Made by a program: the position numbers and the translations under genes. The notes below the pieces were generated by a model. It did no database searches, had not been told where the DNA came from, and saw only the letters and a program-made list of their open reading frames with translations. 44,870 nt of DNA from Robiginitomaculum sp. (GTDB lineage Bacteria > Pseudomonadota > Alphaproteobacteria > Caulobacterales > Maricaulaceae): assembly GCA_016765135.1 (NCBI GenBank), contig JAESQN010000038.1:1-44870 (forward strand), read 5' to 3'. Below, piece by piece: positions 1 to 44,870 of this stretch (the first letter of the stretch is position 1; every line of letters starts with the position of its first letter).

Positions 1-12
1 AAGGAAATACCC

Positions 13-231
13 ATGTCAGATATGAAAAACGGAACTGTTAAGTTCTTTAATTCCTCAAAAGGCTTCGGCTTTATTCAACCTGAAAATGGCGACGATGTGT
101 TTGTACACATTTCAGCTCTACAGAACGCTGGCATTGATGGCCTGCAAGAAGGCGACAAAGTTACCTTCAATACAGCCGTTAATGACCGCTCCGGTAATGT
201 AGCCGTTGATAGCATTTCAATGGCGGACTAG
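13..231 (+). CDS. Cold-shock domain protein (CspA family)
   Basis: A 72-residue single cold-shock domain, the usual length for the CspA family. The RNP1-like motif KGFGFIQ (about residues 16-22) and RNP2-like motif DVFVHIS (about 28-34) that contact single-stranded RNA or DNA are both intact. The family acts in the cytoplasm as an RNA chaperone that melts mRNA structure. The ATG start is preceded by AAGGA six bases upstream. The promoter and any long 5' leader, where cold-shock control usually sits, lie outside the window. A rho-independent terminator follows, so it is probably a single-gene transcript. Family assignment is firm; whether it is cold induced cannot be seen. Confidence 0.95.
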
Positions 232-274
232 GTCGCCTTTGTTAGGGGCTGAATTATCGGCCCTCACTAACCTA

Positions 275-309
275 AAAACGCGTTTCCAATTATGGAAGCG
301 CGTTTTTTT
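275..309 (+). terminator. Intrinsic terminator of the cold-shock gene
   Basis: A hairpin of AACGCGTTTCC with GGAAGCGCGTT (one wobble pair, short AT loop) is followed by a run of seven T. It lies about 45 bases after the cold-shock stop codon. Confidence 0.85.
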
Positions 310-576
310 GTGCCGTTTCCTAACTTGATCAAGAAATTGGCTAATGTCCGCTTTTGAGGATTTGGGAACCGTTAGTAAAGATAAGCTAAAGCCCATGAGC
401 CTGATGAAAATTTGAGGTTTAATAGCAAATGGAAACAGGACTCGAACCTTGTGCGAAATGATATAAATGCATAAAAATCAATGGGATATAGGGATTGAGT
501 GACTCCGCAAGCAGGAGTCAACTAAAATATAATAAAGCAATAATAACAATGGGTTAAGCGCATGGCGCGATTGAAT

Positions 577-610
577 TGTTACCCCATATGTTGCACTATT
601 TGTTACCCCA
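577..610. repeat. TGTTACCCCA direct pair, 24-base period
   Basis: TGTTACCCCA occurs at 577-586 and again at 601-610, exactly 24 bases apart. The pair lies just outside the tRNA-Thr 3' fragment at 647-662. Such spaced repeats could be protein binding sites (operator or integrase arm sites); this is inference. Confidence 0.5.
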
Positions 611-646
611 AAATTGATAATTAAAATTTTATTGATGTTCCTCTTT

Positions 647-662
647 TGGTGCCCCCACACGG
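647..662 (+). repeat. att-like copy of the tRNA-Thr 3' end
   Basis: The 16 bases TGGTGCCCCCACACGG are identical, and in the same orientation, to 18838-18853. That segment is the 3' end (including encoded CCA) of the minus-strand tRNA-Thr gene. The rest of the tRNA is absent here. A displaced tRNA 3' end is the classic scar of integration by a tyrosine recombinase; the role as attL is inferred. Confidence 0.6.
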
Positions 663-723
663 CGGCAACCCTAAAAACAATATATAGCAATATCAGCAAC
701 TTAGATGTATTTTATCCTAAGCA

Positions 724-757
724 TGTTACACAATAAATTATACAATTTGTTACACAA
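724..757. repeat. TGTTACACAA direct pair, 24-base period
   Basis: TGTTACACAA occurs at 724-733 and 748-757, again 24 bases apart, 60-95 bases to the inner side of the tRNA-Thr fragment. A near-identical motif, TGCTACACAA, lies just inside the tRNA-Leu insertion at 36306. Confidence 0.5.
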
Positions 758-833
758 ATTTTAGGACGGACTCAATGATCTGGGCTCACATGGAGCAAAA
801 ACAATATTTGAAATAAAGAGTCTACAGGGAGGC

Positions 834-2744
834 TCAAATATGTGTTTCTAAAAACCCGTTAGCGTTCAAATATTCGGTGATTTTTTTTGCGGCATTTATT
901 GCTGGGAGGGTGGTTGTATTGACTTCGATTTCCGGGGTTTGTGGGGCTTGATATTCACTGTCTATGCCAGTGAAGTTTTTGATCTCCCCGCTTCTGGCCC
1001 GCGCATATAGTCCCTTCACATCTCTTTTTTCTGCCACTTCGAGCGGGGTGTTGACATAAATCTCTATGAATTCCCCATCGTCCATGAGGCGTCTTGCCAT
1101 GTTGCGCTCGGCGCGAAATGGCGAGATGAAAGACACAAGTACAATAAGCCCGGCATCGGACATCAGCTTGGCCGTTTCGGCCACACGTCGGATGTTTTCA
1201 ACCCGGTCTGCATTGGTAAACCCAAGGTCTTTGTTCAAGCCGTGGCGAAGATTGTCACCGTCAAGAATATAAGTGTGCCGGCCCATATCATGCAATTTTT
1301 GCTCCAAAAGATTGGCGATGGTTGATTTGCCTGAACCAGACAGGCCGGTAAACCATAGTACAGCAGGATTTTGGTGCTTTTGTATTGCTCGCTCGGTCTT
1401 GCCAATCTCAAGGTCTTGCCACACAATATTGGAGGCGCGGCGCAGGGAAAACTGTAAAACGCCCATGCCAATTGTCTCATTGCTTTGCCGGTCAATGAGA
1501 ATGAAACTGCCAGTGGTTTTGTTGTTATCATAGGGGTCAAATGCAATAGGGCGGCCCAATGATAAATTACAAAGCCCGATTTCATTGTGGCACAAGGCCT
1601 TTGCCGCCGCTTTAGAAAAATCATTGATATTGACCTTATGTTTCAAGGCCGTGATGCTGACGGGTACGACTGCATTGGTTGTTTTCAAAAGATATGTGCG
1701 GCCAGGGTAAAGTTTCTTCTCTGACATCCATAAAATATGGGCTTGAAATTGATCTGATTGTTCCGCTGGCCCGTCTATGCCGCAGATAATGTCACCGCGT
1801 GAAATATCAATCTCGTCTTCCAGAGTAAGTGTCACGGATTGATGTTGCACCGCTATCTCAAGCGGGCCGTCCATGGTGACAATCTCTTTGACGATGGACC
1901 GCTTCCCGGACGGCATGGCGATAATTTCTGTACCCGGCTTTATGTGTCCCGATGCAATAGTGCCGCAATAGCCCCTAAAATTTGCATCTGGACGGTTGAC
2001 CCACTGAACGGGAAAACGAAAAGGTTCGCGGGTGTTTGTAGAAGATATGTCAATGGTTTCCAAATGGGCCAGCAGACTTGGGCCATCATACCAAGGTATT
2101 TCTTCTGATTTGGCAGTTATATTTTCGCCGTTCAGGGCCGACATGGGAATATACTGAATGTTAGCAAAACCCATGTCTTTGGAAAACGCGCTAAATGTGT
2201 CCACAATTTCGCCGAATTTATCTTGTGAAAAATCTACCAAGTCCATCTTGTTGATGGCCACGACAATGTGTTTTAATCCTAGCAAGGACGCAATATAGCT
2301 GTGCCTTTTGGTTTGCTCCAAAACGCCTTTGCAGGCATCGATTAGTATAATGGCTAGATCGGCGGTTGATGCGCCCGTGGCCATATTGCGGGTATATTGT
2401 TCATGGCCCGGCGTATCGGCAACAATAAATTTTCGTTTTTTTGTCGAAAAATAACGGTAAGCAACATCGATGGTGATGCCTTGTTCGCGCTCTGCCGCCA
2501 GGCCGTCCACCAGGAGGGCAAGGTCGATGTTGTCACCTTGGGTGCCAGATTTTTTACTGTCCCGCTCAATCTCTGCCATTTGGTCTTCGTATAGAAGCTT
2601 GCTGTCATACAATAGTCTGCCGATCAATGTGGATTTTCCGTCGTCGACACTACCGCAGGTAATAAAACGCAACAGGCTTTTATTTTCGTGCTTACACAGA
2701 TAAGCCAAAATATCATTGGCAATAAGTTTGTCCTGATACGCCAT
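834..2744 (-). CDS. cysNC: Bifunctional sulfate adenylyltransferase subunit 1 / adenylylsulfate kinase (CysNC)
   Basis: A 636-residue fusion. Residues about 25-450 are the CysN GTPase that drives ATP sulfurylase: P-loop GSVDDGKST (31-39), DTPGH (110-114) and NKMD (165-168), followed by elongation-factor-like beta barrels. Residues about 458-636 are an APS kinase with P-loop GLSGSGKST (467-475), DGDNLRHGLNKDLGF (495-509) and the SFISPFR active-site stretch (538-544). The protein converts sulfate plus ATP to APS and then to PAPS in the cytoplasm. It starts five bases after cysD, so the two are translationally linked; CysD is the catalytic partner. CysNC fusions (also called NodQ) are common in alphaproteobacteria. 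Both halves look intact. Confidence 0.96.
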   Translation of the reverse strand: MAYQDKLIANDILAYLCKHENKSLLRFITCGSVDDGKSTLIGRLLYDSKLLYEDQMAEIERDSKKSGTQGDNIDLALLVDGLAAEREQGITIDVAYRYFSTKKRKFIVADTPGHEQYTRNMATGASTADLAIILIDACKGVLEQTKRHSYIASLLGLKHIVVAINKMDLVDFSQDKFGEIVDTFSAFSKDMGFANIQYIPMSALNGENITAKSEEIPWYDGPSLLAHLETIDISSTNTREPFRFPVQWVNRPDANFRGYCGTIASGHIKPGTEIIAMPSGKRSIVKEIVTMDGPLEIAVQHQSVTLTLEDEIDISRGDIICGIDGPAEQSDQFQAHILWMSEKKLYPGRTYLLKTTNAVVPVSITALKHKVNINDFSKAAAKALCHNEIGLCNLSLGRPIAFDPYDNNKTTGSFILIDRQSNETIGMGVLQFSLRRASNIVWQDLEIGKTERAIQKHQNPAVLWFTGLSGSGKSTIANLLEQKLHDMGRHTYILDGDNLRHGLNKDLGFTNADRVENIRRVAETAKLMSDAGLIVLVSFISPFRAERNMARRLMDDGEFIEIYVNTPLEVAEKRDVKGLYARARSGEIKNFTGIDSEYQAPQTPEIEVNTTTLPAINAAKKITEYLNANGFLETHI

Positions 2745-2749
2745 AATCC

Positions 2750-3670
2750 CTAAAAATACCCTTCTTGTTTTTTGTCTTCCATGCTGGCATTGCTATCGCG
2801 GTCTATGGCGCGGCCCTGACGTTCGGAGGTAGTTGTCAGGAGCATTTCCTGAATGATATCCGGAAGTGTCACCGCATTGCTCAGAACGGCACCCGTTAAA
2901 GGGTAGCATCCTAATGTGCGAAAGCGCACCATTTCCTCGCGTACCACTTCGCCTTCCTCTAATGGCATACGCTCATCATCAACCATAATCAGCATGCCGT
3001 CCCGCTCAACTACGGGGCGCTTGGCGGCAAAATAGAGATCAGGGATTTGGATGTCTTCCTTGTAAATATATTGCCAAATATCAAGCTCCGTCCAGTTGGA
3101 CAGCGGAAAAACCCGCATACTTTCGCCCTTAGAAACGCGGGCATTATAATTATTCCACAATTCAGGTCTCTGGTTTTTAGGGTCCCAGCGGTGAGCAGCA
3201 TTTCTAAATGAGAATATCCGCTCCTTGGCGCGGGATTTTTCTTCATCCCGGCGCGCCCCGCCAAAGGCGGCATCGAATTTGTACTTATCCAATGCCTGTT
3301 TTAAGGCTTGGGTTTTCATAATGTCTGTATGCACGCTGGAGCCATGGGTGAACGGGCCAATTTTTTGTGCGATACCGTCAGGGTTGGTGTGAACATGCAA
3401 TTCAAGGCCAAGCTCCTGAACCCGGCGATCCCTAAAAGCGATCATCTTTTTAAACTTCCAGCCTGTGTCCACATGCAAAAGTGGGAATGGTGGCCGGGCG
3501 GGGTAAAATGCTTTCAGGGCCAAATGCAACATGACGGAGCTGTCTTTGCCAACGCTATACAGCATGACAGAATTTTTACACTGGGCTACAACCTCGCGCA
3601 TAATGTAAATGCTCTCGGCCTCCAGCCGCTCCAGATGAGTGAGGTTTGTTTTTTGTTGTTCCAAAGACAT
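2750..3670 (-). CDS. cysD: Sulfate adenylyltransferase subunit 2 (CysD)
   Basis: This 306-residue PP-loop ATP pyrophosphatase is the expected length for CysD. The PP-loop SVGKDSSV is at residues 39-46, and the family blocks [16 protein letters not shown] and [15 protein letters not shown] are present. It forms the catalytic subunit of ATP sulfurylase, making APS from sulfate and ATP, with GTP hydrolysis by the CysN half of the next gene. It lies between fpr (14-base gap) and cysNC (5-base gap) in one leftward operon. Start ATG at 3670. Confidence 0.97.
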
Positions 3671-3684
3671 AATTAAATTCCGCT

Positions 3685-4470
3685 CTAACCGACAAAAGAT
3701 TTTTCAATGACAAAATCGGCCGGACTTGAATTTGAGCCTTCCTTGAACCCTTGTGCTTCAACGAGTGCTTTCAAATCCTGGGTCATGGCCTTGGAACCGC
3801 AAATCATCACCCGGTCTGACGCGGGGTCAAACGAGCCGCCGCCCACATGCTCAAATAATGCCCCGGTTTCAATCAAGGTCGTGATCCGGTCTTGCAAGGG
3901 GTAGTTTCCCCGTGTGACGCTGGTGATGTGGTTGAGTTTGGCGGCCGCTTCTTCGCCGACCAAAGGGTCATTTTTCGCAGTATCTACAAGGTCAAAACCG
4001 TAAGCCAGTTCAGCGGCTTGCCGGCAGGTGTGGATAAGGATAACCTGATCGAAATTTGCGTAAACATCAAGGTCGCGGATTAGGCTAGCAAAAGGCGCGA
4101 CCCCTGTTCCGGTCGAGAGCATGAACAACCGCTTGCCCGGCAACAGCGCATCAAGCACCAATGTGCCTACGGGTTTGCGGCCCAACAAAACCTCGTCACC
4201 AATGGCAATATTTTGCAGGCGTGAAGTTAACGGCCCGTCCGAGACTTTGATGGAATAAAAATCGAGCTTGTCGTCCCACGCGGGGCTGGCAACGGAATAG
4301 GCCCGCAAAAGCGGTTTTTTCTCACCTTGCAAGCCGAGCATGATAAACTCCCCCGACCGAAAGCGGAAACCGCTTGGCCGCGATAGGCTGAAGGCAAAAA
4401 GGTCGTCGGTATAATGCCTGACCGATAACACGGTTTCGGACGTCGGGGCATTGGGGTTCACATTGGGCAT
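3685..4470 (-). CDS. fpr: Ferredoxin/flavodoxin-NADP+ reductase
   Basis: A 261-residue flavoprotein of the bacterial Fpr type. The FAD-binding RAYS motif is at residues 56-59 and the NADP-binding GTGVAP at 121-126; the C terminus ends in the family-like EKSFVG. An open frame continues 78 codons upstream, but homology begins at MPNVNP, so ATG at 4470 is chosen; an AAGG lies just upstream. It would move electrons from NADPH to ferredoxin. The sulfite reductase of the divergent operon lacks its own flavoprotein subunit and looks ferredoxin-dependent, so this enzyme is probably its electron source (inference from context). It is cotranscribed with cysD and cysNC. Confidence 0.93.
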
Positions 4471-4540
4471 GGAAATGGCCTTGCAAAAAAAAAGAGGGGA
4501 AATAACGGGAAAATATGTGGCTATTGGCCAGGTACGAAAA

Positions 4541-5161
4541 TTAACGCTGAACGGCGTGGGCCAATATGTTGACCATGGTAGCACGGGCAGTGTCCGTCCC
4601 AACATTGGTGATTTTATGGGGTCGGTCAGCACGGTAACGCAAGGTTTCTCCGGCTTTACATCGCCAAACTTCATTGCCAATCCGCACTTCAAGCTCACCT
4701 TCAAGCAGGCTTAAATTCTCTACCGACCCGTCAGGATGGGCCGAACTTTCAAGTGCCCCGCCCGCCTTCGCAGTAAAATCATACCACTGGGCATATTCCA
4801 CCGTTTCCATCCAGCCTATAATCCGCAGCGTACACAAACCATCTTCGCTTTGAATAAGGGGGATATCCTGGCGGCTGGCTTTTTGTACCAAGGCCGTGCT
4901 GTCGGGGTGAAAAGACAACATGTTTTCTACGGATGTGCCCAAGGCTTGGCTTAAGCGAGTGATTGTGGCTAGTGTTGGATTGCTCTCGTTCTTCTCAATT
5001 TGGGAAATCATTGATTTGGCGACGCCAGACTGCTCTGATAGATCGCCGAGCGAAAGCTTGCCCGCCTTGCGCAAGCGCATGATTGTGGTGCCAAATTGGG
5101 CGCTCATAGCATTGCACCCAGCATCTTTTGTCCGTTTTGTTCGTGTCATCAACATTGTCAT
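4541..5161 (-). CDS. XRE-family HTH regulator with C-terminal cupin domain (SutR-like)
   Basis: The protein has 206 residues. An XRE helix-turn-helix covers about residues 22-82 (LSLGDLSEQSGVAKSMISQIE) and a cupin ligand-binding domain about 120-206 (LLEGELEVRIG, RADRPHKITN). HTH-cupin regulators sense small molecules; E. coli SutR (YdcN), a regulator of sulfur-use genes, has the same architecture. Position supports a similar job: it sits between the two divergent sulfur operons, is first in the leftward one (70 bases before fpr), and faces an intergenic region with two inverted repeats. The start is uncertain: ATG at 5161 has no good ribosome site, and ATGs at 5149 and 5107 are alternatives that keep both domains. 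The ligand is unknown. Confidence 0.85.
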   Translation of the reverse strand: MTMLMTRTKRTKDAGCNAMSAQFGTTIMRLRKAGKLSLGDLSEQSGVAKSMISQIEKNESNPTLATITRLSQALGTSVENMLSFHPDSTALVQKASRQDIPLIQSEDGLCTLRIIGWMETVEYAQWYDFTAKAGGALESSAHPDGSVENLSLLEGELEVRIGNEVWRCKAGETLRYRADRPHKITNVGTDTARATMVNILAHAVQR

Positions 5162-5186
5162 ACTTGGTTACCGCCTAATAATAAAG

Positions 5187-5206
5187 GGAAACCATACAAT
5201 GTTTCC
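5187..5206. promoter_or_regulatory. Inverted repeat GGAAAC-N8-GTTTCC, candidate operator
   Basis: A perfect six-base inverted repeat with an eight-base spacer, 26 bases upstream of the regulator start codon. An outer arm pair AGGGAA (5185-5190) / TTCCCT (5214-5219) overlaps it. It is a candidate autoregulatory site for the HTH-cupin protein. Confidence 0.45.
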
Positions 5207-5231
5207 GTAAAAGTTCCCTATTTAGATTATT

Positions 5232-5247
5232 GTTCTTTATATAGAAC
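5232..5247. promoter_or_regulatory. Palindrome GTTCTTTATATAGAAC, candidate operator
   Basis: Seven of the eight base pairs on each side of this 16-base sequence are symmetrical. It sits immediately upstream of the candidate -35 element of the cysG operon, a good place for an activator or repressor of sulfur genes. Confidence 0.45.
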
Positions 5248-5255
5248 GATTAAGC

Positions 5256-5282
5256 TTGTAAATAGATATTATTTGTTATAAT
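5256..5282 (+). promoter_or_regulatory. Candidate sigma-70 promoter of the cysG-hemL operon
   Basis: A perfect -10 TATAAT lies at 5277-5282, with TTGTAA at 5256-5261 as a weak -35 at a short 15-base spacing. This would start transcription about 20 bases before the cysG ATG. The suboptimal -35 fits dependence on an activator. Confidence 0.4.
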
Positions 5283-5309
5283 CGTACTTTTTAACAAACG
5301 AAAGTAGCT

Positions 5310-6809
5310 ATGCGGTATTTACCCATTCATATAGATTTACAAGGTGCCAACATTCTTGTTGTTGGCGGCGGTGCTCTGGCGGAAGCCAAGCTGCGTACAT
5401 TAGTGACCACACCTGCGCGGCTGCTTGTTGTTGCGCGAACCGTGAGCAAAAACATTAAAGACTGGGCCAGCGCAGGTAAGTTGATATGGGAGAGGCGGGC
5501 CTTTACCTCTACTGATCTGGACGGCAAGACACTCATCTACGCGGCCAGCGGCGATACATCACAAGACAAGGCGATTGCAAAACAGGCCGGGGAGCGCGGC
5601 CTATTGGTCAATGCGGCGGATGATAAAATGGCGTCAGGGTTTTTCTCCCCGGCCATTATCAGCCGGGCGCCCGTGAGTATTTCCATAGGAACCGAAGGTC
5701 ACTCGCCTGGTATAGCCCGCCTGATAAAAGCCGAGATCGAAGCTATATTGCCAGGCAATCTTGGCACGCTAACCCGTACTTTGAGCCGTATCAGAACCAC
5801 ATTGCCAAAAAAGCGTCCCGAATTCACAGATCGGTTGGCGTTTTGGAAAGCCATGTTCAAAGGGGAAAGCCTCACATCATTATGTACGCTTGATGATGAT
5901 GGTGTTGAGAACAAGGCAAACCATTATTTGGTCGGCAAAACCTCCACACCAAAAGGCCGCGTGACATTGGTGGGCGGCGGGCCGGGGGATCCTGATTTAT
6001 TGACCCGCCAGGCGGCGCGGCAATTGGGCGTCGCCGATGTGATTGTCTATGACCGACTGGTCAGCCAAGCCGTGCTCGATGTCGGGCGGCGCGAAGCGGA
6101 ATATATTTATGTAGGAAAGCAGCCGGGTGGCCAAATTACATCTCAAGAGACTACATCTCAAGAAGCGATTAACGCGTTATTGGTCAAAAAAGCCAAAGCT
6201 GGGCATCATGTCGTGCGCCTTAAAGGTGGTGACCCGCTGGTGTTTGGCCGCGCCGACGAAGAAATAGAAGCGTTAGAAAAAGCTGGGATTGCATTTGATA
6301 TCTGTCCCGGCATCACCGCTGCCGCTGCCGCTGCCGCCGCTATTGGTATGTCTTTAACAACTCGCGGCGTCAACACATCTGTAACATTGCTTAGCGGTCA
6401 TGATGCCAGAGGTTATGCCCAGCACGATTGGGCCAGCCTCGCGAAACCAGATGCACGCGCTCTTATCTATATGGGTCTGGGAGCGTCTGGCACAATCCGG
6501 GCCCAATTATTGGCCCATAAGGCCAGCCCTGATACGCCCATCACAATCGTGGAGAACGCCTCGCAGGCTGGGCAAAAAATAATGTCTTCATCACTGGGCA
6601 CCATCGTCCAGGATTTACAACGTAACCACATAACAGGCCCAGCCATCTTGATGCTGGGCTACGAACCAAGGAAGAAAAACCATGAGCAACAGAAAGCACA
6701 AGGGCAAAGGCCCACAAGCCATCACCGCCAACGATTTGCGCAGCGGCGAAGTCGTGTATTTGAGCCCGAAATCTCTCTGGACGCCTCAGCTTTCCAAGGC
6801 ATGGGTTGA
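5310..6809 (+). CDS. cysG: Siroheme synthase (uroporphyrinogen-III methyltransferase / precorrin-2 dehydrogenase / ferrochelatase)
   Basis: A 499-residue CysG. Residues 1 to about 205 form the NAD-dependent dehydrogenase/ferrochelatase half (VVGGGALAEAK at about 16-26, NAADD, SIGTEGHSPGIARLIK). Residues about 213-450 form the SAM-dependent methyltransferase (VGGGPGDPDLLT, VVRLKGGDPLVFGR, CPGITAA). The enzyme turns uroporphyrinogen III into siroheme for the sulfite reductase two genes downstream. Oddities: a 15-base tandem duplication at 6137-6166 gives TSQETTSQE, five residues more than the family usually has there; an eight-alanine run follows GIT. The C terminus runs about 40 residues past the normal family end and overlaps the next gene by 128 bases in another frame. 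First gene of the rightward operon. Confidence 0.94.
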   Translation: MRYLPIHIDLQGANILVVGGGALAEAKLRTLVTTPARLLVVARTVSKNIKDWASAGKLIWERRAFTSTDLDGKTLIYAASGDTSQDKAIAKQAGERGLLVNAADDKMASGFFSPAIISRAPVSISIGTEGHSPGIARLIKAEIEAILPGNLGTLTRTLSRIRTTLPKKRPEFTDRLAFWKAMFKGESLTSLCTLDDDGVENKANHYLVGKTSTPKGRVTLVGGGPGDPDLLTRQAARQLGVADVIVYDRLVSQAVLDVGRREAEYIYVGKQPGGQITSQETTSQEAINALLVKKAKAGHHVVRLKGGDPLVFGRADEEIEALEKAGIAFDICPGITAAAAAAAAIGMSLTTRGVNTSVTLLSGHDARGYAQHDWASLAKPDARALIYMGLGASGTIRAQLLAHKASPDTPITIVENASQAGQKIMSSSLGTIVQDLQRNHITGPAILMLGYEPRKKNHEQQKAQGQRPTSHHRQRFAQRRSRVFEPEISLDASAFQGMG

Positions 6810-6978
6810 AACGGATAAGGCTCAAATTGAGGACATGCTCGCGGCAGGACGCCAAAGTGAAACCCAAAATATGGTCGTTGATGTATATCCCATTGATATG
6901 GAACCAGACCGTTTGACGCCAACCCGTTACCGCGAAAAATTTCGCATGAACGGCCCGAGCTATAATCCCGGAGTATAA
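6682..6978 (+). CDS. DUF2849 family protein of sulfite-reductase operons
   Basis: A 98-residue soluble protein resembling DUF2849, a small family found beside sulfite reductase genes in alphaproteobacteria. Function is unknown. The ATG at 6682 has a strong ribosome site (AAGGAAG, eight bases upstream), so the deep overlap with the cysG frame looks real. Residues such as GEVVYLS, WTPQLSKA and YREKFRMNGPSY are the conserved-looking blocks. It ends three bases before the sulfite reductase start, so it is likely cotranslated with it and may help the reductase or its cofactor (inference from position). Confidence 0.85.
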   Translation: MSNRKHKGKGPQAITANDLRSGEVVYLSPKSLWTPQLSKAWVETDKAQIEDMLAAGRQSETQNMVVDVYPIDMEPDRLTPTRYREKFRMNGPSYNPGV

Positions 6979-6981
6979 ATT

Positions 6982-8637
6982 ATGTACCGTTATGATGAAT
7001 TTGACGATGAATTTGTCCGTGGCCGGACAGAGCAGTTTCGTGATCAGGTCAAGCGCCGCCTCAAGGGCGCACTCACCGAAGACCAATTTAAACCCTTGCG
7101 GCTCATGAACGGACTGTATCTACAATTGCATGCCTATATGCTACGGGTCGCTATTCCTTACGGCACATTTTCCGCACGGCAAATGCATAAGCTTGCTAAT
7201 ATCGCTGACACTTATGACCGGGGTTATGGGCATTTCACCACAAGGCAAAATATCCAGTTTAACTGGCCCAAACTGGAGGCCGTGCCAGATATACTAAGCG
7301 AGCTAGCCAGCGTTGAGATGCACGCTATTCAAACGTCGGGCAATTGTATTCGCAATGTGTCTACCGATCCGTGGGCCGGGGCTTGCAAAGGCGAAATAGA
7401 AGACCCAAGACCAACCGCAGAACTGGTACGGCAATGGTCAAGTCTGCACCCCGAATTTTCTTTTTTACCACGCAAATTTAAAATCGCCGTAATCGGCACA
7501 CATGAAGACCGGGCCGCCCTAAAAACCCATGATATTGGCTTGCAACTTGTCAAGAACGAAGCTGGTGACATTGGCTATAAAATTTTTGTCGGAGGCGGGC
7601 TTGGCCGCACGCCTATTCTGGCGCAAGAGTTACGGGCGTTTCTCCCGCGCGCAGAATTATTGCCCTATCTGGAAGCAGTGATGCGGGTGTATAACCGCTA
7701 TGGGCGGCGCGACAATAAATATAAAGCCCGGATAAAAATTTTGGTGCAGGAAACCGGTATCGCGCATTTCAAATCCGAAGTAGCCGGGCAATATGCAAAC
7801 CTTACCCCGTCCGATATCGCCGTCCCTAGCGAAGAATTGGCTCGGATTGCCAGCTATTTCGCCGCACCTGATTTTGAGACATTGCCAGATACGAACGAGG
7901 CCTATGAGCAAAACCGGCAAAATGACCAAGGCTTTGCCGCCTGGGCCGACAACAATATAGCTATGCACAAAACCCCCGGCTACGCCATTGTCAACATCTC
8001 CCTCAAACCCAAAGACGGCGCGCCGGGCGATATTACATCCGCGCAAATGCGCAGCGTTGCTGATTTGGCCGTGCAGTATTCTTTTGGCGAAATTCGCTCT
8101 ACCCATGAGCAAAACCTTGTCTTTGCCCATGTGCGTAAAGCCGACCTTTATAACGTGTATCAAGGCCTGCAAGCTGCGAAGCTGGCGGACAGCAATATTG
8201 GTTTGATTACGGATATTATCTGCTGTCCTGGCATGGATTTTTGCGCCTTGGCCACGGCCCGCTCCATTCCGGTATCCCAGGCCATTTGGGAGCGGTTCTC
8301 CGATCCCAAGCGCCAGAAAGTTATCGGGGAGATGAAGATAAAAATATCAGGCTGCATCAATGCCTGCGGCCACCACCATGTTGGGCATATTGGCATATTG
8401 GGACTGGAGAAATCCGGTGTCGAATTTTACCAACTTAAACTCGGCGGCGACGCCAGTGAAACCGCGCATTTGGGCGATATTACTGGCCCAGGATTTTCCC
8501 AAGATGAGTTGATTGATGCGCTTGATAACATGGTTACACTGTATCTGGAGCGCAGAAGCGACGGCGAGCGGTTCGTGGATACTTACCGCCGTATTGGCAT
8601 AGCCCCATTTAAGGAGGTGCTTTATGACGCTCATTAG
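6982..8637 (+). CDS. cysI: Siroheme/[4Fe-4S] sulfite reductase, hemoprotein subunit (nitrite/sulfite reductase family)
   Basis: A 551-residue nitrite/sulfite reductase with the usual two ferredoxin-like and two siroheme domains. The four cluster/siroheme cysteines are in place: C415 and C421 (CPGMDFC), C458 and C462 (SGCINACGHHH). The siroheme/substrate block HFTTRQNIQFNW lies at about residues 84-95. It reduces sulfite to sulfide with six electrons. No flavoprotein CysJ is present, so ferredoxin (charged by the Fpr encoded nearby) is the likely donor. A GGAG site precedes the ATG. The next gene starts 14 bases before its end. The sulfite role, rather than nitrite, is inferred from the cysH, cysD and cysN neighbours. 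Confidence 0.94.
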   Translation: MYRYDEFDDEFVRGRTEQFRDQVKRRLKGALTEDQFKPLRLMNGLYLQLHAYMLRVAIPYGTFSARQMHKLANIADTYDRGYGHFTTRQNIQFNWPKLEAVPDILSELASVEMHAIQTSGNCIRNVSTDPWAGACKGEIEDPRPTAELVRQWSSLHPEFSFLPRKFKIAVIGTHEDRAALKTHDIGLQLVKNEAGDIGYKIFVGGGLGRTPILAQELRAFLPRAELLPYLEAVMRVYNRYGRRDNKYKARIKILVQETGIAHFKSEVAGQYANLTPSDIAVPSEELARIASYFAAPDFETLPDTNEAYEQNRQNDQGFAAWADNNIAMHKTPGYAIVNISLKPKDGAPGDITSAQMRSVADLAVQYSFGEIRSTHEQNLVFAHVRKADLYNVYQGLQAAKLADSNIGLITDIICCPGMDFCALATARSIPVSQAIWERFSDPKRQKVIGEMKIKISGCINACGHHHVGHIGILGLEKSGVEFYQLKLGGDASETAHLGDITGPGFSQDELIDALDNMVTLYLERRSDGERFVDTYRRIGIAPFKEVLYDAH

Positions 8638-9805
8638 AAATGGCCGTGCGCACGAACAAACGGTAGATGAGCACCCGCTTTTGGAGACTTTTTTGGCCAG
8701 CAATACGGCCAATTCGGTACGCCTCTCCCCCGAAGTGGATTTGGATAAATTAGCGCCGCACTTGGCCAAGCTTGGCACGATCGAAATTGAGTTTCCAGGT
8801 TTTGCCGATGGTCGCGGGTTTTCCATTGCCCGGCAATTGCGCAAACATTTTGGCTATAAGGGCGATTTGATTGCCTCTGGCCCGCTGATCCCCGACCAAT
8901 ATAGTTTTGCCTTGCAGTGCGGTTTTGACGCGGTTAAAGTTGATCCGCTGACCTATGAAAGCCAGAGCGAAGCGGACTGGCGGGCGGCGCTGGACATGTT
9001 TCATTTAAGCTACCAGAAAGGCTATGAAATAGCCAACGGCCCAGCCCAAAATATATTTGCCGCCCGCACTGCCAAAAGGGCCAAAACCTTGGCGGAGCAG
9101 TATAAAGGTTTGTCCGCTGAGACAGTCTTGGAACGTGCGCTTAAGGTAGATTTCAAGGGAGAAATTGCATTGGCATCGTCCATAGGTGTAGATAGTGCCG
9201 TGCTTTTGCATATGGTCTCGCGCATCGACAAGAATATACCGATATTGTTTTTGGAAACTGGAAAACATTTTGCTGAAACTTTGGCCTATCGGGATTGGTT
9301 GGTTAAAAATCTAGGCCTGACCAATTTTCAAAACCTCAGGCCGGACGAGGCCAAACTGCACAGTGAAGACCCCGGCGGTACGCTTAATCAAACCAATAAA
9401 GATGCCTGCTGCGCCCTGCGTAAAGTCCGCCCACTGGACATACATATTCGCAAATACAAAGCGCGTATTACAGGCCGCAAACGCTACCAAACACCGCAGC
9501 GGGCTAATATTGAAATTTTGGAAACTGAAAGTACAGACCAGATAAAGCTCAACCCTCTAGCCCATTGGCAGGCCAAGGATGTGACCGCTTATATGCATAA
9601 GCACGGCCTGCCGCCGCATCCGCTTTTGGCATTCGGTTTTAAATCTGTGGGTTGCGAACCTTGCACCACGAAAGTTACGGACGGCGAAGACCCGCGAGCT
9701 GGACGCTGGCGCAGCTTGGATAAAACCGAATGCGGCATTCATTTTATCGATGGCAAATGGGTGCGCACCACTCAGGAACCGACAACATTTGGCGATTATA
9801 TTTAA
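8624..9805 (+). CDS. cysH: DUF934-CysH fusion: assimilatory adenylylsulfate reductase
   Basis: 393 residues in two parts. Residues 1 to about 130 match DUF934 (FPGFADGRGFSIARQLR at 58-74, FALQCGFDAVKV), normally a separate small protein beside CysH. Residues about 145-393 are the PAPS/APS reductase: PP-loop-like SSIGVDSAVLLH (185-196), CC pair at 262-263, CxxC at 344-347 and the catalytic ECGIH cysteine (C370). The paired CC and CxxC ligate a [4Fe-4S] cluster and mark the APS-type reductase. It makes sulfite using thioredoxin. Good GGAGG ribosome site; the start overlaps cysI by 14 bases. No stop or frameshift separates the halves, so the fusion looks genuine. Confidence 0.93.
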   Translation: MTLIRNGRAHEQTVDEHPLLETFLASNTANSVRLSPEVDLDKLAPHLAKLGTIEIEFPGFADGRGFSIARQLRKHFGYKGDLIASGPLIPDQYSFALQCGFDAVKVDPLTYESQSEADWRAALDMFHLSYQKGYEIANGPAQNIFAARTAKRAKTLAEQYKGLSAETVLERALKVDFKGEIALASSIGVDSAVLLHMVSRIDKNIPILFLETGKHFAETLAYRDWLVKNLGLTNFQNLRPDEAKLHSEDPGGTLNQTNKDACCALRKVRPLDIHIRKYKARITGRKRYQTPQRANIEILETESTDQIKLNPLAHWQAKDVTAYMHKHGLPPHPLLAFGFKSVGCEPCTTKVTDGEDPRAGRWRSLDKTECGIHFIDGKWVRTTQEPTTFGDYI

Positions 9806-9809
9806 GGCT

Positions 9810-11006
9810 ATGACAGATTTTTCGCCCGATAACCGTCTGCCATTCTTTTGTATTGGTATCAGCCACATATCTGCCAATGCGCAACGGCGCGGTAAATTTG
9901 CCCTCAGCATGGATGCGCAAATAGCTTTACTGAAAGCAGCCAAGAGGAAAGGGTTTGAGAATTTATTCGTGCTCGCGACTTGTAACCGCACGGAAATTTA
10001 CGGGTTTGCGGCGTCTGCGGATGAACTTATAAAGCTGGTTTGCCAACATGTTCAAGGCAGTATATCTGATTTCAGGCGGGACGGATATGTACATCGTGAC
10101 CAACACGCATTCCAGCATTTGTTTCGCGTTGGCGTAGGGTTAGAGAGCCAAATTCTGGGCGATAACCAGATTGCCATTCAACTTAAACGCAGTTTTTCTA
10201 TGGCGAAAAAATACGGCAATAACGGTGCGTTTTTAAACCGCCTCGCCGCCATAACCGCCCAGACAAGTAAATGCGTAAAATCGGAAACCGGGTTGTCCCA
10301 CGGCATAAGCTCGGCCGCGTCTGCTGCCGCTGCCTATATCCGCGCACATGCCGACTTTTCCGAGTCCAAAAACATTTTGTTGTTTGGGGCTGGAACGATG
10401 GGCAAGGCCACCTGTGAAAGCTTGTTAAAACAGGTGCCTAGCGCAACCTTAGCCCTCATTAACCGAAGCCAGGACAGAGCCGAGAAACTTGGCCAAAAAT
10501 ACGGCATTACGGTACAGGACATCAGCCGGCTCAAGCTAGAAATAGAGAGCGCTGATATTGTGATTGTCGCGACCGGGGCCCAGCGCCCGACCATCACCAA
10601 AGATATGATTGTGCAAAACAAACCTCGTCTCATTATTGATTTATCTATGCCGCGCAATGTTGCGCCGGATATTGCTCATTTGCCTGGTATTACGCTTGTT
10701 CATTTAGACGCACTTATGCACACCATCAATCAAGGTTTGCAAAATCGGCGCGTGCATATTCCTCGTGCAGAGGCTATAGTGGGTGAGATGCAGCAAGAAT
10801 TTCAGACATGGCGCGCCCAGCGCAAATATGTGCCCGCACTCAAAGTGCTTAAGGCCAAGTTACGCGGAGATGAGCCTAAGATTAAAAAACTATCGGCGCG
10901 GTTTGCTGTTTATCTTAAAAGCAATGCCGTTTCGGCGGGCGAGAGCCTGAAGTTGACATCCGATATTTTCCGACTTGAACAGATTTTAGATGACCACGCC
11001 GCCTAG
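9810..11006 (+). CDS. hemA: Glutamyl-tRNA reductase (C5 pathway)
   Basis: A 398-residue GluTR that reduces glutamyl-tRNA(Glu) to glutamate-1-semialdehyde with NADPH. The catalytic cysteine is C58 in ATCNRTEIYGF; LESQILGDNQI and the Rossmann motif LLFGAGTMG, followed by IDLSMPRNVAPD, are intact. ATG at 9810 is chosen because it lies four bases after the cysH stop and homology begins there; an open frame extends 20 codons further up inside cysH. This is the true C5 HemA, not ALA synthase, which many alphaproteobacteria also call hemA. It is translationally coupled to cysH upstream and to hemCD downstream (17-base overlap). Confidence 0.96.
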   Translation: MTDFSPDNRLPFFCIGISHISANAQRRGKFALSMDAQIALLKAAKRKGFENLFVLATCNRTEIYGFAASADELIKLVCQHVQGSISDFRRDGYVHRDQHAFQHLFRVGVGLESQILGDNQIAIQLKRSFSMAKKYGNNGAFLNRLAAITAQTSKCVKSETGLSHGISSAASAAAAYIRAHADFSESKNILLFGAGTMGKATCESLLKQVPSATLALINRSQDRAEKLGQKYGITVQDISRLKLEIESADIVIVATGAQRPTITKDMIVQNKPRLIIDLSMPRNVAPDIAHLPGITLVHLDALMHTINQGLQNRRVHIPRAEAIVGEMQQEFQTWRAQRKYVPALKVLKAKLRGDEPKIKKLSARFAVYLKSNAVSAGESLKLTSDIFRLEQILDDHAA

Positions 11007-12564
11007 GACATTACGAATTGGGACACGCAAAAGCCCATTGGCTATATGGCAAGCCCGGCTGGTCAAACAGGCGTTGGCAGATTTAGGCCATAAATCTGTA
11101 TTGGTGCCCATCACGTCGGCGGGCGACATGTCCAAAAACAAACCGCTTTACGCCTTTGGCATGAGCGGGGTTTTTACCAAAGCTTTGGACAGCGCTTTGC
11201 TAGGCGGCGACATAGATATTGCCGTGCATTCGCTCAAGGATGTACCGACAGAACTGCCACAAAACATTGTTCAGCTTGCCGTGCTTAAACGCGGCAATCC
11301 GCAAGATACGCTTGTGCCCAAAGCTGGTACAAGCGGCCATATTACGATTGCAACTGGCAGCCTTAGGCGCAAAGCCCAGTGGCTCGACCGGTATCCGCGC
11401 CATAGAATTGTTGGTTTGCGCGGTAATATTGAGGCGCGCTTGCAAAAACTTGAAGCAGGGAATTGGGACGGCGCAATTATAGCGGCGGCGGCGCTGGAGC
11501 GCTTGGGGCTTTCAGACCCCGTCCATATATCTTTGGACTGGATGGTGCCTGCGCCCGGCCAAGGTGCGATTATGATTGCCGGACTTGCAGGCGGCGTCGC
11601 GGCCCAAACTGCCTGTGCTGGACTTAACGATGCAGACACGGAGATTTGCACCACGGTCGAGCGCAAATTCCTCAACCTGCTGGAAGCCGGATGCACGGCA
11701 CCTATTGGTGCCTATGCACAAATACGCAGTGGTGATGTCCACTTTAAGGGCATATTGCTCAGTTGCGACGGACGCGAAAAGATAGAGGTAAGCCGTATCG
11801 TGCCCCGCTTAAACGCCCACCGTATCGCGCAAGATTGCGTCAAGGAAATTGAGGGCAAAGGCGGGCGCACACTGGTTGCAGCAACGGCTCACCATATCAA
11901 AGCGGATTTATCTACCCAAATCGTTTCGACCAAAACGCTTTCGCTTGCGCAGAAAAGCGCGTTCAGTGAAGCTGTAAACATTACCGATTATGATTTTATC
12001 GACATTCAGTGCAAAGATATTTCTAAAGATTTTCTCCGCTGTGAGACCGTGCTTTTCACTAGCCAAAATGCCGTGCGGGCTTTGTTAGTGAACTACAAAA
12101 CGCCGGATTTTCAATTTGACAATATTTTGTGTGTGGGCGCGCGAACCCGCGAACTGATTGAAAAAGAAATTGGCAAAGTGAGTTATATGGGCGCGAATGC
12201 CCAAGACCTCGCCGTCTATATCGCCGAACAAACCGCGATAAAATCCTTGCGTTATTTCTGCGGCAATATGCGTTTGGATGATTTGTCAAATATCTTGAAA
12301 ACGCACCATATTGATGTGGAAGACATCCAAGCTTACGAGACCGTTTATACGCCTCATCATCTACAGGTTTCGCTTGATGCTGTGCTTTTTTATAGTCCGT
12401 CTGGGGTGGAAAGTTTCACCCAAGGCAATGGTTCAAATATCATTGCCTTTTGCATTGGGCCAACAACGGCGGCGGCGGCACGGAAATATTTCCGCCGTGT
12501 GGTGCAGGCAGAACAAGCTTCTATAGACTCTTTAATAAAACGGGTTAATCAGCATTATGCATAA
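10990..12564 (+). CDS. hemCD: HemC-HemD fusion: hydroxymethylbilane synthase / uroporphyrinogen-III synthase
   Basis: 524 residues. Residues 1 to about 310 are porphobilinogen deaminase: [12 protein letters not shown] near the N terminus, [11 protein letters not shown], and the dipyrromethane-cofactor cysteine C235 in [11 protein letters not shown]. Residues about 315-524 match the poorly conserved HemD fold: [20 protein letters not shown] and [12 protein letters not shown]. The single chain would turn four porphobilinogen molecules into uroporphyrinogen III, passing the unstable hydroxymethylbilane directly to the cyclising domain. HemC alone is about 310 residues, so the extra 210 match a full HemD. 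Overlaps hemA by 17 bases and hemB by 8. The HemD assignment rests on motifs only. Confidence 0.9.
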
Positions 12565-13552
12565 AACCAAAAGAACCAGACGTCTTCGAAAAACTGAAAA
12601 CATCCGCAGGCTAGTGCGCGAAACCCGCTTGTCCGTGGATGATTTTGTCTATCCAATATTTGTCCAAGACGGGGAAAATATTGAGCATGATATTACCTCC
12701 ATGCCCGGCATAAAACGCTTTAGCATAGACAGGTTGGCGCAGGAGTTGGGCGAAATTGTCCGGCTAAACATTCCCGCCGTGTTGCTATTTGGCGTGCCCG
12801 GTACGAAAGACGAGACCGGCACGAAAAGCTGGCACGACGACGGTATTGTTCAAAAAGCCGTGCGCTATATCAAGCAGCGCCACCCGTCCCTTTATGTTAT
12901 TACCGATGTGTGTTTTTGCGAATATACATCACACGGGCATTGTGGTGTTATTGAGGGCATTGGTAATAATAAAGAGGGGGATGTCGACAATGATGCGACT
13001 TTACTTAATATTCAAAAACAGGCCTTGTCCCATGTGCAGGCCGGCGCCGATATGGTCGCCCCGTCCGGCATGATGGACGGTAGTGTTGCTGCGGTACGCG
13101 CTGCGCTCGACGAGCATAAATATACCGACATACCCATCATGGCCTATAGCATTAAATATGCCTCCGCATTTTATGGCCCGTTTCGCGACGCTGCCGAGGC
13201 TGCGCCGACCTTTGGCGACCGCCGCACCTACCAGATGGACCCAGCCAACCGTAGGGAAGGTTTATTGCGGGCTAGTTATGACGAATGGGAAAATGCTGAC
13301 ATCCTGATGGTCAAGCCGACCTTAGCCTATCTTGATGTTGTGGCCGCACTTAAATCCGAAACCAATAAACCGGTGGCGTGTTATAATGTTAGCGGTGAAT
13401 ATGCGATGATAAAAGCCGCCGCCGCCAATGGCTGGTTGGACGAGGAGCAAGCCATGCTGGAGAGCCTGTTGTCCATGAAACGCGCCGGAGCCGACATCAT
13501 TATCACCTATTTTGCCAAGCAGGCCGCTGCCGTTCTTCAGAGAAAAATATGA
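12557..13552 (+). CDS. hemB: Porphobilinogen synthase (5-aminolevulinate dehydratase), zinc type
   Basis: A 331-residue HemB that condenses two ALA molecules to porphobilinogen. The catalytic zinc cysteines C119, C121 and C129 ([13 protein letters not shown]) are present, matching the E. coli zinc type. Schiff-base lysines are K200 ([14 protein letters not shown]) and K253 (MVKP). It overlaps hemCD by 8 bases and hemL by 4 (ATGA), so it is translated as part of the cluster. Confidence 0.96.
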
Positions 13553-14838
13553 AACCGAAACGCTCTGAAAAAATGTTCAAACGCGCCAGCAAAAATCTGG
13601 TCGGGGCAGTTAATTCCCCGGCGCGGGCTTTTGGCGCTGTCGGTGGCAAGCCCTTGTTTATCAAGCAAGCCAAAGGCAGTAAAATCACCGATGTGGACGG
13701 CAATGAATATATTGATTTTGTGCTCTCTTACGGCCCGATGATTTTGGGGCATGGGCATCTTTATGTGCAGCGCCAAGTGCGTAAAGCGCTCAAACACGGT
13801 TATAGTTTTGGTGCCACCAGCGCGCCCGAAATAAAACTTGCGAAGATGATTTGCGGTGTGTTCCCGGGCATGGAAAAAATCAGGTTTGTTAATTCCGGCA
13901 CCGAGGCGGTTCTAAGCGCATTAAGATTGGCGCGGGCGTATACGGGCAAAACTAAAATTATAAAATTCTCTGGCTGTTATCACGGACATGTAGATGCGTT
14001 GTTGGTAGCCGCAGGTTCGGGGCTGGCTACTCTGTCATTGCCAGGTAGTGCGGGTGTACCTGAAAGCTCTGTGCAAGGCACTTTGATTGCACATTATAAT
14101 GATCTGGATAGCGTCAAGGCACATTTTGAAACTCATGACGATATTGCAGGCGTTATCATTGAGCCAATTGCGGGTAATATGGGCGTGGTGGTGCCGCAAG
14201 ACAATTTCATGAAAGATCTCCAAAGCTATGTCTCAAGTCAAAGCGCTTTACTGATTGCCGATGAAGTGATGAGCGGCTTTCGCGCCCACTATGGCGGCAC
14301 GCAAGAATTGCTCGGCGTGCAAGCTGATATTACTTGTCTGGGTAAAGTCATTGGCGGCGGGTTTCCGGTCGGGGCGTATGGCGCGCGGGCCGAAATTATG
14401 GACAAGGTCGCGCCGCTGGGCGATGTCTATCAGGCTGGTACGTTTTCCGGTAATCCAATATCCATGAGCGCGGGCATTGCTACTTTGCGCGCGCTTAAAC
14501 GTCAAAACCCATTTGATACATTCAACGAAACGGCAAAAACACTTGAAGATGCTCTTAAGCAATCAGCCAGACGCTATAAAGTTGACATCGCGATCAACCG
14601 TTACGGCTCCATGATTACCCCGTTTTTCACCAAAGGTTCAGTGAGCAATTTCCAACATGCCCAAGCGGCAGATACCCAGCGCTATGCCCGATTTTTCTGG
14701 GCCATGATTAACAACGGCATCTTCCTGCCCCCGTCCCAATTCGAAGCCTGGTTCCTAAGTTCTGCCCTGACGAAGACAGACATTGCCAAGACCATCAATG
14801 CTATAGATATCGCCATGCAAGAAGTCGCCCGGATATGA
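13549..14838 (+). CDS. hemL: Glutamate-1-semialdehyde 2,1-aminomutase
   Basis: A 429-residue fold-type I PLP enzyme. The PLP lysine is K266 in [16 protein letters not shown]; the N-terminal block [12 protein letters not shown] and [13 protein letters not shown] are typical of GSA aminomutase rather than of other class III aminotransferases. It makes ALA from the HemA product, completing the two C5-specific steps. ATGA overlap with hemB. The next reading frame, a dead TonB-dependent receptor, also begins with a four-base overlap at its stop codon. Confidence 0.95.
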
Positions 14839-15570
14839 CATTATATGGAAGGAATTCCCGTTTAGTAGGAGCCAGCATTCTAACCGCAGTATTCGTGTCA
14901 ACTATAGCTATGGCCCAAGACGCACCTGTCTTGGACGAAATTATCGTGACAAGCCGCAAACAAGAGACCAATTTGCAAAATGTATTGGTGGCAGTGTCCG
15001 TGGTATCTGGTGCAAAGCTAGACGCCGAGAACGTCACTAAACTGGACGATTTTAACGGCTTTGTGCCGGGACTAAATATTACGCAAAATGACGGGGCAGG
15101 ACGGGTTGTATCCATACACGGAGTTGGCTGAGAAACCGCGCAAAACCTAGATGACCCTGTTGCTGACTCGCGCTTGCTCACCCAGGATTCCCCCAGCACA
15201 TTTGCGCTTAAAAACCAACAATGTTCGGCCACCTCCACATGGGAAACATCCATTGGCAGGCTTAAATCCATCAGCAGTTATCAAAGCTTGGAAAAGTGGC
15301 AGGCTTCGGACGCAGACCGGCTCGATTTTGCCACGGCCGGATTTTATGATGTGCTACCTTTGTAGGATAATAATTCTCGGGCTTTTACCCAAGAGATCAA
15401 TTTATCATCGCAACACGGCGGCGCGCTGCAATGGTTGGTCGGGGCTTATTATCTGCGCCATGAAAATTTTCAAGATATATTGGAATTGGTAGGCCGCACT
15501 CCGCCTGGGCTCGGAGGTTTGGATACGGTACCTACACCGATGGTTGAAGCTGGAGAACTAAGTCCATTCC
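14835..15570 (+). pseudogene. Remnant of a TonB-dependent outer-membrane receptor
   Basis: The first 98 codons carry a signal peptide (cleavage near AMA-QDA), the TonB-box-like DEIIVTSRK and the start of the plug domain ending in SIHGVG. An in-frame TGA at 15129-15131 interrupts it, probably a former Trp codon since the frame then reads ETAQNLDDP as in intact receptors. The frame jumps to barrel sequence (SSYQSLEKWQ), hits TAG at 15363, and continues as barrel (FTQEINLSSQ, LQWLVGAYYLRHENF). It loses homology near 15570. About 245 codons remain of the usual 700 or more, so there is also an internal deletion. Its start overlaps hemL by four bases, so it was once the last gene of the operon. Confidence 0.85.
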
Positions 15571-15882
15571 CTATCCTTTTTGATGGCCAGCGGGCTTGTC
15601 TGGCAAGGTGCCCAGAGCCGCATAATTCCCTATATCGTTGAAGTTGACGAGGCGGGAAGCGTGCGGGCTGTTGGCCCCGTGTCTGATAAATTTCGTCCCA
15701 GCGATGCACAAATTACAAACCAGCTTGCTCGCTTCATTACCAATGTCCGCAGTATCTCGATTGACCCGGTCGTGCTTAGGCAAAACTGGATGCAGGCCTA
15801 TGCATTTGCAACAGACCAAGCCTCAATAACGCTCAACAGTTATGCGCAGGCTAATGATCCATTTGCGGAGGTTGGACAGTCC
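15571..15882 (+). pseudogene. trbF: Fragment of conjugal transfer gene trbF (VirB8 family)
   Basis: In a different frame from the receptor remnant, about 100 codons read ASGLVWQ, IIPYIVEVDEAGSVRAVGP, SDAQITNQLARFITNVRS, SIDPVVLRQNWMQAYAFATD and YAQANDPFAEVG, the conserved middle of TrbF. The N-terminal part and the C-terminal third are missing. TrbF is the VirB8-like inner-membrane component of Trb-type conjugation systems on plasmids and integrative elements. The fragment begins where the receptor fragment ends and stops where a DUF736 fragment begins, so deletions must have joined all three. Confidence 0.85.
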
Positions 15883-15883
15883 A

Positions 15884-16108
15884 GACTATTTCGTCAAGTC
15901 AGGCCGTTGCGATCTGGGCGTAGCCTGGAAAGCAACCAAAACAAGAGGCGCGGAGGGTAAAGCCCGACAGGGAAAGAAAAATGGCGACAAGCCGCTAGAT
16001 TACATCCGCGTTCTCCTGGACGCCCCAGAAATGGACAAACCAATCAACGCCGCATTGTTCACGAATGACAAAGGCGCTGATTTGGTTTGGTCTCGGCAGA
16101 AGCATTGA
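15884..16108 (+). pseudogene. Fragment of a DUF736 family gene
   Basis: In a third frame, codons from about 15896 read GRCDLGVAWKATKTRG, then PLDYIRVLLDAPEMDKPINA and GADLVWSRQKH, resembling the C-terminal two thirds of DUF736 proteins. These are small proteins of unknown function found mostly on alphaproteobacterial plasmids and integrative elements. The N-terminal strand is absent and no start codon of its own is convincing. Confidence 0.7.
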
Positions 16109-16153
16109 TTGTGACCAACCTCTGAGGCTTGGTATGGATGAAACCTCAAGTTC

Positions 16154-16182
16154 TAGGGGGTTGTTCAAGCCCCTATTTTTTT
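16154..16182 (+). terminator. Intrinsic terminator after the remnant cluster
   Basis: TAGGGG (16154-16159) pairs with CCCCTA (16170-16175) around a ten-base loop, followed by seven T. It would end read-through transcription from the cysG-hemL operon. Confidence 0.75.
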
Positions 16183-16281
16183 GCTTGAATTGCAACTGTC
16201 AGTGCAGCCGTTAAATATATCGAGCTTTAAGCCCATAAAAATCGATATAGGAATCCCTTACATAATCAAGCTAGATTAGTT

Positions 16282-17112
16282 ATGCTCATTCCTATTATGG
16301 AATTACCAACTCGCATTATCGGTCGAACGCGCCGGTTAACCACGCCGAACCGTAGGATATTTGATGAGATATTTGAGAGCGATGGTGGGTGGGTTTTAGA
16401 CTTCTCCATTAGGACTATGGCAGAGTGGTTCGAGGAAGTTATCGGAATTCAAATTTTCAAGGAAGAATACCAGTTAGAAGGTGATAGCAAAGGTAAAACT
16501 CTCCGCGGTTTTGTAGAGATAGCTGATGGTGCTTTAGTTGATCTCTCGCTTCGTGAACTATGGGCCTATCGAAAAACCACAAATACTGCTGCGAACTGCG
16601 AGAAGGGCAGGGAAATCTATCTCAAGAGTTGGTTGGATCAATTTTGCACTGAGTTGGCCAAACTATCAGACAATGACGTCACGAACGCTCTCAGTGACTT
16701 TTCCAATGATGAAACAGTGCCTTTACTGCGAGCAAACATTCAGAGAGACTTGATTGATGGAAATCCACAAGTTGCCATTGATCGCATACATACCTTTAGC
16801 GTTAAGCGCCTTAGGCATGCGCTTTCGGCGCAGAATAAACCTTATGATAATGGAACGCCGCTACATTCATTATTTGGCGCCTACGTGCAAGGTGTGACAG
16901 AATGCGATAACCTAAAAGGATTCATGTTGGATGCAATGCGCGGACAGTATCGTGTTCTCGAAGCAATGAACACAGCCCGAAACAAATTCTCTTTTGCGCA
17001 TGACAACCCCTTGCTAGATGAAACTGAAGCTCGTTATCTCACACAGTCCGTTCTTGCCACTCTTTCCTATATTGACAGCATAGAAGCCACGAAATGCAAA
17101 ATCATCCCGTGA
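16282..17112 (+). CDS. Abortive-infection C-terminal/HEPN-like protein, candidate defence gene
   Basis: A 276-residue soluble protein. The last 60 residues (GQYRVLEAMNTARNKFSFAH, then a helix with LDETEARYLTQSVLATLSYID) resemble the C-terminal domain of Abi proteins and contain R233-N-K-F-S-F-A-H240, an Rx6H motif like the active site of HEPN ribonucleases. The N-terminal 200 residues are helical and not recognised. It stands alone behind a terminator, between dead conjugation genes and a lipoprotein gene, next to tRNA-Thr: a typical place for a defence cargo gene. The start is uncertain (ATG 16282, or ATG 16297). The defence role is inferred; no nuclease activity can be read directly. Confidence 0.6.
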   Translation: MLIPIMELPTRIIGRTRRLTTPNRRIFDEIFESDGGWVLDFSIRTMAEWFEEVIGIQIFKEEYQLEGDSKGKTLRGFVEIADGALVDLSLRELWAYRKTTNTAANCEKGREIYLKSWLDQFCTELAKLSDNDVTNALSDFSNDETVPLLRANIQRDLIDGNPQVAIDRIHTFSVKRLRHALSAQNKPYDNGTPLHSLFGAYVQGVTECDNLKGFMLDAMRGQYRVLEAMNTARNKFSFAHDNPLLDETEARYLTQSVLATLSYIDSIEATKCKIIP

Positions 17113-17260
17113 GTAACTTTTCATTATATCGACGATTCAGAGATGATGGAACGTTGCCGGAACCAAGTGGTATTCGGCAATACCTCCATTTTCGGTGGGG
17201 GTATTACCTTGTCAAAAGACAAAGTTCGTGCAATAGTAGTTTAATAAAGGAGTGTAAGTA

Positions 17261-18466
17261 ATGATTGTAATTCTAAAACACGTTGTGGTTCTGTCCATTG
17301 CCATGATGTTTTGTGGGTGTGTTACTACTGTCGACTTCAGTGAGGGTCGTGCTGTGAGCCGACCCGAGCTACCGACAGTACAGGTTTTTTATGATAAGCA
17401 AGGTGATATTTACCCGTCGAGTTGGCAGGCTTCCGACAAAAAGCTCACTCAAAATTCTGATAATTCGCTTATATGTGAATTTAATGAATTCAATGAATTT
17501 AAAAGGTCTCTATGTGGTCTAACGAATTCAGCAATTTATTCCAACCCAGAAACAGAAAATCAGTATAAGGCTTGGCGTCAAATTCAAAAAGCTGAAAGCA
17601 GCCGTGTCGTAAATGAGATTGTCCGGGAACTTGAAAGTACTAACAATAAAACAGTCGTAATATTGATACATGGTTTCCGTGTTCCAGATGCCCAAAAAGA
17701 CTACGGCAAAGTAAAAGAAGTTTTATTGAACAAGCGCGGCAAGGATGAATCACCCGTGTTTTTGGAAGTTCACTGGGATGGACGCGCAAGCCCGACCTTA
17801 CCGTTTAGCGCTCTTAAAGCTTGGCCTCCAGCTCAATGGACTGCTCCAGCGGTCGGCTTTCGACTCAGACCGCTACTCAATGAGCTAAATGAGAAAGTCG
17901 AGCAGAGAGGAGATAAAGTAAATCTCTTTGTTCTCACGCATAGTACAGGTGCGGTTGTGGCGGGAGCCTTATTTGGAAACCCTAGGGGTGCCTTGGGTTG
18001 TCTAGAAAGTGAAAAGTCGGCTGATAAATGTGGTGCTAATTACACTGAGTTCTTGGCCTCTATTAAGTCAGGTGATGAAGCCACTTCTGTTCCAGAGTGG
18101 AACAATATGAATCTGGTGATGCTAGCGCCTGCCACCAGTTGGGCTACGTTCGTGGTGCCCGGACAATCTGAACTCGGCTATCAGGGCGTGCAAAATGCTA
18201 ACTTGGTCTTTTCTCATAGCGAAGATGATGGAGCTCTTAAAAAATACGTTGGTTTACCGGGCTTGCTTGGGCATTCGGGATTGGGTTCAAGAAGAGCTGA
18301 TCTAAAAATTGTTGAAGAAGGATTAAGTGGTGCAAATCCAAAGCGTGCCAATGTGATCGTACTTGAAATGTCAGAGGAATTAGGCAGTAAACATGACTTT
18401 ACTGGATACATTGGCACTAGTGAATTCTCTAAAGCGGTAGAGTTACTGTGGGATACGCGAAGATAA
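17261..18466 (+). CDS. Lipoprotein with alpha/beta-hydrolase fold
   Basis: 401 residues. The N terminus has a lipoprotein signal with cysteine C20 (MFCGC; F at -3 is unusual for a lipobox). The body is an alpha/beta hydrolase: VVILIHGF (oxyanion strand) and THSTGAVVAG with the likely nucleophile S228; a histidine near the C terminus (KHDF) could complete the triad. It is probably exported and lipid anchored, facing the periplasm. A ribosome site (AAAGGAG, about 12 bases upstream) supports the ATG. The substrate is unknown. It lies 148 bases after the Abi-like gene on the same strand, with a small inverted repeat at about 17181-17208 between them, so the two may or may not be cotranscribed. 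Confidence 0.75.
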   Translation: MIVILKHVVVLSIAMMFCGCVTTVDFSEGRAVSRPELPTVQVFYDKQGDIYPSSWQASDKKLTQNSDNSLICEFNEFNEFKRSLCGLTNSAIYSNPETENQYKAWRQIQKAESSRVVNEIVRELESTNNKTVVILIHGFRVPDAQKDYGKVKEVLLNKRGKDESPVFLEVHWDGRASPTLPFSALKAWPPAQWTAPAVGFRLRPLLNELNEKVEQRGDKVNLFVLTHSTGAVVAGALFGNPRGALGCLESEKSADKCGANYTEFLASIKSGDEATSVPEWNNMNLVMLAPATSWATFVVPGQSELGYQGVQNANLVFSHSEDDGALKKYVGLPGLLGHSGLGSRRADLKIVEEGLSGANPKRANVIVLEMSEELGSKHDFTGYIGTSEFSKAVELLWDTRR

Positions 18467-18837
18467 GGTATTCCTGAACCTTATAGAATCAGACAATCGC
18501 GGAATTACCTCTAACTAAATATACCTTAACGCCCCCTCCCGCCCCCATAGCAGCAATAGGATGCCATAATTCCGTCTATGTTTGGGGAGTTGAATATTCG
18601 CTAGTTGGCGTATGAGGTGGGATATAAATTTGTTTTCACAAAATTGGCAACTGCCGATTCTGTTTTTCTCATTTTTAGCTTGGATAAGCCTAACATTACA
18701 GAATTTTAATAAATTAGAAATGCACCAGAATGCACTAAAAATCACTTGCATTTGGTACCTATTTGGTACCTGGACGGTTTTAGCGAAAATTTGATTTTGG
18801 GAAATTCGACGCAACTCATTGAAAATAAAGAGAAAAA
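18467..18837. other. Gene-free stretch between the lipoprotein gene and tRNA-Thr
   Basis: No supportable gene. TTTGGTACCT is repeated directly at 18751-18760 and 18762-18771, about 70 bases from the tRNA 3' end. Such short repeats can be recombinase arm sites, but there is no integrase frame here. Confidence 0.5.
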
Positions 18838-18853
18838 TGGTGCCCCCACACGG
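18838..18853 (+). repeat. att-like direct repeat partner in the tRNA-Thr 3' end
   Basis: The same 16 bases as 647-662 in the same orientation. Here they are part of the intact tRNA, so this would be the reconstituted end of a tRNA-targeted insertion. Confidence 0.6.
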
Positions 18854-18913
18854 ACTCGAACCGCGGACCCCCTGATTACAAATCAGGTGCTCTACCAGCT
18901 GAGCTATAGGGGC
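18838..18913 (-). tRNA. tRNA-Thr (anticodon UGU)
   Basis: A cloverleaf on the minus strand: acceptor GCCCCTA pairs with TGGGGGC, D arm AGCTCAGCTGGTAGAGC, anticodon stem CCTGA/TCAGG with loop TTTGTAA (anticodon TGT), T arm with GGTTCGAGTCC, discriminator A and encoded CCA (18838-18840). Its last 16 bases recur at 647-662. Confidence 0.96.
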
Positions 18914-19104
18914 AGGTAAAACTACCTGAACGTATTTTTTATCGAAGTAATGTCTTATATTCAACTGAAATACGTTATTGAGCAAGCGGTTGTTACTTTG
19001 CGGTTAAATCAAATGCAAGCCCGAATTGTCGTCCTGGGTAAAATTTCTGCAGGTAAATTATTCTCTACATTGACTTACGTCGATTGTTTAGGCTCAGCCG
19101 CCTA

Positions 19105-20223
19105 TTAACATCCGCCCATACGTGCATAGAGCTTGGCCACTTTAACTTGGCGGCTTAAATCGGTGCCTACATCAAGAGTATCTAAAACTTTTCCAGCTTT
19201 ATCGCACTGCCCACGGCGCAGATAAATTTCGGCCAGGCGAAAAGATATTGAGGGGCTGTCTGTGATTTTCGCAATACGGTCCAAAGCCGCAATCCCCTGG
19301 TTTTGCTGGCGGGCTGAAAACCAATATTGTGCAAGAACAAACAAATTTTGCGCAGAGTCTGTGATATATCCTGCATTCATTTGTTGTTCAAAGATTTGCG
19401 CCGCTTCAAGGGGGGCATCGTTAAATTGATAATACCTTACCAGCGTTAACAGTTCTTGTTCTGATTTGAAGAAACCCTTGGCAAACATCTGCTTTTTAGC
19501 CGCAAAGGCTAAATCGTTTTGCCCTTGTTCGCCGTATAATGCCAGCAGAGCTTGCCACACGCCTTTGTCGTTCGGCCAGGTTTTTGACATTTTCAGCAAT
19601 ATATCCGTTTGGGCATCAGGTATGTCTAAGGTATGATACAAGAAATTCATCAAGTCATAATGTTTGCGCTGCATTGGGGCAGCATTGGCAAACCATTTTT
19701 CTGCCCACGGTAATGCCCGGTCATATTGCTCGGCTTGCATCCAGGCTTGCCAGAGCGTCTCTAAATGTGCTGGTTTCAACTTACCGCCTTGCGCATGCCA
19801 ATCTTCCAACATTTGCGCACCTTGAACGAATTGAGCTTCCCCGATTAACAATTGTGCGATATTTACGCGAAGGTTGGATGCTTCATCAGGCAGTAGTCCG
19901 CCAGAAGCAATGGCAAGTTCAAACGCATTTACTGCCCCCAAATAATCATCTTTTTCGTACAGAGCCGAACCTAACATTTGCGCCGCTGTCGCTCGCTCAT
20001 AAGCCGTCAAATCTGCCTTACGCAAAAAAGCTTGCAGCAAAGAAACAGCGCGGTCATATTCTTCCGCATTAAATTCAACCAACGCTGCATTGATTGCATC
20101 ACCATTGGCCTCCGAGAACTGCCGTGTTTCTAGTGCAAGGGTTTCACCAGCGTACACGGCAGTTCTCGGCCCCACAAGTAATGCTGTGCTTACCGCCAAG
20201 ATTGTCAGGATAATATTTTTCAT
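19105..20223 (-). CDS. Exported tetratricopeptide-repeat protein
   Basis: 372 residues: a signal peptide (hydrophobic residues about 5-22, cleavage near VYA-GET) and then helical TPR-like repeats throughout (for example LVEFNAEEYDRAVSLLQAF, AAQMLGSALYEKDDYLGAVN, LAEIYLRRGQCDKAGKVLD). It is probably periplasmic and a protein-interaction scaffold. ATG at 20223 is chosen for its AGGAAAG ribosome site; an open frame extends 13 codons further. It begins ten bases after the tonB-like gene, so they form an operon; TPR proteins beside TonB in proteobacteria are thought to serve the TonB energy system. No enzyme motif is seen. Confidence 0.85.
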   Translation of the reverse strand: MKNIILTILAVSTALLVGPRTAVYAGETLALETRQFSEANGDAINAALVEFNAEEYDRAVSLLQAFLRKADLTAYERATAAQMLGSALYEKDDYLGAVNAFELAIASGGLLPDEASNLRVNIAQLLIGEAQFVQGAQMLEDWHAQGGKLKPAHLETLWQAWMQAEQYDRALPWAEKWFANAAPMQRKHYDLMNFLYHTLDIPDAQTDILLKMSKTWPNDKGVWQALLALYGEQGQNDLAFAAKKQMFAKGFFKSEQELLTLVRYYQFNDAPLEAAQIFEQQMNAGYITDSAQNLFVLAQYWFSARQQNQGIAALDRIAKITDSPSISFRLAEIYLRRGQCDKAGKVLDTLDVGTDLSRQVKVAKLYARMGGC

Positions 20224-20233
20224 TTTTTCTTTC

Positions 20234-20860
20234 CTATTGCGGGATCGGTCGACCATGCTCATCGGTGAGCTTGAACGTGATTGTTGTACGCAAGCCCGTG
20301 CGCGGCACGGCCTTTCCGGCTATGGTTTGGGGACGATATTTCCATTTTCCGGCTGCCTTGATCGAGGCGCGGGCAAATAGATTTTGCGAACAGTTCAGCG
20401 CTTGTACATTATACGTACTGCCATTGGCGTTCACGTCGAACATGACATTGCAATGACCAGAACGGTCTGCTCTTGTCGGCATAACTGGTCGGGCGCGCAA
20501 GATCGGGACTAAGCCGAGATCAACCGAAACGGTCACAGGCTCCATAATGTCTTTTGGGTTGGGATAGTCGGGAAGCATCTCACCAAAATCTGAAGGCGGT
20601 ACATCCACCGGACCGCTAGGCGTTGTACTTATAATTGGTAGTGCGGGCGGCGTCTCTACCCTTTCATACTTCTCGGGTTTCTTGGTTATAATGTCCGGTG
20701 GTGGGGTGATTTGCGGGTTGATCACCATGCTCAACTTGTCTGGTTTTTCAGGTAGGTTGACAAATTTTACTTGCACCAATTTCGCCATTAACAAAGCCAG
20801 AGCTGCCGTCATGACGAAGGCTCCCGCGCCGCTAGTTACATATTGTATTGTTTTGTTCAT
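20234..20860 (-). CDS. TonB-family energy transducer
   Basis: 208 residues. An N-terminal membrane anchor (about residues 10-29), a proline-rich periplasmic linker (PPPDIITKKPEKYERVETPP) and a C-terminal TonB domain (GHCNVMFDVNANGSTYNVQA, SIKAAGKWKYRPQ). TonB couples the inner-membrane proton gradient to outer-membrane receptors. ATG at 20860 is preceded by GGGAGGAC. ExbB and ExbD are not adjacent. It is the promoter-proximal gene of a pair with the TPR protein. Confidence 0.9.
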   Translation of the reverse strand: MNKTIQYVTSGAGAFVMTAALALLMAKLVQVKFVNLPEKPDKLSMVINPQITPPPDIITKKPEKYERVETPPALPIISTTPSGPVDVPPSDFGEMLPDYPNPKDIMEPVTVSVDLGLVPILRARPVMPTRADRSGHCNVMFDVNANGSTYNVQALNCSQNLFARASIKAAGKWKYRPQTIAGKAVPRTGLRTTITFKLTDEHGRPIPQ

Positions 20861-20985
20861 ATTGTCCTCCCAGGCAACCATAGATATAGTATAACATAAT
20901 GTATTTACTAATGCAGCATTATAATATAACTTTTTACCGGCGTTTTATTATAGCCATCCCCTGTCCCAGGCGGTAAGTAAAGATT

Positions 20986-21885
20986 ATGAAAAAAACGCCC
21001 AAATCCACCCTTGATAATACCGCGCCTGATCCAATTGCTTTGGCCATTCACGGCGGGGCTGGAAATTATGATAAGTCTGACCAAAATGCCCAGGTCAAAC
21101 ATTTGCGTCAGGTGGCATTATATGGCCGCAGCATGTTGCGCAGTGGGGCCAAGGCTCTGGATGTAGCAGAAGAACTGGCCGTTATGCTGGAAGACGCCGG
21201 ATTATATGTTGCGGGTAAAGGCACTGGGCCTAACTCCGCCGGTGAATATGAACTGGACGCTTGTATCATGGACGGCACGTCGCGGAATATTGGTGCAGTT
21301 TGTGCGCTCAAAGGTTTTAAAAACCCGGTCAAAGTTGCCCGGGCCGTTATGGAACGTACGCCACATGTTATGCTGGCCGGGCGGGGGGCCGAAACATTTG
21401 CCGCTTTGCAAAACTGCACGCCCGTAGAAAAACCGCTGGAGTATTACATTATTCGCGGTGTTACTCGCCTGCCTGAAGACTTGGATACAGGCACGATCGG
21501 TGTTGTCGCCCGTGACCATAAAGGTCACCTGGCCGCAGCCACATCCACGGGCGGACTGCTTGGAAAAATGGCGGGACGGGTTGGCGACAGCCCGTTACCG
21601 GGCGCGGGGTGTTGGGCCGACGGGCGGGTCGCGGTATCGTGTACGGGCCAGGGCGAATATTTCATTAAAGCTGCCACGGCTGCCGATATCTCGGCTCGCA
21701 TGGCTTACGGTGGTGCGGCCCTCGAAGATGCCGCAAAAGCCGCGCTTGCAGATATGAAAGCCCAAGGCGGATATGGCGGCGTTATAGCGTTGGCAAAGAC
21801 CGGCCCGCCAACAACCCCCTATACCTCAAAAGGTATGCGTCGTGCCTGGTTTGTGGGTGATGGGGATTTGGTGGTGGATGTTTGA
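20986..21885 (+). CDS. Isoaspartyl peptidase / L-asparaginase (Ntn hydrolase)
   Basis: 299 residues of the plant-type asparaginase family. AIHGGAGN near the N terminus and the autocleavage site before T170 (DTGTIGVVARD) are intact; the mature beta chain would begin at T170. GGLLGKMAGRVGDSPLPGAG is the family's substrate-loop block. It would cleave isoaspartyl dipeptides or asparagine in the cytoplasm. It is transcribed alone, converging on the zinc-ribbon gene with a 25-base gap. Confidence 0.93.
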   Translation: MKKTPKSTLDNTAPDPIALAIHGGAGNYDKSDQNAQVKHLRQVALYGRSMLRSGAKALDVAEELAVMLEDAGLYVAGKGTGPNSAGEYELDACIMDGTSRNIGAVCALKGFKNPVKVARAVMERTPHVMLAGRGAETFAALQNCTPVEKPLEYYIIRGVTRLPEDLDTGTIGVVARDHKGHLAAATSTGGLLGKMAGRVGDSPLPGAGCWADGRVAVSCTGQGEYFIKAATAADISARMAYGGAALEDAAKAALADMKAQGGYGGVIALAKTGPPTTPYTSKGMRRAWFVGDGDLVVDV

Positions 21886-21910
21886 AACACCGGGAGTGCT
21901 CTAACAAAAC

Positions 21911-22732
21911 CTATTGCGCTAACAATGGTACATTATTCGCATTTCCGGCTTCGTTGACAAATTCTGCGTCCAGCTTTGAGGCGTCCAGGGGGCGATTTGG
22001 ATATTGGGATGTGAATGTGATTGTTTCGTCGCGCCTGAGTATGGGCTTTGGAGGTTCAACCACCCAGCTTGCCAATACTTCGTCCGCGTCGTTCTTGAAG
22101 CTCAGGCGTATCATATCCACATCACGTGATTTAATATCAAAGTTTTTTATCTTGCCTGTGACAATTAAAACTTCCACACCGTCAGTATTGCCTTCGCGTG
22201 TTTCCAAACCATAAATTTCTAATCCGCTACTATTGGCTTCAAGCCCGATAGCTCTATAAACAGGTGCGGCCCCAGGAAATCTATCGACAATTTGTGCCCG
22301 AAACAGATAGGCTGCCAGCGCAAATCCCGCCAAAATGGTCAATGTTACAATCCAGATCATGCCAACGCCCAGCAAGCGTCTGCGCACTTTTTTGCGTTCG
22401 GCATTGTCGCGAATGGTGGCATGTGGCCCGATATCTGGTTGTTTGGCGGGCTCAGTCTCGGGCAATATATCTTTTCCGTGATGATCACCAGCATCAAGGT
22501 TTATACTCTCGGCAGGTAAATCTGGCACTGGTTTGCGGATAACGGGTTTGCGGATAACTTCCTCGCGCAACTCTTCCAGTCTCTCGGCTTCATCCAAAGC
22601 AAGCACGTCCGGCTCTGCGGCAACAAACCATGTTGTTGAACACTGAGAGCAACGTACAGTACGTCCGTTGGGGCCAATCGCATCATCCGCGATTTTAAAG
22701 CGCGTGGCGCAGTCTGGACAGGTAAGAATCAT
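21911..22732 (-). CDS. MJ0042-type zinc-ribbon membrane protein with DUF3426-like C terminus
   Basis: 273 residues. The N terminus is a zinc ribbon with two CxxC pairs (CPDC at about 5-8, CSQC at about 28-31), then an acidic linker, one membrane helix (IVTLTILAGFALAAYLF) and a C-terminal domain resembling DUF3426 (GKIKNFDIKSRDV, VVEPPKPILRRDETITF). The ATG at 22732 has a GGGAGGGC ribosome site; an open frame runs 49 codons further but is not conserved-looking. Such genes commonly lie next to and divergent from ftsE in alphaproteobacteria. Function unknown. Confidence 0.88.
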   Translation of the reverse strand: MILTCPDCATRFKIADDAIGPNGRTVRCSQCSTTWFVAAEPDVLALDEAERLEELREEVIRKPVIRKPVPDLPAESINLDAGDHHGKDILPETEPAKQPDIGPHATIRDNAERKKVRRRLLGVGMIWIVTLTILAGFALAAYLFRAQIVDRFPGAAPVYRAIGLEANSSGLEIYGLETREGNTDGVEVLIVTGKIKNFDIKSRDVDMIRLSFKNDADEVLASWVVEPPKPILRRDETITFTSQYPNRPLDASKLDAEFVNEAGNANNVPLLAQ

Positions 22733-22781
22733 TCGCCCTCCCGAATCATTTGTGATAGGAATGTGACGATTAAGTGAGAAA

Positions 22782-23555
22782 ATGTCTAGGGACAAAATGC
22801 ATACACCATCTTCCACCTCAATTCCTTCCGCACAAACACAACCAAGTGCTGCGGGTAACAATGCCAATATCCGGGCCAATATCCGGTTTGAACGGGTGGG
22901 TTTTCGCTACACCCGTGATGTGGAAATTCTCAGTGATGTCAGCTTTTCTTTACCGCGTGGCTCCATGACATTTGTGACCGGGCCTTCTGGAGCGGGCAAG
23001 ACCACGCTTCTCAAGCTAATCTATTTACATATGCAACCATCACGCGGGTTGATTACGGTGTTTGGTCAGGACACATCGCAGATTGATCGCAAGGCAATCC
23101 CGACTTTAAAGCGGCGTATGGGGATTGTTTTGCAAGACTTTGATTTGGTTGACCACCTGAACGTGTTCGAAAATGTCGCTTTGCCATTACGTGTTGCCGG
23201 GCGCAAACAGGCGACTTACAGGGATGATGTGTTGGGCTTGTTGAAATGGGTCGGGCTAGGAGCCCGCGCTCATGTTTTGCCACAAATGCTATCGGGGGGA
23301 GAAAAGCAACGGGCCGCTATCGCACGGGCGGTTATTGCCAAACCGGAAATCCTGATCGCGGACGAACCCACGGGCAATGTTGATCAGGACATTGCCAGGC
23401 GGCTGATCCGTCTGTTCAAGGAAATGAACCGGCTCGGAACTACGGTTGTTATCGCGACCCATAACACGGATCTAATCTCCGAAGACGCCAATGTTTTGGC
23501 ACTGACAAATGGTCAAGTTTCCCGTATAAATACAGGCATGCGTGTGAAAGTATGA
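22782..23555 (+). CDS. ftsE: Cell-division ATP-binding protein FtsE
   Basis: 257 residues, an ABC ATPase with Walker A GPSGAGKTT (about residues 67-75), signature LSGGEKQRAAIARA, Walker B ILIADEPTGNVD and switch histidine in ATHNTDL. It is about 30 residues longer at the N terminus than most FtsE, so a start at ATG 22797 is also possible. FtsE with FtsX controls septal peptidoglycan hydrolases. ftsX overlaps its stop by four bases. Confidence 0.94.
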   Translation: MSRDKMHTPSSTSIPSAQTQPSAAGNNANIRANIRFERVGFRYTRDVEILSDVSFSLPRGSMTFVTGPSGAGKTTLLKLIYLHMQPSRGLITVFGQDTSQIDRKAIPTLKRRMGIVLQDFDLVDHLNVFENVALPLRVAGRKQATYRDDVLGLLKWVGLGARAHVLPQMLSGGEKQRAAIARAVIAKPEILIADEPTGNVDQDIARRLIRLFKEMNRLGTTVVIATHNTDLISEDANVLALTNGQVSRINTGMRVKV

Positions 23556-24469
23556 CGGAAATTTTAGGCGTAAATGCGCAGGCTCTACTGCCGGACAACA
23601 AGAAAACCGATCGGCCTTTGTTCATGGTGTTTGCAATTTTGGCCTTTTTAGCGACGCTGACTTTGCTGGCGAGTGCTGCGGGCTACCGAGCTTCGGCAGA
23701 TTGGCGTTCAGATTTAGCAGAAAGCATCACGGTGCAGGTCAAGCCGCGTGCCGAACTCAATCGCGGGCCAAATGGCGAGCCAAGCGACCCCGCTATAGCA
23801 CGTAACATTCTTTTGCAATTGAGCGCGGTTAAATCCGTCACTATATTGCCGCCGGAACGGTCTCAAGAATTACTCGAGCCCTGGCTTGGTGACACGCCTT
23901 TGCCGGATGATTTACCTTTGCCTACCCTTTTGGATGTACGTCTGCACGCCGGCCAAATTCTGGATAGCCAACAAGCTGATGCCGCACTGCTTGCCGCGAA
24001 CATACGTGCCGATATTGATGACCATCGTCAGTGGGACCGCGAGATCAAACGCACAACGAGAGCAGCGCAAACCATATCTCTTACGGCATTGGTGTTGATC
24101 ATTACGGCGAGTATTACCGCCGCAATTTTTGCTACCCGTGCGGCGATAACCGGACAACGTAGATTGATTGATGTGCTCCATCAAGTCGGCGCACCGCCGT
24201 CCTATACTGCCCGGTTGTTCAGCACCAGCTTTGCTATGGTAGGCTTGAAGGCTGGTGGGGTTGGTGCCGTTGCAGCTTTGCTTTTATCCACACTTATCGG
24301 ACTGTTGTTTTCATCATCTGGCGGATTTTCCTATTTCCAGCCAGGGCTTCACATGGCGTTTTTCGATCTTTATCTAGTGGTTGCGGTGCCTGTTATATTG
24401 GCCATAATCATTGCAATTGCCAGTTGGCGCACAATATTGAAAACCCTGTTTGAGGAAATTTACCCGTGA
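23552..24469 (+). CDS. ftsX: Cell-division protein FtsX
   Basis: 305 residues with four predicted membrane helices (about 24-45, 172-195, 226-253, 274-293) and the extracytoplasmic domain between the first two, the FtsX layout. It is poorly conserved in sequence, but the four-base overlap with ftsE decides the call. It forms the membrane part of the FtsEX complex. Confidence 0.92.
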   Translation: MTEILGVNAQALLPDNKKTDRPLFMVFAILAFLATLTLLASAAGYRASADWRSDLAESITVQVKPRAELNRGPNGEPSDPAIARNILLQLSAVKSVTILPPERSQELLEPWLGDTPLPDDLPLPTLLDVRLHAGQILDSQQADAALLAANIRADIDDHRQWDREIKRTTRAAQTISLTALVLIITASITAAIFATRAAITGQRRLIDVLHQVGAPPSYTARLFSTSFAMVGLKAGGVGAVAALLLSTLIGLLFSSSGGFSYFQPGLHMAFFDLYLVVAVPVILAIIIAIASWRTILKTLFEEIYP

Positions 24470-25161
24470 AGAACCGCGACAAAAAACGCAACCTTGTTTC
24501 GAAAAGCAAGTCACGAATGCGGCGGGCTTTGTATAAAATTGCCAAATTTACATTTGGGTTTGCCGCCAGTTTAATCCTTGCTGGTTTTGCCGTTTTTCTT
24601 GTAAAAGTCTCCACGGCAAAACCACCAGCCAATATACCGCCAGTTGATGGTATTGTCGTCTTGACAGGTGCGGACGGGAGCCGCCTGATTGTTGGTGCCG
24701 CACTTCTGCAAAATGGACACGGCGAACGTTTGCTGATTTCGGGTGTGAACAAAACCATCACACCCGCACAAATTCAGGCACTGCTCGGTATGGGAGATGC
24801 CAAATTTACCTGTTGTGTTGATCTGGATTACCAAGCCGAAAACACTTTTGACAATGGGTATGAAACTTCCGTTTGGGCGCGTGCTCTTGGCTATGAAAAG
24901 ATTTTGCTGGTCACGTCTGCCTATCACATGCCCCGTGCCAAGCTGGAAATAGACGCCGCCATGGACGGCATTTCCATTATCGCTTATCCGGTTCACATTA
25001 AATCGGATTGGAGTTGGTGGCGCAAAACCAGGCTTTTAGTGCGCGAATATGGCAAGCTATTGGTTAGTCTTGCCCGTGAACCCGGCGCACGAAATGCACA
25101 CCAGCCGTTATCCGAAAATCAGGCGCCTGTTGAAAACGTAATAAAAGGGAGCAACCAATAA
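24466..25161 (+). CDS. YdcF/SanA family (DUF218) membrane-anchored protein
   Basis: 231 residues: a basic N terminus, one membrane helix (about 29-49) and a DUF218 domain (GIVVLTGADGSRLIVGAALL, AENTFDNG, LLVTSAYHMPRA). The GTG start overlaps the ftsX stop (GTGA). The family is linked to envelope integrity, but its reaction is not established. It is part of the ftsE-ftsX transcript. Confidence 0.88.
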   Translation: MKNRDKKRNLVSKSKSRMRRALYKIAKFTFGFAASLILAGFAVFLVKVSTAKPPANIPPVDGIVVLTGADGSRLIVGAALLQNGHGERLLISGVNKTITPAQIQALLGMGDAKFTCCVDLDYQAENTFDNGYETSVWARALGYEKILLVTSAYHMPRAKLEIDAAMDGISIIAYPVHIKSDWSWWRKTRLLVREYGKLLVSLAREPGARNAHQPLSENQAPVENVIKGSNQ

Positions 25162-25162
25162 T

Positions 25163-26191
25163 ATGACTAAAGCGAAGAAAAAACTGATCACCATTCCTCG
25201 CCTCATTATATTGGCCCTGCTCATTTTGGTTATGATTATGGGAGCATGGCTGGGTATTCGGACTTTGTTAGTCAATGCACTTGTGGGCAACATAAAGGCT
25301 TTAGAAATTGAGGGTTATGAAGTTGGGCACGGGGGGCTGACCATGGCCGGGTTTCCGTTTACGGTTATCGCCAGCTCAACCAATATATCGGTACGCGCCC
25401 CCTCCAGTGTTTTGCCAGACCCAGTCAAAAATTGGTCGATAAAAGCTGACAGGCTGAAGCTGCGTAGCCCGACCATAAGCCCATTGTCATGGGATTTGCA
25501 ACATAGTGGCAACCTAAGAATTGACATGCGCGGCCCCCAGGGCGAGCGTTATATGTTTGACATAGCTCCGGCCAATATTGACGCCCGCGCCGCAGTGTCC
25601 ATGAAAGGCTCGCTGAAATCCGCGACATTCACCATGAGCCGCGCCCAGATTGATGCCCTAATCGGCACGCCGCCTGTTGTAACTATGTTGGACAACTTAT
25701 CCGCCGAAATCAAAGTGTCCGCAAATACGGCAAAATTGTCACTGCATAGTAACGACATTCGCCTATCGCCAAAAATCCCCGGCCCGCTTGATAATATTCT
25801 CGGGCGAAAACTGGAGCTGGTAGAGTTAAATGCCGATCTTGAAAACTGGTCACAGTTGGAACAAGGCGGCGCTCAGAACTGGATTGAAAATGGTGGACGT
25901 GTGCGTGCAGATCACTGGGCTATGCTTTGGGGGCCAGCCGACATGGTTGGAGATTTTGATATAAGTTTTAAGAACGGCTTGCCCGAAGGCGTCATCAATA
26001 TCCGTATCAAAAAACCAGGGAGCCTCATTGACACAATAACGGACACCGGTCTCATTGAAAAAAAACAGGCCCGCCAGGCAAAGGGTTTTTTATCCCTGAT
26101 AGAAACGGGCGAGGATAACAGAAAATCTATACAAATCACGATCAAAGACGGTATCGTTAAATACGGATTCGTCCCGCTTTATGAGTTTTAA
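25163..26191 (+). CDS. DUF2125 family protein
   Basis: 342 residues with one N-terminal membrane helix (about 13-33) and a long periplasmic beta-rich region (GGLTMAGFPFTV, IKADRLKLRSPTISPLSW, PGPLDNILGRKLE). This resembles DUF2125, an alphaproteobacterial family of unknown function often near tyrA. It follows the ydcF-like gene by one base, with an AAAGGGA ribosome site. It converges with tyrA. Confidence 0.82.
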   Translation: MTKAKKKLITIPRLIILALLILVMIMGAWLGIRTLLVNALVGNIKALEIEGYEVGHGGLTMAGFPFTVIASSTNISVRAPSSVLPDPVKNWSIKADRLKLRSPTISPLSWDLQHSGNLRIDMRGPQGERYMFDIAPANIDARAAVSMKGSLKSATFTMSRAQIDALIGTPPVVTMLDNLSAEIKVSANTAKLSLHSNDIRLSPKIPGPLDNILGRKLELVELNADLENWSQLEQGGAQNWIENGGRVRADHWAMLWGPADMVGDFDISFKNGLPEGVINIRIKKPGSLIDTITDTGLIEKKQARQAKGFLSLIETGEDNRKSIQITIKDGIVKYGFVPLYEF

Positions 26192-26202
26192 CGTTTTTTC
26201 GG

Positions 26203-27141
26203 TTAATTGCCCGTCCCGTCTTCCGGCGCATCTCGCCCAAAATTTGGCACGGCTACGTCTTGGCCGGCGTCTATGATTTTGTCTCTGATGGCGCGGGTTT
26301 TTGTGAACTCTTTGAGCAAGGTTTCGCCGTCGCCCCAACGCACGGCTTTTTTCAGCGCGGTCAGGTCTTCAATATAGCGGCCCAGCACATCAATAACCGC
26401 ATCCTTGTTTTGCAAACATATATCGCGCCACATCACCGGGTCAGAGGCGGCGATGCGGGTAAAGTCGCGAAAGCCTGCGGCTGAATATTTCACCACTTCG
26501 CCCTTGGTCACCGTCTCCATGTCCGTAGCCGTTCCCACCAAAGCATAGGCGATCAAATGGGGAAGATGGGATGTGGTGGCCAGTACCAAATCATGGTGAG
26601 CCGCGTCCATAAACTCGACACGTGAGCCAAGTGTCTGCCAAAAATTTTGCAATTTTTGCGCTGCTGGGCTATCCTCGACAGTTTTGGAGCTGGGTGTCAG
26701 AATACACCAACGATCCGCGAACAAACTGGCAAAGCCTGCATCAGGCCCGGACTGCTCCGTGCCCGCAATAGGGTGGCCACCAATAAAATCTATACCCCCT
26801 GGCAAGAGCGGTGTAATGGCTTCCACCACATTGGCTTTGACAGAACCAACATCGCTGAGCATGGCACCGGGTTTCATGTGCGGCAATATTTTCTCTGCTG
26901 TTTGAGCTATTACACCCGGCGGTACAGCCAATATAACCAAATCCGCCTGCGATGCACTGCAAACCCTATCAACATGGTCGCAAATGTCCAATGCTTGCAG
27001 GCGGGCGCATACACCCTCGTCACTATCGTGCATCACCACACGCCGCGCCGCGCCGTGTTCGCGCACTGCACGAGCGATTGACGAGCCGATCAGCCCGCCG
27101 CCTATAATTAAAATCTCGTCGTAAATTATAACTTCAGACAT
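26203..27141 (-). CDS. tyrA: Prephenate/arogenate dehydrogenase (tyrosine synthesis)
   Basis: 312 residues. N-terminal NAD(P)-binding motif IIGGGLIGSS, then SDVGSVKANVVEA, FIGGHPIAGTEQSG with the catalytic-type histidine, and TSHLPHLIAYAL. It oxidatively decarboxylates prephenate (or arogenate) on the way to tyrosine. ATG at 27141 lies inside the end of the chorismate mutase gene (8-base overlap); an ATG four codons upstream is possible. It has no C-terminal ACT domain. Confidence 0.92.
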   Translation of the reverse strand: MSEVIIYDEILIIGGGLIGSSIARAVREHGAARRVVMHDSDEGVCARLQALDICDHVDRVCSASQADLVILAVPPGVIAQTAEKILPHMKPGAMLSDVGSVKANVVEAITPLLPGGIDFIGGHPIAGTEQSGPDAGFASLFADRWCILTPSSKTVEDSPAAQKLQNFWQTLGSRVEFMDAAHHDLVLATTSHLPHLIAYALVGTATDMETVTKGEVVKYSAAGFRDFTRIAASDPVMWRDICLQNKDAVIDVLGRYIEDLTALKKAVRWGDGETLLKEFTKTRAIRDKIIDAGQDVAVPNFGRDAPEDGTGN

Positions 27142-28000
27142 CAGACACCTCACCCCCTATTGGTAAAACAATAGGGCAAGGCAGAACACCGACAATTTTC
27201 AAACTGGCTAATTGCGAGCGAATTGCCTTTAGGCGCACATCCTCATCATCCACATACCCCGCCACACTGTATAAATATTGCCCGTCGACTTCCGCTCGCC
27301 GGACGGCGTTAAACCCTGCACCTGCGAACATTTGCTCAAGTGTTAAAGATGCGGGCAATGTCCCGGCTTCAATATAAAGCAAAGTTATGTCGTCGCCGGA
27401 AGGTTCGCGGACGGCTTTGGAAACGGCTACGGCTACGGGCCAGTCCCATGCCCCAATGCGCGGCAAAGCAGCAAGGATGTTCATATCGGCACAAGCACCA
27501 TTTGGCCCGAGGGCAGTCCACCAATTGTTCATACCGCCAGGCGCAGGCAGGACGGCCACACCTTCCAAATCCGCATGGGCGGTGGCCAGTGCGCCGCTGG
27601 CCATTGGATAGGTATGGGCCGGAATAGACGCGCCGAAGCGGTCGCGTACCAATGACCATTGGGACAGGGCATCACCTCCCCCCCCGCAACTCAAAGCAAT
27701 GTGCAACCCTATGGGGCCTTGCAAGGTCAGGCTGGCACTGGTCAGTTCGGCCCAAATATGGGACACCAGTTCGGGCGAAACACCATTGGCTTTTTTGGCC
27801 AGGTCTCGCACATGGGATTCCTCACGTGATGGCCGCCAGACATTGGCCCCGGACTTGGCTTGGCGCACGGCTGCAGCCAGACCCATACGTTCGGCAATGA
27901 GGTTCAAAAGCGCCGTATCCACCCGGTCAATATCGGCGCGCAATTTATCCATAACCGCCTTGGTTCTTGATTTAGGGGTTTTTGGTTCAGATTTATTCAT
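27134..28000 (-). CDS. AroQ-type chorismate mutase with C-terminal dehydratase-like domain
   Basis: About 288 residues. The first 90 are a helical AroQ chorismate mutase (LRADIDRVDTALLNLIAERM, VRQAKSG, PSREESHVRDLAKKANG). The rest (GLHIALSCGGGG, GVAVLPAPGGMNNWWTAL, then an ACT-like tail) looks like a diverged prephenate-dehydratase module without a clear catalytic motif. It feeds prephenate to TyrA, whose gene overlaps it. Three in-frame ATGs (28051, 28021, 28000) are possible; 28000 is taken because it gives a short overlap with the upstream methyltransferase stop. The function of the C-terminal part is unknown. Confidence 0.78.
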   Translation of the reverse strand: MNKSEPKTPKSRTKAVMDKLRADIDRVDTALLNLIAERMGLAAAVRQAKSGANVWRPSREESHVRDLAKKANGVSPELVSHIWAELTSASLTLQGPIGLHIALSCGGGGDALSQWSLVRDRFGASIPAHTYPMASGALATAHADLEGVAVLPAPGGMNNWWTALGPNGACADMNILAALPRIGAWDWPVAVAVSKAVREPSGDDITLLYIEAGTLPASLTLEQMFAGAGFNAVRRAEVDGQYLYSVAGYVDDEDVRLKAIRSQLASLKIVGVLPCPIVLPIGGEVSDV

Positions 28001-28769
28001 GGGTTTCGCCCGTTCGTTCATATTCTCTGCTCTGCATTCCGCTCGAAGCACCTAAAGCCCGTGTGCCGCCAAAGCCAGGCCGCAAGACACGGCGTTTTTG
28101 TTTTTGTCCGCCCCCGGCATATAGACGCTTGACCGCTTCTACAAGTACCAGTCCAGAAAATCCTGGCCATACGGTTTCGCCAAATTTTTCAAACCCGCCC
28201 GCCATACGTGGCCCGGACAGTTTGCCAATAGGTGGGCCGTATAATGCCCCCGAGCGCACCAAAGGTACAAAGCCGCTGGATTTCAAAGCGCTCGATAACT
28301 GATTGCGCGAAAACGGGCGACCCGCCCCGAACGGGGTTTTGTCAGAGCGCGCCCACAAGCCGGCCCGGTTGGCGGCAATAATAACAATGCGCCCTTCGGG
28401 TTTCATCACCCGCCACAACTCCGCTAATAATGCCAACAAGCGCGGCGCTTCCTCCAGCCCATGTACCACCAAAACCTTATCGAACACGCCCGGCGCAAAG
28501 GGCAGGTAATGGTCGGGCGTCAAAACTGAAGCATTGCCCCGTTCGGATATTTGCCGGGCCACGCCCTGGTCTTCCGGCATGGCATAAATGATGCTATGTG
28601 CGCTGTCCTGATAACCGTGCAGGTATGGTACGGCATACCCATAACCCAATATATCACAGTCTTGTAAATCCGGCCACAGGCTGTGCAAACGGCGCGAGAC
28701 CATAGACTGCACCGTACCGCCAAGGCGCGAGGCATAAAATTGCTCCAATTTTTGTACGCTTTGTCGCAC
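27993..28769 (-). CDS. SAM-dependent methyltransferase-like protein
   Basis: 258 residues with a class I methyltransferase fold: a degenerate motif I (DILGYGYAVPYL), FDKVLVVHGLEE (motif II region) and LWRVMKPEGRIVIIAANRAGLW (motif III). The substrate is not known. It starts with GTG at 28769, since no ATG fits the conserved N terminus. It is divergent from gloB by 54 bases and is first in the operon with chorismate mutase and tyrA. Confidence 0.8.
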   Translation of the reverse strand: MRQSVQKLEQFYASRLGGTVQSMVSRRLHSLWPDLQDCDILGYGYAVPYLHGYQDSAHSIIYAMPEDQGVARQISERGNASVLTPDHYLPFAPGVFDKVLVVHGLEEAPRLLALLAELWRVMKPEGRIVIIAANRAGLWARSDKTPFGAGRPFSRNQLSSALKSSGFVPLVRSGALYGPPIGKLSGPRMAGGFEKFGETVWPGFSGLVLVEAVKRLYAGGGQKQKRRVLRPGFGGTRALGASSGMQSREYERTGETHE

Positions 28770-28823
28770 TTGTGATATCCTTTAGCTTTACAACACGGGA
28801 TAGTATTCCATATATTGGTGGCT

Positions 28824-29540
28824 ATGATAAGCCTGTTTCCCTGCCTAAATGATAATTATGGATTTTTATTGGTCGAACCGGACAGCGGCCTGTGCGCCAC
28901 TATCGACACGCCAGACGGGGCGGAGATCGACAAACAGTTGCAAAAGCGCGGCCTGACCCTGACCCATATCCTCAACACCCATCATCATTTTGACCATGTA
29001 GGCGGCAATTTATTTCTGAAAGAAAAATACGGCGCAACCATTGTCGGCCCCAAGCGGGACGCAGCGCGTATCCCCGGTATAGATATTGGGCTTGCGGACG
29101 GAGATATCTTGCCGTTTGGCGCTTATGACATCCAAGTCATGGATACCCCCGGTCACACGCTGGGCCATTGCGCCTATTATGTGCCGGACGAAGCTAGCGT
29201 ATTTGTTGGCGATACCATATTTGTCATGGGATGTGGGCGGCTATTCGAAGGTACGCCCGCGCAAATGTTCGACAGTATGGCCAAATTGGCGGCTCTCCCC
29301 AAAGACACCAAAATCTATTGCGCCCATGAATACACACTGTCCAATGCGGCGTTCGCAGTGACAGTTGAGCCAGACAATCAAGATTTGCACCGCGCAATCT
29401 CAATGGCCAAAACCTTACGCGATAAAAACCAGCCAACCGTGCCGACAACAATCGGCACGGAGCTAAAAACCAACCCATTTATGCGCGCCGAAACGGCTGC
29501 AATACTGAGTAATATCCGGATGGATAAAGACAGGTTTTAA
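28824..29540 (+). CDS. gloB: Hydroxyacylglutathione hydrolase (glyoxalase II)
   Basis: 238 residues of the metallo-beta-lactamase fold. Metal ligands THHHFDHVGG, DTPGHTLGH, VGDTIF and CAHEYT are all present, and the C-terminal glutathione-binding helices end in NPFMRAE. It hydrolyses S-lactoylglutathione to lactate and glutathione in methylglyoxal detoxification. The ATG at 28824 gives the family start MISLFPCLNDNY; TTG and GTG codons just upstream are in frame. The methyltransferase/gloB divergent pair is common in alphaproteobacteria. Confidence 0.94.
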   Translation: MISLFPCLNDNYGFLLVEPDSGLCATIDTPDGAEIDKQLQKRGLTLTHILNTHHHFDHVGGNLFLKEKYGATIVGPKRDAARIPGIDIGLADGDILPFGAYDIQVMDTPGHTLGHCAYYVPDEASVFVGDTIFVMGCGRLFEGTPAQMFDSMAKLAALPKDTKIYCAHEYTLSNAAFAVTVEPDNQDLHRAISMAKTLRDKNQPTVPTTIGTELKTNPFMRAETAAILSNIRMDKDRF

Positions 29541-29581
29541 AATTTAATACGCTGGTTGAAATCCAAAGCTTTGTATAAATT

Positions 29582-29650
29582 TGTAGGGTGGATTAGCGTC
29601 TCTTGCGCCACAAGGGTACTTCCAAGAGGTCGCGCGTAATCCACCCTACA
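29582..29650. repeat. Palindromic interspersed element (GTAGGGTGGATTA type)
   Basis: TGTAGGGTGGATTAGCG (29582-29598) is mirrored by CGCGTAATCCACCCTACA (29633-29650), a near-perfect 17-base stem around a 34-base centre. Repeats of this GTAGGGTGG(G)TTA type are scattered in many bacterial genomes as REP- or MITE-like units. It lies between the converging gloB and adhesin genes and could also act as a transcription end. Confidence 0.75.
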
Positions 29651-29660
29651 GGCCCCGTTG

Positions 29661-31523
29661 TTACCCGCCAATCCGCGCTTGTATTCTTGCGGTATAGGTA
29701 CTGCCCGAGACGGCGGCGGCTATGCCGAAGGAAGCGTGGCTGTCTTTGTTGCCGAGGCGGATTTGCACGCCGCCGCCAAAGCCGTACTCCGTGCCGCCAA
29801 ATCCGTCATCATAACCGGCCAAACCACCTGCCACAGTCCATTTCTCACCGCGTTGCAAATACAGATCCGGGATTGAGGCAAGAGCCGCCTGTCCTTCTCT
29901 GAGTTCGTTGATAGAGGCCGTATTCCCAAGGATAAGCCCGAGATTGCTGGCAATGCCGGCCGTGTTGGTACTGATGCCAGAGGTGTTCAGCAAGATAGCC
30001 GTGTTGTTGGCGGCAACACCCGATGTGTTGAGGGAAATCGCCGAAACATTGGCGGCTATGCCTGTAGCATTGGTGGTCACACCGGTCGTGTTAGCCGTGA
30101 TATTGGTGACATTGGTTGCGATATCGGCCGTATTGGTGGTGACACCAGTTGAAATGGTCGAGATTGCGGTTGTATTGGTGGCAATACCTGTAGCGTTCGT
30201 CGCAATACCCGCAGTGTTTGTCGCGATGCCTGTAGCGTTCGTCGCAATACCCGCAGTGTTTGTTGCTATACCTGTAGCATTGGTCGCAATACCGGCAGTG
30301 TTTGTCGCGATGCCTGTAGCGTTCGTGGCGATGCCCGCAGTGTTTGTTGCTATGCCTGTGGCATTAGTGGCGATGCCCGCAGTGTTTGTTGCTATGCCTG
30401 TGGCATTCGTCGCAATGCCCGCTGTATTGATATTGACAGATGTTTGCAAGGCACCGCCGTCGCTGGCGAGATTGCCGTTGGCGTCAGTGGTGACGAGACC
30501 CGTGACCGCGCCTTGAGCGTCCCGGCTGGCCATAGACGGCAATCCGGGCAAGGTATATGTATTGGTGGCAGTGCCGATGACAATCTGGTTAGCCATAGTG
30601 GTTGTTGCCCCAAAACCAATGGCTATGGAGTTGGCAAACCCGGCAGAAGCATTGCGGCCAAGAGCTATGGAGTTGTCCCCGGTGGCATTAGAAGCCTCAC
30701 CAAGAGCTATAGAGCTATCTCCGATGGCAGCGGAGTTAGCACCCACAGATGTGGAAAAATTACCGGTCGCCTGGGCCTCATAGCCAAAAGCGCTGGCATT
30801 CTCCATGGTGGCGTCGGCGCCAGTACCCACAGATGTGGAGTTCAAACCCGTGGCTTGGGCACTTCTCCCAAACGCGCTGGCATTGTTCATGCTAGCACTG
30901 GAGAAAGCACCCACAGATGTGGAGTTGTTACCCGTGGCCTGGGCAGTTCTCCCAAAAGCGCTGGTAGCGACCATGGTGGCTTCGGCGAAAGTACCCACAG
31001 ATGTGGAGCTGTTACCCGTGGCCTGGGCACCAACCCCAAACGCGCTGGCAAAGGTCATGGCGGCATCTGAGTTAGCACCTACAGATGTGGAGCTGCCACC
31101 CGTGGCCTGGGCATTAACCCCAAACGCGCTCGTATTGACCATGGTGGCACCGGAGCCAGCACCCACGGATGTGGACTGCAAACCCGTAGCCTGGGCATTA
31201 GCCCCAAATGCACTGGCATTGGTCATGGTGGCATCGGAGTTAAAACCCACAGATGTGGAATTCGTACCCGCGGCCAAGGCATTCATGCCAATCGCTGTAG
31301 AGGAAGGTCTGGTGGCATCAGCGCCAACGCCGCACTGGGTCGCACCGGCTCCTCCGGTTGGTGCGGTGGAGTTACAGCCGGGGGCGATATTGGCCTGGGC
31401 GTGGCTTGTAACCGAAGTTCCAATGCTGAGTAATGTTGCCACTGATACGGCGGTTAACAGTTTGGTGGATAGCTTTTGTACAAGAGGCAGGCTCCGCACT
31501 GTGTTGGTATTTGACATAATCAT
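29661..31523 (-). CDS. Trimeric autotransporter adhesin (YadA type)
   Basis: 620 residues. A long signal peptide ends near SHA-QAN. The head (about 75-320) has six 28-residue repeats (SAFG..AQATG..STSVG) and then SIALG units typical of YadA heads. The stalk (about 366-550) starts with six near-identical 14-residue NTAGIATNATGIAT repeats. The last 75 residues (REGQAALASIPDLYLQRGEKW to the C-terminal strands) are the YadA membrane anchor. The protein would trimerise in the outer membrane and mediate attachment. ATG at 31523 follows AAAGGA; a second ATG is at 31517. An inverted repeat lies in its leader at 31549-31573. Divergent from the LuxR-type gene. Confidence 0.93.
   Translation of the reverse strand: MIMSNTNTVRSLPLVQKLSTKLLTAVSVATLLSIGTSVTSHAQANIAPGCNSTAPTGGAGATQCGVGADATRPSSTAIGMNALAAGTNSTSVGFNSDATMTNASAFGANAQATGLQSTSVGAGSGATMVNTSAFGVNAQATGGSSTSVGANSDAAMTFASAFGVGAQATGNSSTSVGTFAEATMVATSAFGRTAQATGNNSTSVGAFSSASMNNASAFGRSAQATGLNSTSVGTGADATMENASAFGYEAQATGNFSTSVGANSAAIGDSSIALGEASNATGDNSIALGRNASAGFANSIAIGFGATTTMANQIVIGTATNTYTLPGLPSMASRDAQGAVTGLVTTDANGNLASDGGALQTSVNINTAGIATNATGIATNTAGIATNATGIATNTAGIATNATGIATNTAGIATNATGIATNTAGIATNATGIATNTAGIATNATGIATNTTAISTISTGVTTNTADIATNVTNITANTTGVTTNATGIAANVSAISLNTSGVAANNTAILLNTSGISTNTAGIASNLGLILGNTASINELREGQAALASIPDLYLQRGEKWTVAGGLAGYDDGFGGTEYGFGGGVQIRLGNKDSHASFGIAAAVSGSTYTARIQARIGG
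30177..30428. repeat. Six tandem 42-bp stalk repeats
   Basis: Six copies of a 42-base unit encode NTAGIATNATGIAT in the adhesin stalk. Copies differ mainly at synonymous positions, forming two sub-variants, which suggests unequal exchange. Copy number is likely to vary between strains and to be hard to assemble. Confidence 0.9.
30711..31214. repeat. Six tandem 84-bp head repeats
   Basis: Six 84-base units encode the 28-residue head repeat of the adhesin, with a seventh degenerate unit before them at the N-terminal side. Conserved core AQATG..STSVG; variation is concentrated in the residues after G. Confidence 0.85.
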
Positions 31524-31548
31524 GTTTCCTTTGGTTTTGTTAAATAGT

Positions 31549-31573
31549 GTGTGCACATTTTGTGCGTGCACAC
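31549..31573. promoter_or_regulatory. Inverted repeat in the adhesin leader
   Basis: GTGTGCAC (31549-31556) and GTGCACAC (31566-31573) form a perfect eight-base stem with a nine-base loop, 26 bases upstream of the adhesin start. It could be an operator or an mRNA hairpin affecting translation. Confidence 0.45.
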
Positions 31574-31676
31574 TTGATGGCTGTTTCTCTAAAATATGGA
31601 TTGGAAATAACAGATATAGCACCCTCCATTTGATTTGAACTGGGCGGACGCTAGCGGACGTTATGTCAGGGGAAAA

Positions 31677-31692
31677 TACATCACGTGATGTA
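31677..31692. promoter_or_regulatory. Perfect 16-bp palindrome TACATCACGTGATGTA
   Basis: A perfect palindrome in the divergent region between the adhesin and the LuxR-type regulator gene, 68 bases before the regulator start. A CGGACG direct pair (31645-31660) lies beside it. Its length and symmetry fit a dimeric HTH regulator site; the neighbouring LuxR-type protein is the obvious candidate. Confidence 0.6.
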
Positions 31693-31759
31693 AAAGGACG
31701 AAATAATCTGGTGTTTGAGAGTAATTACAGCTATAACTTCAGTGAAACACTGGATGCGT

Positions 31760-33568
31760 ATGTCAAAAAATGTAAAAGACGATAACTTGGAAGCACAAAA
31801 CGATTCCGAGGACATCTCTAATGAGGCATTGATTAACCTTGCCTATTCTATGGCGGTGGAGCCACAGCGCCTTCATATTCTCACGAAAATTCTTGATAAT
31901 CGTCTGCATGCTCTGCACCGCGCACCCAGGTTGGCCAACGAAGAAGATGATCCACATCCCGACAATATTGATGATATTTCAACTCATTTTGAACGGGCAT
32001 TTGATCTATTGGACAGGCAGGGGCGGCGGTTTAACTATGCCACGGGTTCCATTCGTTATGTAGATTCTGATATGCGCCCGAGTACTTTGGTGCGCGAGGA
32101 CGGTACAATTTTCCATGCCAACAAAGCTGCTGTGGAAACTCTCGGATTTACCAAGGATAGCACCATAAGCGCCGCCCGGTTTGAACATGGCCACCACACA
32201 AGACTTATGCGGGATTTACAGAGCATTGCCGAGCACGAAACCGACAAAATGATCGCCGTGTATAATTTGTATGTTGAGGGCGATGAAAAACACATAAAAA
32301 TAGCGCTGTCCAAAGCCCTTGATTTTAACGGTGACCCCATAGGCCGGTTGTGTACATTTCACATCAAATGGCTCCCGGAAATGAGCAGCCAGTTTAAAAA
32401 CGGCTTTGATCTCACGGATACCGACATTGCTATTACCAAAGCGGTTGTTTCAGGGGTTAGCCTCAAGGAATTGGCCAAACAACGTGGACGCGCCATTGCC
32501 ACCGTGCGTACACAGGCCAATGCTCTGTTGTCCAAACTTGGTTTGCGTTCGCAAATCGAGCTAGCTTGTCTGTATTCGGGCTTCACCCGGTTTAATATTA
32601 AAGATATGGCGCTCACCCAAAAACCGGGGCGCCCCAACGAACCCTGGCGATCAAAGTTCATTTTAGATTTACCGAACAGACAAAACGAGCCAAGTGGCCG
32701 CAAATTGCAATACGAAATGGTCGGCCCCCCCAAAGGTCGCCCAGTGTTATATTTCCATTCTATGCTGACTGGAACTGCGCTTACTCAGCCTATGCGCGAT
32801 GAACTACAGGCGCGAAATATCCGCATGATAATGCCGTGGCGACCACATTTTGCCAGCTCCAGCACTGACGGGAAATCACGAGGTTCACCAGAGCGGTTCG
32901 CACGTGATGTTGAATACTTACTTGACCACCTCAACATAGAAACTTGTCAAATTACGGGTCATATTTCAGGCCCGATATATGCCTATGCTTGTGCCCAATA
33001 TATGCCAAAGCGTATTACGGGCATTGTCGCGTGCGGCGGCTCTATCCCGCTAACGACCCGAAAGCAATTCAAGTTAATGGAACCACCCTCGCGCGTTAGT
33101 CTTTATGTGGCCCGCTATGCGCCAACAATAATGCCAATGTTGTTGCGGGCCATGCTCTCTAAAGTCGACGCAGGTTATGACGAAGAGTTTATTCAAGGAC
33201 ATTATGCAAGATCACCTCATGATCAAAGTATTTTTCGAAACCCTGAATTTATACGGCTTATTCGAGATATGTTCCCAATTATCTCGGCCCAAGGCTATAC
33301 CTGCTATGTTCGTGACATTCAGATGCAAGCCAGTAAATGGGGGCATTTATTAGAGGGTGTGACCTGTCCGGTGACCCTGTTACACGGCGAAACCGATCCC
33401 GCTTATAGAATCGATACTGTACGCGATTTCATAAAAGCCAAACCCAATTTCACCCTGATTTCGTTACCCAAGGGTGGGCAACTCATACCGTACCAATGCC
33501 CGGAAATTATGTTCGAAACTTTGGATGCACAATATTCAGGTGCACAAGATAAGGCACTGGCAGGGTAA
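31760..33568 (+). CDS. LuxR-type regulator fused to a degenerate alpha/beta-hydrolase domain
   Basis: About 602 residues. Residues about 75-205 look PAS-like (REDGTIFHANKAAVETLGF). A LuxR-type helix-turn-helix follows at about 215-275 (LTDTDIAITKAVVSGVSLKE, VRTQANALLSKLGLRSQIEL). Residues about 310-600 are an alpha/beta hydrolase. The nucleophile elbow reads TGHISGP, with Ile where Ser is expected in GxSxG, and the usual triad histidine is Gln574 (KGGQLIPY). The acid D546 (HGETDPAYR) remains. It is therefore probably a ligand-sensing regulator rather than an enzyme. The start is uncertain: ATG 31760, ATG 31754 or an upstream TTG. It is divergent from the adhesin, suggesting control of it. Confidence 0.85.
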   Translation: MSKNVKDDNLEAQNDSEDISNEALINLAYSMAVEPQRLHILTKILDNRLHALHRAPRLANEEDDPHPDNIDDISTHFERAFDLLDRQGRRFNYATGSIRYVDSDMRPSTLVREDGTIFHANKAAVETLGFTKDSTISAARFEHGHHTRLMRDLQSIAEHETDKMIAVYNLYVEGDEKHIKIALSKALDFNGDPIGRLCTFHIKWLPEMSSQFKNGFDLTDTDIAITKAVVSGVSLKELAKQRGRAIATVRTQANALLSKLGLRSQIELACLYSGFTRFNIKDMALTQKPGRPNEPWRSKFILDLPNRQNEPSGRKLQYEMVGPPKGRPVLYFHSMLTGTALTQPMRDELQARNIRMIMPWRPHFASSSTDGKSRGSPERFARDVEYLLDHLNIETCQITGHISGPIYAYACAQYMPKRITGIVACGGSIPLTTRKQFKLMEPPSRVSLYVARYAPTIMPMLLRAMLSKVDAGYDEEFIQGHYARSPHDQSIFRNPEFIRLIRDMFPIISAQGYTCYVRDIQMQASKWGHLLEGVTCPVTLLHGETDPAYRIDTVRDFIKAKPNFTLISLPKGGQLIPYQCPEIMFETLDAQYSGAQDKALAG

Positions 33569-33690
33569 TAAAAAGCCGGGTATGCAAGTTCGGCGGCAAA
33601 CTCACCATAGACCCCGCAAATCCAGGAACGGTATTACGGTTGCTAATTAAAGAAGCACCTACATTTCAATAAGCGGGAGTTGGAAATCTT

Positions 33691-33741
33691 CAAGCCCTCT
33701 AACATCAAGCCCTCTAACATCAAGCCCTCTAACATCAAGCC
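33691..33741. repeat. Triple 15-bp tandem repeat at the end of the EAL gene
   Basis: CAAGCCCTCTAACAT occurs three times in a row (33691-33735), plus a six-base partial. The EAL gene's stop codon overlaps the last unit, so the repeat lies at its 3' end. The preceding 120 bases hold no clear gene. Confidence 0.85.
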
Positions 33742-35435
33742 CGAGCCGTGTTTTTTGGTTTACGCTTTTCGCCGACTTGTGGGGCGGGGCCTGGTAGGCC
33801 GAACATATAACCTTGCAGATAGTCTACGCCCAGACGGGTCAGCAAGTCTGCGTCTTCGCGGGAGCCGACCATTTCAGCTACGGTTTTCACGGAAAATGTC
33901 TGGGCTAAATCGACCATCATACGGACAAACACTTGCTTATGCGGTGTTAAGGACAGATCACGGATGAAGCTGCCGTCTATCTTGATTTCGTCGGCCTCGA
34001 TGGCCATGAGGTTTCTAAACGTGGTGTGGCCGGCCCCGAAATCATCGATGGAGAAGCGGCAACCAAGAGCGCGGGTTTCAACCGAAAAACGGCTGGCCAT
34101 GGCCGGGTCGTCCAACGCCACGGTTTCCGTCATTTCGACGATCACCCGCTCGGTATCTTTACCGAGGGTTTTTAACGCGTCCAGATAGGCGTCTGCCGTC
34201 TCGCTGGTTTTCACCGTAGCGGCGGACACATTCAAGGCTATATGGATATTGGGATAAACCAACAAGGTTTCGCGGGCTATTTCAAGGGCGCGTCTGTCCA
34301 ACAAATGCACACAGCCAAGTCGTTCAGCCGCCATGATAAAGTCCCCTGCCGACACCATTTCGCCGTCGTCCCGGCGCAGGCGCAACAAGCATTCAAAATG
34401 ATGGGTTTCGCGGGTATCCGCATGGACGATTGGCTGGTAGGCCAAGGTTATACGGCGATCATTGAGGGCGGAAATAATATCGTCTCGGGTTAATTCTGCT
34501 TTGCTTTGTCGCGGTTTTAAATCTGGTAAATCCCGGCTATAGGCCACAAACGCACCTTGGCGTACTCTTGAATGGGCTACGGCGGTATAAACCTGCTCCA
34601 TAGCATCGGCGGCGCTGGTGGCTTTTTGCGACAAGGCACACCCACCAACAGCAAATTCGGCATAGAGGTCACCGTGGGGGCTGGCATAGGGCGTATCAGC
34701 CAGAGTTTTGACGATACGCTCAGCCACTTTTTGCATTTGTGTTGGGTCGCAATCTGACAAACCAATTCCGAAACCCGTATCCGAAACCCGTCCGCAAATA
34801 TCCGGTGAGCGGGCACAGGATTTAAGGCGCTTGGCAATAGAGGTGATCAGACGATCTCCGGCCTCATAGCCATAAGAAATATTGATGTCTTGAATATTGG
34901 TCAAGTTCATAACCACATAGGCGGCCTGGCGGTCATATCTTTGGGCCGAGGCCAGCATATGGTTGAGCCCTTCCGCCATACGGGTTTGGTTCCAAAGCCC
35001 TGTGAGGCTGTCAAATGCAGCGTGATAACCCGCTTGCTCCTCGCGGATTTTACGGTTTTGGATATTGGTGATGACCCCAATAATCTCGTGGGCGATTTTG
35101 CCGTTCCCGGCGATACGCCTGGCCCGTTCTTCAACCCATATATTGCGCCCGTCAAAGGTACGGATTTTATAATCTATCTGAAATTTGGCACCGTTCCAGC
35201 TCAGGCTCTCCAGGGCTTTTTCGCGTACTGCGCGGGCGTCGTCGCATAATCTCTCTGTAAAATTGGCTTCGGTTCTGGGAATATCCTCTATGCGAGAGCA
35301 TATAAGCCTTGCGGTCAACTCATCATCAACCCACTCCATACTTGTGCTATTTTTGGTGCGCTTCCACGTATAAGCAGAGGCATCAAGCAATGCGATAAAG
35401 GCATTTTGTTCAATATTTGGTGTTACGGCGTTCAT
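33735..35435 (-). CDS. PAS-GGDEF(degenerate)-EAL c-di-GMP phosphodiesterase
   Basis: 566 residues. A PAS-like sensor covers about 15-130. A GGDEF domain (about 140-300) has its active-site motif replaced by SDTGF (218-222), so cyclase activity is unlikely. An EAL domain (about 318-550) keeps the catalytic set: E348 (ECL), N402, E434, D464-D465, K485, E521 and QGYMFG. It should hydrolyse c-di-GMP, with the dead GGDEF perhaps sensing GTP. No membrane segment is seen. ATG at 35435 is chosen over an open frame 21 codons longer because of a GAGAGA site and domain start. Next to an adhesin and its likely regulator, it fits control of attachment. Confidence 0.92.
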   Translation of the reverse strand: MNAVTPNIEQNAFIALLDASAYTWKRTKNSTSMEWVDDELTARLICSRIEDIPRTEANFTERLCDDARAVREKALESLSWNGAKFQIDYKIRTFDGRNIWVEERARRIAGNGKIAHEIIGVITNIQNRKIREEQAGYHAAFDSLTGLWNQTRMAEGLNHMLASAQRYDRQAAYVVMNLTNIQDINISYGYEAGDRLITSIAKRLKSCARSPDICGRVSDTGFGIGLSDCDPTQMQKVAERIVKTLADTPYASPHGDLYAEFAVGGCALSQKATSAADAMEQVYTAVAHSRVRQGAFVAYSRDLPDLKPRQSKAELTRDDIISALNDRRITLAYQPIVHADTRETHHFECLLRLRRDDGEMVSAGDFIMAAERLGCVHLLDRRALEIARETLLVYPNIHIALNVSAATVKTSETADAYLDALKTLGKDTERVIVEMTETVALDDPAMASRFSVETRALGCRFSIDDFGAGHTTFRNLMAIEADEIKIDGSFIRDLSLTPHKQVFVRMMVDLAQTFSVKTVAEMVGSREDADLLTRLGVDYLQGYMFGLPGPAPQVGEKRKPKNTARA

Positions 35436-35548
35436 TCTATCGTCTCTCAAATACGGTGAAACCACGACCGGACACAAGATCCGGATGCTTTCCCACATAA
35501 ATTATTCCACGCCTGCAACTTTCCTACATCAATTGCCTTAAAAAAGCG

Positions 35549-35986
35549 CTAATCTCCAAACCCGTCAGAAACTGCGAAATCTCGTCTTGCGCTGGCTATC
35601 GTGACCATAAACCCGGCCATCACATCCATCAATGCCATCAGCATGATCAGGAAGAAAATGGACGTGGCAAAAGCTTCAAACATCAAAAATTCCACAAGAC
35701 AGATAATAAACAGCACCATGGAAAACGCATGGTTCATAATGGCCGCTCGCCCAATACCAGTGGATTTAAGCAGCTCGAAAAATAACATTAACAGTGCCAA
35801 AGCCATCAATCCATGTCCTGGTGTAATCACCCACTCGGCTCCACTGGCCATTTGCACCGATAAAAATTCTTCATTCAGGCGGGCGCGTACGGCTTCAGCG
35901 CTGGCGAATGTTGCCCCCGCCCAGGCCATAACATTGTAAATGACAATAGGAATAATCATCAAGGGTAATACGGTAAACAAGCCCAT
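35549..35986 (-). CDS. Four-helix inner-membrane protein of unknown function
   Basis: 145 residues with four predicted membrane helices (about 3-22, 58-75, 85-103 and 107-128) and a short cytoplasmic tail. No family is recognised with confidence. ATG at 35986. It is followed leftward by the EAL gene 113 bases away on the same strand, so cotranscription is possible. Confidence 0.75.
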   Translation of the reverse strand: MGLFTVLPLMIIPIVIYNVMAWAGATFASAEAVRARLNEEFLSVQMASGAEWVITPGHGLMALALLMLFFELLKSTGIGRAAIMNHAFSMVLFIICLVEFLMFEAFATSIFFLIMLMALMDVMAGFMVTIASARRDFAVSDGFGD

Positions 35987-36156
35987 GTCCGCTCCAATTC
36001 CGTTCTAGCGCCTTCATTCCAATTGACGTTTTCAGCTAACCCCCATTGTGGCGGATTTGTGTTTAATAAAGGATTAAGAGATTTAGATGCCAATAGGGCA
36101 AAATACCTATTGTAATGCACAAATAAATTCGGCTAAATAGGGGCGCTTTCAAACGT

Positions 36157-36242
36157 GCGGGTGTGGCGGAATTGGTAGACGCGTAGGATTCAAAATCCTA
36201 TTTCCCTAGGAAGTGTCGGTTCGATTCCGACCACCCGTACCA
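36157..36242 (+). tRNA. tRNA-Leu (anticodon CAA)
   Basis: A class II tRNA with a long variable arm: acceptor GCGGGTG/CACCCGT, D arm with AATTGGTAGAC, anticodon stem TAGGA/TCCTA with loop TTCAAAA (anticodon CAA), T arm GTCGGTTCGATTCCGAC, discriminator A and encoded CCA (36240-36242). Its 3' end is copied at 39070-39104. Confidence 0.97.
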
Positions 36243-36259
36243 AAAGCCTCTACGGCTTT
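36225..36259 (+). repeat. attL-like end of a tRNA-Leu insertion
   Basis: 35 bases spanning the last 18 of tRNA-Leu (with CCA) and 17 downstream bases match 39070-39104 at 34 positions, in direct orientation. Confidence 0.85.
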
Positions 36260-36305
36260 AATTTCCCTAAATTTTCCAGTAACTGCGTACTTTTTAACAC
36301 ATTAC

Positions 36306-36338
36306 TGCTACACAAATTAGTTATGGAAGCATGTGTAG
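36306..36338. repeat. Arm-site-like inverted motif, left end
   Basis: TGCTACACAA (36306-36315) faces TGTGTAG (36332-36338) about 50 bases inside the left repeat. The same motif pair occurs about 50 bases inside the right repeat at 39000-39021. Confidence 0.5.
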
Positions 36339-36365
36339 TGAAATTACCGTATTTTAGAATGCGTA

Positions 36366-36803
36366 GTGGTATATGGGTGTCTGACGTCAGCACTTATTTT
36401 ATATGAAGACGGACATAGATGGAATAATTTACTCGGCAAGAATACATACAAACGTATAGAAAAACTGAATAAGCAATCGCCATACATTACCATTGGCGAA
36501 GATATGGCAAGCTACGAGTTTATGCTCCAAATAGGTTTCAGGTTGGTGTACGCACAAACAAGCCTTGCTTCCATTCGCTCTGGCGCGGAAATAGTCTTTA
36601 CGGCAATGGACAGAATTATTGATTATAGAACACGCCTTGGGTTTTATGATAACTTTCGTATGACCCCGCCTAAGGTAAAACCAGTTGAAAGTGCTCATGA
36701 TAAAAGGATAAAAAGAATGCTTGCTGACATTGATGAAATTAACGCCATATTCGAGTGGGACGAAAAGCACAAGCGCGAAACCCAATCATCTCTTACAAAG
36801 TAA
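36366..36803 (+). CDS. Unknown protein in the tRNA-Leu insertion
   Basis: Up to 145 residues, soluble, mixed helical, with a charged C terminus (RIKRMLADIDEINAIFEWDE). No family is recognised. The only upstream start is GTG at 36366 with no ribosome site; internal ATG codons (for example residue 47) may be the true start. Its codons 11-17 (ILYEDGH) lie inside a 21-base sequence repeated in inverse orientation at 38885-38905, so the 5' end may be a recombination product. Coding status is moderately supported by length and composition only. Confidence 0.45.
   Translation: MVYGCLTSALILYEDGHRWNNLLGKNTYKRIEKLNKQSPYITIGEDMASYEFMLQIGFRLVYAQTSLASIRSGAEIVFTAMDRIIDYRTRLGFYDNFRMTPPKVKPVESAHDKRIKRMLADIDEINAIFEWDEKHKRETQSSLTK
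36396..36416. repeat. 21-bp inverted repeat, left copy
   Basis: 21 bases starting ATTTTATATGAAGAC are identical to the reverse complement of 38885-38905. The two copies lie near the two ends of the tRNA-Leu insertion, as terminal inverted repeats of a smaller unit might. Confidence 0.7.
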
Positions 36804-36849
36804 ATTTTGCATCCGGGTGCAATATTTAGCCAATCTAAGCCATTGTTGA

Positions 36850-37131
36850 ATGTGCGAAAATAACGTATATTTCTACATGGGAAAATCAGCAAACATTCAG
36901 TGGTATTGGAACGCTCCCGACTTTGACGATAAGGCTCTTGAGCGGCAAGTCGAAGCCGTATTTGATGCGGGAACATTCAAGAAACCTGTATGGCGGTATC
37001 GTTATTCCGTTGCCCACAGACCCAAATTTTCGCTTTCCAACCATGCTAGGCGCAACCTCGTTATGGATGGCTATTCTGGCGGACACTTGCTAAACAAACA
37101 TGCCCCGCCGGCTCTCTTAGCACAGAGCTAA
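36850..37131 (+). CDS. Unknown small protein in the tRNA-Leu insertion
   Basis: 93 residues (or 84 from the ATG at 36877, MGKSANIQWYW). Soluble, aromatic rich, with GTFKKPVWRYRYSVAHRP as the most distinctive stretch. No family is recognised and no strong ribosome site is visible. It could be a fragment. It follows the previous unknown gene by 46 bases on the same strand. Confidence 0.4.
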   Translation: MCENNVYFYMGKSANIQWYWNAPDFDDKALERQVEAVFDAGTFKKPVWRYRYSVAHRPKFSLSNHARRNLVMDGYSGGHLLNKHAPPALLAQS

Positions 37132-37178
37132 CTGTTCTATAGGCGCTACGCCAGGCAGTCTGCGTGGGCTCCGCCGCA

Positions 37179-38747
37179 TCACTTTATTAAGGCTCTGATG
37201 ATGATTTCGCCTGTCGTATTGATTGCTAGGTTAGCTCCGTGGAAACGGATGATGCAGACACCAGCAGCACAATCAGTATTAATTGCGGGTAGGTCAGGTG
37301 TGTCGAAATTACCGCCTGTAAAGCCAGTAGTCGTCGCAGATATAAATTCCAGATTATCTGGCAATATGTCGGTGAGGTCGATACCGCTTGCCGAGGCTTC
37401 TGAAGCGGCACCGTTGATGACAGTGATTGTATATAATATTTCATTGCCGGGTACCATGTAGAGACCCAGAGCGCCTGGATCAAATACTTCAACGGACTTA
37501 ACGGCTGAAATGTTGACAGTTGGCACAAGGGTGATCGGTGCGACTTGATAGTCCTCGACCTCACCGTCTCCAACAGCTGTGTTTGATTGAATGCCAGCTA
37601 TTGTCGACCACCGGAAACGGGCAAAGGTTGCGCTTGCGGTCGGATTGTCGGGAACTGTGACAGGAATATCAATAATGCCGTTTAAATCGGTGTCTTGTAG
37701 ATCTGTAGCTATTCTTTCACCTGGGTCATTAAAGTCGAGATCTCCGTTCCAGTCTATCCAGCCTTGAAGATAACCTCCATTACCGGTTACATTGGCGGTA
37801 ATAGTAGTAGATTGATTTTCTATAAATACAGGTAGGATAATACCGTCATCTCCACCGTCACCTGCTGCCGCCGGATCGTTAAATGCCCCTATATCAGCCG
37901 TATTTGTAGCACCTAACCGAATGCCGTTCGTCAGAGTATGTATAGGGTTTCCGTAGATGATCGGCGCATCTCCAAAATCTTCATCGATTTGCGAATTCGT
38001 TATTGGGTTTTGTAAATTAGGGCAATTAAAGCCAAGGGATGTTAGGCGCGTTTGAGTCCCTGTATCCAAAGAGCCAATTCTATATTCGATTGATGTGGCA
38101 TCAGTGTAAAACACTGTAACTATATTGGCTGTAGCTGTTTCATCAATACCTGGTGCAACAAGGGTGGTGCGGGATTCGAATCTAACCCTATCACCTGCGG
38201 AAGGGCCTGATGCATTTGTATCAAGCAGTGTCGGGTTGCTTAAAAGAGATTCGACAAGCGTTGTTTCAAATTCAACATATTCGCGGATGTTGTTATTATT
38301 GCCATCAATATCTATCCCGCTTGCTGCGAAATCGACTGCGATAGGGGTGGCTGTTCCAGCGGCAAAGAATGATATGCGAAAATCTGCTGAACTATTTTGG
38401 ACGGCATTCAGTTCGGGTTGAAAAGAGTTAATAAGCCCTGTGTCTCGGTCAAGGAAATTAAGAGATGCTCCGCCTGTAAACCCTAAAATTTGTACTTGGG
38501 CATCAACACCAGGTGCCACATTTACAAATTGATAGATAGAATTTGTTTGCAGAGCCGTCCCAGATATTAGAACGGAATTCGAAAACTCAAGCTGTGTAAC
38601 GAGGCGTCCATTGCAATTTATTTCGGTAGCACCTGCCGCAGAGGCGAATAGAAACCCAAATACAGCCGAGGCCGCAAGGCTTACGCGCAATCGATTTTTA
38701 ACAGGATTAGCCCTACATCCATGTTTATTGGTCATCCCGAAACTCAT
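37179..38747 (-). CDS. Secreted GEVED/DUF11 surface protein
   Basis: 522 residues. A signal peptide (hydrophobic about 22-38, cleavage near AGA-TEI) precedes a beta-rich region. A GEVED domain lies at about 320-405 (GWIDWNGDLDFNDPGERI, then GDGEVEDYQ) and a DUF11-type beta-sandwich at about 415-522 (SAVKSVEVFDP, NEILYTITVINGA, LTDILPDNLEFIS). Both domains are typical of large exported or cell-surface proteins. The protein ends abruptly after one DUF11 unit with no anchor or sorting signal, so it may be secreted or shortened. It is the largest cargo of the tRNA-Leu insertion. The ATG at 38747 is chosen; ATG at 38735 is possible. Confidence 0.82.
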   Translation of the reverse strand: MSFGMTNKHGCRANPVKNRLRVSLAASAVFGFLFASAAGATEINCNGRLVTQLEFSNSVLISGTALQTNSIYQFVNVAPGVDAQVQILGFTGGASLNFLDRDTGLINSFQPELNAVQNSSADFRISFFAAGTATPIAVDFAASGIDIDGNNNNIREYVEFETTLVESLLSNPTLLDTNASGPSAGDRVRFESRTTLVAPGIDETATANIVTVFYTDATSIEYRIGSLDTGTQTRLTSLGFNCPNLQNPITNSQIDEDFGDAPIIYGNPIHTLTNGIRLGATNTADIGAFNDPAAAGDGGDDGIILPVFIENQSTTITANVTGNGGYLQGWIDWNGDLDFNDPGERIATDLQDTDLNGIIDIPVTVPDNPTASATFARFRWSTIAGIQSNTAVGDGEVEDYQVAPITLVPTVNISAVKSVEVFDPGALGLYMVPGNEILYTITVINGAASEASASGIDLTDILPDNLEFISATTTGFTGGNFDTPDLPAINTDCAAGVCIIRFHGANLAINTTGEIIIRALIK

Positions 38748-38884
38748 TTCTATAGGTGCCTTTACTTAAATGGTGTTGAATAAATATTAACATCAGGGCA
38801 AAATCATTAAATCAGTAAGCGTTTGGTGAACCCCACCTTACGTGATTGATGTTTTTCTGTGATTGTGTCCACTTGTTTTAGTGG

Positions 38885-38905
38885 ATGTCCGTCTTCATAT
38901 AAAAT
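38885..38905. repeat. 21-bp inverted repeat, right copy
   Basis: Exact reverse complement of 36396-36416. Read on the minus strand it also encodes LILYEDGH in a short open frame, as does the left copy. Confidence 0.7.
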
Positions 38906-38999
38906 GAGACAGATTTAAGCCTGAGCTAAGCGAGAGTTTGCTATTAGTGGAGCGTGACGGATTGCTATGACAAATAATTTGCCCTTTGATACACAAATG

Positions 39000-39021
39000 T
39001 GCTACACACGAATGTGTAGCA
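39000..39021. repeat. Perfect inverted repeat TGCTACACA-CGAA-TGTGTAGCA, right end
   Basis: A nine-base perfect stem with a four-base loop, 48 bases inside the right tRNA-Leu repeat. It shares TGCTACACA with the left end (36306) and resembles TGTTACACAA near the tRNA-Thr fragment (724, 748). Confidence 0.65.
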
Positions 39022-39069
39022 TTGTCAAAAAAGCACGGTTATATGGGGTTTTGTAGAGTATCGTATGGG

Positions 39070-39104
39070 TTCCGACCACCCGTACCAAAAGCTTCTACGG
39101 CTTT
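39070..39104 (+). repeat. attR-like copy of the tRNA-Leu 3' end
   Basis: 35 bases matching 36225-36259 with one C/T difference. Only the tRNA 3' end is present here, so this is a displaced fragment. Confidence 0.85.
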
Positions 39105-39171
39105 GGTTTTCTGACTGATTTTTTGTCAAAAAAACTTACGAAAATGATTCAACGCCATTACATAATGACCA

Positions 39172-39714
39172 TTATCCCAGCAGTGGGTAATTGGCTTGTT
39201 TTTTGTATATATTGGGGGCGTGTTTTTGGTGGTGGCTGGAATAGAGGGCAAATTTGTCTATCAGAAACGGTTTGGGTTTAAACTGGATATGGCGGCGGAT
39301 ATAGCGGGTCAGGTCGTCCTTTGGGGTGTGACGGCGCAGATAGGCCAGGGTGAGATGGGGGACGAAATTTCGGGCTTCCATGTCAATGTTTGATCGTTTT
39401 GCCGCCCGGCGTATATGTTTATGTAAGGCGGTGAGGGCAGGGGATTTTTCTACACCGAGCCAGAGCGAATGCGGACGGGAGTTTCCGAATATATCTGCTC
39501 CCCTGAGGCGCAGATCAAACCCGGTTCCTGGTGAGCGGGCCAGCTCATGGTCAAGAATTTCTGCGTATTTATCTTCAACCGCACCAAAATAACCCACAGT
39601 TATGTGCAAATTGTCACGCGGGGTCCAATTGACCCCCTCAATGCCTTTTTGCACATCCTCTACGGCGTCGAGAATGTCAGAGGGTGGTTTTATGGCGGCG
39701 AATAATGTGAGCAT
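39172..39714 (-). CDS. thpR: RNA 2',3'-cyclic phosphodiesterase (ThpR, 2'-5' RNA ligase family)
   Basis: 180 residues of the 2H phosphoesterase superfamily. The two HxTx motifs are HITV (about residues 38-41) and HLTL (about 120-123). Members open 2',3'-cyclic phosphates on RNA ends; the ligase activity is a side reaction. ATG at 39714 gives the typical start MLTLFAAI; the frame is open ten codons further up. It stands alone just outside the tRNA-Leu insertion. Confidence 0.9.
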   Translation of the reverse strand: MLTLFAAIKPPSDILDAVEDVQKGIEGVNWTPRDNLHITVGYFGAVEDKYAEILDHELARSPGTGFDLRLRGADIFGNSRPHSLWLGVEKSPALTALHKHIRRAAKRSNIDMEARNFVPHLTLAYLRRHTPKDDLTRYIRRHIQFKPKPFLIDKFALYSSHHQKHAPNIYKKQANYPLLG

Positions 39715-39943
39715 AATTTTGATGCGCCTGCTATAGCGAAGCAAGTCGATTTGTATGTGCGTGAATTTGGCGGTTTATGTATCCATTTCATGTATCCAAT
39801 TCGGGCGTTTAGTCAAGGGGAAGAAAAGCTGTATTATCTTTACCTTTTGTTCCGATTATTATTGAAGAATTGGCAAAATACCCTATATGTACGGGATATA
39901 AACTTCGCGCACTCCTGCGTGAGCCTTTTTTACGGAGAGAAAA

Positions 39944-40684
39944 ATGAACCAATTTCCAAATGATACATTAGCCCGAGGCGGCGAAATGGATCTGGGCCTA
40001 CGCAATTTTATGCTGGGTACCTATAAATACATGGTTGCCGCTATGGCGGTGTCCGGTATCGTTGCTTATCTGTTTGGCACCAAAGTATTAGTGACATCAA
40101 CAGGTGGTATGTCGGACATCGGGCGCATGCTCTATAGCCCCGGTGCAGCCATTGGCTTGACCATTGGTATTGTTGTCTTGTTTGGCGGCGTTGGTCGCAA
40201 ACTTCACAGCATGAGCGTCAACGCTGTCAAAGTGTTTTTGTTTGTATTTGCCGCTATTATGGGGGTTTGGCTATCGGCCATTGCCGCCTTTGTTGACCCA
40301 ATGGTCTCGGTGCGAATATTCTTTATGGCTTCCATTGCGTTTCTAGCGGTCAGCTTGGTTGGATATACCATCAAGAAAGACCTGGGCGGTATTGCCAAGT
40401 TTTTCATCATGTTGTTTGTTGGCTTTATCGTCATCAATATATTGGGCATGTTTATCCCGGCGCTGGCATTTACAGGCATGGCAGGGTTTTTGTTTAACCT
40501 GGTCGGTTTGGTGGCTATTTGCGGCATTACCGCATGGGAAACCCAGTCTCTAAAGCGTATTTATTACGGCACTGTCGGCGATGCGGCTATGGCCGAAAAA
40601 ATGTCTGTATTTGGTGCGGCGTCTCTATTGCTGGCCTTTATCAATATTTTCTCAATTCTGATGAGTATGTTTGGCAGCGATTGA
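39944..40684 (+). CDS. Bax inhibitor-1/YccA family membrane protein
   Basis: 246 residues with seven predicted membrane helices and the family C terminus (ITAWETQSLKRIYYG, then a final helix). The family includes calcium-leak channels and regulators of membrane proteases; the exact role here is unknown. GGAGAG precedes the ATG and an intrinsic terminator follows. Confidence 0.92.
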   Translation: MNQFPNDTLARGGEMDLGLRNFMLGTYKYMVAAMAVSGIVAYLFGTKVLVTSTGGMSDIGRMLYSPGAAIGLTIGIVVLFGGVGRKLHSMSVNAVKVFLFVFAAIMGVWLSAIAAFVDPMVSVRIFFMASIAFLAVSLVGYTIKKDLGGIAKFFIMLFVGFIVINILGMFIPALAFTGMAGFLFNLVGLVAICGITAWETQSLKRIYYGTVGDAAMAEKMSVFGAASLLLAFINIFSILMSMFGSD

Positions 40685-40709
40685 ACGCAGAACACATAAT
40701 CTATATTCA

Positions 40710-40737
40710 AAAGCCCCGTTGAAGAACGGGGCTTTTT
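40710..40737 (+). terminator. Intrinsic terminator of the Bax-inhibitor-1 gene
   Basis: AAAGCCCCGTT and AACGGGGCTTT form an 11-base perfect stem with a four-base loop, followed by T residues. Confidence 0.92.
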
Positions 40738-40814
40738 TCTTTGCCAAAGCATTAAAAAAGTGTTAAGATACGGGTGTTGTGTACGGGCCGAAGAGCGCGG
40801 CGCAACTTATAATA

Positions 40815-40857
40815 ATGGGCAGAACGCCCATACAAATGATAATGGGTGTTTGCCCAT
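40815..40857 (+). promoter_or_regulatory. Two tandem ATGGG/CCCAT hairpins in a leader
   Basis: ATGGGC-agaac-GCCCAT (40815-40831) and ATGGG-tgtttg-CCCAT (40842-40857) lie 27 bases before the start of the small membrane gene. They could be an mRNA structure or a protein-binding repeat. Confidence 0.45.
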
Positions 40858-40883
40858 GTCACAAAACCTTAAAGGGGAAACAT

Positions 40884-41216
40884 ATGTCTATTGCACGTAT
40901 AATTTGGATCGTCAGCCTGTTGGCTGCCGTTATTTTCGCATTTGTAAGTGGATTTGCTTATGAGGGCGCTATATTGGCGGTGCTTGGTATTATCTCGGGC
41001 TGGTTCGTTGACAAAGAACACCGTCTTGGCTTGCTGATTGCTGCCATTTTTATGACGGGCGCTGGCGCAACAGCTTGGGGCGGCATTCCGGCACCAATCG
41101 GTGGTCATTTAACCGCCGTACTGGGTAGCATTGGTGCTGTACTGGCTGCGGCTGGTGTCACTGCCGTATTACGCAGATTGTTGGAGCGCGTTGTTCTTGG
41201 TAAAGAGACAGGCTAA
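40884..41216 (+). CDS. Small membrane protein of unknown function
   Basis: 110 residues with three to four predicted membrane helices (about 4-22, 26-42, 50-67, 74-98) and a basic tail (RRLLERVVLGKETG). No family is recognised. The ATG at 40884 has AAAGGGG nine bases upstream; the open frame continues 35 codons upstream through the hairpin leader, which is unlikely to be translated. Confidence 0.72.
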   Translation: MSIARIIWIVSLLAAVIFAFVSGFAYEGAILAVLGIISGWFVDKEHRLGLLIAAIFMTGAGATAWGGIPAPIGGHLTAVLGSIGAVLAAAGVTAVLRRLLERVVLGKETG

Positions 41217-41246
41217 TCAAAGTCTAATCTACCAAAACAAGTAGAA

Positions 41247-41284
41247 AAACACCTCGTTAGTTGTAATGGCTGACGGGGTTTTTT
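41247..41284 (+). terminator. Intrinsic terminator after the small membrane gene
   Basis: AACACCTCGTTAG pairs imperfectly with CTGACGGGGTT and is followed by a T run. Confidence 0.65.
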
Positions 41285-41292
41285 ATTGGGAG

Positions 41293-41439
41293 TTACAAGC
41301 TTTTAAATCTAGCTTTGTCAAATACCCGCAGCACGTTATTTAGATCATGCCCGCGTTTGAGGATAAGCCCGCCGGGTGCGCGGTTAGGGCGACTTTGCTT
41401 GCGGTTTGAAACAGGAATCGGGGTGATTTTTGCGCTCAT
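41293..41439 (-). CDS. Possible 48-residue basic protein
   Basis: A minus-strand frame begins MSAKITPIPVSNRKQSRPNR and ends VFDKARFKSL. It is rich in Arg and Lys, has no membrane segment and fills the space between two terminator-like and promoter-like regions. No family is recognised. Ribosome site is weak. Its codon use is like that of neighbouring genes, which is the main support. Confidence 0.45.
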   Translation of the reverse strand: MSAKITPIPVSNRKQSRPNRAPGGLILKRGHDLNNVLRVFDKARFKSL

Positions 41440-41523
41440 AGGGCAAGAATAGTTATCATAGATTTAATGTAAAGTAGCGGTTTTGGTAACACTTTGGTAA
41501 AGGGATAGCGGTATTTTGCCCTT

Positions 41524-42486
41524 ATGAAAAAATTAACCATACTCCTTTCCGCCAGCGCTTTTGCGCTAATTTCAACCGGATGCACCACCGCAATGACGGC
41601 GGGTGTTAAGAAAGGTGACGAGCGTAATTTCGCCCGTTCCTTAAATGATGTCAGCGCCAGCCGCGCTATAAAGGCCCGCATGGGTCGTCTTGAAGGTTTT
41701 AATCTTGGTGGTGTCGATGTGGAAGTAGCCGAAGGCATTGTTCTGCTGTCCGGAAATGTACCACGCGACGAAGACCGCATTGAGGCTGAACGAATCGCTT
41801 GGTCAGGGCCACAAGTTATTCAGGTCGGAAATGAAATATTGATCAAAGGTCGCCAAGGCGTGGTGCGCAACACCAAAGACGGCGTACTTAATAATTCCGT
41901 TCGTGCTCGCCTTATTGCCGCGAAAGCCATCAAAGCTCGCAATATTAACATCGAAGTCAATGACGGCGTTGTCTATTTGCTCGGCGTAGCGCGGACCCCC
42001 GAAGAATTGGCTATGACAACCCATATTGCCAGCACCACCAGAGGCACACGTGAAGTTATCTCCTATATCAAATTGGCGGATGACCGTTCACGCCTGACTG
42101 CCAACGGCCCTGGCTTTAACGGTCAGCCCAGCCAGGTAGCTGGCGGACAGATTTACAATGCACCACGTCAGGGTGGAGTTTCTGAAGTATTTCCGCCTGA
42201 TGTGGATTTACCACCAATCCCGGATAGCCAAGCCCCAAGCCTTGGCGCGCCGTCCACAATTTTGGACAATGACGCTATTGAAAGCGGGGAGCCATATTAC
42301 CGCGACCCGGTCACTGGCGAGCGTGTGATTATTCCTGAAGGTGTAACACCAATTCCTTATGTACCAGACGGCGGGCCTGGTTCGCTGGGCGCGGGCGGCG
42401 CACCATTACCGCCGGGTGCTGGTGGGTCGTATATAATCGACCCAAAAACCGGCAATATGGTACCCGTATTTTACCCTGGTAAATAG
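41524..42486 (+). CDS. BON-domain lipoprotein
   Basis: 320 residues. Lipoprotein signal with lipobox ISTGC (cysteine about 20). Two BON domains (about 45-110 and 120-190), the first with VDVEVAEGIVLLSGNVP and the second with IEVNDGVVYLLGVART, then a proline- and glycine-rich tail (about 200-320). BON domains bind membranes or polysaccharide and keep outer-membrane integrity, as in OsmY and DolP. It is probably anchored to the outer membrane. ATG at 41524. Confidence 0.9.
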   Translation: MKKLTILLSASAFALISTGCTTAMTAGVKKGDERNFARSLNDVSASRAIKARMGRLEGFNLGGVDVEVAEGIVLLSGNVPRDEDRIEAERIAWSGPQVIQVGNEILIKGRQGVVRNTKDGVLNNSVRARLIAAKAIKARNINIEVNDGVVYLLGVARTPEELAMTTHIASTTRGTREVISYIKLADDRSRLTANGPGFNGQPSQVAGGQIYNAPRQGGVSEVFPPDVDLPPIPDSQAPSLGAPSTILDNDAIESGEPYYRDPVTGERVIIPEGVTPIPYVPDGGPGSLGAGGAPLPPGAGGSYIIDPKTGNMVPVFYPGK

Positions 42487-42492
42487 CCTCAC

Positions 42493-43884
42493 CTAACATT
42501 CTACCACATTAACCGCCAGGCCGCCCTGGCTGGTTTCTTTGTATTTCGATGACATATCCAGGCCGGTTTGGCGCATGGTTTCGATTACCTGGTCCAGACT
42601 GACTTTCATTTGGTCAGCGGCATGTAGGGCGAGCCGGGCCGCATTGGCGGCCTTAACCGCGCCGATGGCATTGCGCTCGATACACGGGATTTGCACCAGA
42701 CCGCCAACCGGATCACAGGTCAGGCCAAGGTTATGCTCCATGCCGATTTCCGCCGCACTGGCCACTTGCAAGGGTGTTCCGCCCCACACTGCCGCCAGAC
42801 CGCCAGCTGCCATGGAGCAGGCTACGCCGACCTCGCCTTGGCAACCCATTTCGGCTCCGGATATGGAGGCGCGCTGTTTATAGAGAAGCCCGATACCGCC
42901 TGCCGTCAGCAAAAACTTACGCAGGTTTTTTACGTTTTTCTGCGGACGCTTTTTATCTCCCTCTAGGCAGTAATGACGAATAACGGAAGGTAGTATGCCA
43001 GCCGCACCATTGGTCGGTGCAGTGACCACTTGCCCGCCCGCCGCATTTTCCTCATTGACCGCCATGGCATAGACATTGAGCCAATCAAACAATTGCTCGC
43101 GTTCATTTGACGTGGGGGTCGCCATCAGTTTTTGCCAAATGCCCGGTGCGCGGCGTTTAACTTCCAGCCCGCCGGGCAAAATACCCTCGGTTTGCAAACC
43201 TCGATCAATACAGTCCATCATCACTTGTGTGATTTTATCTAGCATATCATTGGTTTGCGCTCTCGGGCGAAACCCGTCTTCATTGGCGTAGATAATCTCG
43301 TGGATGGTTTTGTTTTCGCGCTCGCATAATTCCAAAAGCTCCGCTGCCGAGCCGAACGGGTATCGCACCTTTATTTGCCCCGGCACTATGTCGTCTTTAA
43401 GTGGGGTCAGGAGCTGTTCGCGGCTGGCGATAAACCCGCCGCCTGTAGAATAATAAACTTGTTCGGTTATCACTGAGCTTTGAATATCCAATGCCAGCAT
43501 TTTCATGCCGTTGGGATGAAGATCAGGGGCCGTGTCATAGTCAAAAACTATATCGCTCGCCGGATCAAAAGCGATATTTTTTTGCCCGCACAGAGATATA
43601 GCTTTATCCGCAAACACTTGCGCCATTTGTGTATCTGCTTGCGCCGGATCCAGGGTTTCCGGTTCCAACCCCATTAACCCCAGTATCACTGCCTTGGGTG
43701 TGGCGTGACCTTCCCCGGTCAGGGCCAGAGAGCCTTGTAACTCTACCCGAATATTTTCCACATCCGTCAAAACTCCAGTGCGTGCAAGCCCGTCAACAAA
43801 CCGTTTCGCGATACGTATTGGCCCAACGGTATGAGAACTGGACGGGCCAATACCAATACGAAAAATGTCAAGAACTGAAAGCAT
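42493..43884 (-). CDS. sdaA: L-serine ammonia-lyase (iron-sulfur, single chain)
   Basis: 463 residues, the length of one-chain SdaA. N-terminal block [15 protein letters not shown] and the C-terminal catalytic domain with [15 protein letters not shown] and the cluster cysteines in [14 protein letters not shown] and [19 protein letters not shown] are present. It deaminates serine to pyruvate and ammonia with a labile [4Fe-4S] cluster. It converges with the BON lipoprotein gene (6-base gap). Confidence 0.96.
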
Positions 43885-43933
43885 TAGAGACCTTTTTCAC
43901 ATGCACTATCTGCAAGTGTATTGTATTTCAAGT

Positions 43934-44344
43934 TCAAACTTTGCCCTTGATATTGTCAATGTCGCCAATTCCACGGCCAATTGCAAGGTCTGGAATAAGC
44001 CGTGTTTCGAGTGAATCATCAGGTTTATGGTTTTCTATCCAAACATGAGTTTGTTCGGCTACACGAAGGGCGGCGATCTCGCCCTCAACCATTTCTTTTT
44101 CCTTTTGCGCGGTAAGCTCAGACAATTCATATAGCATTGTCCTATAGCGGATATTATCTAGCTTCTGAACCATCTGCTTGTAGATTGCCTGTTTATAAAA
44201 ATCATGCTTGGCCATGCCCGGCAAGCGCGGTGTTATTGTCTTTTTCCAATCATGGCGGGCTTGCTCCAGTTTCAGTTGCTCAAAGGCCAGCCTGGTGCGT
44301 TTCAGTTTTTCATTTGCCGTGATGTTGATTTGTTTTCGAGGCAT
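43934..44344 (-). CDS. Unknown charged helical protein
   Basis: 136 residues, highly charged and probably mostly alpha-helical, with a coiled-coil-like centre (LYELSELTAQKEKEMVEGEI). No signal peptide or membrane segment. The ATG has AAAGG seven bases upstream. No family is recognised. Composition recalls small accessory proteins of mobile elements, but nothing specific shows this. Confidence 0.6.
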   Translation of the reverse strand: MPRKQINITANEKLKRTRLAFEQLKLEQARHDWKKTITPRLPGMAKHDFYKQAIYKQMVQKLDNIRYRTMLYELSELTAQKEKEMVEGEIAALRVAEQTHVWIENHKPDDSLETRLIPDLAIGRGIGDIDNIKGKV

Positions 44345-44422
44345 ATTACCTTTCTTATAGGCGGTTTAGCCCGCCTTGAAAAAGCGGTGGTTTGGTCTTG
44401 TCTAGCCGTATCAATGGACGGC

Positions 44423-44497
44423 CCGTGTGGTTTCGCCCCCACTGGAAATACCAGGGAAAGCTAGCAAAAAATGTTTCGTGAGGGCAAAGCCACACGG
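44423..44497. repeat. 16-bp imperfect inverted repeat
   Basis: CCGTGTGGTTTCGCCC (44423-44438) is mirrored by GGGCAAAGCCACACGG (44482-44497) with two mismatches and a 43-base centre. It could be a recombination or transfer-origin-like site, or a structured RNA; unproven. Confidence 0.6.
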
Positions 44498-44810
44498 CGG
44501 TGTTTATGCGTAACGGCCGGTTTTTTCGAAACAGTTTTGATAGCGAAAAGCTATCTCAACAACGTTCAGCTCACATTACGGGACCCGGTTCACTTGGCGT
44601 GTTATAAGCCAAGCCTCAGTCCGACACCGTCCCTCGCTCGGCAAACTAACGCGTTTTGCTTGTCCTTGAGCGAAAGAACAAAGGCAATATAGGGTAGGTT
44701 TGCGCACCATGGATTAGATTGTTGAGGTAAATTAAAATTTTGAGTAATTTCAAAAACTTAGATGGCTGATAAGCCTGTACTTTAAATGGTTCACTTTCTT
44801 TCTTTCTTTC

Positions 44811-44835
44811 CTTCCTCCGTTTTTTACGGGGGAAG
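44811..44835. terminator. Hairpin CTTCCTCCG/CGGGGGAAG
   Basis: A nine-base stem with one wobble pair and a seven-base TTTTTTA loop. No clean T run follows, so the terminator role is uncertain. Confidence 0.4.
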
Positions 44836-44870
44836 TGGGCGCCTCTTGGCGCTCGATGGGGGGACAATCT

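Follow-up and report, generated by a model that had tools for sequence, protein, structure and literature searches.

Sulfate assimilation operon of a Robiginitomaculum genome with a Flavobacteriaceae-type hem cassette that may serve siroheme synthesis

The genes hemA, hemC, hemD, hemB and hemL have been reported together in more than one bacterium; in Leptospira interrogans they belong to the hemACDBLENYH gene set, named for heme or B12 synthesis (PMC2266917), and in Bacillus megaterium hemACDBL was overexpressed for B12 (PMC8123684). The loss of heme synthesis has also been described: according to the accessible part of one report, the Flavobacteriaceae strains S0825, S0862 and F08102 are free-living, lack heme synthesis and require heme (PMC11139205), and heme auxotrophy is cited there for the acI lineage (Kim et al. 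2021, as cited in PMC11139205). Among methanogens, the accessible part of another report describes strains with siroheme synthesis, and strains without heme synthesis despite their heme-binding proteins (PMC8351635). For bacteria, no heme auxotroph that makes only siroheme was found in literature titles and abstract openings, a coverage in which most subscription papers were not included. In this work we analyzed a stretch of 44,870 nucleotides, hereafter the window, from a Robiginitomaculum genome that is 99.56% complete and is distributed in 52 contigs.

In the window, genes in the order cysG-DUF2849-sulfite reductase-cysH-hemA-hemCD-hemB-hemL lie on the forward strand between positions 5310 and 14838. 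The first one (5310..6809) encodes the siroheme synthase CysG, for which both the SUMT domain (TIGR01469, 264 bits for a cut-off of 185) and the precorrin-2 dehydrogenase/ferrochelatase domain (TIGR01470, 160 of 62.3) were found, and the cut-off of the NF007922 model was passed (479 of 400). It overlaps by 128 bases the gene of a DUF2849 protein (6682..6978; PF11011, 68.9 of 22.5 bits), which is separated by 3 bases from a gene encoding a one-subunit siroheme sulfite reductase-type protein (6982..8637); this in turn overlaps by 14 bases the gene of a DUF934-CysH fusion, a PAPS/APS reductase (8624..9805; NF002537, 258.5 of 154 bits, with DUF934 and PAPS_reduct in Pfam). The likely start of hemA at 9807 leaves 1 base after cysH, and the first ATG, at 9750, would give an overlap of 56; the overlaps hemA/hemCD, hemCD/hemB and hemB/hemL are of 17, 8 and 4 bases. 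The preliminary description had taken this stretch for a one-strand operon, and this stands: all the named open reading frames are present, every junction is of 3 bases or less or overlaps, and, since G001 and G013, two congeners, share the identical order from cysG to hemL, the arrangement is not due to chance and by its layout is that of an operon. Scans for promoters (17 against a mean of 13.9 in shuffled sequences, sd 3.7) and for terminators (16 against 15.6, sd 3.7) gave values similar to those of the shuffles.

The gene names proposed before were supported by scores above the NCBIfam or Pfam cut-offs for CysG, DUF2849, CysH, HemA, HemCD, HemB and HemL; in contrast, the protein called CysI did not reach the cut-off of any of the 11 NCBIfam models that it matched (best NF007125, 211 of 594 bits; the CysI model TIGR02041 gave only 117 of 756.55), and on these scores it is classed here only as of the siroheme sulfite/nitrite reductase type, not as an NADPH-type CysI. 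On the reverse strand, and divergent to cysG, there is a regulator with HTH and cupin domains (4541..5161; HTH_3, 48.8 of 23 bits; Cupin_2, 38.4 of 27.2), whose homologue adjoins cysG in G001, G005, G008, G011 and G013. On the same strand, a ferredoxin reductase-like protein (3685..4704; NAD_binding_1 and FAD_binding_6 in Pfam) is conserved next to the cys cluster; its true start is probably around 4500, because the homologues of the relatives have 252-289 aa, and it could possibly be the electron donor of the sulfite reductase. This strand also carries CysD, the small subunit of sulfate adenylyltransferase (2750..3670; NF009214, 544.7 of 413 bits), and a CysN-CysC fusion of GTPase and APS kinase (834..2744; in Pfam, GTP_EFTU 155 bits and APS_kinase 232 bits).

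The hem part of the operon encodes the glutamyl-tRNA reductase (GluTR) HemA (9807..11006; TIGR01035, 242 of 209.55 bits), a HemCD fusion of hydroxymethylbilane synthase and uroporphyrinogen III synthase (10990..12564; TIGR00212, 251 of 164; PF02602, HEM4, 100.8 of 27.5), the porphobilinogen synthase HemB (12557..13552; NF006762, 492 of 297, the only match in the genome) and the glutamate-1-semialdehyde aminomutase (GSAM) HemL (13549..14838; TIGR00713, 569.7 of 527.3). HemA is fast-evolving: with the Flavobacteriaceae contig L160 as outgroup, it shows 108 unique changes against 21 in G008. HemB and HemL also change faster, less so than HemA. In comparison with G005 there is no excess for the sulfite reductase (29 versus 29) or for CysG (26 versus 31), whereas CysG does show an excess when it is compared with G001 and G013. 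In the alignment, HemA has a 24-residue gap in the C-terminal domain, and it has no Pfam match to GlutR_dimer (PF00745), which was found in 4 of the 5 proteins in A1. The predicted model folds as a GluTR, with fold matches to 4n7r and 1gpj, and includes three C-terminal helices, along which pLDDT drops from 94 to 50. Residues invariant over 22 aligned rows, C59 and H104 among them, are kept; we take these two to be the equivalents of the catalytic C50 and H99 of E. coli.

One of the options put forward in the preliminary description was that these genes form the only route to ALA, and the rest of the genome bears it out. No ALA synthase (ALAS) was found above the cut-off; the two proteins that match TIGR01821 (288 and 231.5 of 338.55 bits) are other enzymes: one is a glycine C-acetyltransferase (656.9 of 460), with threonine dehydrogenase (521.6 of 380) as its neighbour, and the other a serine palmitoyltransferase (561.9 of 500). 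A second hemB copy, for which a search had been proposed, was not found in the genome either, and GluTR above the cut-off and HemB are present once each, both in the operon. Given that ALAS is absent and that GluTR and GSAM are present, the gene content indicates that the C5 pathway is the sole ALA route of this organism. In the class this pathway is not rare, as it was found in 70 of 385 genomes.

Uroporphyrinogen decarboxylase (HemE) and ferrochelatase (HemH) gave no match in the genome, and they were above the cut-off in 51 and 54, respectively, of the 61 genomes searched, which in the case of HemE comprise the window genome itself. With tblastn, nothing significant was obtained for HemE, HemF and HemH in the window and four other stretches of the genome (best E 0.054). 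In G011 (L122) the native site of hemE is occupied, and here (L121) it is closed up; at the place where G008, G003 and G006 have a hypothetical gene, hemH and an M2 peptidase gene, there are 362 bp without hemH, a site equally empty in G002 and G007. An Rfam scan of the hemH-site loci gave no matches. The absence of HemH carries little weight by itself, because G040, which is listed as 100% complete and has ALAS and HemE, also has no match to TIGR00109 (HemH). Ten radical-SAM proteins were matched in the genome, none of them above the cut-off for HemN, AhbC or AhbD: seven, above their own cut-offs, are MoaA, MiaB, BioB, MtaB, LipA, RlmN and HemW, two below cut-off are nearest to LipS1 and LipS2, and L088 scored 36.0 of 650 bits with AhbC and 36.6 of 500 with AhbD.

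The genome keeps a COX2-COX1-heme o synthase-COX3-SURF1 cluster, and, with these genes for cytochrome oxidase and heme o synthase retained, the organism would need heme. The best match in the genome to the dedicated heme receptor model TIGR01785 reached 130.9 bits (cut-off 316.85), and none of the genes around the best TonB receptor (C42) was recognised, by reading, as a heme-transport gene. Since uroporphyrinogen decarboxylase and ferrochelatase are absent from the draft genome and heme-dependent enzymes are retained, the best reading is that this organism would be a heme auxotroph in which the remaining tetrapyrrole pathway serves siroheme.

The preliminary description had named one pattern against its ideas of a dedicated supply and of transfer, that all close relatives have the same C5 genes as their sole heme pathway, with vertical trees; among the 14 members of the genus we found instead GluTR above the cut-off in 6, ALAS in 2 and neither in 6. 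Five congeners (G001, G013, G008, G009 and G005) have the same hem cassette as the window, with foreign hemE-hemF located in G001 and G013 on the 5' side of the cys cluster, in G008 and G009 3' of hemL, and in G005 on a separate contig; as they also have a HemH match, their C5 pathway can serve heme too, unlike that of the window genome, where HemE and HemH gave no match. G011, which has ALAS, carries the native cysG-DUF2849-cysI-cysH cluster (L132) with the same cys genes and regulator as the window and no hem cassette attached. Seven congeners have no sulfite reductase match, and six of them (G002, G003, G004, G006, G007 and G012) also lack HemB, GluTR and ALAS above the cut-off; HemE is not seen in these six either, and for the nearest sisters, G002 and G007, HemH is missing as well. 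The seventh, G009 (82% complete), has both C5 and HemE; sulfite reductase gave no match in it, and its contig stops about 400 bases past hemA. Contamination as the source of the ALAS contig of G010 was not supported, as its closest matches are those of G011.

By title, the 80 best HemA loci that were kept all belong to Bacteroidota, and only one of them, L160, has the order HemA-HemCD-HemB-HemL-HemE-HemF. The HemA tree had 85 rows, after dropping those of 330 aa or less, and was accompanied by careful trees of 37 and 36 hand-chosen rows; the careful HemB tree had 24 rows, the HemE tree 76 rows of more than 250 aa, and the species tree 18 rows, with G008 and G016 dropped. The sulfite reductase search drew 37 of the 61 relatives, and 21 of the 25 genomes with a full match entered the tree (G037, G039, G047 and G049 were left out). 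This tree follows genus and family, and in contrast the HemA and HemE of the congeners group with Flavobacteriaceae; within the genus, the sulfite reductase joins G005 to G008 and the window genome, and HemA joins it to G001 and G013. The sulfite reductase of G010 falls outside the genus. Of the trees proposed earlier, those of HemB and HemL group the window protein with L160 and the congeners (100/100), whereas the window HemA could not be placed (end branch 1.87-2.38; a single α-proteobacterial clade is neither rejected nor demonstrated, AU p 0.487). Gene order and trees thus support native cys genes and a Flavobacteriaceae-type hem cassette, so that the suggestion of a C5 route acquired with the cluster holds for the hem genes but not for a joint import with the cys genes, which the sulfite reductase tree contradicts. 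A stray Flavobacteriaceae contig was discarded, since the hem genes share a contig with the native sulfite reductase and the same order is present in 2 other genomes. A C5 set in common with the other C5 genomes of the class was also rejected: 28 of 30 loci gave a tblastn HemA match at only 23-29% identity, and no other cys or hem protein of the window was found in the short flanks of these 30 loci, taken from the 72 genomes of the class with a match.

From these data we consider it quite probable that the operon is a self-contained unit for sulfate assimilation, producing from glutamyl-tRNA the siroheme it needs, with a foreign cassette, a lost heme branch and imported heme. HemA and HemL would convert glutamyl-tRNA to ALA, HemB and HemCD would convert ALA to uroporphyrinogen III, and CysG would transform the latter into the siroheme used by the sulfite reductase of the same operon. 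The cassette would have been inserted in an ancestor, next to its native cys cluster; in the congeners, together with its own hemE and hemF, it would have taken over from the native C4 heme route, and in the lineage of the window the heme branch (HemE and HemH) would subsequently have been deleted, heme import being then required and the remaining pathway serving siroheme only. The faster evolution of HemA, and to a lesser degree of HemB and HemL, may perhaps reflect that a small flux suffices and that heme feedback is irrelevant. The supply proposed at the outset now looks siroheme-dedicated, though not as an addition to heme synthesis, because HemE and HemH were not found and their known sites are empty.

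The same facts bear on other explanations. Precorrin-2, produced by the methyltransferase of CysG, is a precursor common to siroheme and cobalamin, and uroporphyrinogen III could also, or mainly, feed cobalamin, the link to sulfite reductase being secondary; we judge this unlikely, given that the hem genes are embedded within the sulfite reductase operon and that the sisters G002 and G007, without a sulfite reductase match, also lack HemB, GluTR and ALAS above the cut-off, for which reason the group seems to be without de novo cobalamin synthesis. The hem part could also be a decaying remnant of the heme pathway of the congeners that now makes siroheme inefficiently, as the changes, the gap and the missing GlutR_dimer match of HemA and the faster HemB and HemL would suggest; yet all the genes are open and closely spaced or overlapping, HemA keeps its invariant residues and its predicted fold, and against G005 neither the sulfite reductase nor CysG has an excess of changes (CysG does against G001 and G013), so we find this account rather improbable.

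That heme is still made, with HemE and HemH in assembly gaps or elsewhere or through an Ahb-type conversion of siroheme, would agree with the fragmented assembly, with the G040 genome, listed as complete and without a HemH match, and with L088, which has no family assignment; this seems very unlikely, because the assembly covers the known sites of hemE and hemH and neither gene is there, both sisters lack these matches too, and AhbC and AhbD remain far below cut-off. A second, siroheme-dedicated route in addition to a normal heme pathway with ALAS, the other option of the preliminary description, is suggested by the operon layout alone, and for this genome as assembled it is practically discarded: a second ALA route is ruled out by the lack of ALAS, there is a single HemB, and no HemE or HemH match occurs at the known sites or elsewhere.

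Under the reading that we prefer, the supply of siroheme has been split from that of heme in an organism that needs both, and it therefore offers a natural test of the constraints that heme control places on glutamyl-tRNA reductase and of the sequence in which the branches of tetrapyrrole synthesis disappear. It seems reasonably likely that this α-proteobacterium with cytochrome oxidase has its tetrapyrrole synthesis pared down to siroheme, after a Bacteroidota C5 cassette took the place of the native heme route across much of the genus and the heme branch was then lost, with the genes on which sulfite reductase depends kept in the cys operon, leaving HemA free of heme feedback; as part of this reading, the genus would present together four stages: the native C4 route, a foreign C5 route with heme synthesis, a C5 route restricted to siroheme, and none at all. 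Within one genus, the C4 route regarded as typical of α-proteobacteria would have been exchanged for a foreign C5, and the presence of hemA-hemL in a genome does not prove heme synthesis.

Compared with the systems already known, the nearest is L160 (CANMSH010000008.1), whose HemB and HemL are the closest to those of the window among named records in the trees, and whose order hemA-hemCD-hemB-hemL-hemE-x-x-hemF has the first four genes and the HemCD fusion in common with it; in L160, hemE and hemF follow, a ferrochelatase (PF00762, 333 of 27 bits) is encoded no more than 6 kb away and cys genes were not seen alongside, whereas in the window hemE and hemF are gone and the hem genes come after cysH. 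In the methanogens, siroheme synthesis and missing heme synthesis reportedly coincide within one strain; these are archaea, whereas the window belongs to a bacterium with cytochrome oxidase genes. The heme-auxotrophic Flavobacteriaceae resemble the window genome in the loss of heme synthesis, and siroheme is not mentioned in the accessible part of their description (PMC11139205). The Leptospira and Bacillus sets share with the window the order A-C-D-B-L, and in the accessible parts of those reports they are presented without mention of sulfite reductase genes (PMC2266917, PMC8123684), the genes that in the window precede the hem cassette within one operon.

The window is one entire contig (C32, 44,870 bases) of G000, a Robiginitomaculum genome of 2.87 Mb that is split into 52 contigs, with a completeness of 99.56% and a contamination of 0.23%. 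The eight operon genes listed in the preliminary description are present at 5310-14838 on the plus strand, 1-3 bases apart or overlapping by ORF positions. Its gene names are upheld by family matches for all except CysI; this protein is a siroheme reductase of the one-subunit type and scores below the cut-off of 11 of the 11 NCBIfam models matched; HemA likely starts at 9807. By profile matches, the divergent side of the locus encodes an HTH-cupin regulator, a ferredoxin-reductase-like protein, CysD and a CysN-CysC fusion; on predicted functions, the whole locus spans the steps from sulfate to sulfide and from glutamyl-tRNA to siroheme, and the operon would be under sulfur control. A 98-residue N-terminal piece of a TonB receptor (14835-15131; 23.0 bits for Plug against a cut-off of 23.9) shares 4 bases with the 3' end of HemL, and small ORFs come after it as far as about 16100; the piece looks like a receptor remnant.

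The C5 route, proposed earlier as either the sole or a second source of ALA, turned out to be the only one in G000, given that both matches to the ALA synthase (ALAS) model TIGR01821 lie below its cut-off (288 and 231.5 against 338.55 bits) and that the window holds the single glutamyl-tRNA reductase (GluTR) above cut-off and the single HemB. The 288-bit match is a glycine C-acetyltransferase (656.9, cut-off 460) adjoining threonine dehydrogenase, and the 231.5-bit match a serine palmitoyltransferase (561.9, cut-off 500).

The hem genes resemble those of Flavobacteriaceae. A scan of named genomes with patterns drawn from the HemA proteins in question gave at least 595 matching stretches; record titles assign every one of the best 80 loci to Bacteroidota, and most of them to Flavobacteriaceae, and among these 80 only an uncultured Flavobacteriaceae contig, L160, has the order HemA-HemCD-HemB-HemL-HemE-HemF. 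The HemA of five congeners falls on the Flavobacteriaceae side (100/100 against four Chitinophagaceae/Sphingobacteriales rows), and stands beside L160 with a support of 97 in a quick tree, and of only 92/40 in a careful tree built without G000; no placement was obtained for the window's own HemA. The HemE of the congeners' cassette reaches 81-84% identity at best with Flavobacteriaceae HemE and 30-36% with the native HemE of the congener G011, and between the HemB of the cassette and that native to G011 the identity is 46-49%. The window, congeners and L160 form one group (100/100) in the HemB tree, apart from 17 other Bacteroidota rows, and likewise in the HemL tree, apart from the 7 at hand; the cassette may therefore be composite, and so may L160's own cluster, whose HemB and HemL stand apart from the other Bacteroidota rows. 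In contrast to the hem genes, the sulfite reductase of the window groups with its genus and family.

Unique changes in the hem genes were counted for the window and G008, a congener, with L160 as outgroup. They number 108 against 21 in HemA (p 1.9e-14), 45 against 19 in HemB (p 0.0012), 62 against 21 in HemL (p 6.8e-6) and 68 against 60 in HemCD (p 0.48); against G013, HemCD gives 87 to 54 (p 0.0055). The congeners G009 and G001 show no rate difference (HemA 54 and 50, HemB 32 and 27, HemL 37 and 37). Among the cys genes, the window and G005 (outgroup G011) are nearly even in sulfite reductase (29 and 29), CysG (26 and 31) and CysH (19 and 23); CysG is faster in the window when compared with G001 (78 to 32) and G013 (72 to 32), so that in some comparisons the acceleration extends beyond the hem genes. 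The Pfam dimerisation domain is matched in 4 of the 5 HemA of alignment A1, the window's being the exception, with a 24-residue gap in this region; it keeps the residues invariant across 22 rows, C59 and H104 among them. Its predicted model (mean pLDDT 85.8, pTM 0.70) retrieves glutamyl-tRNA reductases 4n7r and 1gpj first in a structure search. We infer that the control of HemA is relaxed.

No heme branch was found in G000. HemE (TIGR01464) and HemH (TIGR00109) have no match there, and exceed the cut-off in 51 and 54, respectively, of the 61 genomes searched, G000 included. The native hemE of G011 adjoins a conserved block whose G000 equivalent is closed up without it; in G003, G006 and G008 HemH is flanked by a hypothetical gene on one side and an M2 peptidase gene on the other, neighbours that in G000 are 362 bp apart with no HemH, a site also empty in G002 and G007. 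At these known sites the absence in G000 is thus no assembly gap. A trace of hemH may remain, as G008 HemH gives a tblastn match to the spacer (best E 0.029 across 39 residues). Caution on the absence of HemH comes from G040, a relative of the same order listed as 100% complete, which has ALAS and HemE yet no TIGR00109 match. The hemH sites of G000 (L285, about 7190-7270), G002 and G007 (L286, L287) have in common a nearly identical non-coding block of ~70 bp that bears a GGCGGATTG...CAATCCGCC inverted repeat and has no Rfam match; among 312 loci, its core occurs only in these three genomes. Ten radical-SAM proteins are encoded in G000; MoaA, MiaB, BioB, MtaB, LipA, RlmN and HemW exceed their cut-offs, two are closest to LipS1 and LipS2, below cut-off, and one, L088, falls to no family, scoring far below cut-off for AhbC (36.0, cut-off 650) and AhbD (36.6, cut-off 500). 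Siroheme would be the only tetrapyrrole end product. Heme remains in use, to judge by a gene group of COX2, COX1, heme o synthase (312.8 bits for TIGR01473, cut-off 210.3), COX3 and SURF1 in G000; the solved chains closest to COX1 include what we take to be plant mitochondrial, Rhodobacter and Paracoccus entries, in keeping with an alphaproteobacterium. The organism would import heme; TIGR01785 found no heme receptor in G000.

ALAS, GluTR, HemB, HemE, HemH and sulfite reductase were compared across 14 genomes of the genus. G011 has ALAS, native HemB, HemE, HemH and sulfite reductase, and so does G010, but with a partial HemE below cut-off and a sulfite reductase placed outside the genus. G001, G005, G008, G009 and G013 have GluTR, HemB, HemE and HemH with no ALAS above cut-off, and all but G009 have sulfite reductase (4/5); G000 has GluTR, HemB and sulfite reductase. 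Six genomes (G002, G003, G004, G006, G007 and G012; 100, 98, 87, 100, 94 and 92% complete) have no ALAS or GluTR above cut-off and no match for HemB, HemE or sulfite reductase, though G003 and G006 keep HemH (L133, L134), perhaps serving imported porphyrin. CysH is shortened or diverged in G001 (L064, 6686-7699, 337 aa) and G013 (L061, 6951-7490, 179 aa) and the CysG and sulfite reductase ORFs are open, so these strains may reduce sulfite and not PAPS. In G008 (L062) several ORFs (about 9500-16300, about 7 kb) separate CysH from HemA, breaking the cys-hem operon common to G000, G001 and G013. In G005 (L138, L006) the sulfite reductase groups with G008 and G000 and HemA with G001 and G013, reflecting exchange inside the genus or a mixed bin; this genome has two FNR copies, one immediately 5' of HemA.

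A tree of 18 genomes (8,028 concatenated columns) joins G000, G002 and G007 (100), next to G003, G004, G006 and G009 (100), and forms a further group of G001, G013, G005 and G012 (100); G010 joins these last four at 91, and G011 lies outside. With no regain, HemB and HemE are each lost in 4 events, one HemE loss being common to G000, G002 and G007; at equal costs HemE requires only 3 changes, which would include a regain and leaves room for another order of events. We favour a reading in which an ancestor common to G000, G002 and G007 would have lost the heme branch, the siroheme part being kept by G000 and lost as well by G002 and G007.

Gene content, gene order, empty sites, cassette affinity and uneven rates are observations on a draft genome. 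According to PMC11480375, alphaproteobacteria are commonly held to take the Shemin (C4) route; C5 is not rare in the class, with GluTR above the TIGR01035 cut-off in 70 of 385 genomes (G000 included), and in 0 of 47 relatives outside the genus. PMC11139205 describes heme auxotrophy in free-living bacteria, and PMC8351635 reports both siroheme synthesis and missing heme synthesis in methanogens. As far as the literature was searched, what is new is the combination, in a bacterium, of a foreign C5 set inside the cys operon, retained cytochrome oxidase genes and the lack of HemE and HemH.
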